DNA from: Limnomonas spitsbergensis
Lineage: Eukaryota; Chlorophyta; Chlorophyceae; Chlamydomonadales
Assembly: GCA_037349105.1 (NCBI GenBank)
Contig: JAYJMM010000042.1
Coordinates: 1,529,501-1,593,500, forward strand
Direction: 5' to 3'
DNA: 64,000 nucleotides
Below the pieces are notes generated by a model. That model had not been told where the DNA came from and made no database searches. It was given only the letters and a program-made list of their open reading frames with translations. A program made the position numbers and the translations under genes. Position 1 is the first letter of the stretch. Each line of letters begins with the position of its first letter. Positions 1 to 64,000 of this stretch are shown here, piece by piece.

Positions 1-81
1 GTAGGACAGCATCACCTCGTCTCCATCCACGTGTCCCAAAATACATGTTCTGACGCTCATGCCCACCCCTCATGTTTGCAG

Positions 82-1336
82 GTCTCTGCGGTCACGATTT
101 CTGCAAGTCCTGTCTGGATGATTGGCGCGCGTCTAGCTCCAAAGGGCTTGGCGTGAGCTGCCCATCCTGCCGTCAGCTTGCGATGGCGCCCGGCGTGCAG
201 TCCATAGGTGAGGAGGGTGGCCCGAGCGAGCGATTAACCCCAATGTACATGCGTCGACACTCCATGATTCCCGCCTGAAAATTGGAGACCCAATTCCCCC
301 CATGTGTTATGAAGCGAGTTATCTATCTGGCTGAATGCTACCTAGCCCAATGTCACCACTGCCTGGTGACAGGCTTCCTCCGGGGGAGGGAGAGGTCTGT
401 TAAGGGGAGGAAGCATGGCTAGCCAGTTACTCATGCAATGCAAACTTGTCCATCACTTCGAACCATCCACCTGCAAAGGACAAAAAGGCATGCAGCACTG
501 TTGGGCCCTGCTCCACCGAGTGTAGCCTCTGTGTCCCTCCGGCAGAGGCTTGACCTTGCCTTCCACATTTCTCGCTCTCAACAGGTGTCTGTGTAAGACT
601 CCAGAAGCTGATCGAGAAGGCTTACCCAGAGCGGGTGGCTGAGCGCAGAAAGGAGGTCAACGAGCGTGTGTCTGCCCGGGAGGCCGACCGTCAGCTTGCC
701 ATTGATGCCCAAATCACCACTGTGAGGGAGATGATGGGAGCGCGTTTCAGCCAAATGTCCAGCATGCTGCAGCCAAACATGCCACACCCAAGACTGCTGG
801 CCACTGCCGCTGCATCAACATCGGCAGCAGGTCCCGAAACACCCTCAACATCCCCAGCTGCTGCCCCACTCCAGTGGTGGCAGCAGGCCACCCAAGTGCC
901 TTCGCCTGCCATGCAAGCAGCTCGAACTGAGCAGGCCGCACCCGAGTGGCGCCATGCCGCGCGCGACGCCATCCACCGTCAGTCCATGGGGCAGAGTCTA
1001 GTGGAGCTATTCCACCTCCGACGACCGGCCATGGAAGACGCCTTCAAAGCGCGCCTCCCCCGCCTGGTGCGCAAGCTGGAGCTCGGCCTGTACAGCACCG
1101 CCACCTCGCTTGAGCAGTACGTCAACGTCGCGACGCTGGAGCTGCGCGTCCAGGGTCTGGTCAGGCTCCTGATGACTCAGCAGCAACATGTGGACAGCCG
1201 AGACCGGCAGAACGTGTCCCGCACGGCTGGTGCCATGGATGCAGCCAATGCACTCTACAGCCACGAGGTCCTCCCGCCCGCCATTGATGCAGAGCAGACT
1301 GGCATCACGCATGCTGCTGCTGCTGCTGCTTGGTAG
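82..1336 (+). CDS. RING-finger protein, 3' part (probable E3 ubiquitin ligase)
   Basis: Two exons are visible, 82-207 and 585-1336 (stop TAG at 1334-1336); the 5' part lies outside the window. Exon 82-207 follows an acceptor TTTGCAG and encodes the second half of a RING finger, CGHDFCKSC followed by CPSCR, giving zinc ligands H, C, C, C, C of a C3HC4 type. It ends before donor GTGAGG with one leftover base, which joins in phase to the exon after CAACAG at 584. The next residues, LQKLIEKAYPERVAERRKEV, resemble the helical stretch that often follows a RING in E3 ligases. The rest is Ala/Gln-rich and helical with no recognised domain, ending in an Ala run. Family knowledge predicts recruitment of a ubiquitin-conjugating E2; the substrate is unknown. 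Bases 1-81 read as the end of an intron. The RING call is firm; the ligase role is inference. Confidence 0.75.
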
Positions 1337-2514
1337 TGAAATGCGCTTTGCCCCTGACGCTCAAGTATAATGACTCGCAATGAGGGCCAGCTGCCCAGAC
1401 CCAGATCCATTTAATGAGGGCCACCTGCCCATAGCTAGCAATGTCTCGAACGTGTGATGAGTGTGACCTTGACCTTTGCCCCCTTTGGGGCCTTCCATGT
1501 TTTTTCTTCAATTTCGATTTACGGTTATAAGCCGTGGCCCATAACAAATTATATTTAGTAGAGCGATCTAGCAGCTAGCCTGAGACCGTACAGATTGCCA
1601 TTATGCTGAAGTGCATGAAGAAATCAGATACCGTTTTTAGTGTATATCGTTATAGAAGTACTGTCTAGATCTCCTCCCTGCAAACAGGGGGGCCCAAGAT
1701 GAAACATATAATCATCACCGGGATCATAAAGGTATCCATCTTCAATTACTTTTGGCGCTCTTGCGCAAACAATTGATGGCTATCTATTGTTTGATCCCGA
1801 TTGGGAATGCAGGATGAACGAAAACCGGGTAACATCAGCAATGATGTTTGATTTGTAAAGAAGATGAAATCGAATCTCACTTCTACCGTATGCCTGGCAG
1901 CATCCCCAAACAACCCATTGCCGCAAATTTCAGACCCTGTCATGCGGCTTATGTTATATGTACTAAGGAAACAGTGAATGGACAGAAGAGAAGATTATCG
2001 GTACTGATGAAAGTACCACAAATGTCATCTAGACTCCTGTTCAAAAAGTCATAACTGGATGCAAAACGGTAACGGACTTCCTTGGTGTAACCCTTATTGA
2101 GGCCTGCACATGGGCTGTGAGGATCCTGATCCCATCATGATTAGGACCTGGCGGCATGAAAGTGATGCCACCATAAGCCATTTAGGTAATGTGCACAGGG
2201 GCTTACTGGAGTCACTCGGTACGCACAGTAACGTTGGTGCCTGGTGTGCATTCTCTGGCATTGTCATTGATAACCAGTACTGTACGATGTACTGTATTGA
2301 GACATTGCATACCCATTTCGTGGATCCATGACCCACTGATGCGCCATGCTGTGCTTAACAGGTTGGTGGCCACATGAACTCGCTCTAAACATTGTTGGAG
2401 AATACCCGCCATGGCAGAGGAAAACTTGTATGCTCCCAGCCCAGGCTGAGAAAAATTACACATTCCAGAGGCAGAAAATAGTGGCTCAGAGGAGAGAGAT
2501 TGTCTGGTAAGAAG
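1337..2514. other. intergenic, no gene seen
   Basis: Only short open frames without domain signals or plausible splice structure are present. I see no RNA gene. The stretch separates the RING gene from the hairpin at 2515. Confidence 0.5.
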
Positions 2515-2658
2515 GGCGGTATGTGGCAAAACAGCAGGCAGGTGCATCGTTGACTTGAATTAACTTAGTCAATGACCTGACACCTCTGGGCCCTGCTCAA
2601 AAAGCTGACTTAATTCAAGTCAAAGATGCACCTGCCTGCTGATTTGCCACATACCGCC
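2515..2658. repeat. long near-perfect hairpin (inverted repeat)
   Basis: The left arm starting at 2515 (GGCGGTATGTGGCAAA) is matched by the reverse complement of the arm ending at 2658. Roughly 52 bp pair with two mismatches plus a frayed end, around a loop of about 35 nt. It could be a miniature inverted-repeat element, or the source of a long hairpin RNA of the kind used as miRNA precursors in green algae. It lies about 420 bp upstream of the eIF3m start codon. Confidence 0.8.
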
Positions 2659-3077
2659 TATCCAGTGATCGCCTGATTGAGGAAGGTCGTGGCATATCAG
2701 CGTATAGGGGTGTGCCATTGCTGCCCAACAACTGGAAGGGTCCCATGTGACGGGTTGGCGCTTGCAGTCAACGTGACTCCTAGGTGGCAGTTGGCAAAGG
2801 ATGAATGGAAACTGCTGCTACAAGCAGTGTGTAGCCCATGATCGGAAAATGGAAATTTCTGGATATCACTGACAAGAAATATCGGTAATGGCATTTCCCT
2901 CGCCCGACATCCCACCCCCCCGAACCAAACCTGAACCCTCGTTGTGTGCAGCCCCTGTACCCTGCCTCTGAATTGGCTCTCCTAGTCACCCGCATTTCCC
3001 ACGTCTAATCCTCACTGCCTCTCTCTATTTAGCCCCGCGCTTGAACAGGGCCAAGAAATATATTTGAAAAGGCCGAC

Positions 3078-6000
3078 ATGACCATCCAAATCGTAGAGAC
3101 GAGTGAGGAGAGCTCGTACGTGCTCGTGGTAGATCACATCGCGACGCTTCTGAATGAGGGGGATGTGAGTCAAGAGATATCAAACAGCCGCCAGTTTTGT
3201 TTGTCGCAGGCTCTCGCAGGCCTCCTCCGAAGACGAACAACTCCTGGACACCTTGTTCAGTTTTGCCCCCACCTTTGGCCAACGCGGCGCATTATCATGC
3301 AACACGAGTAATGCCAGCGCAATCCGGCCTGATAACCATCCTTGCCCAAAACAGGTTAAGACGGCTCTGGCTGAGACTCTAGGATCCAAGTTCCTAGAAG
3401 AGTGCACTGCTCTGATCACAGCGGAGAGGTTCGACTCGTTCCTCACCATGACACTGCCGCACCTGGATCTGGTGTTTGCCAAGTCCACTGACAAGGGTGA
3501 GCAAAAAAGGACGGCGCGTGGGCAGGGCAGGCGCTGACTCCGACGCCGCCCTACAGCAGTGCGTTAGCCGAAGTCTAGCAAATCGTGGCCTTTTGACAAC
3601 TGCTAAATTTGTCAGATTGCGTTGAGCGTAGCCCTGTATTATGTACCGGCTGACCAGTGGATGGGCCCCAGCAAGTGGGCCACAGACGTGTTGCTCCCTG
3701 GCCCCACCTCACGAGCTTGCATTGAATGCCTGTGCAAGGTCACTTCCTTTATATCTCATACCTGCATGATCTACTGGCGACACTCGTTTTCAACTATGGC
3801 CAGCCATGCAGACGCATGCGTCTTACACGTGTCATTACAAATACTGCCTCTGCACCATGCGCATGCTGTCAGGCGACCGCATCTCAGGCGGCCTCATTTA
3901 TACTAAATTGGTAGTTGAACCAACATAACCGAGTGTCTGAGTTTATTCTTACGCAACGGCAAAGGCACCATTCATGCCCCTGCCCCATTCAAGTTGCCTT
4001 GTAGAAGCCTCCACCTGGAACGCAGTTCTTTGTTTTAGCGAGCACCAGACTATCTTCAACGGGCAGCCTGGGACCATGGGGATCAAGCCATGACTGGCCC
4101 ATGGCCGGATGCCTAGGCATTAGGGCTTGCTGTATGAGGCCACCCCGGCCTGTGGCCGGGTGATGTCTGAAACAAGCACATATAATAAACTTGATGGCTG
4201 CACCACCACCAGCATATATAGCACGTCAATGATACCTGTAGACCTATTCATGCACGCACCAACAGGTGTCCTACTCTTGCCCCTCCCGAACATGTAGAGT
4301 GCGAGTGCATCGCAAACGTCCTGGTGCACGCCATCGCGAAGGTGCCTGAGGCTGGAGCACCCGCTGCCGCTCGGTCCCTGGCTGCGGCCCTGTCATCCAA
4401 GGTCGATGACCGATCAGAGGAGCGTCTCTCAGCGCTGCTCAACCTGTATGGTGTGACGGCGGTCAAGGAGGTGCAGCTGTTAGTGCTTCTGGCAACGGCA
4501 GAGTACGCGAGCAAGCAGCCTCGCATGGCTAGCATGCTCACTGCAGTGGTCAAGGGGCGGGCGGAGACTTGGGTGACGCAGTGGGCACTGCCCGAGGCAC
4601 AGGCGATAGAGCTGTACCTCTCGCTGGCATCACTAGTCAAGGTGTGGATATGTCCAGGATAAATGCCGCAGCTGATTACGATTGCATTTTCACTCCTGTA
4701 GCACGTAACGGTGCCGAGTCTTTTCACTCGCTGTAGAAGGCTGTGTGTGTCTTTGTGTGTGTGTGTGAGCACCCCTTCTGCGGTGCCCTTCTTATGGGGA
4801 CCCAGAGAGCTGCTTAGAAGCTTCAAATGTTGCGCTCCATTTTACCAACTTGAAAGTAACAAGAATATTTATGCGAGGCGTTGCTTGCATGCATGTGTCA
4901 TCCCTTGGGCAATGGGCGGCCTTCCTGGCAAAGCGTTTTGTGTGCATGCTGCGCATGCAGCATGTGCAGGATTTCAAGAAGTGATGTATATAGTGTGGAC
5001 CCGCAGAGTGAACCTGATTTCATGTACGAGCCATGAGCTGATGAGGGCATACCAAGCACACCTTATCTACCTTGCATGGCCCATCGTGGGCCTGATTTCA
5101 AACTTTGATCCAAGGTTTCTCGATTCTGCACAACCTCCTATCTCTCTTCTCCATGTACCCCTGAGCAGTGAACGTCACTGTATGCCGACGTGTATGCGTG
5201 AGTGTTGTCCGAACCGATGATGAGATACCAAACAAACTTATCTACATTGCATGACCCCTTGTGGGCCTGATTTTAACACATATGATCTGAGGCCCGGCTA
5301 TTAAACACTTGCGCATGTACAATCCTATGTTGTTTCCCTTGTACTCCTGTATGCATGGCAGCCACTGCCTACGCATGTCTGCTCTGAACCGATGATGAGA
5401 TACCAATCAAACCTTATCTACATTGCATGACCCCTCGTGGGCCTGATTTCAAATTTGAATCCGAGGTTTTATGAGACCCCTTTTGCACAAATATCCATCT
5501 GCACTACTCTATTTACCTCGAGGCAGTGGATGCCACTGTGTGTCGATATATTAGCATGCCTGGACAAAGCCGAACCGATGATGAGATACCAATCAAACCT
5601 TATTTACATTGCATGACCCCTTGTGGGCCTGATTTCAACTTGTAATCCGAGGTTTTGTGAAACCATTCCTACTAAAGCACTCCTCTGCTTTCCCATGTAT
5701 GACCATCATGTAATCACCGATTGTTTTGGCTGGCATGCAAGCATATTTTTGTCCAAACCAATGATGAGATATCAAACACACCTTATCTACATTGCATGAC
5801 CCCTCGTGGGCCTGATTTCAACTTGTAATCCGAGGTTTTGTGTCACTTTTTTGCAACTGCACCCATCTGCTTCTGCCATCGGTACTGCTATGACGCTGTG
5901 CATGCTCGCAGTCGAAACCAATGATGAGATACCAATCAAACCTTATCTACATTGCATGACCCCTCGTGGGCCTGATTTCAACTTCCAATCCGAGGTTTTG

Positions 6001-9000
6001 TGGTAGCCTATTTGCAAGTGCACCCATCTGCTTCTGCCATCAGTACTGCTACGACGCTGTGCATGCTCACAGTCGAAACCAATGATGAGATACCAATCAA
6101 ACCTTATCTACATTGCATGACCCCTCGTGGGCCTGATTTCAGCTTATAATCCGAGGTTTTGTGATAGCCCTCTGCAACGCTTGCACTATACATCCCCATT
6201 TGCTAGATTGCATGCAATGCTCACACTTGCACGCTTGAGTTTTGAAACCACACTGGCTGGCTTGCGTTCAAAGTGGCTGTGTGCTGCCCCTGCTAAACCC
6301 CTCATGGTGGGAAAATCGCCACCCCTAAGTACCAGCGTCTGGTGGTTTTAACCCTTCTCTGTGATGACACCCGCTCCCCCCTCCTCCTGTACTCTCATGC
6401 CTGCAGGCGTCTCAGGACCGGCCTGGTCCCGCCCCTATCGAGTACCTACGCCTGGTCATTGCTGCCTTGAAGCTGGCAGTGGACGGCGACGTCAAAACAT
6501 TGACGATGCTTAAGCCTCACGCCGCGGCCGCAGTGGCAGAGTACACCAGGTGAGAAAGAGGGCGACACTCGGACATGCTTTGAGATCCTTGGTCATCAAA
6601 AAAACAAATGAACAAAACTCCCCTGGGGTTTGGATGTAGGAATAAACCCTACCCGCTGGTGCTACGACCCAACTAGTAGTCCTGGGTAGGATGCAAAGCA
6701 TTACTGAAGATCTGATTGGCCTTCCCTCAGACATACAAAATGACTTCTTATCATGCTGCCCTCAGGGCAACCAGTCGACAAAAACTCATGATTTCAGACT
6801 AAAAACCGGCGACCACGATCGATTAATTAGTAATATCATGGATCCCTCGACCCCAAACAACGTCAATTATGAAGGAAGGCAAAGCAAAGCTACAGTAGGC
6901 GTGCTTGTCCCCAGGGTGCTCTGGCACCCGCTTGGTTTTACGGGGCCATTCTTGCGTTGAGGGGGGGCTTCCTTGGGGAGGGGGAGGTCTGACCCAAAGT
7001 GTGGCTGGGGCATCCTTGCGGACATCAAATGTGTCCCAGGGAGTGGCTGGCTGGCTGGGGTATCCTCAGGCCTGGAGCTGGAGGGAGATATATGGGGTTG
7101 GCTGATGCATGGGGTGTTCAGGCCGGACTGGGAGGTACACCAAGGTGCCATGATGCGCATGAAGGACCATGCGCATCAAAGGAGGGCTGGCTGGCTGATA
7201 TATTCGCAGCCCTTTTTAACTAGAAACATTTGGGGAACGAGTGCATGGGGTGTTCAGGCCGGACAGAGACGTTGACCAAGGCTCCAGGAGCAGCATGTTT
7301 GACCATGTGTCCTGAGCAGCGTAGGTTGGTCCAGGGCTACAGAGCCAAGAAGGCTGAGGGGTGCAGGTCTGAGGAAACTGAGGTGGTGGCTGACTGCGCC
7401 TGTGGTAGGGAAGTGCCAGCTAGGCTGGCTACGCGTCTTGCAACAAAAATAGTCGACCCCATCATCTCCCCTGGCACTGGGGAGAGGCTGAGGTAGAAAA
7501 GTGTGGAAAGGGACACCCCCTGATGAGTCAACCCCAGTGGTTGTGAAGCCTATGAGGCATGTCCGCCCCTGTTGTCCCTGTATTGTGGCAGAGGCGCTGC
7601 TATTAACTCAACCACTCCACTTCAGAAAGCTTGTCTCCCCTGGCTGGAAAGGCATGGCCTATCTGGTCTGAATGCCTCCCTGGATTCCTATTATATCTCC
7701 CTGGATTCCCATTTAGTATCTTTTGAGTACCCTCCCTCTCCCTATGACAAGTGCTCTTCCTATTCATGTGAAGGAAGTCCTGTTTCTGCCTGATTTGGAC
7801 TGAAAGCCTCCCCGGAGTCTATTCTGTTAAGTATTCATTTTCTTTAAATGTTATATAAGTTGTAATCCGCCGTACCTGTTTGTAGGAACCCAGCCTTCTA
7901 CCAGTCCGATTTGGGGGAGCTGCCTGCGGTACGGAATCTTGCGTCTGACCCGCAGTACGCACCGCTGTACAAGCTCATGACGAGTATGCTTTCTGGTGAC
8001 ATTGCGGGTGAGTTGAGCACCGCATGGGTGAAGACCAGGGGGAGGGAGGCCACCAGCGTTTCAAGGGCGGGAAATTTTGTCCCTGGTGTTGACCTTGAAG
8101 AAAAGATAAAGCATAGTGCAGCTACACGCTTATGACCGTATGCTTTCGGGTGACGTTTGCGCGGTTAAATGGGGGGTGGAAGAGGTGTGAACTCTGTGGT
8201 TTTTGTTTTACTAGGTTATGTAAATGGTGTTATCTTGCTGCTTGTGCAGCTTATCGGACCGCTGCGTTTGAGCAGGCGCTAACATGCTTTTGTACTGGGT
8301 TGTATGAATTGTGCTGTATGTGTGCTGCTTGTGTAGCTTACCGGACAGCAGCCACGCCCGCTGCGTTGGAGCTCGCCGGCGTCTCTGCGGAGGCGGGTCT
8401 GTCCAAGGCGCGAATGAGCGCACTGCTGTCCCTGGGGACACAAGCAGGACAGGATGAGGTGGGTGGAGAGCATGTGTGGACCTGGGGGGAGGAGGGCATC
8501 AGGGGTGGGGAGGAGGGGGGACAGGATGAGGTGGGTGGAGAGCAACTGGGCCAGTAAGGAGGACGTGTGTGGATTGGGGGGAGGGGGACATGAGCGGGAC
8601 AGGACGAGGTAGTTGTACGGCATGTGAGGAATGGGGATGGGGGGAGGAGGGGGGATACGATGAGTTTGGTGGAGGGCGTGTGTGAAGCTGGGGGGAGGGA
8701 CAGGCCCAGACATCCTCCATACACGCCCAGAAGCTTGTAGGGGCAACCTGCCAGGCTATCTGGCTGGATTTCGCTTGTATGCTGACATGACATCTGACCC
8801 ATACCCATGGACCATGGGTCATATACTCGTAAGACATGTAGTCAAATTTGAAACCGGTTTGTGTGTGTTTGCCCTAATCCTCGCGCATCAGGTGACATTC
8901 ACGGCCATCCAGACAGCTCTGGACATTCCCGAGGAGCAGGTCGAGCTGTACGTGGTTCGTGCCATTGGTGCCAAGCTGCTGGAGGGGAAGATCGACCAGG

Positions 9001-9191
9001 TCCGAGGCGCAGTGTCGGTGACGCGCTGCACGATGCGCGCGTTCGGCCCAACGGAGTGGCGGGCGGTGCGCACACGCCTGGCCACGTGGCGGGAGTCGCT
9101 GGTCGCGGTGCAGGCGAACTTGGTGTCGAATAAGGCGGGGGCGGCCAGCGCCGGCGTGCCAGCCAGGGGCCAGCAAGCCATCCGAGTTTAA
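3078..9191 (+). CDS. eIF3m: eukaryotic translation initiation factor 3 subunit M (PCI domain), seven exons
   Basis: Exons are 3078-3164, 3220-3496, 4298-4641, 6407-6549, 7886-8007, 8337-8458 and 8892-9191 (stop TAA). All phases agree and the total is 1395 nt, 464 residues, somewhat longer than the roughly 400-420 I expect for plant homologues. The last exon carries the PCI/winged-helix C-terminus: EEQVELYVVRAIGAKLLEGK, then KIDQV, then FGPTEWRAVRTRLATWRESL, which lines up residue by residue with plant eIF3m. Exon 5 matches the conserved DLGELPAVRNLASDP block. The start ATG at 3078 gives MTIQIVETSEE, similar to the family N-terminus. eIF3m is a subunit of the PCI/MPN octamer of eIF3, which binds the 40S ribosome during cytoplasmic initiation. 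Oddities: exon 2 encodes about 20 residues that I cannot align (a small missed intron is possible), and intron 3 holds a seven-copy tandem array. Confidence 0.9.
5030..6165 (+). repeat. tandem array of 160-186-bp units inside eIF3m intron 3
   Basis: About seven copies share a core beginning GATGAGATACCAATCAAAC, then a CATGACCCC-type and CGTGGGCCTGATTTCA block, then ATCCGAGGTTTTGTG. The core recurs near 5076, 5250, 5426, 5612, 5797, 5957 and 6117. Spacing is 174-186 bp for the older copies and 160 bp for the last two, which are the most alike, so growth seems directional. No coding potential is conserved between copies. Confidence 0.85.
8247..8336 (+). repeat. duplicate of eIF3m exon 6 acceptor edge
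   Basis: The sequence CTTGTGCAG followed by CTTATCGGACCGCTGCGTTT repeats the authentic acceptor and exon start at 8331-8360 (CTTGTGTAG, CTTACCGGACAGCAGCC). Both copies read AYRTAA. Phase and the downstream match to eIF3m favour 8337 as the real exon start. The upstream copy is a pseudo-acceptor or alternative acceptor. Confidence 0.7.
8459..8700 (+). repeat. G-rich minisatellite in eIF3m intron 6
   Basis: Repeats of the form GACAGGATGAGGTGGGTGGA alternate with GGGGAGGAGGGG. The first unit overlaps the exon 6 donor (GATGAG/GTGGGT), so this is another array seeded at a splice donor. Long minus-strand open frames here are low-complexity artefacts. Confidence 0.65.
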
Positions 9192-9629
9192 GAGCTGTGG
9201 CGAGGGGCGGAGGCGGCGGGCTGGCCATCCATGTGGCAGGAAAAGCTGCGGCAGGAGCTGGATGGGGGATCTATGGAGAACCTGGCAAGCTTCAGACCAG
9301 CACTGCCTTGCGCTGCTTCTATGGCTGCCTTTCTTAGCAGCACCTTCAGCTTACTGACCGCCTTCGATGTTGTGGCTTCTTGTGAAGGTTGTGCATGTCT
9401 TCTCCAGCATGTGCCTACTGTACCGAATGGGCGAGAAAGCAAGGAAAAAACGACGTCGTTTTTCTGCCTCTTGTCTGTTGATGGGGACGTGGCGAAAAAC
9501 AGCAGCTGGCCTGTGCTCCGCCTGACTGGCCCCTCCTCTGTAGGCCTTGACCATTGACCACGGGAACACGATTCGACTAGACTAACATGATTTGAGATTT
9601 TTTTTGCTGCAATGCAGTATGCTGCTTGT

Positions 9630-9634
9630 TGTAA
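9630..9634 (+). terminator. eIF3m: TGTAA polyadenylation signal for eIF3m
   Basis: TGTAA, the usual poly(A) signal of chlorophycean algae, lies about 440 bp after the eIF3m stop. Nothing else in the 3' region is a better candidate. Confidence 0.4.
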
Positions 9635-9688
9635 ATTACGACCCACCTTCTGTTGTGGCCTGCAGGCTGCACCCGATTGTTATGCATG

Positions 9689-9931
9689 TTAGGGCAGCTG
9701 CAGGGCTGCAACCTCCTCTGAGGTCTGTTTGAATAGTTCCTCCAACCTCTTTTCTTCCCCTGGGATGTGCATGGCTGCATCTTTTAGGGCCCATGAATCC
9801 ACCTCCTGGACGGGTGGAGTGCCTAAATTGAAGGAAAGAGCTTCGAGGATACCAAGGTTTCCACCTCGCATCAATTGTATCGTACTAGCTTGCTGTATAT
9901 TGTTGTCCCTATCCAAGTGCATGGCTGCCAT
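9689..9931 (-). CDS. hypothetical 3'-terminal exon on the minus strand
   Basis: The minus-strand frame ends ...PPVQEVDSWALKD, HIPGEEKRLEELFKQTSEEV, AALQLP before a stop. The end is amphipathic and looks protein-like, but no family is recognised and no convincing upstream exons could be joined. If real, the gene would be tail-to-tail with eIF3m. The start is not determined. Confidence 0.25.
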   Translation of the reverse strand: MAAMHLDRDNNIQQASTIQLMRGGNLGILEALSFNLGTPPVQEVDSWALKDAAMHIPGEEKRLEELFKQTSEEVAALQLP

Positions 9932-9959
9932 CGTTCCTCGCTTCGCAAGCGTGTAGCTC

Positions 9960-11412
9960 CCGAAATACGGTAGACTGATGGGGCTGGACTTCGACGCAGA
10001 CCAGTCACCATGTAGTCAGCAAAGGGTGGTGCAAGGACGGACAGCACCAGCTTCATAGCAGCGGGCAGTTACAGTAAAGCAACCTGTTGCTTCTTGGGGC
10101 AGGTAGGAAAAGGTTGGGAGAGCTGAAGTACCCTAAGGGCGGATCAGATGAGCCTCTCGTCACTGCAACGTTTTGTGCGGGTCTCGACCTTGGAGCCAAA
10201 GGTGGCACTCACACCACGATGGTGGATGCTCCGATCAGTTCATTTTGCCCCGTCATATGTTGTCCGTACAGGATGTGAAGACATCAACGAGGTGGCGAAG
10301 CAGCTACTGCTTGCACCGAAACACAGATTCAGTAGGGCCAGGGGGTAGACTTTGTTGCGGCCAGTAACATCTTGCCACTCCGTAGCCTCCACAACACCAT
10401 ACACAACGTCACCTCCAGTCCTCCAGAAAACTAGCCTGGCTTAAGTGCAACGAATAACTTTTCGGCAGCTCCAGGCCAATTTCCCTGGCCTGTGTATCCC
10501 TGCCCACGGCAGGGCAGAACCAGGATGCTGGACAGTATAACCAGGATGCTGGACAATATGACCAGCACCTGGAGGAATCGTAGCAAGAGACGATGCTGTT
10601 CAACTAGGTCAAAGACAACGAGCAATGCGCGGCGGATGTTGCAAAACAGGCAGAAATGCAGCAAGCAGGGCACTGCGGATGCTGTGACACAAGCAGTAAA
10701 ACAGCCAGATATGCACAGCAGACGCTGCAAAAGAAAGAGCCTGCATGGTGTACCATATGCAGCGTAACAAACAGAACTTTAACCACATTACGCATACCGG
10801 CATCCCCAGATGTGCGATTGCACACACATGTGAATAGGATGTCAACACTTATCAGCCCTCCCTCCCTCCCGCATGTGATGTAAGGGATGAAGTTCTGTCC
10901 CTATTGGGGTGTCATTGTTCCTGCTTGTGGTTCCTCGTTTGTTGGTTTGGAACGTGATTTTCCGTGATTTTTCTGCAGAACAGTGTAGGGTTTATCAAGA
11001 TACAGAGGGCCGCGCAGGCATCTGGCATAGCACCGAACAGGCGGTCCTTACAAAAGAGAAGCCGTCTCCTTTTGGGACGAGCCAACTTGCACGGCTGGCC
11101 ATCAGTTAGGGGAGAGCAGAATAAACCGGGCAAGAAAGTCCCTTGGTCTTGCATACGTCAATTTCAGCGTTCTAGCTCCAGGGGCGCGCTCTAGAGCGTT
11201 TCAGCATTTCAAAAAAAACGTGTGAATGATTGTGTAGGTCTGTCCGAGGAGCTGGGTTTGGAGCGCTGCATTGGCACTCTTTATGTGATCCCTCCACCGG
11301 TGTACTGCATTTAAAATCCCGTATTCCTCAAGCCACTTTTCTTTCTTTCCTTCATCACGACTTTTACATTTCTTACCCTTGTCCGCATCGCATTCAGCTG
11401 CTCGTTTTCGAA
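9960..11412. other. intergenic, no recognised gene
   Basis: Short open frames occur on both strands (for example near 10087-10278 and 10492-10767) with no domain and no consistent splice structure. A small direct duplication built on AACCAGGATGCTGGACA is at 10520-10560. The promoter of the next gene must lie at the right end, but I see no clear TATA element. Confidence 0.4.
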
Positions 11413-14400
11413 ATGCCTGCTTTGCAAGCTGACCCCGAAGCGCAGCGACAACAGGATGCCTCTCAACCCCTGCTACGCACCTCTGGGTCCGAGCGGGTGG
11501 ACTCGGGCAAGTACTGCCCTTTAGGCGACGTGATAACTCATCATTTCTTCTCTACCCCTTTCAACTATGGCATGTCCAAGGCACGAGCTGACATAAACAG
11601 CTGCACTCCATGCTTGACACATACACTGCTACTGTCGCTGCTTGCATCATGTGCATCTTTACTTATAATCATTTCAGGGCCTCACTCTCCACCTCCTGCA
11701 TGAACCACAACAGCTCGACCGCATGCACCCTTCATTCCTCCATGCACCAATCTTTGGTGCCATGCACCAGCCTGTGGCGCCTTATAGCAACATCGAGTGC
11801 CATGCAACTGCGCTCGTCAGAGTTTGCTCTTACACGCACCAGGTCGAATCTGGGGGGCTGCTGTGCGTCCACCACTAGGCCGACCCGACCAAACCTGGCC
11901 CTGGCCATAGGCCGGCGGCCAGCGCAGCAGGCAGCATGCCGCACCATATTCCCAGCTGCATGCACCATACTGCACCATACCCCCCAGCTGCACCATACCC
12001 CCTAGCTGCATGTAGCTGACGCCATGTAGCTGAATTGTAGCTTGAGCGCTAAAAATGGCGGCGGTACTTGCGTGACTGACTTCATTCGCCCGTGCAGAAT
12101 TTGAAGCGGACCACTGGTCGCGCCGGGCATCCAGGGTTCTGTATACCTCTGTGTGCCACTTGGGCGCCTCCCTGCTGTTTGGCCTGGTGACGGCTATGTG
12201 TCTCAAGGTGGGACATGCAGCACTCTGCACAGCCTTAGGCTCATTAGTCTCCTGGGAAACCCCAGACCGGTTTCTAGCAGTGTTTATCTTTTTGTGGCTC
12301 CGCTATATATCAGCTGCAAACCAGCTCCCGCCTGAGGCCCCAGGTTTGGTGAGCCATGCTGCTGGGGCCGCTGGCCGCAAGCCGGTCCAAGTTTGGTCCC
12401 AGTGGGGCCTTCTGACGGCCGTGGGGTGGTCTGCTGATGGTATCGTCACTGCCGGAAAAATAAACACTGGCCTTTCTTGGGAGGGAGACCGTGAGCACAG
12501 CGCCGTGCTGCTGCAGTCGCTGCTATTAAGTTTGAGCTCATTCTCCCGGACCTATGTGTGTCACCTAGGGCTGATAACAGCCCAGGTGCATCAAGGTCCG
12601 TGCCGATATTCAATAAACATTATCACCAGTAATGTGCAGTAGGCTCTGTCTTTGGCCGACCACCGCCCGGGTGAGATGGGGTCCACACTCCACAGTTCCA
12701 CACCTTGATCGTCCAGTGGCCATAGCCAGCATGCACCTCAACGTCTGAGTAATTTGCCCCGCCAATAGTTTGTCCGAAAAGCAAACACTGCTGCCAATGC
12801 CTGCGGGCAGCCCGGTATGCGGGAAGAGCAATATGCCTGTAGGAAGACCAATGCAGCTCAATTTGGGTCACAGACGGTTTAGGCGCAAATCGCCCTTACT
12901 ATCTGGGACACAAATGGAGCTGTAAGGGCAATATTCATTGCGAAGTAGAATTGGGATGACAGCGCTGTTCTGCTGCTGCCGCTGTTCAGGGTTGGTTTGC
13001 ATTAATATTGACAAGCCTTTTGGGGAGGGTTCCTATCTGGCTGAAAGGGGATCTGCAGAACAGGATCCTAATGCAATGGGTGCTGTGTTGGATGTAGGGT
13101 TCAGATGGGGCTGCAGAACAGGATCCTAATACAACGGGTGCTGTGTTGGATGTAGGGTTCAGATGGGGCTGCAGAACAGGATCCTAATACAACGGGTGCT
13201 GTGTTGGATGTAGGGTTCAGATGGGGCTGCAGAACAGGATCCTAATACAACGGGTGCTGTGTTGGATGTAGGGTTCAGATGGGGCTGCAGAATAGGATCC
13301 TAATACAACGGGTGCTGTGTTGGATGTAGGGTTCAGATGGGGCTGCAAAACAGGATCCTAATACAACGGGTGCTGTGTTGGATGTAGGGTTCAGATGGGG
13401 CTGCAGAACAGGATCCTAATACAACGGGTGCTGTGTTGGATGTAGGGTTCAGATGGGGCTGCAGAACAGGATCCTAATACAACGGGTGCTGTGGATTTTC
13501 CTGGCATTCAGAAGCATGTGTTACAAGAATGCAGCACAAGCCTGACAGCATGTGTTATGAGCTTGTCTTATTTTTTGATGTTCAGAGGCATATGTTACAG
13601 CTTACAAGCATGTGATCCAAGCCTGACAGCACATGCCCATGCTACTTCCGCTGCTGTCCATGCTGCCACTGCTACGGCCATGCAGACATTCGGCCATGCC
13701 ATCGCCCTGGCCCTGATCATCCTCTTCATCGCGTTCCTGGTGAGTGTGTCCGGGGGACTGGAGTAGGCTTCCTAATAACTATGACTGTTTGGATGGGTGA
13801 CGTACCCTCGTTGCAAGAACATACAGGTAGGAGGCTGCCAGCATCTAGACGGAGGTTGCTGGTAAACCCCTCAGCAGTCAACCCTCAGTATCCTCTTCAT
13901 CGCCTTCCTAGTGAGTGTACCCGGGGGAATGGGGCAGGCTTCCTAATGATTATGACTGCTTGGATGGGGAGGCTGCCAGCATCTAGACGGAGGTTGTCGG
14001 TAAAACCCTCAGCAGTCAATCCTCATCAGTACCTTCATCGCGTTCAGAGTGAGTGTGTCTGAGGGAATGGGGAGTCTTCCTAGGAATGATGGCTGAATAG
14101 ATTAAGACTGAGGAGTCTGCCAGTATCTGGGCGAAGTATGTCGGTTAAACCTGTGACCCTCATCAGTGCGTCCCATGCATTCAGAGTGTGTGTGTCTAAG
14201 GGATGGGGAGGTTTCATAGGGATGATGGCTGAATGGGGAGACTGCCAGTAATTGTAGGCGTAACCCCAAACCCTCATCAGTGCGTCCCATGCATTCAGAT
14301 TGTGTGTGTCTAAGGGAATGGGGAGGCTTCATAGGGATGATGGCTGAATGGGGAGACTGCCAGTAATTGTAGGCGTAACCCCAAACCCTCATCAGTACGT

Positions 14401-16221
14401 CCCTTGCATTCAGAGTGTGTGTCTAAGGGATGGGGAGGCTTCATAGGGATGATGGCTGAATGGGGAGACTGCCAGTAATTGTAGGCGTAACCCCAAACCC
14501 TCATCAGTGCGTCCCATGCATTCAGATTGTGTGTGTCTAAGGGAATGGGGAGGCTTCATAGGGATGATGGCTGAATGGGGAGACTGCCAGTAATTGTAGG
14601 CGTAACCCCAAACCCTCATCAGTGCGTCCCATGCATTCAGAGTGTGTGTGTCTAAGGGATGGGGAGGCTTCATAGGGATGATGGCTGAATGGATGGGGAG
14701 ACTGCCAGTATCTTGTAGGCATAACCCCAAACCCTCATCAGTACGTTCATCGCATTCAGAGTGTGTGCGCTTGGTGAAAATGGAAAGCTGCCACCCCCCC
14801 TGCAGTCATCCGGGTGTGGGGCATACTAATAGGGTTGAACCTTTTATGCCCTTCCCCTCATCACTGCTTTCTTCATCTTCCAACAGACTGTATGTGCCTG
14901 CTTCATGTAAACTCCAACCCTTCCTAGTGAGTGTGCTTCACAGAAAAGGGAGGCGGTGCTTAAGCATCTTGTTTTAGGTAAAGCCCTACCTTTCACCGCC
15001 TTCTGCGAACGACCAATGGGCCTCCCCCCCTCTTCCTGCTCCCCCCAATCTAGTCCCGGCCTACTACCGATGGACCCTCCCCTAGGCCCCTCAGGTCCTG
15101 GCAAACGACCAATGCACCTCCCCCCCTCTTCCTGCCCCTCCCCTCCTGATCCAATTTCGAAAAAATCCTTAACCCTGGACCCTTGATCCAGGTCCTAGCC
15201 TACTACGGCTATGTGAATATGAACTGGGCCAGCTTGGGCACCTCCACACCTAGCACGATCCACGTACGGCCTGGCGGGACCATTAACATTCAGGTCACAG
15301 ATGGGTGAGGACATGCCACTGATTGTGTTTTTGTGATTCAGCTACTATTAAGCTACATCAGCACCTGTGGCTGTGAGGACCTGCCACTGTTTATTTTTTT
15401 ATTCCCGTGCCATTCAGCTACGTTACAACCTGTGGCTATGGGGACCTGGTGCAGCATGCCCTGTTGCTTAGATCAGCGGCGGACAAGGGGAGATTTAATC
15501 CCTATCGGCCCAGTGCTGGCCGCGCAGCAGCCTGCCAATAGGGGTTGTTGTGCACTTCAGTGACAAAGCATTACAGTATGTGAGTGGGGGGAAGTGAAGT
15601 AGGACTCTGGCAAGCTGACCAGCCATATGTGGCAAGCCCTCTGGCAAGCCCTCTGGCAAGCCCTCTGGCAAGCCCTCTGGCAAGCCCATGGGCATGATCT
15701 ATGGAAAGCAAGCAAATGATGGTCATGAGTTATACCCAGTCATTCCCAGTGTTTCTTTATTCGTGAATCAGCTAAATTTCAGCTACATTCAGGCCTCTGG
15801 TCACTGGCCCCAGTTGTGGCCAGCCACGCTGCCGTGTGCATCAGTCGTAGGCCGGTCCTGGTTTGGTCCCAATCGGGCCCTTTGGCAACCGCAGGGCGGC
15901 CTTAATTTGGGGTAATGCGCGTGACACGTCTTAAGAGAAACAGCGGGATAGCCCAGGGGCTCTCTGGGCTCTCTGGGCTCTCTGGGCTCCCCTCTATGCC
16001 CTCTGGTCGCCCGTGCTATCCCGCTGTTTCTCTAAAGCGTGGATGCGCCTTCGCGTCTTTAGAGAATTGGAGAGGCAAAGGGTCCCAAGAACACTTTGCC
16101 TATCCAATTCTCTAAAGACGCATACCTTCAGGGACCCCAATTTTATTCTAGGTGCATAGCGCACTTACCGTCTGGGACCCTGATTGAGCTCGAGGAGGTT
16201 ACGCCGAAGGTGGACCCGTAG
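11413..16221 (+). CDS. small two-helix membrane protein of unknown function, six exons
   Basis: Model: 11413-11529, 11678-11756, 12098-12207, 13686-13739, 15192-15304, 16152-16221 (stop TAG). Every junction has GT-AG ends and matching phase; the total is 543 nt, 180 residues. The N-terminus (MPALQADPEAQRQQDASQPL) is polar and probably cytosolic. Exon 3 encodes a first hydrophobic segment, SVCHLGASLLFGLVTAMCL. Exon 4 is almost entirely a second helix, HAIALALIILFIAFL, continuing into VLAYYGYV. The C-terminus (STIHVRPGGTINIQVTDG, then HLPSGTLIELEEV) looks like a small beta domain on the far side of the membrane. I do not recognise the family. The second exon is the least certain, but its inclusion is what restores phase. 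Introns 4 and 5 are inflated by tandem repeats and hairpins. Confidence 0.6.
12300..12480 (+). repeat. dispersed repeat family 1 (CAGCTAC/GGTCCCA type)
   Basis: This is one copy of an interspersed repeat running: CAGCTAC-type multimers, CTCCGGCCTCTGGCCGG, a GCCATGCTGC block, AAGCCGGTCCA, GTTTGGTCCCA with GGGCC, then GCCGGAAAAA with AAACACTGG. Other copies are at 15770-15915, 16850-17010, 48790-48940, 51950-52130 and 52230-52480, with minus-strand copies near 55570-55790 and 57050-57200. There is no coding potential. It could be SINE-like or MITE-like. Confidence 0.6.
13063..13495 (+). repeat. 58-bp minisatellite, about eight copies
   Basis: GGATCCTAATACAACGGGTG recurs every 58 bp (13063, 13121, 13179, 13237, 13295, 13353, 13411, 13469) with only a few substitutions, so the array is young. 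It lies in intron 3 of the two-helix gene. The first unit is the most diverged (ATGCAATGGG). Confidence 0.95.
13715..14760 (+). repeat. tandem array seeded at an exon end plus splice donor
   Basis: The real exon 4 end and donor (CTCTTCATCGCGTTCCTG/GTGAGT) recurs at about 13893 as CTCTTCATCGCCTTCCTAGT and near 14032 as ACCTTCATCGCGTTCAGAGT. It then decays into about six units of 112-120 bp (near 14160-14760) containing GACTGCCAGTAATTGTAGGC and CCTCATCAGTGCGTCCC. The minus-strand open frames here are repeat artefacts. Confidence 0.85.
15640..15690 (+). repeat. 13-bp tandem repeat
   Basis: GGCAAGCCCTCT is repeated about five times in a row inside intron 5 of the two-helix gene. Confidence 0.85.
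15930..16034. repeat. hairpin 1 in intron 5 of the two-helix gene
   Basis: AGAGAAACAGCGGGATAGC near 15935 pairs with GCTATCCCGCTGTTTCTCT ending near 16034. The loop contains a CTCTGGG-rich simple repeat. A second hairpin follows immediately. Confidence 0.85.
16050..16125. repeat. hairpin 2 in intron 5 of the two-helix gene
   Basis: GCGTCTTTAGAGAATTGG pairs with CCAATTCTCTAAAGACGC, extended by GGCAAAG/CTTTGCC with one small interruption, around a short loop. It ends about 27 bp before the last exon's acceptor, so folding could affect splicing. Confidence 0.85.
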
Positions 16222-19200
16222 CCGGAAAAAGAAACAGTGGACTCATTCCTTGATTCAGTCACGGCAAGCTCCTTGTCCATCCATCCGTCCCGTGGGGCCC
16301 ATGATTAAAAGATGACTTGGCCTGCATGTCTGCCATGTCCGCATCTAGCCTGCCATCAATGGTCGCTGCAGCTGCCCCTAGCATTGCCGCTGGTGGGTGG
16401 AGTTCGACTGGTCGCACATATTATTTGGACCTAGGGGAATGGAATTAGTAGGGGTGCCAGGTACTGGTATTATGTATTTACCGCGCAGGGTATCTTATCT
16501 CCGACTGGGGTTCCAAGCTTGTTTGATTCACTGGCCCCTTTGCCCTCCTGCCCTCATTGTATCCCTTGTAGGAGTGTGGGCCTCAAAGAAGTGAGCAAGG
16601 CATTCACGGACATTTTCACCTGGACAATATCGTGGGTGAGTGGCTCTATGTATTGTATGGACATTTCAATGTGCTTCATCTTAATTTCAAACACATCGTG
16701 GCCATTGGCAGGGGGGGGGGCTGGTGCAGCAAAATGCTTGCTGCTTGGATCACCGGGCATGGGCCAAATGGCCAATCCAGGTTTGGTCCCCATCAGCCCA
16801 GTGGTAGCCGCCCAGTGGCCTGTTATAAGGGGGTATCAGTGTTTACCCCCCTCATGAATCAGCTACACGTCAGCTACACTCCGGCCTCTGGCCGGCGACC
16901 CCATATTCGACTAACCATGCCGCTTTAGCCACCAGTCGCAAGCTGGTCAAGATTTGGACCCAATTGGACCCACGGCAGAGGTAAACTGGTAGCAGAAAAA
17001 GGAAACAATTAGTGTTGTCGTGCGCGCAAGGCTAGACACTGATGTGCGCCTACTCCATAAAAGGCGCGTTGGAGCATGCGTAGCAGTCTTAACCATGGGC
17101 TGGGCGTGAACCCTGAACCCTCGGCCCATGCTGCACTGTTGCCTTGGCCCTCACACCCCGGTGGGGTAAAGCTTCCTTCCTCTCCTCAACTGCCACGCCC
17201 CTGCGGTGTAGGTTTTGTTTTTCTCTGACTGGGTGTTGCGATTGCGCAGGGGCTCATGTCTGTCCTAGGCTTTGGACTTGGATTCTACTTCGGCTGGGAA
17301 ATGTGATGATGTCCACACCAGGTCCACGTCAGATCCACACCAGATCCTTGTCAGATGCACGCCATTTCCATGTCAGAGCCACGCCAGGTCCACACAGGGT
17401 CCACATGATGGCACTGGAAAAACATAGGTGGCTGGTGGTGGGGGCTATGTACCCCATGCAGTGTATGGCACGAATAAGGGAATGCCACGCCATGCTTTAG
17501 ATTTTGGTGGGTACCTTTATGTTGTAGCAAGGGCGTGATGCAACGCCTTAGCTTATGAGAGGGATGCTTAGGTGTGTGATGGAACATGGTGATACTTGGG
17601 CCTGGCTGTTGCCTGGCTGTTTTTAAATGATGCAGGGTGAAATTGATGGGAGCGCAATCTCGTTGCACTTGGGTGGGCACGCACATAGGAGTAACCCATG
17701 GCTGCACCATGGCCTAGGCTGTGCATTGTAGCTGGAATTGAACTTAGTCATTTATAAGCCCCACGCTGCCGAGCGTTCAGCAGGGCACAGCGGGTATGCA
17801 CCGTTCTAAACTTAGGTGGGCAATCTCGTCACCTGGTAGATTCAAAAGTGATTGGCAGTTATAACTTACGTGCTTTGTTTTTCTTCTTGGTACTTTGGGC
17901 TGTTCTGAACGATCGTAAATGGCAGTTGTTTGCTTTAATTCCATGCATGGCATGCTTGAGCTGGCATTTTTTTCATTGCCATTCGATTGAAGTCCTGAAG
18001 CATGCAGGGACGCGTATCTTTGAGTCAAAGTCCAGCAGGGCCCAGCAGGTACGTGAAGTTTTTACAGTCCAGCAGGGCTTCACATTTGATGCATGGGACG
18101 TGTGCCCGTAAACCGGTACAGGCACTTGATACACTAGGACAGTAAGCGAAAACCAGCACCCCCCTGGGCAAGCGACTAACACGCAACTACAGCAGTGGCG
18201 TGGGAATGAATACCATAGTGCAGAAAATAATCCTCAGCCATAAAACATGACGTGGGTGCAAAAGAGTGCAGTTGAGCACCGCCCGGAAAACTAGGGGGGG
18301 GGGCGGACTTTTTAACATTTTTTTTATTTTGCCTCCAAGAGGCCAATTTGGGTACCAGACGGTAAAGTGGATAGTTCTCCTCTCCTCAACTGCCATAAGG
18401 TGCCTTGGGCTGACAACAACACCCTGCTCTGCTTCTGCCTGCCAGCAAGCTCATTGCAATAATAATGCTGGAAGTTGGAGGTCCCGACCTGTCAACTAGG
18501 CAATAGCTGAGATTCGGGTTCAGAGAATGTGCGGGCTGCTTCGAAGGCGCGGGTAAAGGGCGCAAAAGGCAGCACGGGGGGGCGCATGGCGATGTGCAGC
18601 TTGAGGACTTCATCAGGGGCATGGGCAAACCAGCCAAAGCCTCTGCACTTTTGTGGGGAGGCTTCACCCTTCTATGGAGGAGGGAACACCGGCGGGCTGC
18701 AACTTCTGCTGCATGTGGGAAGGGGGCACACGAAGGGAGCATGGTCACATTTCTGGAGCTGAGGAGGAGGGAGCTTAATCGGTGTCTTATTTGCGAAGCC
18801 TGTCGGAGAGAAGTCACGGGGGGGTCATCATCCCATGGCCTACCGGTATGTGCTGATAGTAAAATTTTCAGGATTATGTCACTTATGGCACCTTCCTGAT
18901 GTGGCATCTATCTGCGCTCCGTATACATATATATAAATAGGTGCAGCCTTCGTCCTCACACCTGCATGTGCTCTGACTGCATCCTCAAGCATGGCTTTTG
19001 CCTCAGGCTTCCCTGAGACCTGGGCTGTGTGTCAAACATGATATTAATCCGGCGTGTGTACGGTGGTGCGAATCTATCATTTGGCACAGATAGAGTGTCT
19101 GGGTTATTTGCGCCTTGGGGATACTTGAAAGCACAAGGCACCGCCTTAAGTCAACGAATAGGCGCTCTCGGGCTCTCAGGTGCGCACTCTTCGCTGCACA

Positions 19201-19777
19201 AGCAGTCGAGCATTGATCCATGAATTTGAGCAGATTGATGCTGCTTACCTCCTGACCTCCCTCAGGTTGATGCTGCTTACCTCCTGACCTCCCTCGACCG
19301 AGCCTCGACCCACAGCCCATCCGTGATGGCTACTGATAATCTCGGACCGCGCTTTTACTGCTAGCAAAACCTGTTGCCTCTAGGTGCCTCTAGAGCGATC
19401 TATCACATTTCACGTTGGCATATTCAAATCCTGTTGTCAAAACAGCATTTTCCCGATTTCTTCCGAACATGGCACAACGGCTCATGTTTGCTGTCTCATC
19501 ACTGCCCTGTCGGTAGACGCCTTCCCACAACCACTTGTGTTTGCCCACTCAACAGGTTTTGGAGGGTGATGTGTCGCTGGGGTGCAGCCGGAGGCTGATG
19601 AGTTGGGGGAAGGCATATGTTGTGACGCGCATAACCTTGGAGCACGCTCAAGCCCGTACCTCAAATCTTAGCGCGCGCCGCATGGTGGCGGTCACTTGCT
19701 CGTGATGCGCGCATGCATACGCGCTATGGCATACCCTCGACATGCCCCTTTACAAGTGGGGCCCAGCCTCCCTCGGA
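16222..19777. other. repeat-rich intergenic region, no recognised gene
   Basis: The region holds a family 1 repeat (16850-17010), a ~12-bp imperfect repeat of the TCCACACCAGATCC type (17310-17410), a family 2 repeat (about 18010-18225) and a 31-bp direct duplication at 19225-19296. Open frames at 18386-18907 on both strands have no domain signal and sit in GC-skewed sequence. Confidence 0.5.
18010..18225 (+). repeat. dispersed repeat family 2
   Basis: Shared blocks are GTCCAGCAGGG, GCATGGGACGTGTGCCCGTA, CCCCCCTGGG with AAGCGAC, and GTGGGAATGAA. Diverged copies occur at about 54440-54650 (plus) and, inverted, at about 57965-58115. All are non-coding. The 54.4- and 58.0-kb copies lie inside introns of the polycystin gene. 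Confidence 0.6.
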
Positions 19778-20700
19778 GATGTCGGATAGACTGGGCTGGC
19801 AGAGTTTCTTTTTGCAGCCTCACCATGCTCGAGGGGGGGGTGCCTTTGGGCTGCTTGTGGCCCTTGCCAAGTCTGTGCTGGAGAAAGAAAGAAAGCTACG
19901 TCCTGTGGGGGGCGTGAGAGTTAAGGAAACAGCGCAGCCTGGGCCGAAGCCGCATCCGCGCCGTTCCCATGTCGTGTGCTGGAGACTACAGTGCAGTGTT
20001 ATTGTGGAGCCTGCGGGGATTTCTGCAGTGACTACCATGTCACATTTTCCACCGGTGTGTTTCACCTGAAATGGAAAGTCCTGTGCCCTTGGGGATGGGG
20101 GGAGGCAAGGTATATATATGTATTTTTTAGTGAAACAAGTGAAACAGGATGAAGGGGGGAGGCAGGGTCAGGAAGTGGGTGCGACACCTGGGATATGTCT
20201 AATGTTCTTAGCTGGCAGACGGAGGTGCTTTTGGCAGCCTCACCATGCTCGAGGGGGGAGCACGTTTGGGTTGCTTGTGGCCCTTGCCAGTTCTGCTCAG
20301 AAGACTGCGGTGCCATGTTATTGTGAAAGTCACAGGAATTTCTGCGATGACTACCGTTTCACATTTTCCACCACCCATGTTTCACTCATAATTGGAAAGT
20401 TCCGTGGCCCTTGGGAGGGGGGGGGAGGCAAGGTATATATTAATTTTCTTTTTAAGTGAAACATGATGAAAGGGGGAGAGTAAGGGAGTGGGTGCGACGC
20501 CCGGGAGATGTCTGATGTTCTAGGCTGGCAGACGGAGTTGCTTTGGCAGCCTCAGCATGCTCGAGGGGGGAGCGCGTTTGACCTGCTTGTGGCCCTTGCC
20601 AGTTCTGTGCTGAAGACTACGGTCCATTTCAATTGTGGTGACCATGGGATTTTTGCAGTGACTACCGTGACACATTTTCCACCCGCGGGTTTCACCTGTT
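19778..20700 (+). repeat. satellite of ~310-420-bp units (left of the retroelement)
   Basis: Units start near GATGTCTGATGTTCTAGGC with GGCAGACGGAG and continue through CTCACCATGCTCGAGGGGG, GCTTGTGGCCCTTGCCAG and TTTCACCTGTTTCA. Starts are near 19778, 20200 and 20510. The array resumes at 39368 after the retroelement, so the element inserted into it. Confidence 0.85.
20697..20700 (+). other. target-site duplication TGTT, left copy
   Basis: TGTT directly precedes the element's first bases TGTCGC and is repeated at 39368-39371 directly after its last bases GTGACA. Removing the element and one TGTT restores CACCTGTTTCACTCAG, which matches other satellite units. Confidence 0.85.
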
Positions 20701-21559
20701 TGTCGCACCATAAAGCAGTAACTGCAATACTATGGTAAATACCGTAAACTCCGGTCAGGACACCTTAGAGAGGTGTCCTCTACTCACAAACATGGTACAT
20801 CACCGTACACTCATGCTCCTTGTACTTCAGACAAGAGCTTGTTAACAAGATAACTGTATCTGGAAGTCCCTAACTGGATATCTCTGCCTAGAAGTCTCCG
20901 TCTCGTGGGTACCGCCCCTACTACTTTACTCGCGAGGTGCGCTTCAGGTCCGTGGCGGACTTCTTTCCTCACGGCAGTGATGGACGCCTACGGGCAGGCT
21001 CAGTGACTATTCACTGGCTGCGAGTGCTCTTCGAGTTAAGCGGCTGGTTGGTTATTTGTGTATATGGCAATTGACTTAGGGGCATAGGCCTTCTGGCCGT
21101 CTGGTCGCGATCCAGCAGGGCTATGTTAAGGGCACTTACCGCGTAACACGCGGAGAGACGGACGGGACGAGGCTGCGTACTTCTTCTTCTGCAGAGTCTC
21201 GTGTCTCTTACTGGGGTACTTGTCTCCAGCTAGTTCAGCGGAGGCTGAGCTAGTCTTGACTCGAGTTGAGGTACTGACTTATATGGAAGCTGCTGGTCTC
21301 AAAGACTGCCGGTGCTTGTTACAAATAGAGGTCTGTCCTTTAGAAAGGGACGAAGTAACTAGCCAAGGCAATTGCCGGGATACAGGGACCCGGCAGGCCC
21401 AATACAGAGTACGGTAGAACCTGTCAAACTAATCCTGCGTAAGCGGGTTTCTAGGTCTTAGCTCAAACACGGAGACTCCGCAGAGAAGCTGCGGAGTCAC
21501 CGATGACGCTAACTGCGGTCTAAACGGTTCTGTCACGTATACTGTAATATACTGTGACA
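20701..21559 (-). repeat. complete terminal repeat (AB), 859 bp, TGTC...GACA ends
   Basis: It begins TGTCGCACC and ends CTGTGACA, typical TG...CA LTR termini. It consists of block A (20701-20933) joined to block B (20934-21559) through the palindrome CTCGCGAG. A two-base spacer GC separates it from the next A block, making the palindrome GACAGCTGTC. Confidence 0.9.
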
Positions 21560-21561
21560 GC

Positions 21562-21794
21562 TGTCGCACCATAAAGCAGTAACTGCAATACTATGGTAAA
21601 TACCGTAAACTCCGGTCAGGACACCTTAGAGAGGTGTCCTCTACTCACAAACATGGTACATCACCGTACACTCATGCTCCTTGTACTTCAGACAAGAGCT
21701 TGTTAACAAGATAACTGTATCTGGAAGTCCCTAACTGGATATCTCTGCCTAGAAGTCTCCGTCTCGTGGGTACCGCCCCTACTACTTTACTCGC
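21562..21794 (-). repeat. terminal repeat block A, second copy
   Basis: This block matches 20701-20933 over 233 bp. It stops at CTCGC, where a C-rich tract (polypurine on the coding strand) and the element interior begin. Confidence 0.9.
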
Positions 21795-21808
21795 CCCCCG
21801 CTCCCCAG
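21795..21808 (-). promoter_or_regulatory. candidate polypurine tract for plus-strand cDNA priming
   Basis: On the coding strand the sequence CTGGGGAGCGGGGG directly abuts block A'. Retroelements place the polypurine tract immediately upstream of the 3' LTR, so this marks where reverse transcription would define the repeat edge. That edge is the A/B breakpoint, not the TGTC terminus. Confidence 0.6.
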
Positions 21809-21939
21809 CGTTAAGCCCTCCAGGCATGCGCGGGGAGCCGGAAAAAGGGGTGGTACTGAAATAAACTTCTGGAAAAATATGTACGTAGAAGCTCAAATCA
21901 TCATTAGCAAATATGCCAGGTTCTGGCCTTCTACCAAAC

Positions 21940-22016
21940 TGCCTGGTTCAGGCAATCTACGAATCCGCCTGGTTCAGGCATTCTGCGAATCCGCCTGGTT
22001 CAGGCATTCTGCAATT
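21940..22016 (-). repeat. 26-bp tandem repeat in the element's 3' untranslated region
   Basis: CGCCTGGTTCAGGCATTCTG is repeated about three times, plus a diverged copy, between the polyprotein stop and block A. Each unit contains the small palindrome GCCTGGTTCAGGC. Confidence 0.8.
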
Positions 22017-22526
22017 AGGAAAATAAAAAAAAATCAACCGAGTTCCAGCTGAAGCGCAATGCGCAGAATCCTACAAAGTCAAGCTGTTCAGCCCACTACT
22101 GGCTAGCAAACAGAGGAATTTCAAAGTGATAAGGTCAAGCTAAGAATAACCGCTGCTCTCGCCCCACTGCGCCATAGCCGCCTGGTCTTTAAAGGCCACA
22201 GAAAATGTGCGCCGTAGCAGCGTGATCTGCCCCCTGCTGTGCTATAATTGCTCGAGTTGACTAATTCTCCTCGCTCATCATTGTCATAACTTATGTACTA
22301 CTGTAGCCTTGTTGCTACGGTATTTGAGAAACAAATTTTCATGAAGCTGCCGTAACTCTACTCCTGCATCTTCCGTCTTCGGCCCGCTGGCTGCCGGCCC
22401 GCTGCCTACTGGGTACTAGGACGAGCCGCACTGCGTCTGCATTTCCGCTCTGTAGGTGCCTGCCCGCTCCTTGCCATGTACGGCGTGGGTGACGTCACGT
22501 GTTCAGCGGCCCTGCCGCTCCGGGCT

Positions 22527-25500
22527 TCAGGTCCCGGTAAAATCCTCAAGGGCTGACTCCTCTTCCTCCCTTGCTGCTTCTTTGGCCACCTTGGCCCTTC
22601 TTGTAACTGCTCTCGGGGTGACATTGGCCTCTCCCCGGCCAGTGGTGTACGAGATGTCATACAGCCCGTTCGCCATTGGTCTTGCGATGCCCCGCTCCAT
22701 TTGCCTTGTTGCTGGGTTGGTGGCCATGACTTCCACCTCAGGCCTGTCCATGACGTCAGCCTCCTGGGCTGTTCTGGCAGCCGCTCTGGCCGCTGGGCTC
22801 GGTCGCCCCTGGACCTGTAAACTGCGCTCCTCTGTGGGGAGCCCTGCTACTGCTGCGGGCTCAGCTCCCTTGTCTTCCGGCGTGCAGTGTGGGCACAACC
22901 ACTCGCCCTCAGGCACCTCCTCGAGTACTGGTACCAAGCAGTCCATGTGCCAACCTGTATTGCATGCATCACACAAAAGCATCACCTCTCCGCGATCGGG
23001 CAGCTGGCACACCTCGCATGACAGGCTTTTATTGGGTCTGGTTCCACTGAAATCAACCACTCCCCTGAGGTTGGGCAAGTGGCATGGAGAACAATTGACT
23101 GCATTCTCTGTAACTGTGAGGCCATCTGCCCCTTCCAGCACCAAAGTTCCCGTCGTCCCCAGTGTTTTTACCCTGAGGATCTCAGGCCTGGCCTTGGGAT
23201 CGAGGCTGCGTCGCTCTGACGAATACTTCACATACACGTAATCTCCCTCTGCAAAACGCCTGACCTGGGGAACGTACCCTCCCCCACGAATGCGTGCATA
23301 TCGCAGCTTGTCGCGGTGTTGCGCAATTTTGAGATGCTCACCCGCGACTGGCAGTGCCTCTTTGATCCTGGCCACCCTGGCCAAAAGCAGGTCTGCTGCC
23401 TCCTCTGCCGTTGCCACCTTGGCTGTGCTCCAGAGGTCCGCTCCCACTCTGGAAGGGAAGGTAGGTCTCTGTCCAAACAGCACCTCGTACGGCGCCATGC
23501 GCGTGGCCTGCTGCGGCGAGCATCGGAAGCCAAGGGCTACCCAGGGCACCATCTTGTCCCAGGACTCGTCGCTGCTGCCCTCCTCGCAGCACTTGCGCAG
23601 GCCTGCTTTGAGGGTCTGGACAGCTCTCTCCGAAAGCCCGTCTGCCTGGGGGTGGTTGGCAGAAGTGGTGCGATGGTCAATGAAGCAGTCCAGCAACATG
23701 TCCTGAAATTCACCCTGGAACTCTGTCCCCTGGTCTGTCACCACCTCTGCGCATCCCCCGAATCGTGCAACAACATTTTGAAAGAATGCCAAGGCCGTCA
23801 CATCAGACGCCTTGCTTGGAATGGGGATCAACTCCACCCATTTGGAGTAATGCTCCACACACACCATCACAAACCGATTGCCCCTGGAAGTGGTCGTGAA
23901 TGGACCACACAGGTCCACTCCCCACCGGAAAAACAACCCCTCAATGGGTAGCGGGTGCAGGTTGGGCTGTATGTGATTGAATGTGGACGCCCTGGCCCTG
24001 TCACACACACCGCATTCCTGCACCGCCTTCTTGACCGCTGCTCGAAGCCCCCGCCACCAATGCTGCTGCATGACCATGAAAGCCGTGCGGTGGCTGCCGA
24101 AATGGCCCGTACCTGCATGCGCTGTCTGGATCACTGCTAGCCTGTCCTCTGGCCTGGGCACCACACAACGTCTACCATCTGGCATGAGTCTCATCAGGAC
24201 TCCTCCCCTCTCTGATTCCCACTGGAATGGTGCTGCTCTGCGCTGTATTCTGGTCTGTTCTCCTAGCTCTGTTCCCTGGACATAAGTCTTCTCACGGAGA
24301 AACCTCAAGACGGGCTCATCTGCCCACACATCAACCCTAGCCGACGGTCCTGCGGGACAACCTGGCTGGTCCTTCTCACTCTCTATTTCCCTGGTTACTC
24401 TGATTTCAACATCAACCTGTGCCTCAGACGCGTTCCCACCTGGTTCCTGTGCCGCGTCGGCCCAGTCTGCCGCGGCGGATTCTCCCAGGCACTGTCTGTA
24501 TGACGCGGCCACTTCCCCGCTGCCAGAGCACGCGTCTCCTGCAGTGGCAAGGGCATAGTGGCTGGACATTAAAGTCGCCCCCAGCACTGGGTCCCTGTCC
24601 TGGCCTGGCAGCTTTGCCCTGCGTGTCAATTCTGCTGGCAAGATCTTAGCACACTCAAGTGCCACATTGAGCCATGCACTCAGTGCCCATGAATCCATGC
24701 ACCTGCCCAAGGCTGCCCGTCTGGCTGCCTCAGGGAAATCTGGGCGTGGCAATGTGGACCCCACAGCGTACCCCATGGCTCGCTCACGCTCGTTTGCGTT
24801 GGGCTCCTGCAAGTCCCCCATGGGCCTGTACACCATCCCATTTTGCCCGTTCCGGAAAGCATATGATGAGGGTGTGGCCATCAAACACGGCAGCACCTTC
24901 CTGGGTTGCCCTGTGACATTGATGCGGTACCCCCCATTGTCCGGACACGATACTACCTGGGCCTTGCTGCCCTTGTCCAGAATGTCGTCTACAATCCCCT
25001 CGTGGGGTCTGGTTGACGCACGAATCACAAATTCAATATCTGCTGCATGGGCGATATTCCCCCAATAGTTGCGGGTGCGGTGGGCGTAAGACCCCACCTG
25101 CGCTGCGTCAAACAACGCCGGTGTCCCTAGAATCCTGCACACTTCCTGAAAAGCCTCAACACTGGCCTTCTCACTCTTCTGATTCAATTGCATTGCTACA
25201 TTCTCAATTAGGTACGCTGGCGGCCTAGGACCCTGCAGGAACTGCAGAGTACCCAACAGCTTGACTAACGGGAAGAAAGACTTGCTTCTCTCTCCCGCGA
25301 GCCCCCGCCCCTTGCCAGCTGACGAAAGGTCCTGGCACTCCCAGCCTGCTACCATGAACCACTGGCGCCCCTCCTGGGCACCCGCCTCCTTGAGGTATTC
25401 TGCCGTAATGGCATACACATCTTGTGGCAACGCCCTGAAAGCCTTATCAAACGCTCTGACTGGGAGCAACTGGGGGAATCTCTTGTGCAACTGCAACAGG

Positions 25501-28500
25501 CGACCCCCTGCGATCTCTCTGACTTCCTCACTGATATCTGCATACAAGTACTGCACGACTGGGATACCTGCCCTGAGTACCATTTCCAGCCCTGAGCACA
25601 TACCTCCAAAAGGCTCGAAGAGGACGACTCCTTCGGTCTCCATGGCCCGCACAGCCCCACTTGACAGGCAAGCTGTATCCAGGCCTGCAAGGGAATGAGG
25701 GGGCGTCACCCGAGGCAAGTCAGCAAGAACATCACTGATCATTGCCCTGGATCGCTCCCTGCTGCTGAACGCCTGCTCTGCTGTACTGACAGGCTGCGCC
25801 TGTTCATCATCGTCAGTGGCGGCAGAGGATATCTCCTGCCCCACTGGTGCTGTCACGCAAGCTGCCTCTGCAGCTCGCAACATCTGTACTCTCCTTCTGC
25901 CCTCCTGCGCCATGCGCACTATCTGGTCTGCATGCCACTGGTTCACTCTGCCCAACCCTGTGAGCAAAGCTACTTGCTTCCCACTTGCCTCCTCCTTGGC
26001 TGCTGGCTCGGGCGCGACTGTATCAAGCCTGGCCCCTGTGCGGTCAACTGAGGATGGGAGGGGTGATCTGGACGGTATATCTGCATTCTGGTGGCATGCT
26101 CCTGAGCGGTGGACAATGGTAATGTCTAGCTCTTGAAGCATGAGAGCCCACCTAGCGTGCTGGCCTACCAACGTCTGGTTGTCCATGAGGTAAGTGAGCG
26201 GCTCATGGTCAGTGATGAGATGCACCTTGCACCCAAACAGCATGTGGCGGTATGTGCGTGCTGCATACACTGCGGCCAGCATCTCCCCCTGGAACGAGGA
26301 ATAGTTCCTCTCGCTCTTGTTCAGGGATCTGGATGTGCATGCCACCATATACTCCCGCCCGCTGTCATCACACTGCCCTAGCACTGCGCCTATGCCTTGC
26401 TTAGAGAAATCTGTGTACAATAAGAACGGCCTTGGCGGCCCCTTGCCGTCTGGTCCTGTCCCACTGTAATCTGGTCTGCGCAGGACTCTCCCGCCCTCGC
26501 ACATCTCTGTCTTAATCAACTGGAACGCCTGCGACTGCTCTGGCCCCCACACAAACGGGACCCCCTGGACCAGCAATGCGTTAATGCATGCTGCCTTTTT
26601 CGAGAAGTCCGGGACGTAGCACCGGTAGAAATTCAAGAATCCCATGACCTCCTGAATGTTTTTCACCGATGCGGGCTCTGGCAGCGCCATAACTGCTGCT
26701 ATCTTAGCAGCGTGTGGCGTGAGCCCCTTGGCCGACACATTGTGACCCAAGTACTCTACTGTTGCACACCCAAACAGGGACTTGTCGGGGTGCGCCCTTA
26801 ATCCTATACTGTGGAGCATGTCCAACATCAGCTCCACATGCCTGATGTGTTCTGCAGGTGTGTCACTGTACACTAGCAAATCGTCAATGAATGCTACGCA
26901 GAACGCACTCAGGCCTGCCCTGGCAATCTCTTCTTCCATCATACGCTGAAAGAAAGGAGGCCCGTTGCGCAGACCGAAATTGAGCTTTGTGTACATCCAC
27001 AGCTCAGGTCCCATCCAGAAAGCTGTCTTAGGCTGGTCCTCTACCTTTATAGGGATCTGCATGAACCCCGACCGGAGATCAACCTTGCTGAATATCTTGG
27101 CAGTGCCCAGGTTCTGAAAAATAGTCTCCATCCTGGGGATGGCAAATTCCTGCTTGGCCGTACGCAGGTTTAACCTGCGCATATCGTGCGCTATTCGATG
27201 GTCTGTCCACTCCCCAGTGTCAGCACTCTTCTTGGCTGCTACTACTGAGTTGGCCGCAAACTTGATAGGCCCCCCCTGGGGCACCTTGACTATGATGCCC
27301 GCCTCAATCATTGGCTGACACTTTTCCTTAAAAATTGCTGCTTTAGGCGGTGGCATATCCCTGGACTTCTGAAAGCACGAACTGACCTCGTCTTCTAAAG
27401 CCAGTGTAAACTCACCCTGCGTGCCGCAGTAGCCTGGTAGATCCTCCATGGAGTAAGCGAATGCTCCTTGGCGATCCCTGAGGCTCTGCTCCAGGCTCTC
27501 CTGCTGCTCCGCAGTGAAGTCGGGGTGCTTGCCCAGCAGCCATCCCTCCTTGGTCTTGACGTACTCTGCAGGTGGCTCCACTACTCCCCCCGGCTGAAAC
27601 ATGTCGATCACCACAGCCGCCTGCGGGTCGTCCACCGCGGGCAGCTCTTCCTCGCCAGTGGTGTTGCCGTTGTGCCACTTCTCCTGCTGGTTGCATGCGC
27701 CCCTCCCGCTGGTGTCCCTCACGGAGCTGACAGCCGGTGGGCGCAACCATCCAGACGACAGCTTTGCTGCTGCCTCCCTTCCAGAAACAAAAGCACCTTG
27801 GCCTGCTGTAAATCCTCCTCCTCGCACTCCTTGCCCGGTAGCTCGCGCCCCCGGCACACACACCGACAGCAGCAGCCATACCAGTATCAGCTGGAGCGCT
27901 CCCGTAAGGATCCCTTTAATTGCTGTACAGGTGAGGAGTCCTCTGCACGCTGTCGTCTTCCTCATGGGTTGCTGCGGTAACTGTTCTGCGGGCTGAACGC
28001 CTGGCTCTGCAATCTGCTCTGGCGGCTGCTGTCCTCTGGCCCACGTGATCTCCAGGTCTACCTGGCAGACCCTGAGTGGCAGGGCTGGGCAATCCAATCC
28101 TGGTCTGCTGCCTCGGTTCCTGTCCGCGGCCGCCCTCTGCGCCTTTCCTGCGCGTCTCCTGGCCTTCTTAGAATTCTTTCCCTGCAACTTGGCAGTGTCA
28201 GCCCAAAGTGCACTGGCCCTTGCTGGCCCTGCTCCTGGGATCTGTCCTGTGCTGCACTGTGCCATTCTCTCCTGCCTGTGGTTAGCGCGCTGCACGGCCG
28301 TACTGCTGCCTGCGCCCGCGTGCTCATCCTGCCCCCAGCCGCGTCGAATAGCGTCCTGCGCGCCGGCAACCCTGCTGGCGAGGTCCTCGCCCCTGCCGGT
28401 TTGGGCTTGTCTGCTGCGGCTGTCCGACGGCTGTTGGGTGCCCGCTCCTTCTGCTCTTCCCGTGTAGAGGGCTGATACTCTCTCCGTCAGCTCCTCCCGT

Positions 28501-31500
28501 AGCTCCCTGACCGCCCTGCTGTAACCTCCCATCCTGGGGTCCGGATCGGGCTGTGGTAGCATTTTAAGTCGAAACAGCAGGCTAGCCTCCTGGCCCGCCT
28601 CTTGCTGCCCCATTTCCTGCCTTCGCAGCACGTCCAGCTGATCGACAAAATTCCTGAGCACTGCGACCCAGCGCCTCGTGCTGTACGCCGCTGGGTCACC
28701 CCAAGGCCCCTGTGCCGCTGTCTGTGCTGGCTGGCTGATTTGGGGATATCCCGGGCGCCCATTGCTCGTCTTGTCTGCTGCTGCCCCCTCGGGCCTGCGA
28801 GCGTGCTGGTCTGCTGCCTGCTGAAGGCTGATCCCCGTTGCGACCTGGTTTGCCTCTTCCTCCAGTGTGATTCCGCTACCAAGCTCAATAGCGGCCCTCC
28901 TGCTTCTGCGCTCTTTCATTGCTGCCTGCTCCTGAAAGATGCCGCGCACCCACGCGCGCCTCAGCTGTGGCAGCTCTCCCACCATGCCGTACCTTGGACT
29001 TCCTGGTCCTGGGCCGCTGTCTGCTGGCACGTAGTTGCCCTCTGCATCCCGAGCCTCTGCTCTGGTGACGCTATCCTGGTCCGAGGGCCCGGCTCCTGCC
29101 TCGTGCCACTCCTCATCTGACTCGGTGATCTCAACCAGTGGTGGTGGACCCTCTGAAACGTCGTCGCTGAACTCCGGGGTCCTGCTATCTGAGTCCTCCG
29201 CGGGCGGTGTGCTGACAATGTCTAGGGCTGCCTGGGGCTCTGCCCGTCCCCTAGGCTCAGCTTCCAGTGCTGCTACCTCCAAGTCGTCCACATACTCCAA
29301 CAGCTCCCATGAGGCTGCCGCCGCCCCAAATGTTACAAATGCCGCCTGGGTCCATTCCGGCTCCTCATCCTGGACAGGGCCATCGGTGGCTGCTGCTGGC
29401 TCCTCTGCATCGGCGCCTCGCCTGCCCACCGGCCCATGTCCCCTACTCGGCTGGTTCCTCAAGTCCTCCAACTCCTCCTCGATGCCTACTTCCCCTGCCC
29501 CTCTGAACAGAGGGTGCAGCGTGCGCACCCCTGCTGGGTGCGCTTGTCTCCACAACTGCGTTGTTATGACGTCAGCCTGCCAATAGGGCAGCACGCTGCT
29601 GGCCCTGTTGTCGTGCCACGCCCTCCGCTCCTGACGCACCCACTGGTGCACATATGCTGCCAGGCGTTCTACTGCGAACGGTGAGCTCGCCAGCTCTTCC
29701 TCTCCTTCCCACATGGCTCCTGAAGCTGGCGACTGCTGTGGTCCGTAAGGCCATGTCGGACAGGCTGTTACCTCTGTAGGCGCCCACTGGTCCTCTACGC
29801 CCCACACATGCCGCATGGCCGCTGATCGCTGTCCTGGGAGCAGGACCCTCTGCAGCGCCATTAGCATGAGCGTCCACACTGTTGGGTCTGCTCCCCTAGC
29901 GTAGGTATAGGCATGGAACTCCGCCTCGTCTACTGACGCGCACTTAGTGACGGCCACGTCCTGCTGGTGCCTAGCAAACAGGTAGACGGGCATATCATCG
30001 TGAGTCGCGTGCATGTGGATCCATGCCGATGAAACGGGCAACTCCTCATCAGCCATCTCCTCATAGTAGTAAGTTACTAGCTGTTGGACTGGAATGGCTG
30101 CCCTGGCGTCCCCTGGCGCTGGCCCCCACGGCACTGCTTGTCCTGCGACCGTCCTGGGGATGACGATGGACGCCTCGATGGTCGCCTCACACCGCCCTGG
30201 CCTGCCTGGGTGACACAGCCCTGCCCTCACTGGGGCCTGCTCTGTTGTTTCCACAAATCTCCCGAACTCGCCCATGGCTTGGACTGGCACATAAAATGCG
30301 CGGTCTCTGAGGGCTGGGTGCCCCATCAGCTCACGGACACAATCCATCGCCCACGGCGTGCGCATGAATCCTGGCTGCGCGCCCTGCCACATCCCCTCGG
30401 CTGGCGCAATGTCTGGCATGTCCGGGTGCGCCCAGCATGCTGCATCCACCGCTGTGATGCCTGCTGCAATGGCGAGACTCACCATCTCGCTAACGCAGTA
30501 TGCATAGATGGGGTGCCGCGACCATCCCCTCTGCATGTAATCTGCTATATTTGTGCTGGGCCGGATGTATCCTTTGAGAGCAGCGCCCAGCATGACAGCT
30601 GTCACTGCGTCCCACGGGCAAATCATCCTGGCAACTGCCTGCATGGCTGCTGCCCTGTCCACACATGTCTGCTCTCCGCCGTCCAGGAGCCTATGGTTCT
30701 GTAACCGACATGGCCCGTCCCTGCACTCCCCTGGCATAGTCAGCATGGCCCCGGAGGTGGACGCCTCTGGCATCTCTTCCCCCAGGCGGAAGTACTGCAC
30801 AAAGGGCTCGCCTGCTGGCAGCGACTGCTGAAACGGCTGTATGTAGATGCGTTCTCTGCTGTAGGACCTGTCTCTGCTGAAGGACTGGTCAAGCTGCCTG
30901 TCCTCGCCCCGTGCGTCAGACCTCCCTTCCCTCTCGCTGCCGTGCTGCGTCTCTCCGTCCTCGTCGATTCCTCCCCACGCATTGCACCGAGAGCTGGTGC
31001 CTTTATGGGTCCTAACGGGCCCCGCCCGAGCGTCCAGCTGGCTCCCTGCTGCGGTCCCTCTGGCTGCTGGGAGTCGCGACCCCGCTCTGTGTGGCTCCTC
31101 TGTCTCGGCGGCTGCTCCCGCTGCCCCTCTGCCGGTGTCTTGATTGCCCTCCGGGGTACCTGGACATAATACGCCGAACGCTCTCTCATGCACGGGTGAG
31201 GGTTCCTGAGGCTCATATCTGTCTGCCAAAAAGTTGGACCCCGAATCGGTCTCCCACCCGTCGACGTTGTGCTGGGGTACTGCCTCCCGCTCACGTCTCT
31301 CAAACTCATCCCACTGCTCATCATACCGGTCCCATTCACTGTCTAGGAACCTCTGCATCAGATTAGGCCATCCTACACACGGAGCTGGGCACCCCCTCCT
31401 CTGGAGATCCTTCAAGAACTCCAACGCATGTGTGACGGATCTGGCCGACCCTGCAGGCATAGTCCCATAATGGTTCATGGCTAACGCCTCTACAGCCATC

Positions 31501-34500
31501 GCCCAGTGGTTTACCTGACTGGCTACCTGCCCTTCTGGCACCCTCTGAGGGGCCACCTGAACTGGTCCTGCCTGACTGACCTCGGCCTGGTAGGCGTCTC
31601 TGTCCTGGCTAATTTCCATGTGGCCTGTCATGAAGCACGTGTGGCCTCCTGTCCCCTCCCACCTTGGTCTCTCGCCCTCCGGTGGTTCCTGTCGCGCTGG
31701 CGGTTCTGGCCACGCGCTGGGGCCTGCTGCCCCCTGCTGGAAGTCCCTTGCACTGGGAGTTCCCATGGCGGTATCGAAGGTCCTACGCCTGCTGTCCATG
31801 GGCATCCCCTGGCCCCTGCCTGGGCCCCAGGCTCCATAGCCCCGCGCTGGGCCTGCTGGTGCCCCTGGCCTGTCGCCTGTCGGCCCGGCCTGCTCCGGGT
31901 TGGTGCACTCGTTGGCAAAGTGCCCCGGCTGATTGCACTTGAAGCACAATCCACCATGGCGCGGTCCCAGGTGACGCCTAGGCTCTGCCGCCCCGCTGCC
32001 CTCTGCCAGGGTTCTGTTCGTTGGCCCGGGGCCTGGGCCTCTCTGGTGCTCCTGCCCCTGCCTGTAAGGCCTGGCAACCTCAGCATGGTGCCGTTCCCTG
32101 GATCTGCCCCTGGGCTGGTCCCTGCTTGGTGACCGCTGTCTGCGGTCCCTGCTCCTTTCCTCGCTGTTGCTGCGCCTCCCTGCGCCCTGCCGCTGGGTCC
32201 TGGCTGCCGGCGTTGGCACCGCCCCTTGGCGCTCCTCACTGATGGCCCTTTGCACGCTTCTGCTGCGCCGTCGTAGCCTTCTGTCCCCTGAGCCACTCTC
32301 GTCGCTGCTAGAAGGACTGCGCTTCTTCGGCTCCTCCACGCCTGGATGCTCGTTGTCCACGTCTGGTAGCGGGGACGGAGTCGCCATCATTGCCCTGACG
32401 CACCCCGCCAACTCTGGGTCTGTTTCGAATGGGAGCGGCTGCCCGTGGTTTGGCGGGCCCCCCAAGTGCTGTAGTCCCAGGGCCTCCTGCAGCTCGTTCA
32501 GCTCCTCTGAACGCAGGATGTACTCTCGCTGGACCGTTGTCATGACCTGCTGACCATCCGTGATGACCTTCCACCCGGCCAGCTGGCCTTTCAGGTAATC
32601 CACAATTTCCGCTGACTGTTTCCACATTTGCCGCTCTCTCCATCTCAGAGCCTTTTTCAGCCCGTTGACTTGCCCTGCCAGCCTGTGGATTTGCCTGTCT
32701 TGTGGGCTGGTCCCTGGCTCTGGAACCTGCTCTGCGCTGCAATCTTCCTCCTCCTCTGCTTCCTGCGCCTCATCTTCGCTGTTGCTGGCTGATTGCGCGG
32801 GGGCCCTTGCCGCCCCTGGCTTTCCCTGCCCCTGCTGCTGTTGCGCCTGCCTATCCTTGCCGTTGCCGGCCTGCTGCACTCTAGGTCCTGCCACCTGTGG
32901 TTGCTTTTGCAGCTGCTGCTGTTGCTGCTGCTGCTCTCCCCTGCTGCGCGTTGAAGTTGCCTGTGCAGCTCTATCGGCTGCCGCTGTGCCGTATCCCCTC
33001 CTCTGCGCTGCAGGCGGCCCTGCCTGCTCCGCAGGCGCTGTTTCGGGTGTCCTTGAAAAGTCCTGAATCCTCCTCTCGCACTCCTCCACCGAGTGCTTGT
33101 CTGGTTTTCCGCACAAGGCGCACGGGTAGGCGGGGCATGCTGGCATGAAGTCTCTGATCGCCCTCTTCTCAACGTCAGAGAGTTCTGCGGCTCTGCGCGC
33201 TCTTGCCATTTCCTCTGCGGTTGGCGCTGCGGCCTCTGCCACTGCCGCCTCGACTGGTACCAGCCTGCGCCTTTGTAGCCTGGAGTTTGGCTCGCTGCTG
33301 GGTCCTGCGCCCTGCTCGGTCCTCATAGCGGCACCTGCGCGTGTGGCCATGGAATGCTTTAAGAGCTGTTCGTGCTCTGTTTCAACTGTTGCAGCTGGCC
33401 AGCCCTCTCTTTCTGCGAATCCGCACTGAATTCCAGCCCATGCCACTGCTGCTGCCTGGTACCCCCCTGCTGGAGATGCCCGCACGAGTGGCAGCGTAAG
33501 GTCCTTGACCCCTTGCGCTCTCTGTGCGCCCTCTCTGGGTCGTAAGGTCAGCCTCCCTGCTGCCTCTAAAACCCCGCTATACTTGAGGAACTCTGGGTTC
33601 CCTACCAAGTGCTCATATGCATCCGGCGGTGTCTTAACGACCCTGACCACCGTTGGCTCCATAATGGCATTGGGCCCTCCGTATCCATACACCACATAAA
33701 TGAACAGCACTCCATACAAATCTGCCCCTGCATTGTCTGTGGTACGTATCTTCTCGTCTGTACGCACCAGCTCTGCCCCCATGGCAACTAATTGCTCTGC
33801 AATATTGACGGTGATGACATGGCACGTGCATGCGGAGTCCATGAGTGCTTTCTGAGCCACCAGGACCTTCCCATTTACCATAAGTCCCACACACTGCTCC
33901 AGGTTGCTTCTGTCATTTTTGAAATACTGCAGCTTGGGTGCAGCTGTCACCATTCTACCCTCTGGCCTGGTGTTACTGGTCTCACCCCTGTGGCCGGAGT
34001 TATCTGCTCCCATGGGCATCGTGGTGAAAGACAGCGCTGAAAGCCTCTCGTTCAGCTTGAACACCTGTAGGCGGATGTCAGACATATCGTCAGCAAGTTT
34101 ACTCAATACCAGCCTCTTTGCCCCCTTCTTGGAGGGAGGTTCCACGAATCCTGGCACTGGTTCCTCCTCCTGCAAAGGTTCTGGCATAAACGACTTAGGA
34201 CGGGCGTTATGAACCGCCTGTTTGAAACCTGCAGGCTTGGGTACCAGCCCAACCTGCGTCATGAGTGCTACGGACTCGCTGAGCATCTCTGCCATGGTCT
34301 GGTGCCATCCTTCAGGCTCAGCCTGCCCCGTTGCATTGCTGAGATGCGACACGTGGGCTGCCTGCTGCACCTGACGTCCCTGGCCAGGCCCAGGCCTAGG
34401 ATACTGTCTGTTGTTCTGATTCCTGTCATACGGCCTGCCTGCCGCCTGTCCCTGCTGCGGCCTTGGCGGCAGGGGATACTGCTGTTGCTGCGGATACTGC

Positions 34501-37500
34501 TGTTGCTGCGGATACTGCTGTTGCTGCGGATACTGCTGTTGCGGCTGTCTGGCCGGTCCAGGTGTGATGTCTGTAACCAGGGGCATAGGTCTGCGCTCAT
34601 CCCTGGCCCTGGGCGCCCTGCAATCCCTGGCGAGGTGCGACGTACTACCGCACTGGTAGCATGCCTTGGCTGCGCTTGAGCCACCCTCAGCGTTGTAATT
34701 TGCCGCCCCTGCTTGGTCCGCCCAGGCAACTCCTCTGGGTTTACCCTCCATCCGCGCCTGTGGTACTGCTGCTGAGCCTGTGGGGTGCACAATTCCATCA
34801 AGGCGTGTTCGCATCTCCCACTGTCCTGCTCTCTCTCTCCTGCCCCTGCTGGGCTGTGCCTCTCCCTGGCCAGGCCCGCTGTTGGTTATCTGCCTGAAGC
34901 CGGTACCTCCCAGGTCACCCATTTCCAGGGCAAACCTCTCCCACAGCACCACCTGCTGCGTGAGTACTGCGATTTGGTCTTCATCACTCATGCTGAGGTA
35001 CCCTGGCACTGTCATAACAAACTTGCTCAGCTTGGCTCTAGCAACTGCTGGCAGTCCGTCATGGAACATGCGCGAGACCGAGTGGCTTCTGCCGAAGTGA
35101 TCTACTGCATCCCTTGAGATCTGCAGCAACTCTGCTGTTGTCAGCACTCTGTGGGCAAATGCCTCCACCGTCTCCTCTGGCTTGACATCTGGGTCTAGAG
35201 TAGTCTTTACTCCTAACCTGAGGTTGGTGATGGCCGTCCTCTCCTCTGAAGTCGGCTTTCCCACCTCCTCCTGGACCACCCTGATCCACAACGTGAGTAG
35301 CGAAGCTTCGCACCCCTGCTGCTCCGCTGGGGCTATCCACTGCTGTCCGATCCGCTCCACCTCTCTGGCAATTCTGTTTCCTGCGTGGGGCGCTGCCCTG
35401 ATGGCTGCCATCAGCGGCCTCATGCTGGCAGGCTTGCTGTCCCACAGCTTGACCAGCGACTTGATCAGCAACGTCATAGCTGACGGCGACTGGCATGATC
35501 CAGCTATTTCACCTGCCACCACGGCCAATGCTGGCTGGTCATCTGACATTGCCAACCTGTTGTGCGATCCCCAGTACCCACACGTCTGGCAATACTTTCT
35601 GGCTGCAACCGCTCCTGGGTGTGACATATCCAGGACTGGTACGTTGCCTTGGATGGCTGGGATCTTGGCTACCTTGGCTACCCCTGCCAGCTGCAATACC
35701 ATCTGTTGCTGCAGCTGCAGGTTCACCCTCGCCTGCTCCCGCTCGAGCCTTTTCATTTCCTGGTCGCTGGACTCCTGTCTGGCCCCCGACCTGCGTCTGT
35801 CCGCTCCTCCTGGTCCCGAATCTACTGACTCTGACCGCGACCCTGGTCCTCCACTGCCGCCCCTCGATGGGCTGCGGCCTGAATGATACCTGTCATGTCT
35901 GTTATAATCCTCATCCTGATCGTGAGCGCCTTGTGATGGCTGTCTGCCCGCTCTGCCTGCTGAGCTTTTACTCCCTTCGGGTGGCGGGCGTTCTGATTCG
36001 CTTCTGCCTGGTCTGCTGTCAGATCCAGGCCTTCGAGACTGTGCTCCACCGGGTTCTGCCTGTCCCCTGGGCAACTCCTGGTTCTGCTGGCTTGGCTGTT
36101 CCCTGCCCTCTGCCTGTCCTCTGGGCGGCTCTTGGCTGTGCTGGTGAGGCTGTTCCCTGGAGTATGCCTGCCCCCTGGGCGGCTCCTGGCTCTGCCGACC
36201 TGGCTGCGTTCCGCCTGTGTAATTCCTGGCATAGGAATCAGACTGTGTTTCCTCTCTGGCCTCCTGTATTCTTGGACCACTGCTCCGTGCGCTGCCCGCA
36301 GGCTCATTCCTCCTGGCTCCCCTTGCTGCGCCTGACTGCCTGTTCCTTAGGAATTCCTTGATGTAATCCACCTGGGTTTCCTGGTATGCGTTCTCTCTGT
36401 CCTCGACTATGCGCAGCAACTCATAAGACTCTTGCCTGCTTGCTCTGCGTGTTGCTGTGCTGTGCTCTGCCATCCTGGCGAGTGATCGGCTAGTCAATTC
36501 CGCCCTTTCGCTGGCGGCTGGACTGCTGGCTCTGGGCGCTTCCCTGCCCCTTGGCCGTCCTCTGAGGCTGGGCTCGCTGCTGACCTCGAAAGCTGCAGAT
36601 CTGAGTGTTGGTGTTGGCGCGGCTCCCGCCTGCTGCTGCCACCTTTGCACCTCCCTGCGCCCCTCAGGCCGCTGCGCCTCTGTTTCAAATCCTTCCCACG
36701 CCTGGTCCTCCTCATCCTCTGGTTCTGATCCAGGTTCCTCCTGGTCACCCGTGACCTCGTTGCACCATTCATCTGCAAAGGCTTTAACGGCCCTGGCTGC
36801 TTCGTGTCCCGCCCTTCCCTTGGATACCTGTCCAAGGGCGGCTAACAGTATCGCCCTGTCCAACCCTGTGTGGGGGATACCTAACATGGCCTTTGTTGCC
36901 CACCCCCTCAGATGATGGGCCTTGAACTCCTCAATGGCTGTGACCTGGTCCTGGAAATGCAAGAACGTCCTGGAGCACACTTGCTTCCACAGGTCTGTTG
37001 CCCACTGCACAATTCCTGCCCACCCAATTGGCCCTTCCGACTCCTCATTGCCGCACACTACTCCCCCAGCCTCGGAGCGCTCTGGCTCTCTTTGCATCTG
37101 GCTGCTAGATCCCTCCTTGGACGTTTGCGCAGGTCTGTTTGCACTGGGTGGAAAACTGGACAGCGGTGTGCCGAAGACTGTGGATCCAGCTCCTCTTCTA
37201 ACCAGTGCCTTGCGCGGCTGCGGCTGCTGCACGGGACGCAGTTCTGCTGTCGTCTGCTGCCCCTGCTTGTTCTGAGCTGGGTCTGGCTGTTCTTCCTCGG
37301 ATATTAGGTCAGCCCAAGGCTCCCCTACCGGCTCAACTGATTTCTCCTTTTCCTTGCCTGCCTGCGAGCTCTGTCTGCCCGCTGCTGGCTGGGGCTCAGC
37401 TTCCTCGTGCTTGACCTCTGCAGGCACAATCCTGGCCCCATCTCCCTCCGTCTTTATTCGAGGTTTGTCTGTGCCGGTTTTATCACAGCCTGCAAACTTG

Positions 37501-38069
37501 TCTGAAGCTGCGGCTACCTTGGCCCTTAGATCCGGTTGGCTGGGTTCTTTTTCAACCCGCTGTGCAACACTCGCCATCCTGGGCAGGCTCTGCTGCAGCT
37601 CGGCCTCAGGTTCACTGCTCTGTCGCGTGTCACAGCTCTGGGATGCTTCCGTTGCTTGATCCAAGATCAGTTCTGGGGTCCCTGCTTGAGTCTGCCCCTG
37701 CTCGAAATTCAGACTGCTGTCGGAACCAGCGGGCAACGGACCCCCTCGACCAATGCCTTTTCGTGTTACTAGTACTGCACCATCTGCTTGCGCCCCTGCC
37801 CCTCTGGGTGGTACACGGTCTGGCTCGCGTACCCTGCAATCCTCTGCGGGCTGTTCTACTGGTTCTGCCAGCTTTTCCGCTATCAACAGGGCCTCTGCCA
37901 CAATCTCAGCACTAGCATTTTTTAGGTCTATTCCCGGCTCCAGCCCCCTCAGACGCCCACTCCTCCGTTGGACGTCAGGGTGCTGGTGCCTATCGGGGTT
38001 TAGATCTATGCCTGTCATCTCTACAGGCATTTTACGAACCGCACTGTTCTGCAGGCGTGTTGGCGACAC
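22527..38069 (-). CDS. retroelement polyprotein: Gag/zinc knuckles, protease, RT, RNase H, C5 DNA methyltransferase, integrase, PHD
   Basis: A single uninterrupted 5180-residue frame. In order: low-complexity and helical Gag-like region; CCHC knuckle CYQCGSTSHLARDC (1137-1150); aspartic-protease-like ALMDSACTCH (Asp about 1411); variant knuckle CALCGKPDKHSVEEC (about 1650); poly-Gln; second classical knuckle CFKCNQPGHFANEC (2042-2055); unassigned globular region (about 2430-2870); hydrophobic segment ILTGALQLILVWLLLSVC (about 3385-3406); reverse transcriptase with KVDLRSGFMQIPI and FIDDLLVYS (about 3553-3800); RNase H with YTDFS, QGEMLA, ITDHEPL (3880-3960); DNA methyltransferase (about 4140-4480); zinc-binding and DDE integrase with GVDLCG, VTDQGTEF and GLSERAV (about 4640-4900); then a GPY/F-like tail and PHD finger (about 5015-5062). 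Typical Ty3 polyproteins are nearer 1,500 residues. Start ATG 38069 is the first in frame; the true start could be internal. Confidence 0.9.
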   Translation of the reverse strand: MSPTRLQNSAVRKMPVEMTGIDLNPDRHQHPDVQRRSGRLRGLEPGIDLKNASAEIVAEALLIAEKLAEPVEQPAEDCRVREPDRVPPRGAGAQADGAVLVTRKGIGRGGPLPAGSDSSLNFEQGQTQAGTPELILDQATEASQSCDTRQSSEPEAELQQSLPRMASVAQRVEKEPSQPDLRAKVAAASDKFAGCDKTGTDKPRIKTEGDGARIVPAEVKHEEAEPQPAAGRQSSQAGKEKEKSVEPVGEPWADLISEEEQPDPAQNKQGQQTTAELRPVQQPQPRKALVRRGAGSTVFGTPLSSFPPSANRPAQTSKEGSSSQMQREPERSEAGGVVCGNEESEGPIGWAGIVQWATDLWKQVCSRTFLHFQDQVTAIEEFKAHHLRGWATKAMLGIPHTGLDRAILLAALGQVSKGRAGHEAARAVKAFADEWCNEVTGDQEEPGSEPEDEEDQAWEGFETEAQRPEGRREVQRWQQQAGAAPTPTLRSAAFEVSSEPSLRGRPRGREAPRASSPAASERAELTSRSLARMAEHSTATRRASRQESYELLRIVEDRENAYQETQVDYIKEFLRNRQSGAARGARRNEPAGSARSSGPRIQEAREETQSDSYARNYTGGTQPGRQSQEPPRGQAYSREQPHQHSQEPPRGQAEGREQPSQQNQELPRGQAEPGGAQSRRPGSDSRPGRSESERPPPEGSKSSAGRAGRQPSQGAHDQDEDYNRHDRYHSGRSPSRGGSGGPGSRSESVDSGPGGADRRRSGARQESSDQEMKRLEREQARVNLQLQQQMVLQLAGVAKVAKIPAIQGNVPVLDMSHPGAVAARKYCQTCGYWGSHNRLAMSDDQPALAVVAGEIAGSCQSPSAMTLLIKSLVKLWDSKPASMRPLMAAIRAAPHAGNRIAREVERIGQQWIAPAEQQGCEASLLTLWIRVVQEEVGKPTSEERTAITNLRLGVKTTLDPDVKPEETVEAFAHRVLTTAELLQISRDAVDHFGRSHSVSRMFHDGLPAVARAKLSKFVMTVPGYLSMSDEDQIAVLTQQVVLWERFALEMGDLGGTGFRQITNSGPGQGEAQPSRGRRERAGQWEMRTRLDGIVHPTGSAAVPQARMEGKPRGVAWADQAGAANYNAEGGSSAAKACYQCGSTSHLARDCRAPRARDERRPMPLVTDITPGPARQPQQQYPQQQQYPQQQQYPQQQQYPLPPRPQQGQAAGRPYDRNQNNRQYPRPGPGQGRQVQQAAHVSHLSNATGQAEPEGWHQTMAEMLSESVALMTQVGLVPKPAGFKQAVHNARPKSFMPEPLQEEEPVPGFVEPPSKKGAKRLVLSKLADDMSDIRLQVFKLNERLSALSFTTMPMGADNSGHRGETSNTRPEGRMVTAAPKLQYFKNDRSNLEQCVGLMVNGKVLVAQKALMDSACTCHVITVNIAEQLVAMGAELVRTDEKIRTTDNAGADLYGVLFIYVVYGYGGPNAIMEPTVVRVVKTPPDAYEHLVGNPEFLKYSGVLEAAGRLTLRPREGAQRAQGVKDLTLPLVRASPAGGYQAAAVAWAGIQCGFAEREGWPAATVETEHEQLLKHSMATRAGAAMRTEQGAGPSSEPNSRLQRRRLVPVEAAVAEAAAPTAEEMARARRAAELSDVEKRAIRDFMPACPAYPCALCGKPDKHSVEECERRIQDFSRTPETAPAEQAGPPAAQRRGYGTAAADRAAQATSTRSRGEQQQQQQQLQKQPQVAGPRVQQAGNGKDRQAQQQQGQGKPGAARAPAQSASNSEDEAQEAEEEEDCSAEQVPEPGTSPQDRQIHRLAGQVNGLKKALRWRERQMWKQSAEIVDYLKGQLAGWKVITDGQQVMTTVQREYILRSEELNELQEALGLQHLGGPPNHGQPLPFETDPELAGCVRAMMATPSPLPDVDNEHPGVEEPKKRSPSSSDESGSGDRRLRRRSRSVQRAISEERQGAVPTPAARTQRQGAGRRSNSEERSRDRRQRSPSRDQPRGRSRERHHAEVARPYRQGQEHQRGPGPGPTNRTLAEGSGAAEPRRHLGPRHGGLCFKCNQPGHFANECTNPEQAGPTGDRPGAPAGPARGYGAWGPGRGQGMPMDSRRRTFDTAMGTPSARDFQQGAAGPSAWPEPPARQEPPEGERPRWEGTGGHTCFMTGHMEISQDRDAYQAEVSQAGPVQVAPQRVPEGQVASQVNHWAMAVEALAMNHYGTMPAGSARSVTHALEFLKDLQRRGCPAPCVGWPNLMQRFLDSEWDRYDEQWDEFERREREAVPQHNVDGWETDSGSNFLADRYEPQEPSPVHERAFGVLCPGTPEGNQDTGRGAAGAAAETEEPHRAGSRLPAARGTAAGSQLDARAGPVRTHKGTSSRCNAWGGIDEDGETQHGSEREGRSDARGEDRQLDQSFSRDRSYSRERIYIQPFQQSLPAGEPFVQYFRLGEEMPEASTSGAMLTMPGECRDGPCRLQNHRLLDGGEQTCVDRAAAMQAVARMICPWDAVTAVMLGAALKGYIRPSTNIADYMQRGWSRHPIYAYCVSEMVSLAIAAGITAVDAACWAHPDMPDIAPAEGMWQGAQPGFMRTPWAMDCVRELMGHPALRDRAFYVPVQAMGEFGRFVETTEQAPVRAGLCHPGRPGRCEATIEASIVIPRTVAGQAVPWGPAPGDARAAIPVQQLVTYYYEEMADEELPVSSAWIHMHATHDDMPVYLFARHQQDVAVTKCASVDEAEFHAYTYARGADPTVWTLMLMALQRVLLPGQRSAAMRHVWGVEDQWAPTEVTACPTWPYGPQQSPASGAMWEGEEELASSPFAVERLAAYVHQWVRQERRAWHDNRASSVLPYWQADVITTQLWRQAHPAGVRTLHPLFRGAGEVGIEEELEDLRNQPSRGHGPVGRRGADAEEPAAATDGPVQDEEPEWTQAAFVTFGAAAASWELLEYVDDLEVAALEAEPRGRAEPQAALDIVSTPPAEDSDSRTPEFSDDVSEGPPPLVEITESDEEWHEAGAGPSDQDSVTRAEARDAEGNYVPADSGPGPGSPRYGMVGELPQLRRAWVRGIFQEQAAMKERRSRRAAIELGSGITLEEEANQVATGISLQQAADQHARRPEGAAADKTSNGRPGYPQISQPAQTAAQGPWGDPAAYSTRRWVAVLRNFVDQLDVLRRQEMGQQEAGQEASLLFRLKMLPQPDPDPRMGGYSRAVRELREELTERVSALYTGRAEGAGTQQPSDSRSRQAQTGRGEDLASRVAGAQDAIRRGWGQDEHAGAGSSTAVQRANHRQERMAQCSTGQIPGAGPARASALWADTAKLQGKNSKKARRRAGKAQRAAADRNRGSRPGLDCPALPLRVCQVDLEITWARGQQPPEQIAEPGVQPAEQLPQQPMRKTTACRGLLTCTAIKGILTGALQLILVWLLLSVCVPGARATGQGVRGGGFTAGQGAFVSGREAAAKLSSGWLRPPAVSSVRDTSGRGACNQQEKWHNGNTTGEEELPAVDDPQAAVVIDMFQPGGVVEPPAEYVKTKEGWLLGKHPDFTAEQQESLEQSLRDRQGAFAYSMEDLPGYCGTQGEFTLALEDEVSSCFQKSRDMPPPKAAIFKEKCQPMIEAGIIVKVPQGGPIKFAANSVVAAKKSADTGEWTDHRIAHDMRRLNLRTAKQEFAIPRMETIFQNLGTAKIFSKVDLRSGFMQIPIKVEDQPKTAFWMGPELWMYTKLNFGLRNGPPFFQRMMEEEIARAGLSAFCVAFIDDLLVYSDTPAEHIRHVELMLDMLHSIGLRAHPDKSLFGCATVEYLGHNVSAKGLTPHAAKIAAVMALPEPASVKNIQEVMGFLNFYRCYVPDFSKKAACINALLVQGVPFVWGPEQSQAFQLIKTEMCEGGRVLRRPDYSGTGPDGKGPPRPFLLYTDFSKQGIGAVLGQCDDSGREYMVACTSRSLNKSERNYSSFQGEMLAAVYAARTYRHMLFGCKVHLITDHEPLTYLMDNQTLVGQHARWALMLQELDITIVHRSGACHQNADIPSRSPLPSSVDRTGARLDTVAPEPAAKEEASGKQVALLTGLGRVNQWHADQIVRMAQEGRRRVQMLRAAEAACVTAPVGQEISSAATDDDEQAQPVSTAEQAFSSRERSRAMISDVLADLPRVTPPHSLAGLDTACLSSGAVRAMETEGVVLFEPFGGMCSGLEMVLRAGIPVVQYLYADISEEVREIAGGRLLQLHKRFPQLLPVRAFDKAFRALPQDVYAITAEYLKEAGAQEGRQWFMVAGWECQDLSSAGKGRGLAGERSKSFFPLVKLLGTLQFLQGPRPPAYLIENVAMQLNQKSEKASVEAFQEVCRILGTPALFDAAQVGSYAHRTRNYWGNIAHAADIEFVIRASTRPHEGIVDDILDKGSKAQVVSCPDNGGYRINVTGQPRKVLPCLMATPSSYAFRNGQNGMVYRPMGDLQEPNANERERAMGYAVGSTLPRPDFPEAARRAALGRCMDSWALSAWLNVALECAKILPAELTRRAKLPGQDRDPVLGATLMSSHYALATAGDACSGSGEVAASYRQCLGESAAADWADAAQEPGGNASEAQVDVEIRVTREIESEKDQPGCPAGPSARVDVWADEPVLRFLREKTYVQGTELGEQTRIQRRAAPFQWESERGGVLMRLMPDGRRCVVPRPEDRLAVIQTAHAGTGHFGSHRTAFMVMQQHWWRGLRAAVKKAVQECGVCDRARASTFNHIQPNLHPLPIEGLFFRWGVDLCGPFTTTSRGNRFVMVCVEHYSKWVELIPIPSKASDVTALAFFQNVVARFGGCAEVVTDQGTEFQGEFQDMLLDCFIDHRTTSANHPQADGLSERAVQTLKAGLRKCCEEGSSDESWDKMVPWVALGFRCSPQQATRMAPYEVLFGQRPTFPSRVGADLWSTAKVATAEEAADLLLARVARIKEALPVAGEHLKIAQHRDKLRYARIRGGGYVPQVRRFAEGDYVYVKYSSERRSLDPKARPEILRVKTLGTTGTLVLEGADGLTVTENAVNCSPCHLPNLRGVVDFSGTRPNKSLSCEVCQLPDRGEVMLLCDACNTGWHMDCLVPVLEEVPEGEWLCPHCTPEDKGAEPAAVAGLPTEERSLQVQGRPSPAARAAARTAQEADVMDRPEVEVMATNPATRQMERGIARPMANGLYDISYTTGRGEANVTPRAVTRRAKVAKEAAREEEESALEDFTGT
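22870..23030 (-). CDS. PHD finger at the polyprotein C-terminus
   Basis: CEVCQLPDRGEVMLLCDACN, then GWHMDCL and EGEWLCPHC, gives the full C4HC3 ligand set with the conserved Trp two residues before the final Cys pair. PHD fingers commonly read histone H3 tails. Placed after the integrase, it occupies the slot where chromoviruses carry a chromodomain, which suggests a targeting role (inference). Confidence 0.85.
24640..25650 (-). CDS. DNMT3/DRM-like cytosine-5 methyltransferase domain within the polyprotein
   Basis: Motif I is FEPFGGMCSGLEMVL, the second SAM-binding acidic motif is YADIS, motif IV is GWECQDLSSAGKG with catalytic Cys at about residue 4245, motif VI is LIENVAMQ with Glu at about 4289, motif VIII is AHRTRNYWGN, and a late ERERAMGY plus GRCMDSWALSAWL matches the end of the fold. 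AHRxRxxWGN and LxENVxAM are characteristic of the DNMT3/DRM branch. The domain lies between RNase H and integrase in the same frame. An established precedent is capture of DNMTs by retrotransposons in dinoflagellates and charophytes. The oddity is Glu before the catalytic Cys where Pro is near-universal. Activity is therefore plausible but unproven. Confidence 0.85.
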
Positions 38070-38741
38070 CCCCTACAAAACCTGCTAACGTTTAGGCTTC
38101 TGCTCCTTATCCTTACTGCAACCTGGTGAGGATCTGCTAGTCAAGGCTGGACGGCAGGTACAGCAATTGTGCGCGATAGGCCTTGCCCTCTGCTTTTATG
38201 CTCACTAATATTTGTATCTGGCGGAATCCTCCTTCGCCCTTTTTAGTCCCTTCCCACCTTTGCTGGCTGGGCTGCCTCTAGCTGGCACACGTCCCTTGCA
38301 GATGTCTCGCCTCCAGGCGGATATATCCTCTTGCGCTGTGTCAGTTCCTCTCTGACACCTGCGGGGATCCTTTGGTACACCACAAAATTTTAAACTTGGA
38401 TGATCTGTCCACAAGTTTACTTCTGTCAATGATGAATGATTGGATCCACCTGATCTCAATCTGCAGTCATACAGGAATTATCTGCTGGGTGTATAAATCC
38501 ACAGCCAGATCCTCAAGCCTCTCCTGGACTCAACACTAAGTTGCCGCTCTCAGTGATTCTCAGGGCTTAACTTGGCACTTCTCTCTATGGAGGTTACCAC
38601 AGCAAAGTGCAGTTCAAATGCTGTCCAAGGTCGTTTGCATGCAAACAAATTTCCAACTTCGCTGCACAAGCACCTTTAGCAGGAATTGGCAAATCAGGCT
38701 GATCAGGCTAGATCCACTTCGTCCCTTTCTAAAGGACACGC
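38070..38741 (-). other. retroelement 5' leader
   Basis: About 670 nt lie between the candidate primer site and the polyprotein start, with no conserved frame. It has no counterpart at the other end of the internal region, arguing against hidden LTRs of a nested element. Confidence 0.6.
38716..38738 (-). promoter_or_regulatory. candidate self-primer binding site (23-nt complement of the terminal repeat)
   Basis: The 23 nt at 38716-38738 are the perfect reverse complement of 39142-39164 in block B (and of 21334-21356). In the transcript the block B copy comes first and its complement lies just inside the B' edge, the position of a primer binding site. Tf1-type elements prime from their own RNA this way. 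No TGG-type tRNA complement starts at this edge. Confidence 0.5.
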
Positions 38742-39367
38742 GAGGTGCGCTTCAGGTCCGTGGCGGACTTCTTTCCTCACGGCAGTGATGGACGCCTACG
38801 GGCAGGCTCAGTGACTATTCACTGGCTGCGAGTGCTCTTCGAGTTAAGCGGCTGGTTGGTTATTTGTGTATATGGCAATTGACTTAGGGGCATAGGCCTT
38901 CTGGCCGTCTGGTCGCGATCCAGCAGGGCTATGTTAAGGGCACTTACCGCGTAACACGCGGAGAGACGGACGGGACGAGGCTGCGTACTTCTTCTTCTGC
39001 AGAGTCTCGTGTCTCTTACTGGGGTACTTGTCTCCAGCTAGTTCAGCGGAGGCTGAGCTAGTCTTGACTCGAGTTGAGGTACTGACTTATATGGAAGCTG
39101 CTGGTCTCAAAGACTGCCGGTGCTTGTTACAAATAGAGGTCTGTCCTTTAGAAAGGGACGAAGTAACTAGCCAAGGCAATTGCCGGGATACAGGGACCCG
39201 GCAGGCCCAATACAGAGTACGGTAGAACCTGTCAAACTAATCCTGCGTAAGCGGGTTTCTAGGTCTTAGCTCAAACACGGAGACTCCGCAGAGAAGCTGC
39301 GGAGTCACCGATGACGCTAACTGCGGTCTAAACGGTTCTGTCACGTATACTGTAATATACTGTGACA
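38742..39367 (-). repeat. terminal repeat block B, second copy
   Basis: This block matches 20934-21559 over 626 bp and ends CTGTGACA at the TGTT duplication. Three bases (CGC) just before it also match the end of block A, so the split has a 3-bp overlap. A 65-codon open frame in both B copies is not conserved evidence of a gene. Confidence 0.9.
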
Positions 39368-39870
39368 TGTTTCACTCAGAAATAGAAAGTCCTGTGCCTT
39401 TGGGGGAGGGGGGGAGGCAAGGTATGTATTTATTTTCTTTTTTAGTGAAACAAGTGAAACAGGATTAAGGGGGGAGGGAGGTTCAGGGAGTGGGTGCGAC
39501 GCCCGGGATATGTCTGATGGTCTAGGCTGGCAGACGGAGGTGCTTTCAGCAGCCTCACCATGCTCGAGGGGGGAGGGTGTTTGGGCTACTTGTGGCCCTT
39601 GCTAGTACTGTGCAGAAGACTGCGATGCCATGTTATTGTGAAACTCACAGGAATTTCTGCGATGACTACCGTTTCACATTTTCCACCACCCATGTTTCGC
39701 CTGTTTCAATCAGAATTGGAAAGTTCCGTGGCCCTTGGGGGAGGGGGGGAGGCAAGGTATATACATTTTTTCTTTTTTTAGTGAAACAAGTGAAACATGA
39801 TGAAGGGGGGAGGGAGGGACGGGAAGTGGGTGCGACGCCCCGGTGGCGGGGCCCTAGGATGGGCGCCGAG
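39368..39870 (+). repeat. satellite, continued right of the retroelement
   Basis: The interrupted unit resumes at TGTTTCACTCAG, followed by a further unit starting near 39508. It carries GGCAGACGGAGG, CTCACCATGCTCGAGGGGG and TTAGTGAAACAAGTGAAAC, as on the left side. Confidence 0.85.
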
Positions 39871-42453
39871 GAGTGCTTTCCCTTGTAATTGATCACATCT
39901 GCCTACAAGTCCAGAGGCCAGGAGGCGAGGAGAGGGCCATGAAAAACATGCCGCCACAGGAGGTAGTCTGTAGGAGGTAGTCTGAAGGGTGCCCATTGCC
40001 CTCGTACCCTTGCACAGTAGCAGGATTCTTGGGTAGGCGCACAAGTTCTTAATGACCCCCTTGTGTCTCGTCGGACCTGCCAGCTCCGTGGCATCCATCT
40101 GTTTGCCATATTTCCTCTTGTCCAGTCATTATATGCTAGCACCAGGTCTGAGGTAGATCTGAGCCAGATCTGAGCCACTCACTTTGAGAACGGGTGACAC
40201 TTCACAACGTTCATATTCTCGGCATAAAGCCCCTCCCATCCCCAATGAAACTGCCTGTTCGATTGGCCTCGTTTATCCTGCTTTCCGCCATAGGTCCCTT
40301 GGGCTGAAATTAAAATTGACTAACGTGATTTCGGGACAGGCCGATGTCCATGAAAAAAGCAACAGATCTACCGCTTTCAGGTTCCATGACAGCATCCAGG
40401 GAAGTCAAGGGGGTCTCCGGAATGACCGGTTTCTGCCGGGAAGTGTACTTTTTTCGGCCGGCCTAGGCCGGCCGGGGGTCTGATTTCGGCGGGGAGTTTC
40501 AGCCCGGAATATTTTTTCACACTTTTGACATTTTTTTCAAAACATAGCTCCTCCCCCTCCTGCTCTTCCACAGCTACTACTGCAATGTCTTTCAGAAAAT
40601 GAAGGAGAGGCAAACGGTCCTCCTCGTCATAGGAATGCACAGGAGGGACCTCGGGGGGGGCACAAACTCCTGTTTCTGCCAATGGCAGCTCGGGCTACTC
40701 ATCAGCTCATCCCCATTCTCCACGTCAGTGCCACTGGCCAAATCAATGCCAAGCAACCGGGCGGTAATACCATTTAATTTCCAGTGCAAATTGAAAAGCA
40801 GAAGGGGAGACTTGCCCGCGTGCCGTAGAGAGGGGTCTTGAACATGACCGCCTCCGCCTCAGCCTTCACCTCCTCAAAAAAACTTACGGAAAATAGGCTG
40901 ATTAGGTGAAATTGGAACAATGGGGGTGGCCAATCTGACCCGTAACAAAGAATTTAAAGTAAGCACACGCAACAGATTGCCACAATGCTTAACTTCAGAA
41001 GCTTGTTTTCATCTATGGCCCCCTTGCGGCCATCCCTTTGACACTGGTATGAGAGATGGAGGGAGGCCTCCGTTTTGTCCAGTTCCCAAGGAAGGGGGGG
41101 GGTAAGTAGATGTAACCCCAGAATCAGGACTTCGGAGATATGTGTGTAAGAGCCTTAAATTAACGTTAGCTTGCTGCGGCTATAGGATGGTGGAGATCTG
41201 CAGATGGACAGTGGTACACACTTTTTACAGGTACGGATACTTCGATCAGTCGAGGGGGATTACAAGGAGACCAGCCGCTGAGCAGCCGTTATCCCTACCA
41301 AGGCAAAATACCCAGGCAGAAGCCTAGGAAACGGACAGAGCGAGACACCAGCAGGGGACCCTGAGGACCTCACCACCGAAACACGAGGGGCAGGCCTAGG
41401 AGCCCACCCCACAGAAGAGGAGCTGCTGCGATAGAGCACAGCCTGAAGCCCTTCAGAAAGGGCCCAAGAGCAAAGAGATACCAGGAACTAGAGCGTCCAG
41501 CACGTCCTGAAATAGCAGCCAAAGGGACCAGAAGAAACAGAGCAAACAGCACTGCCCTAAAGCAAAGCTCCAACTCCCGGAAGAGGAAGGAGGCCTTAAA
41601 AAGCCGGCAGAAAGGGAACTGCCGTAGCCCCAACAAAAAAACAGGGGAAAAGAGATGGGCCGAAAGCCAAAGCTACACCAAAAAAAAACTCTCTCTATCT
41701 AGTAGGTACACCCTTTGGTTTTCAAAAATGGCTCCTGCTCCTAGGCATACCGTTTCTGCGGGGCTTTTAAGAAAAAAGAAGAAGAGGCACACCGTGACAC
41801 CCCCAGCCTGTGTCTCAGCCTGCCTAGGGCAGCCGCAAATACATAGAAGCGAATTTAGCCCAGACCCAACACCTATACCGTAGTCAATTTAGTAGATGAG
41901 ACCCACATACTGAGCTTTCGCCTCAGAAACCCCACCGGTGCTGCGAACATGACCATATTGGGCCAAAATCCCAAAGTCTTGTATCATATTTCTAGAAGGT
42001 CTCCAGTATCCTGTGGCCAGAGGGAGGAGAGGGGCATGGGGTGGTTGGGGGCTTGTTTCAGGGTTCAGGTATCAAGGGGTACCAGCTGTAGGCATTGGTC
42101 GCAACTCCTACTGCTCGCATCTGCAGCTCCGAGGTATTTAGGGCATGCCCCCCTCCCTGCCTGGGATCTGCAAGGGGAGCAGAGGGGAATGGGGTGGTTG
42201 GGGGCATGTTTCAGGGTTCAGGTATCAAGGGGTATTAGCTGTAGGCATTGGTCGCAACTCCTACTGCTCGCATCTGTAGCTTTGAGGCATTTAGTGCATG
42301 CCCCCCTCCCTTGGATCTGCAAGGGGAAGAGAGGGGGGTGCAGCATGTAGAGCATGCCGCAGGCTTCAGAGTTGAGAGTGTTGGGGGCGGAAATTGGAAT
42401 TGATAAGCATCTAAATACATTATGACTCTACAAGACACCCGATTTGTCAATCG
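39871..42453. other. no recognised gene; repeats and A-rich sequence
   Basis: A ~155-bp direct duplication starts at about 42025 and 42180 (shared blocks GGGGTGGTTGGGGGC, GGTCGCAACTCCTACTGCTC). An unusually A-rich stretch, 41400-41700, contains several A7-A9 runs. Minus-strand frames near 40377-40789 look faintly protein-like but are broken by stops and match no family I know; a decayed transposon is possible. Confidence 0.4.
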
Positions 42454-43950
42454 TTGGATGACCGACAGCTGACTGCCCGAAGCACGACCAACCAGGTCAA
42501 GATAAAAGCGGTCAGTAAGGTCCTACGTTTCTGCATCATGCACACTGTTGCATTCCTGCTGGCGTGGCCGATGACCTGCAGAACAGGACCTCTGAACCAA
42601 GGACCGGTTGGTTCGCATATCGTTCATAACCTGTCTCGGCTTGCTCTGAACCCAGAAAGCGCTATTAAGGCAGAGAGATATGAAACACCAGCGCTGGCAT
42701 CTCGAATTGAACATGTTTTAAACCCATTTTCGACCCATGGGACCCATGTTTACAACATCTTGACACATTCGACACATTCAAACTTGCCGAGCCAGAAATA
42801 TAATGCAGGAGAACAGGCCGCACATGCAAGATCCCCCTCCCCCGGCGTCAACGCGAACCAGGCGTGTTTGAACGAAGCAGAACTACGTGTCCTCTGTCTC
42901 ACACCCTCCTTCCATTTCGCCTGTTGGCCCCCGGCCGAAACGCAGAAATGCAGGTTGTGGGTATCTTTCCGAACTCACAGGAAACGAACGAGGAAGGCCA
43001 GGCTTTCCCACGGCCCTCTACGCATCCCGGATCTGGCAGAAAGAACCTGCCTTTATGATCGGGGCATGTTAATCCACGAACATGTTTTGAACATCCGGAT
43101 TTGCAGTTTTGACCATAATCGACATACGATGAGTTGCCTTAACCACGCTTTGAAATGCACGAAGTATCATGATGAAACCTTCTCAAATGGACCCAGACAT
43201 GCTTGCGAATTCAGGGACATTAATCGAACCTCTCAGAACGCGACCGACGACAGCACCCCTCCTTCTACTGGTCAGACGGAGCCAAGACACCAGAGGGAGC
43301 ATGCTCATGATTTACCTATCTTCCCTGCCCAGAGGCCATGGCCGACCGCTGACCCATCAGCTTGCAACGCTATGCATGCCCGCACGCAGGCTATCCTTGC
43401 TCCCCCTGCGCACCTTCTTCCTGCCCAGAGGCCATGGCCGACCGCTGACCCATCAGCTTGCAACGCTATGCATGCCCACACGCATGCTATCCTTGCTCCC
43501 CCTGTGCACATTCTTTATGCCATGAGGCCATGGCTGACCACCGACCATCCAACATGCAAAGCCATGCATGCCCACATGCATACAACGCTTACTCCCCCTA
43601 AGCAACATCTCCTTGCCTTGAGACCGTCTTGCTCCGTGCCTTTCGAAAACAGTACCGGGAGCGATTACGATGAGCTCGGAGCATTGACCAACTTTGCACT
43701 GCCAACCAGTTTCTCGCTAGGATTCCTCGCCATCAGCCTCGTTTTTGTGTTTTTCACTGCCTTCTTGGGACATCGGTGTTGGATAAATGCCGATCTAACT
43801 CACAGCGCCCACGACCCCGACACGTCTTATCTCAGACGCCCACAGGCATCAGATCTCTGCCCTTTCGATGTCACTCCCCTCAAACTTCTGACATTTTCCT
43901 CCCCAAGACCTCTGATCCCTGCCCTCCTCAGACCTCTCATGACAGCCTAG
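42454..43950 (+). CDS. hypothetical 498-residue protein with internal 32-residue repeats
   Basis: An uninterrupted frame of 498 codons in sequence of moderate composition, much longer than expected by chance. Residues about 25-42 (LRFCIMHTVAFLLAWPMTC) could be a signal anchor and FLAISLVFVFFTAFLG near residue 425 is a likely membrane helix. Three copies of a 32-residue repeat (RPWPTADPSACNAMHAHTHA type) lie at about 290-387. His is common. I recognise no domain, introns are not evident, and no relative is visible in the window. It may be an orphan gene or part of a mobile element. Confidence 0.35.
   Translation: MDDRQLTARSTTNQVKIKAVSKVLRFCIMHTVAFLLAWPMTCRTGPLNQGPVGSHIVHNLSRLALNPESAIKAERYETPALASRIEHVLNPFSTHGTHVYNILTHSTHSNLPSQKYNAGEQAAHARSPSPGVNANQACLNEAELRVLCLTPSFHFACWPPAETQKCRLWVSFRTHRKRTRKARLSHGPLRIPDLAERTCLYDRGMLIHEHVLNIRICSFDHNRHTMSCLNHALKCTKYHDETFSNGPRHACEFRDINRTSQNATDDSTPPSTGQTEPRHQREHAHDLPIFPAQRPWPTADPSACNAMHARTQAILAPPAHLLPAQRPWPTADPSACNAMHAHTHAILAPPVHILYAMRPWLTTDHPTCKAMHAHMHTTLTPPKQHLLALRPSCSVPFENSTGSDYDELGALTNFALPTSFSLGFLAISLVFVFFTAFLGHRCWINADLTHSAHDPDTSYLRRPQASDLCPFDVTPLKLLTFSSPRPLIPALLRPLMTA
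43324..43615 (+). repeat. 96-bp tandem repeat, three copies
   Basis: CCATGGCCGACCGCTGACCC recurs at 43336 and 43432 and, diverged, at 43528. The period of 96 bp keeps the surrounding frame open (32 codons), so it does not by itself prove coding. Confidence 0.9.
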
Positions 43951-44581
43951 GGGACCAGTTAAAAGCTTGCTTAAACCAGCACACCGACCTTGTTGAGCTT
44001 CTGATCTTGAACGGGCACCAACGAAACAATATAAAAATTATTCCAATCTTGATCGGCACATCGGGCACTATTTATAATAAGCACACAATTGAAGCCATGA
44101 TCTAGGGATCACCGCGTTCCATGTTAAGAAATGCGCCCAGAAATGCATGTCCATTCGATAGAACTCCTGCATAGCATAGTACAAACCAGTCGCATACTCG
44201 AATATTTACCGCCACAAAGCCTGTCACTGAGCCAATAAAGCACAACCATAAGAGAAAACCACCGTGAGGAAGTTACTTCTTTCTTTCTGCCTCATGGTTA
44301 GCGTGGATGTGGCTACGGCCCCAAGCTGCGTTGTTTCCTTAACCTCCACGCCCTAATAGGGCGTAGCTTTCTGTCTTTCTTACCGGTACAGTGTTTAACA
44401 ACCAGACACAAATCTGGGAAAGAATATCTGAAAGTATCCCAACATGGCCGGGTCTATTCATGAACGAAGGTGGGCCCAGCAAGCGAATGCTGGCAAGTCA
44501 CTCCAAATGAACAAAATTGCAGGAGCAAATGCAGTGGCGGATGCGCGGGAGCAGATGTAGGAGCGGATGCGTGGGAGTGGG
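43951..44581. other. intergenic, nothing recognised
   Basis: No gene or RNA signature was seen. A short hairpin ACGCCCTAATAGGGCGT lies near 44349. Confidence 0.4.
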
Positions 44582-44976
44582 CTAGAGCGCTGGCGTAAGG
44601 TTAGGCACAGTCCCAGACGCGGGCGCAGGCAAATCAGGCGTAGGCGCGGGCGCGGGCACAGTTGTAGGCTCAGTCGCCTCAGTTGGCCCAGTGTGCTGCA
44701 CCTGCATCACCTGGGAAGCATCTGTCTGGCTTGCCGGGAGGTAATCCGATGCGGTACCTCTGTGGCTGCTTGCTAGTGAGCTGACGAAGGCCGGCGAGGT
44801 CATCCTCGGCCGCTGCGTCTCGACCGCAAAAAGAGAGCTGTGGCCTGACTGTGCAGCCTGGCAGGTAGGTAGGATGTCCACAGCTGTTTTTCCAAAAATG
44901 ATGACCCGTGCTGTCGGGAGGGTGCCCGGGATGGCCCCCCAGGCATTGGGGACAGCGGAGGGCTCCGGATGCAAAC
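44582..44976 (-). CDS. possible alternative last exon of the polycystin gene, or separate short coding exon
   Basis: The minus-strand frame after acceptor CTCTCAG reads GLHPEPSAVPNAWGAIPGTL, continues through a Pro/Thr-rich tail and stops at 44582. It joins in phase to a donor (TCTG/GTACGA) shortly before the stop of the preceding exon at 45315-45644. A TGTAA at 45273-45277 instead favours ending at 45315. Both ends could be used. Confidence 0.35.
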
Positions 44977-45272
44977 CTGAGAGGCACAGAGGAAGAATGT
45001 ATTAAGAGTGTACCGTATCTAGAGTGTATTTACAGTGTATTTAGAGTGTGAGACACAGAGGAGGAGGGTGCTGATCTCAGAGGGCATTTCTCGATATGAA
45101 AAAGGACAGCAATATCGATACGGCCCTTACACGGTCTTTATTGTTGCCTCTATGACCGGTTGGCTTGGAAATGCCTTATGTGGGTGTAAGGTTCAGGGTC
45201 TACGGCTCCTGAGATCTGGTGACTAGTAAGGGTTTCAGATTTACGGCTAAGAGTTAAGGGTACAGGGTCTTG

Positions 45273-45277
45273 GGTTT
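45273..45277 (-). terminator. TGTAA polyadenylation signal (minus strand)
   Basis: TTACA on the plus strand, TGTAA on the coding strand, lies 38 nt past the stop codon at 45315. Confidence 0.45.
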
Positions 45278-45314
45278 ACATAGCCACCGCCATCCACACT
45301 CTATACCCTTAACC

Positions 45315-48300
45315 CTATGCATGATGACGACAGTTGGTCGTACCAGACAAGGATTGAGTTGCGGCTGTACCACTGTCGCCGCTGGTACCGCCGCGGTCGC
45401 GTTTTAAGGGCATTGCCTTTACGGGCCGCATAAACTCAATGACAAACGGGGACCTGTGCATTGTGCTCCCTGCGTAGCTGCCGTCCCCGGCATGCGGCGG
45501 GCCAGGGCCGGACATGCCGGCTGAGAACGCAGCGTCCGAGGACGACGCGCTGCCGCCGCCCTCCGTTCTCCTCTTTCTTTCCGTTAGCTTGACGCAGGCG
45601 GCCTCTATCTCTGCAGACATGGAGGCCGAGGAGCGAGTGGCGTCCTGAGGAGGGGAAGAGGTGGGTTCAGGGTTTAGCGGGGGGGGGGGGGGGCGTCCTG
45701 CTGGCGTCCTGCAGAAGGGGGGTGGGTAGGGTTCAGCGGTTCGTGGTTTGGCTGTTCGTGGTTTGGTGTTTGGCGTCCTGCGGAAAGGGGAAGGTGGGTT
45801 CAGGGTTCAGCTGGGTGGGAGGTTGTTTGGCGGTTGGTGCCCAAGCGTCTGTCAACCAGCCCCACCTGGATACATATGGCCAGGTGCAAGGTTAAGGATA
45901 TATAGGGTTGAGAGTTTAAGGGTGCGAAACTGAGGATTTAGGGGTTTCGGGTTCAGAATTCAGGGTTTCATGATAAGCGCTTAGCCTCCACCATCCGAAT
46001 CCTAAAAGCGTCTGTCGCCCAGCCCTACCTGAAGACCTCGGGCCATCTCTTTTGCGCTCTCCAGCAGAGCCAGGACACCCATGTGTACTGTCTTGTACAT
46101 GCTGGCTAGGTTGCCAGTGCGCATGGAAGGCAGTACGCTGGCAGCAGTACGCATGGAAGGCGTTCCGGGGTTATCTCCCTGGTGGTGGTAGTTCGCGGCA
46201 GTTAGAGGTGATTTGAGGCGATTAGAGGCGGTTAGTAGGTGACATGTGACAGTTGGAAGTTGGCAGGTGTAAGTTAGCAGTTAGCCGTCAGTGGCCTTAG
46301 TGGGTAGCATGTGAGTATGTGGCATGTGCCAGGTGACTCGTGTTAGGTGTCAGTTGGCAGTTGGTGGCAGTTACTTGCAGTTATTGGGTGCAAGGTGAGT
46401 TGGAGAAGCAAATGTATAGAGGAAGGATGAAGGGAGCAACTGCCGGCACGCGGGGTGAAGGAAGGAAGAGAGAACATAACGCCTGATAGGGACATGAGGG
46501 TAGAGGGAGCAAATGCAGGATGCGAGAGACCTTTAGTGCCCAATAGACACATATTGCTGTAGAATGGAAGGGCCGTAATAAAAGATAATACCGTATTCAG
46601 ATATTATTGTATACGGTACGGTAATGGGAGGGCTGTAATAAATGCGGGTACGAGTGGGTCGTATCTGGAGATGGAGATCAAGGACATGAGGATGAGGGGT
46701 CTTGGGAAGAAGTAAATTAAGACACAGGGAATCAAGACCTGGGGAGTGGGTACGTGCGGTGAGTGTTTCAAATTTGAATTCAAAATCAGGTGGCACAGGG
46801 TATAGGGCACAAGCTCAGGATTTTGGGCTCAGGGATTTGGGGTCTGATGTGCAGGTTGTGTCTTGAGCTCACCAGGAGGTCTTCTGCTGAGCCAAATGTT
46901 GCCGAGGCCCGCGGGGAGGCTCGTGGCTGCAAGATCCCCAAACTATCTCGCTGCTCTATGGACAGGCTGAATGGAAACACACAATCTGCCCCTTCCTCCG
47001 CCTCCTCCTCCTCACCCCGCCGGCGGCCATTGGCCAGCCGGCTGCTGCCGCCGAGCGGACCGGCACCGCTTGACCGGCCGGCCTGCAGGCGGCGCAGCGA
47101 GTGGGAGAGCTCTTCCAGCGAGACGCCGACGCCGCCATCGCGAGCATCAAAGGAAGTCAGCGGCGCGAAAGCCCGCCCGAGCGGCGACGAGACTTTGGAA
47201 AGCCTAATGCCAGCAGCCAACGAGGCGCTGCCGCCGTTGCCGCCCGGCATGTGAAGGATTTTCCGGCGGAGGATCCGCTTGGCCGTCCGCAGCGGCGGTT
47301 GAGGCGGGAACACCGCGCCTGCAGCTGGCAGAGGCCCCAAGAACTGAGACACGGCACCCAGCTGATGGGCATCCTCCTCCTCTTCCGCCTCATCGTCATT
47401 CTCTGTCTTGCTCAAGCCCGCCCTTCCGCCCTCCTTCTCGTCCAAACCAGAGATGCCAATGCTGCCGACTCCCCGCGGCGGAGGACTCACGCCGCCGTCG
47501 TTTCCCATCAGAGTGAGCAGCTGCTCCAGGCTGGGCTGCATGCTGCCCGCCGCATTTGAGCCGGCAACAGTATGGAGGGCAAGCTTGCCGCCGTCGCCGC
47601 CGCCGCGGACCGAGTCAGGCGCGGAGTCGGCGTTACTGCCCCCGCTGACACCACTGAGGTCATCATTGGCGGCACCGGCGGCGGCGCCTGGGTAAAGGTC
47701 TGATGCCCTGACCGTATCCGAGATCAGGGTCAAGCCGCTTTCGTGCTGTGGGACAGAGGAGCGTTTAAAGTTTAGGGACAGAGGAGGATCCAGATTGATT
47801 AAAGAAAGTACAAAGAGGATACAAAGTGTCGCTTTCAAGGAAAAAGCTCACCGTCCGGCCACTTTGCACTCCTGCTACACTTCAGCTACATTTCAGCTAC
47901 ACTCCAGCCTCACCGTCTGGCCGCTTTGCAGCAGGTACGCTGCTGGAGGGCGTGAGGTGGTGTCCATCGGAATCGCCCGGACGCTCTGCTGGCGAGCAGC
48001 AGGCAGCGCCGAAACGACCGGGGAGCCTTCATTGCTGCCCCCTCTGCCGGCAGACCAAGCTTCACGGCCACTGCTCCCGGGCAGGCTGCTTGGGTAGTGG
48101 CCACGCGAGGATGCGGTAGATGCTGCGGGCCTGGCCAGTGCCCCATGCAGAGCCAGCTTCCAAACTCCAGAGACGCTGCGGGGAAGGCCTCGATCTCCCC
48201 TGGCAGCTGAACCCGGAGCAAGACCACGCATCAAGCCACCTGCTCTGGCAGCTGGAGCAGCCCGTGCCGGCCCGCCGGATCCGGCAGCGGCTGAGAAAGT

Positions 48301-51300
48301 CTGAGAGGGCTTGGAGCCGGCACCCAGCCGTTTGCTCTCCGGTGTCCTCGCGGCCCGGCCGAGGCGCAGCATGATGTTGTGAAGGACTCTGGCAGCTTCG
48401 GCCTCCTCCTGCATAGAGGCAGGGGACACAAGGTGACGAGGAAGCAAGGGTCAAGTGAGGAGGATCAGGAAAAGCACGTGCGTGCGTGCATGTTCTGTCG
48501 AGGCGCATCGTGCTGTTCTGATGGACGCTTGCGATATCCTCCAGTCTTGCGAGAGAGGCTGGGACCCAGGTCAATGGGAGGCGCGGGGCGAGCGGGTGTC
48601 GAGGTGACGAGGAGACAAGATGCAAGCAGGTGAACTATGTGCAGCGTTTTCGAGGGCACGCTTTGCCGCGCTCGCAACCCCAGCCCACCATTAGCCCACC
48701 ACCACCATCCACCAGCCCACCACCAGCCCCAAAACCTTCCGCACATCCATCAGCAGTGCTGATACCATTGCCATCCACCAGTGTTTCTTTTTCCATAACT
48801 CAGCTACACATCAGCTATTAAACGGCTTCACGCCAGAGGCCCTAATTGTGGTTAGCCATGCTGCTTGGGCCGCCAGCCGTAGGTCGGTCCAGGTCTGGTC
48901 CCCATCAGGCTTCTGACGGCCGCTGGGCATCCTGCTGAATGATGGCTTCGAAGCCCCCCCAAACTGGTACCCCGCCTCCGCCCCTGAACGTGTCTTCCGC
49001 CTACTACCAGCCCGCCATCAGCCTGCTACCAGCCCACCATCAGCCCATTACCATCCCACCAAAAATCTACCACCAGCCCACCATCAACCCACTGCAAGCC
49101 CAGCCGCTCAATAACAGCCCACCGTCAGCCCACAAATGCACCAGTTCAGGAAACCACTGCCCGCCCACCACCAACATCCTCTAGCCCACCACCAGCACAC
49201 CGACCTTCCGGCCAACCATTGTGGTTGCAGCCGCAATTGCCCACCCCGCATCCCCACCCTCATATGGGCCGCCCAGCCCTCTAGCCCTCCATCAGCCCAC
49301 CAGCCCACCACCAGCCCACTAACCTTCCGCCCAGCCATATCCGCATCCTTGCCCCCGTACGCATCTCCCCGCACGGCCTCGGCGCTCATCCATGCCTCCT
49401 TCCCCTTGTGTGGCAGGCCCAGGGCCAGCTGTCCGGAGGAGATCGAAGTGCGGTACCCTACGGCGTTGGTAGCGGCCGTACCGCTGCTGTGCGATGTACC
49501 GCCGTTGTACGATGGAGACACCCTGACACGGCTGATGCTGGCCATCTTAGCGAGCATGTGCGGAGCGTCAAGGGGACCTACGCTGGCATGGCCGGGGTCA
49601 ACCGGCGAGGTGCGGCCCATGCCCAGGCCCATGCTAGCCATCCTGGTGAGTCTCAGCAGTGGCACGCCGCAATCTGCCAAGCCGCTGCTCATGCTGGCCG
49701 TCTTCGCAAGCATACGCGATGCGCCAGCGTTCGGTGCGACACGACCCATGCTGGCCATCCGAGCAAGCCTCAGTGACGATGCAACATCATCCGGCACGAC
49801 GCGTCTCATGCTAATCATCCTTGCAAGAAGTCGCGGAACATTGGAGGAAATCCCGCTGTTTGAGCCCGATCCGGATGCCTGTCGGTCAAAGCTACTAGCC
49901 CCCGCTCGGAGCGGATGTTGCCGCAGACTGGCTCCAGAGCTGCTCTGCCAAAAGGACGCCGCTCCTGCAGCCGCTGCCGCTGCGAGGGCATCGTCGCCCG
50001 CTTGCACACTGTTATTTTTCGACAGAAACCTGTATGATGTCCCGGCAGCAGGTGCGACACGCTCGTCCCCGGCGTACGAGGCCTGTGTGCGCAGGCTGGC
50101 CATCCGTTTAAGCCCACGGAGAGCGGCGTCTCCGAAACTGCCTTTTGGCTGCGTAGAATCCGCTGGCGTGTCCTGTTGAAGCAAGTCTGGCTTCGATGCA
50201 TAGGGATGGGTGGCGAAACCCGCATTGGTTGGTCCCTGCAATTGAATAGGGACACGGAAGTGTGACCAGGGGTATGACTATCGGAATCTGCATTATTTTG
50301 ATTGGACCAGGGCTTGGACTTAACAAAGTCTGAGGCAGGCCATCGGAACCCGAACACCCTGTGGAGAAAAATGCATTGGTTAGGCCCTGCAAATGTGCAC
50401 GGGCAAGGAAGTACAACCAGGGGTGTGACTATCTTTTCGTTTGCTGGGACTTAACAAGGTGTGAGACCGGCCGACGCGAACACAAAAACAGCCTAGCTTA
50501 TGTGGCCCTCGTCGGCAGCTGAGAAGAGGCGAGCAAGAATAGGAAAGGCACAACATCATTTTGGATGGCCCTGCTTAGGTGTGGGAGCAAGGAAATGTGA
50601 GGTAATGGTGCTTGGCCTTCACCCTCAGCTCTAATGCCCTAAAGAGCTATATATTGCATCCTGGGATCAAAATCGTACTGCTTGCGATGGTGCCGTGCCT
50701 TGACCCTAAATCCTAAACAGAACCTTCAACCCTAACAACGCACCCAGCGCACAATGTTGTGTTGGTCAATGGTACCGTGCTAAACCCTACACCATAAGGC
50801 CCTAGAACCTGAACTCTATAACCCTAGGCAATTCACCCTGATCATAATACTATGCTGCGGGACATTGGTGCTGCGCCTACAACCTTTACCCTGACCCCTA
50901 AACCTTGAGAGCTGACCCCCCTGAACCCTAGATCCTACAACGCTATACCCACATCCTTGAAAACCCACATCCTTGCTGGACGATTGCGCCGTTTCTAAAT
51001 CCTTGACTACAAATAAAGACCCTGCACACAAAAGCCGGTTGGTCTGGTACCGTGTTCAAGTCCAAACCTGAAATTCCCGTCCTGTGCACTGAGGTCTTGC
51101 TTGACAGTGATGCTGTACTTGAACCCTAAACTCTTAGCACCCTTTACCCTGAGCCATACACCCTGACCACTGTCGTTTCTGCTGCTGGATTATTGCGATT
51201 CGCTTCCAACCCCAACCTTGAACCCTCAAAAACCTTACATACACCCCTTGCACCAGTGATGTGCTGCTGGGCGATAGCTATGCGCATCAATCCACAGCAC

Positions 51301-54300
51301 TTGACCCTGAAACCTCTGAACAGATAACATGCATCTCAAAGACGACGTCGTGCTCCTGAACAATGGTGCCATGCCTTACCTCTCAACCGACGATCTAAAC
51401 TAAAAATTGAACGTAAATCCTATCTCAACTGACAACCGAAAACCCTTCACCGCCAAACTGCCAAAACCCTAACCCCTCTCACAACCGACGACCTAAAACC
51501 CTACACTGCTCAACCGTCCCCATCGTACCCTGAACACCATGTCATGCTGTTGGACGATGGTGCCGCGCTTTGGCGTCGGGTGCGCAGCTTTCCCTCTGCC
51601 CAGGGTGTCGCCGTGACGCCTCCCACGAGCGTAGGCCGCCACGGTCGTGACCACGGCGCGGTTCGCCAGACGGGCCAGGCGGTCCAGGATACCTTCGCTG
51701 CCCTTCTGGCGGAGTGCCTGAGTGGGGATATACGTATTTAGTGAGATTTCTGATACATAGCTGTAGGGGCGGTTGCTGCTGTGTCAGTGTTCATGCACCC
51801 AACCATTTGCCAGAGTGGACGCTCCACCACCCTCGCGGTCCCTTTGGCGGAGCGTCTGAGTGGGGATATACATTTTTGAAGGGATTTGTGATACGACAAA
51901 AAATAGCTTAGGGGGCGGTTGTTGCCTGTTTCAGTCATGTATATTTTCGTGACTCAGCTACATGTCAGCTACACTCCGGCTTCTAGCCGGAGACCCCATA
52001 TGTTGCCAGTCTTGCTGCTTTGGTCACCAATTGCAAGCCGGACCAGGTTTGGTCCTAACTAGCCATTGGCGGCCTGACCAAGTTGAACTTGCAGGCGAAA
52101 AAAGAAGCACTGTGTTTCAGTGCATCAGCGTCTACCCAATTGCAAAGCGGGCCAGGACGCCCTGACTGTCAGTCTGTTGACACGCCCGGATGAGGCGCAC
52201 TAGGAAAACAGTACATTCTAGGACGCTTGAGCTACAATTCAGCTTATAACCGGAGGGGCCTGGTGCAGCAAGACGCCTGATGCTTGGATCGCCGCCCCCA
52301 TGGGCCAGCCTTGTTTTCACTGACCTTTGGCCCAGTAGTGGCCACCCAGAGGGCTGCCTGGGACGGCCTGGTGCGCACTAGACTCATCCATGCCGACGGC
52401 AGATTGTTGTTGCTTTTCATTCACAATTTCTGTACAATTAAGCTATTCTTCAGCTACAAGTCAGCTCCATTGCAGATTTTCAAGAGTGCTGGTTTCAGTG
52501 CAAACCCAAGGTATGGCTGAATTGTGGCGGAGGGGCGCACTGACAAGCACACGGTGAACTACCCAGAGGGACACACTGACAAGCACACGGTGACCTACCC
52601 AGAGGGACACACTGACAAGCGCACGGTGACCTACCCAGAGGGACACACTGACAAGCGCACGGTGACCTACCCAGAGGGACACACTGACAAGCACACGGTG
52701 ACCTACCCAGAGGGACACACTGACAAGCGCACGGTGACCTACCCAGAGGGACACACTGACAAGCGCACGGTGACCTACCCAGAGGGACACACTGACAAGC
52801 ACACGGTGACCTACCCAGAGGGACACACTGACAAGCACACGGTGACCTACCCAGAGGGACACACTGACAAGCACACGGTGACCTACCCAGAGGGACACAC
52901 TGACAAGCACACGGTGACCTACCCAGAGGGACACACTGACAAGCACACGGTGACCTACCCAGAGGGGCACACTGACAAGCACACCATGGCCTACCCAGAG
53001 GGACACACTGACAAGCACACGGTGACCTACCCAGAGGGACACACTGACAAGCACACCATGACCTACCCAGAGGGACACACTGACAAGCGCACGGTGACCT
53101 ACCCAGAGGGACACACTGACAAGCACACGGTGACCTACCCAGAGGGACACACTGACAAGCGAACGGTGACCTACCCAGAGGGACACACTGACAAGCACAC
53201 GGTGACCTACCCAGAGGGACACACTGACAAGCACACCATGGCCTACCCAGAGGGACACACTGACAAGCGCACGGTGACCTACCCAGAGGGACACACTGAC
53301 AAGCACACAGTGACCTACCCAGAGGGACACACAGACGAGCACACCATGACCTACCCAGAGGGACACACTGACAAGCACACGGTGACCTACCCAGAGGGAC
53401 ACACTGACAAGCACACCATGACCTACCCAGAGGGACACACTGACAAGCGCACGGTGACCTACCCAGAGGGACACACTGACAAGCACACGGTGACCTACCC
53501 AGAGGGACACACTGACAAGCGCACGGTGACCTACCCAGAGGGACACACTGACAAGCACACGGTGACCTACCCAGAGGGACACACTGACAAGCGAACGGTG
53601 ACCTACCCAGAGGGACACACTGACAAGCACACGGTGACCTACCCAGAGGGACACACTGACAAGCACACCATGGCCTACCCAGAGGGACACACTGACAAGC
53701 GCACGGTGACCTACCCAGAGGGACACACTGACAAGCACACGGTGACCTACCCAGAGGGACACACAGACGAGCGCACGGTCGAGAACCTACCCAGTCGAGG
53801 ACATCATCGATGTGGCGGTTGGATGGTGCCTTTTGGAACCACTGTTGGTACTTGAACTCAATGAGCATGCGCAGGTCCTGCATGGCAGAGGGTCTGGTGA
53901 ACCATGTACCTTTTGGGGCTCAGCCACATTTCAGCTACAGTCCGGTTACAGTTCAGCTACAGTAAGCTACAGTAAGCTACGGGTCACTCATTATCTATAT
54001 ATTAAGAAATAATGCAGGTTTAAGGGTTGGGGTTCAACACCCGTGTTGAGGGTTTAGCGTCAAACTACTGGGCATGCGCAGTTCAGCTACAGTAAGCTAC
54101 AGTAAGCTACGGGTCACTCATTATCTATATATTAAGAAATAATGCAGGTTTAAGGGTTGGGGTTCAACACCCGTGTTGAGGGTTTAGCGTCAAACTCACT
54201 GGGCATGCGCATGCCCTGTGTGTGGCAGACAGTCAGGTTTAAGGGTCAGGGTTGAACACCCACCCCTGGCAGGCCCGGCAGAGCTTTTCAGGGTTGAGGC

Positions 54301-57300
54301 TGTTGAAGGCGATGATGATTAATGCCTAGTCTAGGGTCAGTTGTTTAGCGTTGTTTTAAGTGATGCGTGTTAAGTGTTGAGAGTTCCGGGTTCTGTGTTC
54401 AGGATTTCAGCACTGCGATTTGTCTCACACCTCGGGTACGCCTGGCCAGTGCTGCGAAGTTCTTTGTGTAGAGATTTTTCAGTCCAACAGTGCATAATTT
54501 TGCATGCATGGGACATGTGCCCGTAAAGAGGGACAGGCCCTAAATATGCTAGGGCAGCGAGCAAAAATCAGTGACCCCCCTGGGCTAGCAACCAACACAC
54601 AACCACCGAGCAGCAACGTGGGAATGAACCCCCTAACTGTGCAAAGGGGATAAGGCTAATGTCGGTGATCATGATTTATGCCAACAGCCATTGCTGTGCC
54701 AATTACGGTCCTTTCGGTGGCTGAATTAGGCAGCCGGTTATTTATTTCTTCATTTGTTTTATAGGGTCTGGCCACCGCTTTGAATAAGAGGTCATGCTGA
54801 TGTTTAGGGTTTAGGGTTTAGGGTTTAGGGTTAACGGTCTGGCCAGTGCTTTGAATAGGAGGTCATGCTGATGAGAGCGATGGTCATTCATGCCTACCTG
54901 CCCTTGGTGTTAAAGGTCAAGGTTTCAGGGTTTGTCTCCTACTTAAGGGTTTATCTGCCACTTAAGGGTTACAGTTTTGTCCCTTAGTTTGGGGCTCAGG
55001 GTTTGTCGCCTAGTTTCAGGATACGTTTTGTCTCCTAGTGCAGGGTTCAGATTATGTCTCCCAGTTTAGGGTTCAGGGTTTGTCTCCTAATTTAGGGTTC
55101 AGAGTCAAGAATAAATTCCCTACCTCAGGGACACCTGGCCAGTGCTTTGCGTAGGATTTGAGGCTGATATAGGCAATGAGGATTGATGCCTACCAATACT
55201 CAGGTCTGGCTCCTACTTCAGGGTTCAGGGTTAGGGTCAGGGTTTAGGTTTAGGGTGCAGCTCCTACCTCGGGTACACCTGGCCAGTGTTTTGCGTAGGA
55301 GTTGAGGCTGACGTAGGCAATGAAGATGTAGGCTAGCAGGAACAAGCCCAGAACGTATACCAGCAGCACGGAGGCGTACGCGTGGAAAATGCCGGCCAGT
55401 AGCAGCTCCGTTTGGTTCGTCCCCTCTCCGGGCGGGGCCATGCTCTGCATGGCGGTTGAGATTGTTAAGCAGGTTATAAACACATCGCTACAACCTTCAA
55501 CCCTCGGCCCTCAACCTGCCATGAGGCGGCATCGGCTTCTTATGCCTTATCCCTTGAACTTAGACCCTCAAGCCACTGGGAAGAGGTTGCTGTGGACCAT
55601 CCCTGACTGCAGGGCCGCAGTGTTTCATTTTCCGGCTCCAGCGGCCGCCAAAGGCCCAATCAAGACGAAACCTGGACTGGCTCACAACTGGTGGCCAAAG
55701 CAGCAGGGCTGGTAACGAATGGCCAAAATGGGGCCTCCTGCCCGAGGCCGGAGTGAAGCTGACATGTAGCTGAGTCACGAAGAAAGAGTGCCCCCCCAAA
55801 AGGGGTCCCAAGAAGGGCCTGTCACTAGGGGGTCGGACTAGTCCCCCGACAGCCCCCTCGCTTATAATGTGACCCCATGGTGGGCGCCTTAACACACGGA
55901 AGAATCGACTGGCGTCCAGGACTTAAGCCATTGAATACAAAATGGAACATCTGTTTTTTTCTGGTCATTTCTTCGTTGTGCAAAGGTGCCAACCGGGCAC
56001 TGAAAGCCCCTGTTTGGGGGACTAGTCCGACCCCCCTAGTGACAGGCCCTTTGTCCCAAGAAAGAGGAAAAGTCTTTCCCTATTCCTTTGCCCATAAGAT
56101 TAGCTTGCATGGTCTGCTTGTTAATTAAAACTGCAGGGGGGCCATTACTGCATGATGCATACCCTTGCCTGTAGACAGAACCTTGATACAACGTATGTCC
56201 ATGTGCTACGATCTGCACGCCTACCGAAGCTCAGCCTACACTTCAACCCCACACTTCAATCCCAAATTCAATCATAGACCCACTATGTACAGGCCGCTGT
56301 CGTCGCCTAGAGTCATGTAGGAGATCATGGCATAGATCGCATCCCCAATGGTGGCCGCGTCCTTGACCCTGAAGAGGAGGAGTGAGGGAGGAGGTCCAGT
56401 AGGGAGTGGGGTGGAGGTTCAGGAAGCGATATCATAAGGAGGAAATGACAAATATGCCTCATGTGGGTGTAAGCCTAGATACATCGAATACTCATATTCT
56501 TGACCATGAGGGAGGGAGTGCGGGAGGGAATTCAGGAGGGAGTGGGGTGGAGGTTCAGGAGGCCAATCTCATTATTAGGAAACATGCCTCATGTGGGAGG
56601 ACAAGGTTTGGGAAGTGTACCCAAAGATAATGACGGAGTAGATGCCAAGTAAAGCACACACCACAAACACACTCCATTCACTTCCACCCCCTATGGTCAC
56701 CCTCTCACCCACCCACACTCCATTCACCCCTGCCCCCCTGTCCCCCCCCCCCCGCTACTTGCCTGTATCCAAAGATAATGACGGAGTACATGCCAAGCAA
56801 TGCACACACTACGAACACCACCACCGCTAGGTGCAGGAGGTCAGGTAGCACATGCACCTACATGGTACAGAGAGGGGCTTAGGGTTAAAGGTTAAGGGTT
56901 TAGGGCTTAGGGTTAAGGGTTTAGGACCAAGCGTACAAGGTGCAGAGTGTGGGAGGCCAAGCGGCACATGCACTTAAACAGGGAAAGGTTGAGGGTCCAA
57001 TGTTAAGGACTAGGTTTACAAAGGCTAATTTCTAGTGCAAGCCACACCACCTTTGGCAGGCCTCCGGCAGCTTCTGCAGAGCTGATGGGGACCAAACTTT
57101 GACCGGCCTGAGGCCGCTGGCCAAAGTAAGTAGGAGGGTATGCTGCACCATACCCACACAGCTATATGGTGCAATTTGGCTGAATTGTGGCTGAAGACAC
57201 TCAAATGAAGAGCGGCAGGCCCGTTATCTCACCGGTGCTGGCCCCGTCATAGGTAACCTATCTTGAAAGCTGAGGTTAACGACGAGCTGCATCATAAAAT

Positions 57301-60300
57301 CATTTTATTTCAAGCAAGACCACGAGATCAGGGTGTAGATCTAGATCTGTATCAAGACCATGACAGGCTGGCCCGGGAGCTCACCAGCGTCCCTCCGATG
57401 ACCGACAGTCTCTTTTGAAAGCTGAGGTACATAATGAGGCGCACCATCAGCCCGATCAGCACCATGCCCTGAAGCAGGTAGTACAGCACCTGGGGGCAGA
57501 TGAGGAGCGGTTTAATGTCCGGCTCGATGGAAGGGGGCATAGAGGGGTGGGAGGTAGCAGGCTTGATAAAAGGAGTCGGGGAGGGGGGAGGCAGTAGCCG
57601 GGTTAACGGAAGGGAGCAGAAAGGGGGGAGGCAGACACAGCAAGAAAAAAGGAGGAGGGCAGGGGACAACAATTTCATGTTGGGCTTGATGGAAGGGGGC
57701 AGGACGGGGGAAGGCAGCGGCAGCAAGGCAAAATAATGGGGGCAGGGAGTCAGCAGTTTGATGTCTCGGTTGTCTTTGAAGGGGTCAGGGAGGGGGGGAG
57801 GCAGCTTGAAAAAGAAAAAACGAGGGGGCAGGGGATAAGCAGCTTCAATTTACGGCAGAAAAAGGCAGGGATGAGGGGGAGCAGCAGCAGGGTTACTGGG
57901 AGAGGGCAAGGGGGCAAAAGAGGGGACGCAACACGAGGGCCAAAATAAGCTTGATGCACATTGTACAGCTTTGTGCTGCAGATAAACTCATATGCTGCTG
58001 CTCCGTGGTTGTGTGCTGGTTGCTAGCCCAGGGGGGTCACTGGTTTTCGCTGGCTGTCCTCAAATGTGATGCTCTGCTGGACTACAAAACTTCAAAACAT
58101 CTCACATGTGTGTGTTGTTGCTGTTGTTGCAAAGTTGACGCAACCACACGCAGCCTTTTTCGAAAAGTGTAGGCAGAGCGAACCGGGCAAGAAACCAGTC
58201 ACATGAAACAAAACAGAAACAGTGTTGTACAGACAGCATTCGAACACCCTGCTCATATTTGTGATGTACGCGTTACATCATTGTTGTACTCACATGTGTG
58301 TTGTACATCTGATGTACACGGTACATCATGGCTGCCATGCCATCCATGCCGGACATGTCTGCAGGCAGCATCCAGCGGTAGGCACGACCCGGCTGCGGCA
58401 GCTCCGTGCTCACTGTTGTGGGGCCTGTGAGGAGCGTCCCGTTGGCGTGCGCCTCCAGCCGGGTGGGCAGCATGTAGCGTGCTGAGACGTACGAGTCCGC
58501 ATCGTACACAGGGTACCTTTGTCGTTTGAATTTCGAATTTGAATGTTAACTTCGGAAATTTGGTGATCAGGGTTTAGGGTTACTACTGTCATTTATAAAC
58601 TTAAGCACTTGGCATTAATAAACGAGGATCACTGGTACCGGTAATTCAATGAAAATTAATTTAAAATGAGGTCCATCCACGTAATTACAATTTTGCACCA
58701 GCTTCACGGCATCGGTGTACTATGGGGCCAGTACAACCAGCATGAGGCCACCCATTACTTCTTCATCCATCACCCAGAACCAAGGCATGAGGAGGGCAGC
58801 AGGTCTTACCTAGAAGCGAAGGCACCCTCCTGCATCAGCTGCGTGGCATAGATGAACCACGTGGCCAGTGCACCCAGCATGAGGCCGCACAGCATGAGAC
58901 CACCCAGCATGCTTTATTCATCATCCCAAAAGAGGGCAGCAGGTCTCACCTAGTAGCGAAGGCACCCTCCTGCACCAGCTGTGTGGCATAGATGAACCTC
59001 GTGGCCAGTGCACCCAGCATGAGGCCGCACAGTATAACCTCGTAGATCACCCAAAAAGCCGACATGCGGATTTCGTACTTGGTCTTATGGACCTGGAGGC
59101 TGGCACTACAAAAGGCAGTGGCAGGCCAGGGTCAGGGTTTAGGACCTGCTGGCACAGTGGTGGCCTGCCCAGCATGACCTCGTAAGACACGCGGAGGGTA
59201 AACATGCGGATGGTCTTGCGGGTTGGATGTGCAGCGCTGCAGCAGACGGTCGTGGGTCAGGGTCAGGGTTTAATACCCGTTGGACAAGAGGTGGCCCGCC
59301 CAGCATGACCTTGTAAGACACCCAGAGGGCAAACATGCGGATTTCGTCCATGGTCTTGCGGGCATCATGAGCAGTGCTGCAAGATGAGAGGCAGACCTTT
59401 CTATATAAAGAATTTACACATTCCTTTAGTGAGCTTTATTTGAAGCCTCATTAATTTTACTATTTTTATTAATAGGACGTACACTTTCGGTAATATTGAA
59501 GCCGCTTATGAGGATATGTTATGACCAGGCCGCCGGCCGCAGGTTAAGGTCAACACTTGGTCCCTATTTCTACTGTGGTGGCTGACCAGCGGCCTGCCCT
59601 AGGTGGTCCTTGGCGACGTGCTTAGTTCAGGGTTTGGTTTCAAGGTTTAGGGTCCAGGATTACGGGTTCAGAGATCAATAATATGTAGGGTTTAGGCTTC
59701 AGGGTTTCGGGTTTAGGGCCGGGCAATTTTTCAGTCCTTAACGCACTTGATCTCCTGTCGTTCTCTCCCCTCCAGGTTTTTGTCCACGAGCATTTGTCCC
59801 TTTTGCCGCTGCTTTTCCTCCTCCACCTCAGCATTGAGCATCTGGTCTTCGTGCCTCGAGTCGTCGCTGTGCCCAGGTGGCAAGGGGGAGAGGGAAGGGA
59901 TTTAGGGCACTGGGTAGGGCTCTGGGTTAGGGGTCAAGGGTTAAGCATCTGGTTGTCATGAGAATGAGTCGTGGCTTGCAGAGCCCAGGGTTTAGGGTTC
60001 TGGTGGAGGTTTTGTTGCGTGGGTCGTGCGCTTGCCTGTCCTCAGACTCGTGCCCATCGTCCTCAGCAATGCCCTCGGTGACTGGTCCTGCAGCAAAATA
60101 AGCAGGAAATCCAGGCAGCCCAGGCAGGTTGGCAGCGGGGCCATGCAGCCCAGGCACAGCGTGCCAGAGGAGCGGTGGCCGCCCATCGCTGCAACTGCGT
60201 GATGTCAATCCTCGAATGGGCAGAGGGGAGAAGACCCCGAAGCTCGTGCCTCCTTGCGTGGCCTGCAGCGGCAGCGTCGGCGTCAGGTCGCAGGTGATGT

Positions 60301-63300
60301 CGTCCTGTATATCCAGATCCCGCGCCGTGGGGATAACGGCAGATCTGATAACGGGATCTGATGCTGAATTAGCAGCGTCCATCACGTGCCCGGGCAGCGG
60401 GCAGCACTTCTCTCCCGCCGTCAGAGACGCCTCGCTCAATGCCCAGCCAAAGTGCATGTCGGGGAGCGCCTGGCCCGTCCCCATGTAACTCTCTCCACGC
60501 CCAGATTCGATGCGGTGCGAGCGTTCACGGGAATCACGGCCCAACATAGATCGCTGAGTGCTGTGCGTGTGCACGGGCGGCAGGTTTTGCTTGCCCCTGA
60601 ATCCAGCGCCCATGATGGAAGAGACAGGAGAATCAGGCTGCGTGTACAGCTGGCTCCGGAACCGGTCGGCGGGCTGAAGCTGTTGGGGTTGTTCCGCAGC
60701 GTCGACCGCAACTGGGGCGCCCCGCCTGTATCGCCAGCAGGCAACCTTGCGACTCATCCGTACGGAGTGTGCAATGTCGAACGCAGTGAAGATGAGATAC
60801 AGTCCGACGATGAGCAGGAGGAAGATGTCGGGGAGCATCTGGAGGGGCAGGGAGGGCGGGGGGACGATAGGGGAGGGGGATTGGGGACGACCAGGGGGGG
60901 TGACAAGGGAGGGAGGGGGGAAGGGAGGGGGGGAGGGGGAGGGAGTGGGATGAGGACAGGGCCGCAGGGGAGGGGCTTGTAGGGAGTGGCTGGGCGGACA
61001 CTACCAGCGGAAGAGGGTCCAGCCTTGACAGGCCTGCGAAGGGTAGCTGGAACAGCAGAGTTGCTACACCAGGCCACCTTGGCTTAAGGCTGCAATGTAG
61101 ATGAACTGGAGGTAAATCCTCCTGAAAATAAACAGCTTACCTGTCGTAGCTGCCATTGGCTGGGTTCTTGGTTGTACTCTACTGCAGGTAAGCCCTGCGG
61201 GGGAGAGATGCACACACAAATATTTTGTTGGTGTGGAACAGTTTAAGACAATCTTTACAGCTTTTCTATTGGTTAGCTGTGCCCAGCCCTTAAAAATTGG
61301 GGCTGTATTTGTTTGCGCTAAGCCTGTACCATTAAATGCTTTGGTTTATTTCAAAAATGCTTTTGCAGCAATTGAATCGGACGGTTTAGGGGTGAATCGT
61401 TTGGGATTAAGGGTTAAAAGGGTAGGTTATACATCACAAGCGTAGGGTTAGAGCTTTCATGGTCCATACACAGAGTGGCGATGGAATGGAGATGGTCCAC
61501 AAACAGAAAAGGTGGTAAAAGACGAGGTGCGAGACACATCTCTGTTAGTTGCCTTCAGCTCAAAGCCTCAAATGAAGTGTGCCATGGCCTGCTGGTGGAA
61601 GCCTGCTGCTCGTTCTACAAGCCGTACGTTGCTCAAGGTTTGGTCCCATTCGCCGAAGTGGTGGCCGCCCGGCAGGCCTCCTAGGGCCTCCTAGAAAGCA
61701 CAAACCCTTAATCCTCATCCCTCAACCCAGGCAGTCCACCTTGGAGTCCTAGCTCGTCCGGATAGTAAGGGTTTCAGGGTCAAAACACAAACCCTGAATC
61801 CAGGCAGCTCACCATTATGTCCACGTCCATCTGGCTGTTTAGGTTTTATAGTCCAGGGCTTAGGGTTTTTGAGGGCTTGAGGTTATAACCCTTAACCCAG
61901 GCAGTTCACCATGAAGTCTTTGTCCATCCAGATGTTATGGAGTTAGGGTGTAGGAATTTATGATTTGTGGTTTAGGATGTAGGGTTGAGGGTGAAGGGTT
62001 TTATGTCTTGAGGTAGACCCGAACCCAGGCAGCTTACCGTGAAGTCCATGTCCATCCGGATGCAATGGATTAAGGGTATAGGGATTTAGGATTTATGGTT
62101 TAGGATGTAGGGTTGAGGGTCAAGGGTTTTTGAGGTAAACCCGAACCCAGCCAGCTTACCATAAAATCCATGTCCATGCGGATGTTTCCGCTGTCCTGCC
62201 ACTTGAACAAAACTGTCATGTAGCCAAACACTTTGCCGGTGGGGTTGTACGCCACAGCCTACATGGGGGGAGGTTTGTACTCAGCACACGTAAACAACAT
62301 TTCAGCTACACTTCAGCTACATACCAGTCTGTCGCTGAGGGAAGCACTGGCCAGACATGCCCTGCTGCTCCGGAGCCAGCATGCTGCCGTCAAACTGTTG
62401 AGTCAGCTACTAGTACACACGCTACAGCATAAATTCAGCTACACGTAAGCTATACTCCAGCTAGCCATCAGGTACCCGTCAGCTGCACTCCAGCTACAAT
62501 CCAGCTACAGTTCAGCTACAATTCAGCTTCCCAGCAGGGCCACACTCACCTGCATCATCACGGTCTCGGTGAGCTCCAGAACCAGCAGGTAACCGCCAAC
62601 CATGTAGGTGTGTTGCTGGTTCAAGTGCTTCAGCGTCAATTTAGCTACAATTTAGCTACACCTCAACTTCCTAGCAGCGACACACCAGCTACACTTCAGT
62701 TTCCTACACACACCTGCATCGTCATGCTCTTTGTGAGCTCCGGAACCAGCAGGCCGCCGTCAAACATGTAGGTGAGTTGCTGGTGCACACGCTTTTCACT
62801 AGTGTGTGTGTCGAACAGTATGGGATAGCCATCGGGGAAGCCTGCACAGATGATGTGGTGACTGGAGTTGATGTAAGGTTGACTCTGCTACCAGACAGGT
62901 ACAAGACAGCGATAATTCAGCTGTAACTTAGCTACAATTCATCAGAATCACCGGTGTGCGTGCAAAATATAATGGTTTGGTCTCTGGGGTAATGTACGAG
63001 GAGGAAAATATGGTCAGGTTTGATAACAAGTCTCCAACTAGAAGTCAGCTACAAGTCAGCTACATCATTTGTGTGTGCATGAAACAGGATGGGGTAGCCA
63101 TAGGAGTAGCCTTCACAGAGGAGGCTTTGTGGATGGGAGGAATAGTGTTCAGTCAGGGGCTCAGGGCGACCCATCTACATATACAATTCAGGTTCATGTC
63201 AGCTACATCACCACTACATTTCAGCTACATCACAGCCCACGGCCATAGGGGCCTGGTGCATGAAGGTGTCGCCTGCTTCGACTAAGTGGTGGCCACCCGG

Positions 63301-63669
63301 CGGTCCTACAATGGTGGTCTAAGGCACACTAACAAACACTGTATCTGAGCAGTCACGATATTTTCGTTTCGCCTCGGCGAGCCCCCTCGCCTCCTTCTCA
63401 CCTTTCAGCGGATGGTGAAAGAAGCCGTACGGCACGCCCGTTGAGGGGTTCACCTCTGTCGAGTTTTCGCCAACGTCGTAAAAGTCGCCTAGGTCCAGGT
63501 TTGGCTCGTACAGAGAGGACTGACGGTTGAACACTGGGTCGCTGCCGACACCCCCGAGAGAGGTGGCGGAGAAGGTGCGCCGCCGCGAGTCGCTCTTTGA
63601 GCACGAGGGAATGAGGCTCGGGAAAGATGAGTCCAGACACACCCGTGCAGAGTCGGGGTCTCCGAAGGA
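45315..63669 (-). CDS. polycystin-2-like (TRPP) cation channel, 5' end outside the window
   Basis: Exons in coding order: 63402-63669, 62714-62884, 62160-62258, 61141-61194, 60036-60838, 59747-59866, 58950-59105, 58294-58516, 57385-57489, 56763-56857, 56284-56368, 55268-55444, 53791-53877, 51538-51717, 49324-50235, 47914-48408, 46873-47745, 46029-46178, 45315-45644 (stop). Phases agree from the second exon to the last, about 1,700 residues; the first-to-second junction is unresolved, so an exon may be missing. Two introns use GC donors (after 60036 and 56763). Hallmarks: extracellular polycystin-domain pieces, helix pattern S2-S6, LSFQKRLSVIGGTL in the S4-S5 linker, and pore motif LGD in ISYMTLGDDSG. 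The family forms tetrameric Ca-permeable channels; in Chlamydomonas PKD2 acts in flagella. Almost every intron contains copies of adjacent exon edges. Confidence 0.88.
45660..45960 (-). repeat. copies of adjacent exon edges in the last polycystin intron
   Basis: GGCGTCCTG with a following G-rich block, the acceptor edge of the last exon at 45640, recurs at about 45709 and 45773. GTCTGTCAACCAGCCCCACCTG near 45848 copies the donor edge of exon 46029-46178. A G12 homopolymer lies near 45680. Confidence 0.7.
46029..53877 (-). CDS. polycystin C-terminal cytosolic exons
   Basis: Past S6: LRMLIEFKYQQWFQKAPSNR then HIDDVLDW (53.8 kb), a helical stretch; LRQKGSEGILDRLARLANRA (51.7 kb); the phosphosite exon; EEAEAARVLHNIMLRLGRA and a Gly/Ala/Ser-rich stretch (47914-48408); an acidic and Gly-rich exon with ENDDEAEEEED (46873-47745); and LASMYKTVHMGVLALLESAK (46029-46178). 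No EF-hand was recognised, so calcium control through an EF-hand as in animal PKD2 is not supported. Confidence 0.7.
48735..49215 (-). repeat. copies of exon 49324-50235 donor edge plus CCCACCA repeats
   Basis: AACCTTCCGC-type sequence at 49321 (donor CGGAAG/GT on the coding strand) recurs as GACCTTCCGGCC near 49201 and AACCTTCCGCAC near 48736, each after AGCCCACCACCAG stretches. Confidence 0.65.
49324..50235 (-). CDS. polycystin cytosolic-tail exon with repeated basophilic phosphosite motifs
   Basis: The 304-residue exon contains a roughly 25-35-residue repeat built around (R/K)MAS(M/I) or close variants: KRMASLR, RMISMRR, RMASMGRV, KTASMSS, RMASMGLG, KMASISRV. Each has a basic residue three or two positions before Ser, the pattern of PKA/CaMK-type sites. 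It ends at DADMAGRK before donor GTTAGT. The antisense 347-codon frame is a shadow. Confidence 0.75.
50385..51535 (-). repeat. degenerate copies of neighbouring exon edges
   Basis: At 50360-50440 a block copies the acceptor edge of exon 49324-50235 (ATTGGTTAGGCCCTGCAAAT versus ATTGGTTGGTCCCTGCAATT). At least seven degraded copies of the 51538-51717 exon end (coding strand GGCACCATCGTCCAACAGCA) occur around 50690, 50760, 50860, 50980, 51110, 51270 and 51350, mixed with CCCTAAACC-type repeats. Confidence 0.65.
52524..53795 (-). repeat. 36-bp minisatellite, about 35 copies with 432-bp higher-order repeat
   Basis: Unit ACACACTGACAAGCACACGG then TGACCTACCCAGAGGG (36 bp). Rare variants repeat at a distance of 432 bp (12 units): GACGAGC at 53333 and 53765, GCGAAC at 53159 and 53591, and CACACCATGGCC at 53235 and 53667. 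Because 36 is a multiple of three, several frames stay open on both strands. These 430-460-codon frames are artefacts. On the coding strand each unit contains CTGGGTAGGT, almost the donor of exon 53791-53877 (GACTGG/GTAGGT). Confidence 0.95.
53950..54215. repeat. 130-bp direct duplication
   Basis: TTATCTATATATTAAGAAAT occurs at 53991 and 54121. The copies also share CAGTAAGCTAC multimers and GGGTTCAACACCCGTGTTG, itself a small palindrome. Confidence 0.9.
54420..55185 (-). repeat. degenerate copies of the S6 exon donor edge
   Basis: CACCTGGCCAGTGTTTTGCG with following GTAGGAGTTGAGGCTGA, the 3' edge of exon 55268-55444, recurs near 55136, 54838, 54770 and 54438 with increasing divergence. The nearest copy retains a GAG/GTAGGG donor. 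Confidence 0.8.
54800..54836 (+). repeat. TTTAGGG telomere-type run
   Basis: Four perfect TTTAGGG units in a row, in a wider region (54.8-57 kb, 59.6-60 kb, 61.8-62.1 kb and, inverted, 50.7-51.5 kb) rich in single TTTAGGG and TTCAGGG words. The perfect run is short and intronic, so it is interstitial, not a chromosome end. Confidence 0.85.
55268..60838 (-). CDS. polycystin transmembrane exons S2-S6 and pore
   Basis: S2: LPDIFLLLIVGLYLIFTAFD (60.8 kb). S3: FWVIYEVILCGLMLGALA (59.0 kb). S4 and linker: VLYYLLQGMVLIGLMVRLIM then LSFQKRLSVIGGTL (57.4 kb). S5: LHLAVVVFVVCALLGMYSV (56.8 kb). Pore: AMISYMTLGDDSG (56.3 kb), keeping the LGD selectivity filter of PKD2. S6: SVLLVYVLGLFLLAYIFIAY (55.4 kb). 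Exon 60036-60838 adds about 240 polar residues directly after S2, unusual for the family; 58294-58516 adds a further luminal or cytosolic block (YVSARYMLPTRLEAHANG). Confidence 0.85.
56585..56665 (-). repeat. copy of the S5 exon
   Basis: The coding strand reads VFVVCALLGIYSVIIFGY, nearly identical to exon 56763-56857, but with a decayed donor. It is a partial exon duplication inside the next intron. Confidence 0.8.
57500..57955. repeat. G-rich low-complexity intron sequence
   Basis: Repeated GGGGGAGGCAG with AAAAGGAGG-type words, about 60-90 bp apart, between exons 57385-57489 and 58294-58516. No coding content. Confidence 0.6.
58797..59383 (-). repeat. duplicated edges of the S3 exon
   Basis: Two acceptor-edge copies precede the real exon 58950-59105: one reads RKTMDEIRMFALWVSYKVML (59280-59380), the other RKTIRMFTLRVSYEVMLG (59150-59245). 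One donor-edge copy follows it (about 58800-58890, FIYATQLMQEGAFAS). The upstream copy can itself be spliced in phase from exon 59747-59866. Confidence 0.8.
60840..60975. repeat. G-rich low-complexity tract
   Basis: GGGAGGGGGG-type purine tract directly upstream (coding sense) of exon 60036-60838, acting as its polypyrimidine stretch on the minus strand. Confidence 0.7.
61141..63669 (-). CDS. polycystin (extracellular TOP) domain exons
   Basis: The first exon carries FNRQSSLYEPNLDLGDFY and STGVPYGFFHHPL. The second carries ICAGFPDGYPILFDTHT and LTYMFDGGLLVPELTKSM. The third is AVAYNPTGKVFGYMTVLFKW then DSGNIRMDMDF. The fourth is VEYNQEPSQWQLRQ. Order and spacing fit the polycystin domain between S1 and S2, where the DGG...T...Y-N pattern precedes the V-x-Y-N strand. 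S1 itself must lie upstream, outside the window or in an unrecognised exon. Confidence 0.75.
61720..62155 (-). repeat. tandem copies of a polycystin exon 3 donor edge
   Basis: The real donor edge at 62150-62180 (GCTTACCATAAAATCCATGT then CCATGCGGATG) is copied near 62035, 61908, 61810 and 61735, about 75-125 bp apart. Each ends in a GTCCATCCGGATG-like block followed by TTTAGGG-like filler. Confidence 0.8.
62550..62640 (-). repeat. partial duplicate of polycystin exon 2
   Basis: The coding strand reads LNQQHTYMVGGYLLVLELTE with TVMMQ and a good GTGAGT donor, versus LTYMFDGGLLVPELTKSMTM in exon 62714-62884. It could be an alternative exon, but no convincing acceptor was found. Confidence 0.7.
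63075..63155 (-). repeat. second partial duplicate of polycystin exon 2
   Basis: The coding strand reads CEGYSYGYPILFHAHT against CAGFPDGYPILFDTHT in the real exon. Surrounded by CAGCTAC multimers. Confidence 0.7.
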
Positions 63670-63960
63670 CTGAGAGATGACAGTGGGGGTGGGAGGTGGG
63701 AGGTGGGTCTACACGGGGAAGGTAATGACGCCTTGGATGGATAAGTCCAGGCACTCCTGTGCAGAGTCGAGATCCCCGAAGGACTGTTGGGAGGGGGGTA
63801 GGGAGGCGGGATGTAGGAGGTATGACAGGGGGGGAAGGAAGGGTCCAGACACTCCTGGGCAGAGTGGAGATCCCCAAAGGACTGTGGGAGAGGCATAGGG
63901 TGAGGGGACTGGGTATGAAGGACTAGAGGTTAGAGGTGGGGGACGGATTAGTCCAAGCAC
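63663..63960 (-). repeat. three tandem copies of the first visible polycystin exon's acceptor edge
   Basis: AG followed by TCCTTCGGGGATCTC-type sequence (SFGDLDSAQECLDLS, SFGDLHSAQECLDPS and similar) occurs near 63780 and 63880 in addition to the real edge at 63669 (SFGDPDSARVCLDSS). Confidence 0.75.
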
Positions 63961-64000
63961 ACCTAGACAGTGGCCTATACCCTTAACCCACCTGTGGCGC

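What the first reader, a model, noticed from the sequence alone, without database searches (positions are those of the whole stretch)
24640..25650. Cytosine-5 DNA methyltransferase embedded in a retroelement polyprotein of a chlorophyte-like genome
Seen: one frame carries Ty3-type RT/RNase H, then SAM motif EPFGGMCSG, CQDLS with a catalytic Cys, ENV, AHRTRNYWGN and a C-terminal GRCMDSWALSAWL block, then a DDE integrase. The motif set is of the DNMT3/DRM branch. Established: DNMT capture by retrotransposons has been reported for dinoflagellates and charophytes. Inference: this would be a separate lineage, placing the enzyme between RNase H and integrase, where it could methylate the element's own cDNA before or during integration.
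Basis: partly seen in the sequence, partly recalled or inferred. Interest (0 to 1): 0.95.

Follow-up and report, generated by a model that had tools for sequence, protein, structure and literature searches.

The report
Retrotransposon carrying a conserved DNA methyltransferase
A young, multiplying jumping gene in a likely green-algal genome carries a DNMT3-type methyltransferase domain fused between the enzymes that copy it and the enzyme that inserts it; selection keeps this domain intact, and it would likely methylate the element's new DNA copies before they are inserted.

Summary
One minus-strand ORF of 5,181 residues (22527-38072) runs gag-like/CCHC, RT, RNase H, C5-cytosine methyltransferase (24633-25655), DDE integrase, PHD finger. 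The methyltransferase models at pLDDT 94.9 and matches DNMT3A/3B best. The same genome holds at least 118 matching copies; between copies its pN/pS is 0.087, so it is under purifying selection. In 52 of 57 homologues it likewise adjoins RNase H and/or integrase. The nearest known element is KnitGypsy-Dnmt3 of Klebsormidium nitens: the methyltransferases share one clade (100/99), so a separate capture is not supported, but place in Pol and catalytic motif (ECQ, mostly PCQ there) differ. Beyond the finding: 15 of 17 further copies examined share a DIRS-like repeat order, B-coding-A-GC-B-A, with a palindromic GACA-GC-TGTC junction and a self-complementary primer site; 14 of those 15 have exact 4-bp target duplications. 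This suggests a circular cDNA reopened by a DDE integrase. Self-methylation of cDNA is likely but untested. Verdict: new variant of a known kind.

The parts
20701..39367 (-). whole element, 18,667 bp, ends TGTC...GACA; sense strand is minus
20697..20700 (.). target-site duplication TGTT (left copy)
   Evidence: an unbroken satellite unit near 39697 shows the same sequence without the element
39368..39371 (.). target-site duplication TGTT (right copy)
20701..20933 (-). repeat A, outer copy
   Evidence: identical to 21562-21794, 233 of 233
20931..21559 (-). repeat B, 3' copy (overlaps A by CGC)
   Evidence: identical to 38739-39367, 629 of 629
21556..21565 (.). palindrome GACAGCTGTC at the A-gc-B junction, proposed integrase cut site of a circle
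   Evidence: junction GCGACA-GC-TGTCAC in 17 of 17 further copies; cutting is inferred
21562..21794 (-). repeat A, inner copy
21795..21806 (-). polypurine-tract-like GGGGAGCGGGGG abutting the inner repeat A
   Evidence: same place in 17 of 17 further copies; role inferred
22527..38072 (-). single stop-free ORF, 5,181 aa; first ATG at 38030
34620..34661 (-). CCHC zinc knuckle 1 (gag-like region)
   Evidence: 17.5 bits, under the Pfam cut-off of 20.8
33819..33845 (-). protease-like motif LMDSACTCH (by eye only)
   Evidence: no Pfam match
31905..31946 (-). CCHC zinc knuckle 2
   Evidence: PF00098 4e-06
26736..27200 (-). reverse transcriptase (FIDD at 26862-26891)
26130..26435 (-). RNase H
24633..25655 (-). 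DNMT3-type C5-cytosine methyltransferase domain, residues 4140-4480
25323..25340 (-). motif IV ECQDLS with the catalytic Cys
   Evidence: Cys in 21 of 21 copies compared
23988..24149 (-). integrase zinc-binding H2C2
23649..23924 (-). DDE integrase core (D4720, D4780; E4815 lies just beyond, at 23628-23630)
22884..23018 (-). PHD finger after the integrase
38716..38738 (-). primer-site-like 23 nt abutting repeat B, perfectly complementary to a stretch inside repeat B
   Evidence: identical and abutting B in 17 of 17 further copies; self-priming inferred
39142..39164 (-). the complementary stretch inside the 5' copy of repeat B (also 21334-21356 in the 3' copy)
38739..39367 (-). repeat B, 5' copy

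Best explanation
This is a young, full-length Ty3/Gypsy-type retrotransposon whose Pol carries a DNMT3-type cytosine methyltransferase domain between RNase H and integrase, and this domain is predicted to methylate CG sites of the element's own cDNA after reverse transcription and before integration. Shown: the ORF, domain order, fold match, catalytic residues, purifying selection between copies, target duplications and the repeat order in many copies. Inferred: (1) the domain works as a Pol enzyme beside RT, RNase H and integrase in the particle; (2) it methylates finished double-stranded cDNA; (3) the mark makes the new copy look like methylated host DNA or sets a heritable quiet state that limits harm to the host; (4) the PHD finger on integrase reads an H3 tail and steers insertion; (5) reverse transcription is self-primed, the cDNA closes into a circle joining B to A, and integrase reopens it at GACA-GC-TGTC, which yields the split repeats.
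Against: Activity is unproven: the KnitGypsy-Dnmt3 domain gave no methylation in yeast, which its authors call inconclusive because human DNMT3B failed too (PMC5890265). The residue before the catalytic Cys is Glu, not Pro, in 52 of 59 clade I rows, so chemistry may differ. The methyltransferase is held somewhat less tightly than RT, RNase H and integrase between copies (0.087 against 0.02-0.04). CpG depletion of the element (0.59) lies within the window's range, so no element-specific scar; the CpG transition excess may be host methylation. No circle was observed; two of 17 copies lack a normal outer A, and one duplication mismatches at one base. Relatives without the domain were not searched for.
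Confidence: 0.5

Rival explanations
1. The methyltransferase acts on the insertion site or host chromatin instead of cDNA: guided by integrase and the PHD finger it silences the new copy and its surroundings.
For: The domain abuts integrase, and a PHD finger follows integrase in 46 of 57 homologues; a PHD-type reader beside a DNMT3 catalytic domain recalls the ADD domain of DNMT3A (recalled).
Against: A protease would likely separate Pol enzymes; in 28 of 111 proteins the domain was labelled as lying after protease and/or before RT instead.
Confidence: 0.2
2. The domain methylates the element's RNA or the RNA:DNA hybrid, aiding translation, packaging or reverse transcription.
For: DNMT2-type tRNA methyltransferases match weakly; RNA methylation was proposed for SymbioLINE-Dnmt (PMC5890265); motif IV is altered to ECQ.
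Against: The profile matches DNMT3A far better than DNMT2-type chains (1.1e-22 against 0.00034 at best).
Confidence: 0.12
3. The domain is catalytically dead or slow and works as a DNA- or SAM-binding part of the Pol complex (scaffold).
For: Pro to Glu before the catalytic Cys in 52 of 59 clade I rows; KnitGypsy domain without activity in the yeast assay; 3 of 27 clade II rows lack the Cys.
Against: Catalytic Cys, motif VI Glu and the second motif VIII Arg are each kept in 59 of 59 clade I rows and the Cys in 21 of 21 copies of this genome, which a scaffold would not require.
Confidence: 0.13
4. The gene came from a virus or bacterium, not from a eukaryotic DNMT3.
For: DNMT genes are taken up from viruses and bacteria (PMC12344493 passages); viral relatives score up to 68.5 bits.
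Against: DNMT3A outscores the 113 viral or bacterial ORFs that matched in the 112 loci (81.8 bits) and is the nearest outgroup in the tree (99/84), though on a branch of 2.1. No host DNMT3 was recognised among the 12 own-genome loci read, so the donor is unknown.
Confidence: 0.08

Closest known systems
KnitGypsy-Dnmt3, Klebsormidium nitens (de Mendoza et al. 2018, PMC5890265)
   Same: DNMT3-type domain inside a Gypsy Pol polyprotein; repeat structure described there as that of a DIRS element; methyltransferases in one clade here (100/99); purifying selection reported there (Ka/Ks < 0.2)
   Different: The K. nitens protein P0079 (KFL_000540020) has the domain after protease and before RT; K. 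nitens P0073 has PCQ in motif IV (P0079 itself lacks that stretch); the window element has the domain between RNase H and integrase, ECQ, and a PHD finger; 34-36% identity; likely chlorophyte host. That P0073 and P0079 are copies of KnitGypsy-Dnmt3 is inferred
SymbioDIRS-Dnmt3 and SymbioLINE-Dnmt (dinoflagellates, PMC5890265)
   Same: retroelements that carry a cytosine methyltransferase; SymbioDIRS-Dnmt3 domains methylate CG de novo in yeast
   Different: tyrosine-recombinase or LINE backbones; the window element has a DDE integrase. No sequence of theirs was compared here
DNMT3A/DNMT3B catalytic domains
   Different: about 24% identity; no ADD or PWWP domain beside it; ECQ in place of PCN
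DIRS/PAT-like elements with split direct repeats
   Same: order of terminal repeats: B-coding-A-B-A
   Different: no tyrosine recombinase found; DDE integrase, TG...CA ends and 4-bp target duplications

Membership tests
Ty3/Gypsy LTR retrotransposons | Pol order RT-RNase H-integrase with DDE core | tested here: met
   (D4720, D4780, E4815); a methyltransferase stands between
Ty3/Gypsy LTR retrotransposons | short (4-6 bp) target duplication and TG...CA ends | tested here: met
   window TGTT; 14 of 15 further copies with both ends in the standard order
Ty3/Gypsy LTR retrotransposons | plain direct LTR at both ends | tested here: not met
   B at one end, A-gc-B-A at the other; Gypsy by Pol, not by repeat layout
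Ty3/Gypsy LTR retrotransposons | RT phylogeny within Ty3/Gypsy | not tested
   Pfam matches only
DNMT3 family | motifs I-IV-VI-VIII-X in this order | tested here: met
DNMT3 family | best fold and profile match among C5 methyltransferases | tested here: met
DNMT3 family | Pro-Cys in motif IV | tested here: not met
   Glu-Cys here; Glu in 52, Pro in 6, Ser in 1 of 59 clade I rows
DNMT3 family | groups with many eukaryotic DNMT3s in a tree | tested here: inconclusive
   only one DNMT3 (DNMT3A) in the tree, branch 2.1
DRM | rearranged motif order | tested here: not met
   order is canonical; the best stretch of DRM2 chains aligns their C-terminal part to the profile's start
DIRS | tyrosine recombinase | tested here: not met
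   Pfam on the whole ORF (E up to 0.1) shows rve and no phage-integrase match
DIRS | split direct repeats | tested here: met
KnitGypsy-Dnmt3 lineage | methyltransferase in the same clade | tested here: met
   100/99
KnitGypsy-Dnmt3 lineage | same place of the domain in Pol (protease-MT-RT) | tested here: not met
   K. nitens order read from P0079 alone; window order

The most novel reading that the evidence does not exclude
A widespread green-lineage retroelement group replicates through a methylated circle: self-primed cDNA closes end to end, its built-in DNMT3-type enzyme (with a re-tuned Glu-Cys active site) methylates the double-stranded circle, and a DDE integrase with a histone-reading PHD finger opens it at an internal palindrome, so that copies enter chromatin already carrying a host-like epigenetic mark and with DIRS-style split repeats.
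Probability: 0.33. Interest if true: 0.9.

Novelty: new variant of a known kind. Interest (0 to 1): 0.72.

Why it matters
It turns an oddity reported from one charophyte and from dinoflagellates into a large conserved group of elements, in one genome at 118 or more copies, in which a DNA methyltransferase is kept by selection. Methylating something is then likely part of the life cycle, against the usual view that transposons flee methylation; a relative in the record labelled Chrzof1 (Chromochloris zofingiensis by my reading) points to a culturable alga. The constant repeat order with a palindromic GC junction gives a concrete, checkable route by which a DDE integrase could use a circular substrate, and would explain the DIRS-like repeats noted in K. 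nitens.

Tried and rejected
Assembly chimera: rejected, the ORF is unbroken and the fusion recurs. Split repeats as a one-off rearrangement: rejected. DRM branch: rejected on motif order. Capture independent of the charophyte one: not supported by the tree. Element-specific CpG depletion: not found, 0.59 against 0.41-0.78 in sixteen 4-kb blocks that include the element. eIF3m exons 0.96, introns 0.41, and 0 of 248 equal-length ORF blocks reach 0.96 (one search used a wrong exon frame and is discarded); codon-boundary CpG 0.57 with CA 1.87. These fit a CG-methylated genome but say nothing about who methylates.

Bacterial/archaeal and viral contig collections: first scans gave no relative, second scans 32 and 80 loci (80 kept of 289) with best segments of 25-55% identity over short stretches, scored as ORFs only. 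Host genes: 29 ORFs scanned, one match, eIF3m. Rfam (gathering) and tRNA scans of the window: nothing. PHD model from a single sequence: pLDDT 46.8, not used. One search gave pN/pS with four copies of broken frame included (RT+RNase H 0.407, methyltransferase 0.090, integrase 0.082); one search left out those four (L145, L146, L147, L151) of 20. A second GACAGCTGTC lies at 30594 inside the ORF. DRM does not appear in the 50 VIA rows shown, which excludes nothing. The class labels used query pieces cut from P0027, P0053, P0056, P0057, P0079, P0093 and P0100, so their own labels are partly self-matches; Pfam finds an aspartyl protease in P0027, P0053 and P0056, and the RT piece of P0079 matches clade I RT regions (5.6e-09). 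I raised the novel case from 0.25 to 0.33 after searches showed the repeat order to be general.

Literature: ten searches turned up no report of a chlorophyte Gypsy element with a cytosine methyltransferase between RNase H and integrase; PMC6338049 says in general terms that DAM- or DCM-encoding Ty3/Gypsy and DIRS elements occur in green algae. The library lacks most subscription papers and supplements were not open to me.
Full report
What is there. The minus strand of 22527-38072 is one stop-free frame of 5,181 residues. Pfam finds, in order, CCHC knuckles, RVT_1, RNase H, PF00145 C5-cytosine methylase, H2C2, rve integrase and a PHD finger. The integrase has D4720, D4780, E4815 and RT has FIDD. 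The protease is seen only as a motif, LMDSACTCH, with no family match.

Copies in the same genome. The source genome has 260 Mb in 124 contigs. It gave 118 scored matches to the domain at 96-100% identity, 115 without a stop inside, 28 in frames of 5,000 aa or more; repeats are counted as lower bounds. I took the region from RT to the ORF's end from 20 long-frame copies. Four with broken frames were left out; among the other 16 and the window, pN/pS by pairwise counts is 0.087 for the methyltransferase (codon bootstrap 0.052-0.132), 0.040 RT, 0.036 RNase H, 0.021 integrase, 0.248 PHD, 0.219 and 0.287 for the flanking linkers. The catalytic Cys is present in 21 of 21. So selection keeps the domain, if less tightly than the core enzymes. 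Of 11,562 pairwise transitions 3,884 lie in CpG context, while 16% of C/G sites do: copies have probably been CG-methylated, by host or element. Pairs are not independent.

Distant relatives. A search with the domain gave 57 proteins. In 52 of 57 the domain adjoins RNase H (41) and/or integrase (50), in 39 both; 46 of 57 also have the PHD finger after integrase. The other five (P0027, P0053, P0056-P0058) have it after a gag/protease region. A profile search gave 53 more, among them P0060 from Chrzof1 (43%; Chromochloris zofingiensis by my reading; its integrase-side tail judged by eye) and P0073 and P0079 of Klebsormidium nitens (34-36%). P0053 is Closterium sp. NIES-68.

Tree. Of 111 proteins that matched the family profile, 24 spanning under 230 profile positions were dropped. 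The tree of 94 rows (86 element domains, DNMT3A, six viral, one bacterial) joins all 86 element domains at 100/99 and splits them into clade I, 59 rows (97/85; window, Chrzof1; 52 labelled RNase H-MT-integrase, 6 unplaced, 1 protease-MT-RT) and clade II, 27 rows (100/86; K. nitens, Closterium; 15 labelled protease-MT-RT, 12 unplaced). The exception P0027 nests in clade I (98/92). Two changes of place explain the 69 labelled rows, P0060 labelled by eye. The short RT piece of P0027 is far from clade I RT (29% to the window's, E 0.003), so the domain may have moved between Gypsy backbones (inference). DNMT3A is a single reference on a long branch; host DNMT3s are missing. Among 12 own-genome loci from a PF00145 search (123 matches) only an element copy matched DNMT3A.

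Conservation far out. Over 33 fairly complete elements mean pairwise identity is RT 0.43, RNase H 0.54, methyltransferase 0.45, integrase 0.47, PHD 0.44, linkers 0.22 (440 and 245 of 528 pairs usable). Distances of the domain track RT+RNase H (r 0.76) and integrase (r 0.74) as closely as these track each other (0.71). Clade I keeps Cys 59/59, motif VI Glu 59/59, motif VIII Arg 58/59 and 59/59; clade II Cys 24/27 (two G; P0079 lacks the stretch). The residue before Cys is Glu in 52/59 of clade I and Pro in 24/27 of clade II. That switch is conserved, unexplained and testable.

The repeats. In + coordinates of the window: A 20701-20933, B 20931-21559, gc, A 21562-21794, coding region, B 38739-39367. 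A copies are identical over 233, B copies over 629 bases, so insertion was recent. Flanks carry TGTT twice; an unbroken unit of the surrounding satellite shows the site without the element. In sense the order is B-coding-A-GC-B-A. I examined both ends of 17 further copies, chosen for long frames out of 118: 15 of 17 have the same order (C37 shows no outer A in the stretch fetched, C95 has it reversed beside a neighbouring copy), the junction GCGACA-GC-TGTCAC, the 23-nt primer site abutting B and the purine tract abutting A in 17 of 17, and exact 4-bp duplications, mostly different from each other, in 14 of the 15 (one has GGCA/AGCA). Within a copy the two Bs are 98.4-100% identical (100% in 11 of 17) though copies differ from the window's B by up to about 5%. 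So A-GC-B is renewed at each round like an LTR.

How the order could arise. The 23 nt at the primer site are perfectly complementary to a stretch inside B; 400 random internal stretches reach at most 10 nt, and the folded leader pairs the two (z -6.2). With the primer site after B and the purine tract before A, reverse transcription would give LTRs of the form A-GC-B, whose ends are not TG...CA; the TG...CA ends lie at the internal palindrome. Joining the cDNA ends (they share CGC) and cutting one palindrome gives exactly the observed order. The circle itself is inferred. PMC5890265 says of KnitGypsy-Dnmt3 that its repeats have the structure of DIRS with Gypsy domains (Fig. 4 legend), which fits a trait of the whole group.

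Host. A PCI/eIF3m match led to four exons, 6407-9191; of nine hits the only named one is Edaphochlamys debaryana, 48% over 84%. Likely chlorophyte, not proven.

What it works like, and what it is. By Pol it is a Ty3/Gypsy element, by repeats it resembles DIRS, by methyltransferase it belongs with the green-lineage Gypsy-Dnmt3 group. Its most likely work is de novo methylation of its own cDNA. From PMC5890265 I read parts 1-4 of 7 and found passages; of PMC12344493, PMC6338049, PMC11244446, PMC12477816 and PMC9033089 passages only; other papers only in search listings.

Noticed in passing
window 6407-9191 (+): four exons of an eIF3m-like host gene; the only sure host gene found
   Followed up: yes
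window 52530-53779: 34.7 tandem copies of a 36-bp unit, open in several frames on both strands
   Followed up: no
window 27840-27908 (-): hydrophobic, signal-peptide-like stretch LTGALQLILVWLLLSVCVPGARA inside the polyprotein just before RT
   Followed up: no
window 27840-31900 (-), residues about 2060-3400: more than 1,300 residues of the polyprotein without a Pfam match, after a second CCHC knuckle
   Followed up: partly
own genome, PF00145 search: many matches in open frames of exactly 2,253 aa that match only profile positions 61-113: perhaps a second methyltransferase-bearing element family in the same genome
   Followed up: no
L162 and L163: two single-frame cytosine methylases whose tails look like HMG boxes by eye; perhaps from an endogenised large virus
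   Followed up: no
L177 (own genome C95): a copy whose outer repeat A is reversed next to a second copy on the other strand
   Followed up: partly
P0044: a relative with both a PHD finger and a chromodomain after the integrase
   Followed up: no
window 20019-20696 and 39368-39843: satellite of about 312-bp units into which the element is inserted
   Followed up: partly
window 54802-55256, 56875-56925: TTTAGGG-like telomere-type repeats inside the contig
   Followed up: no
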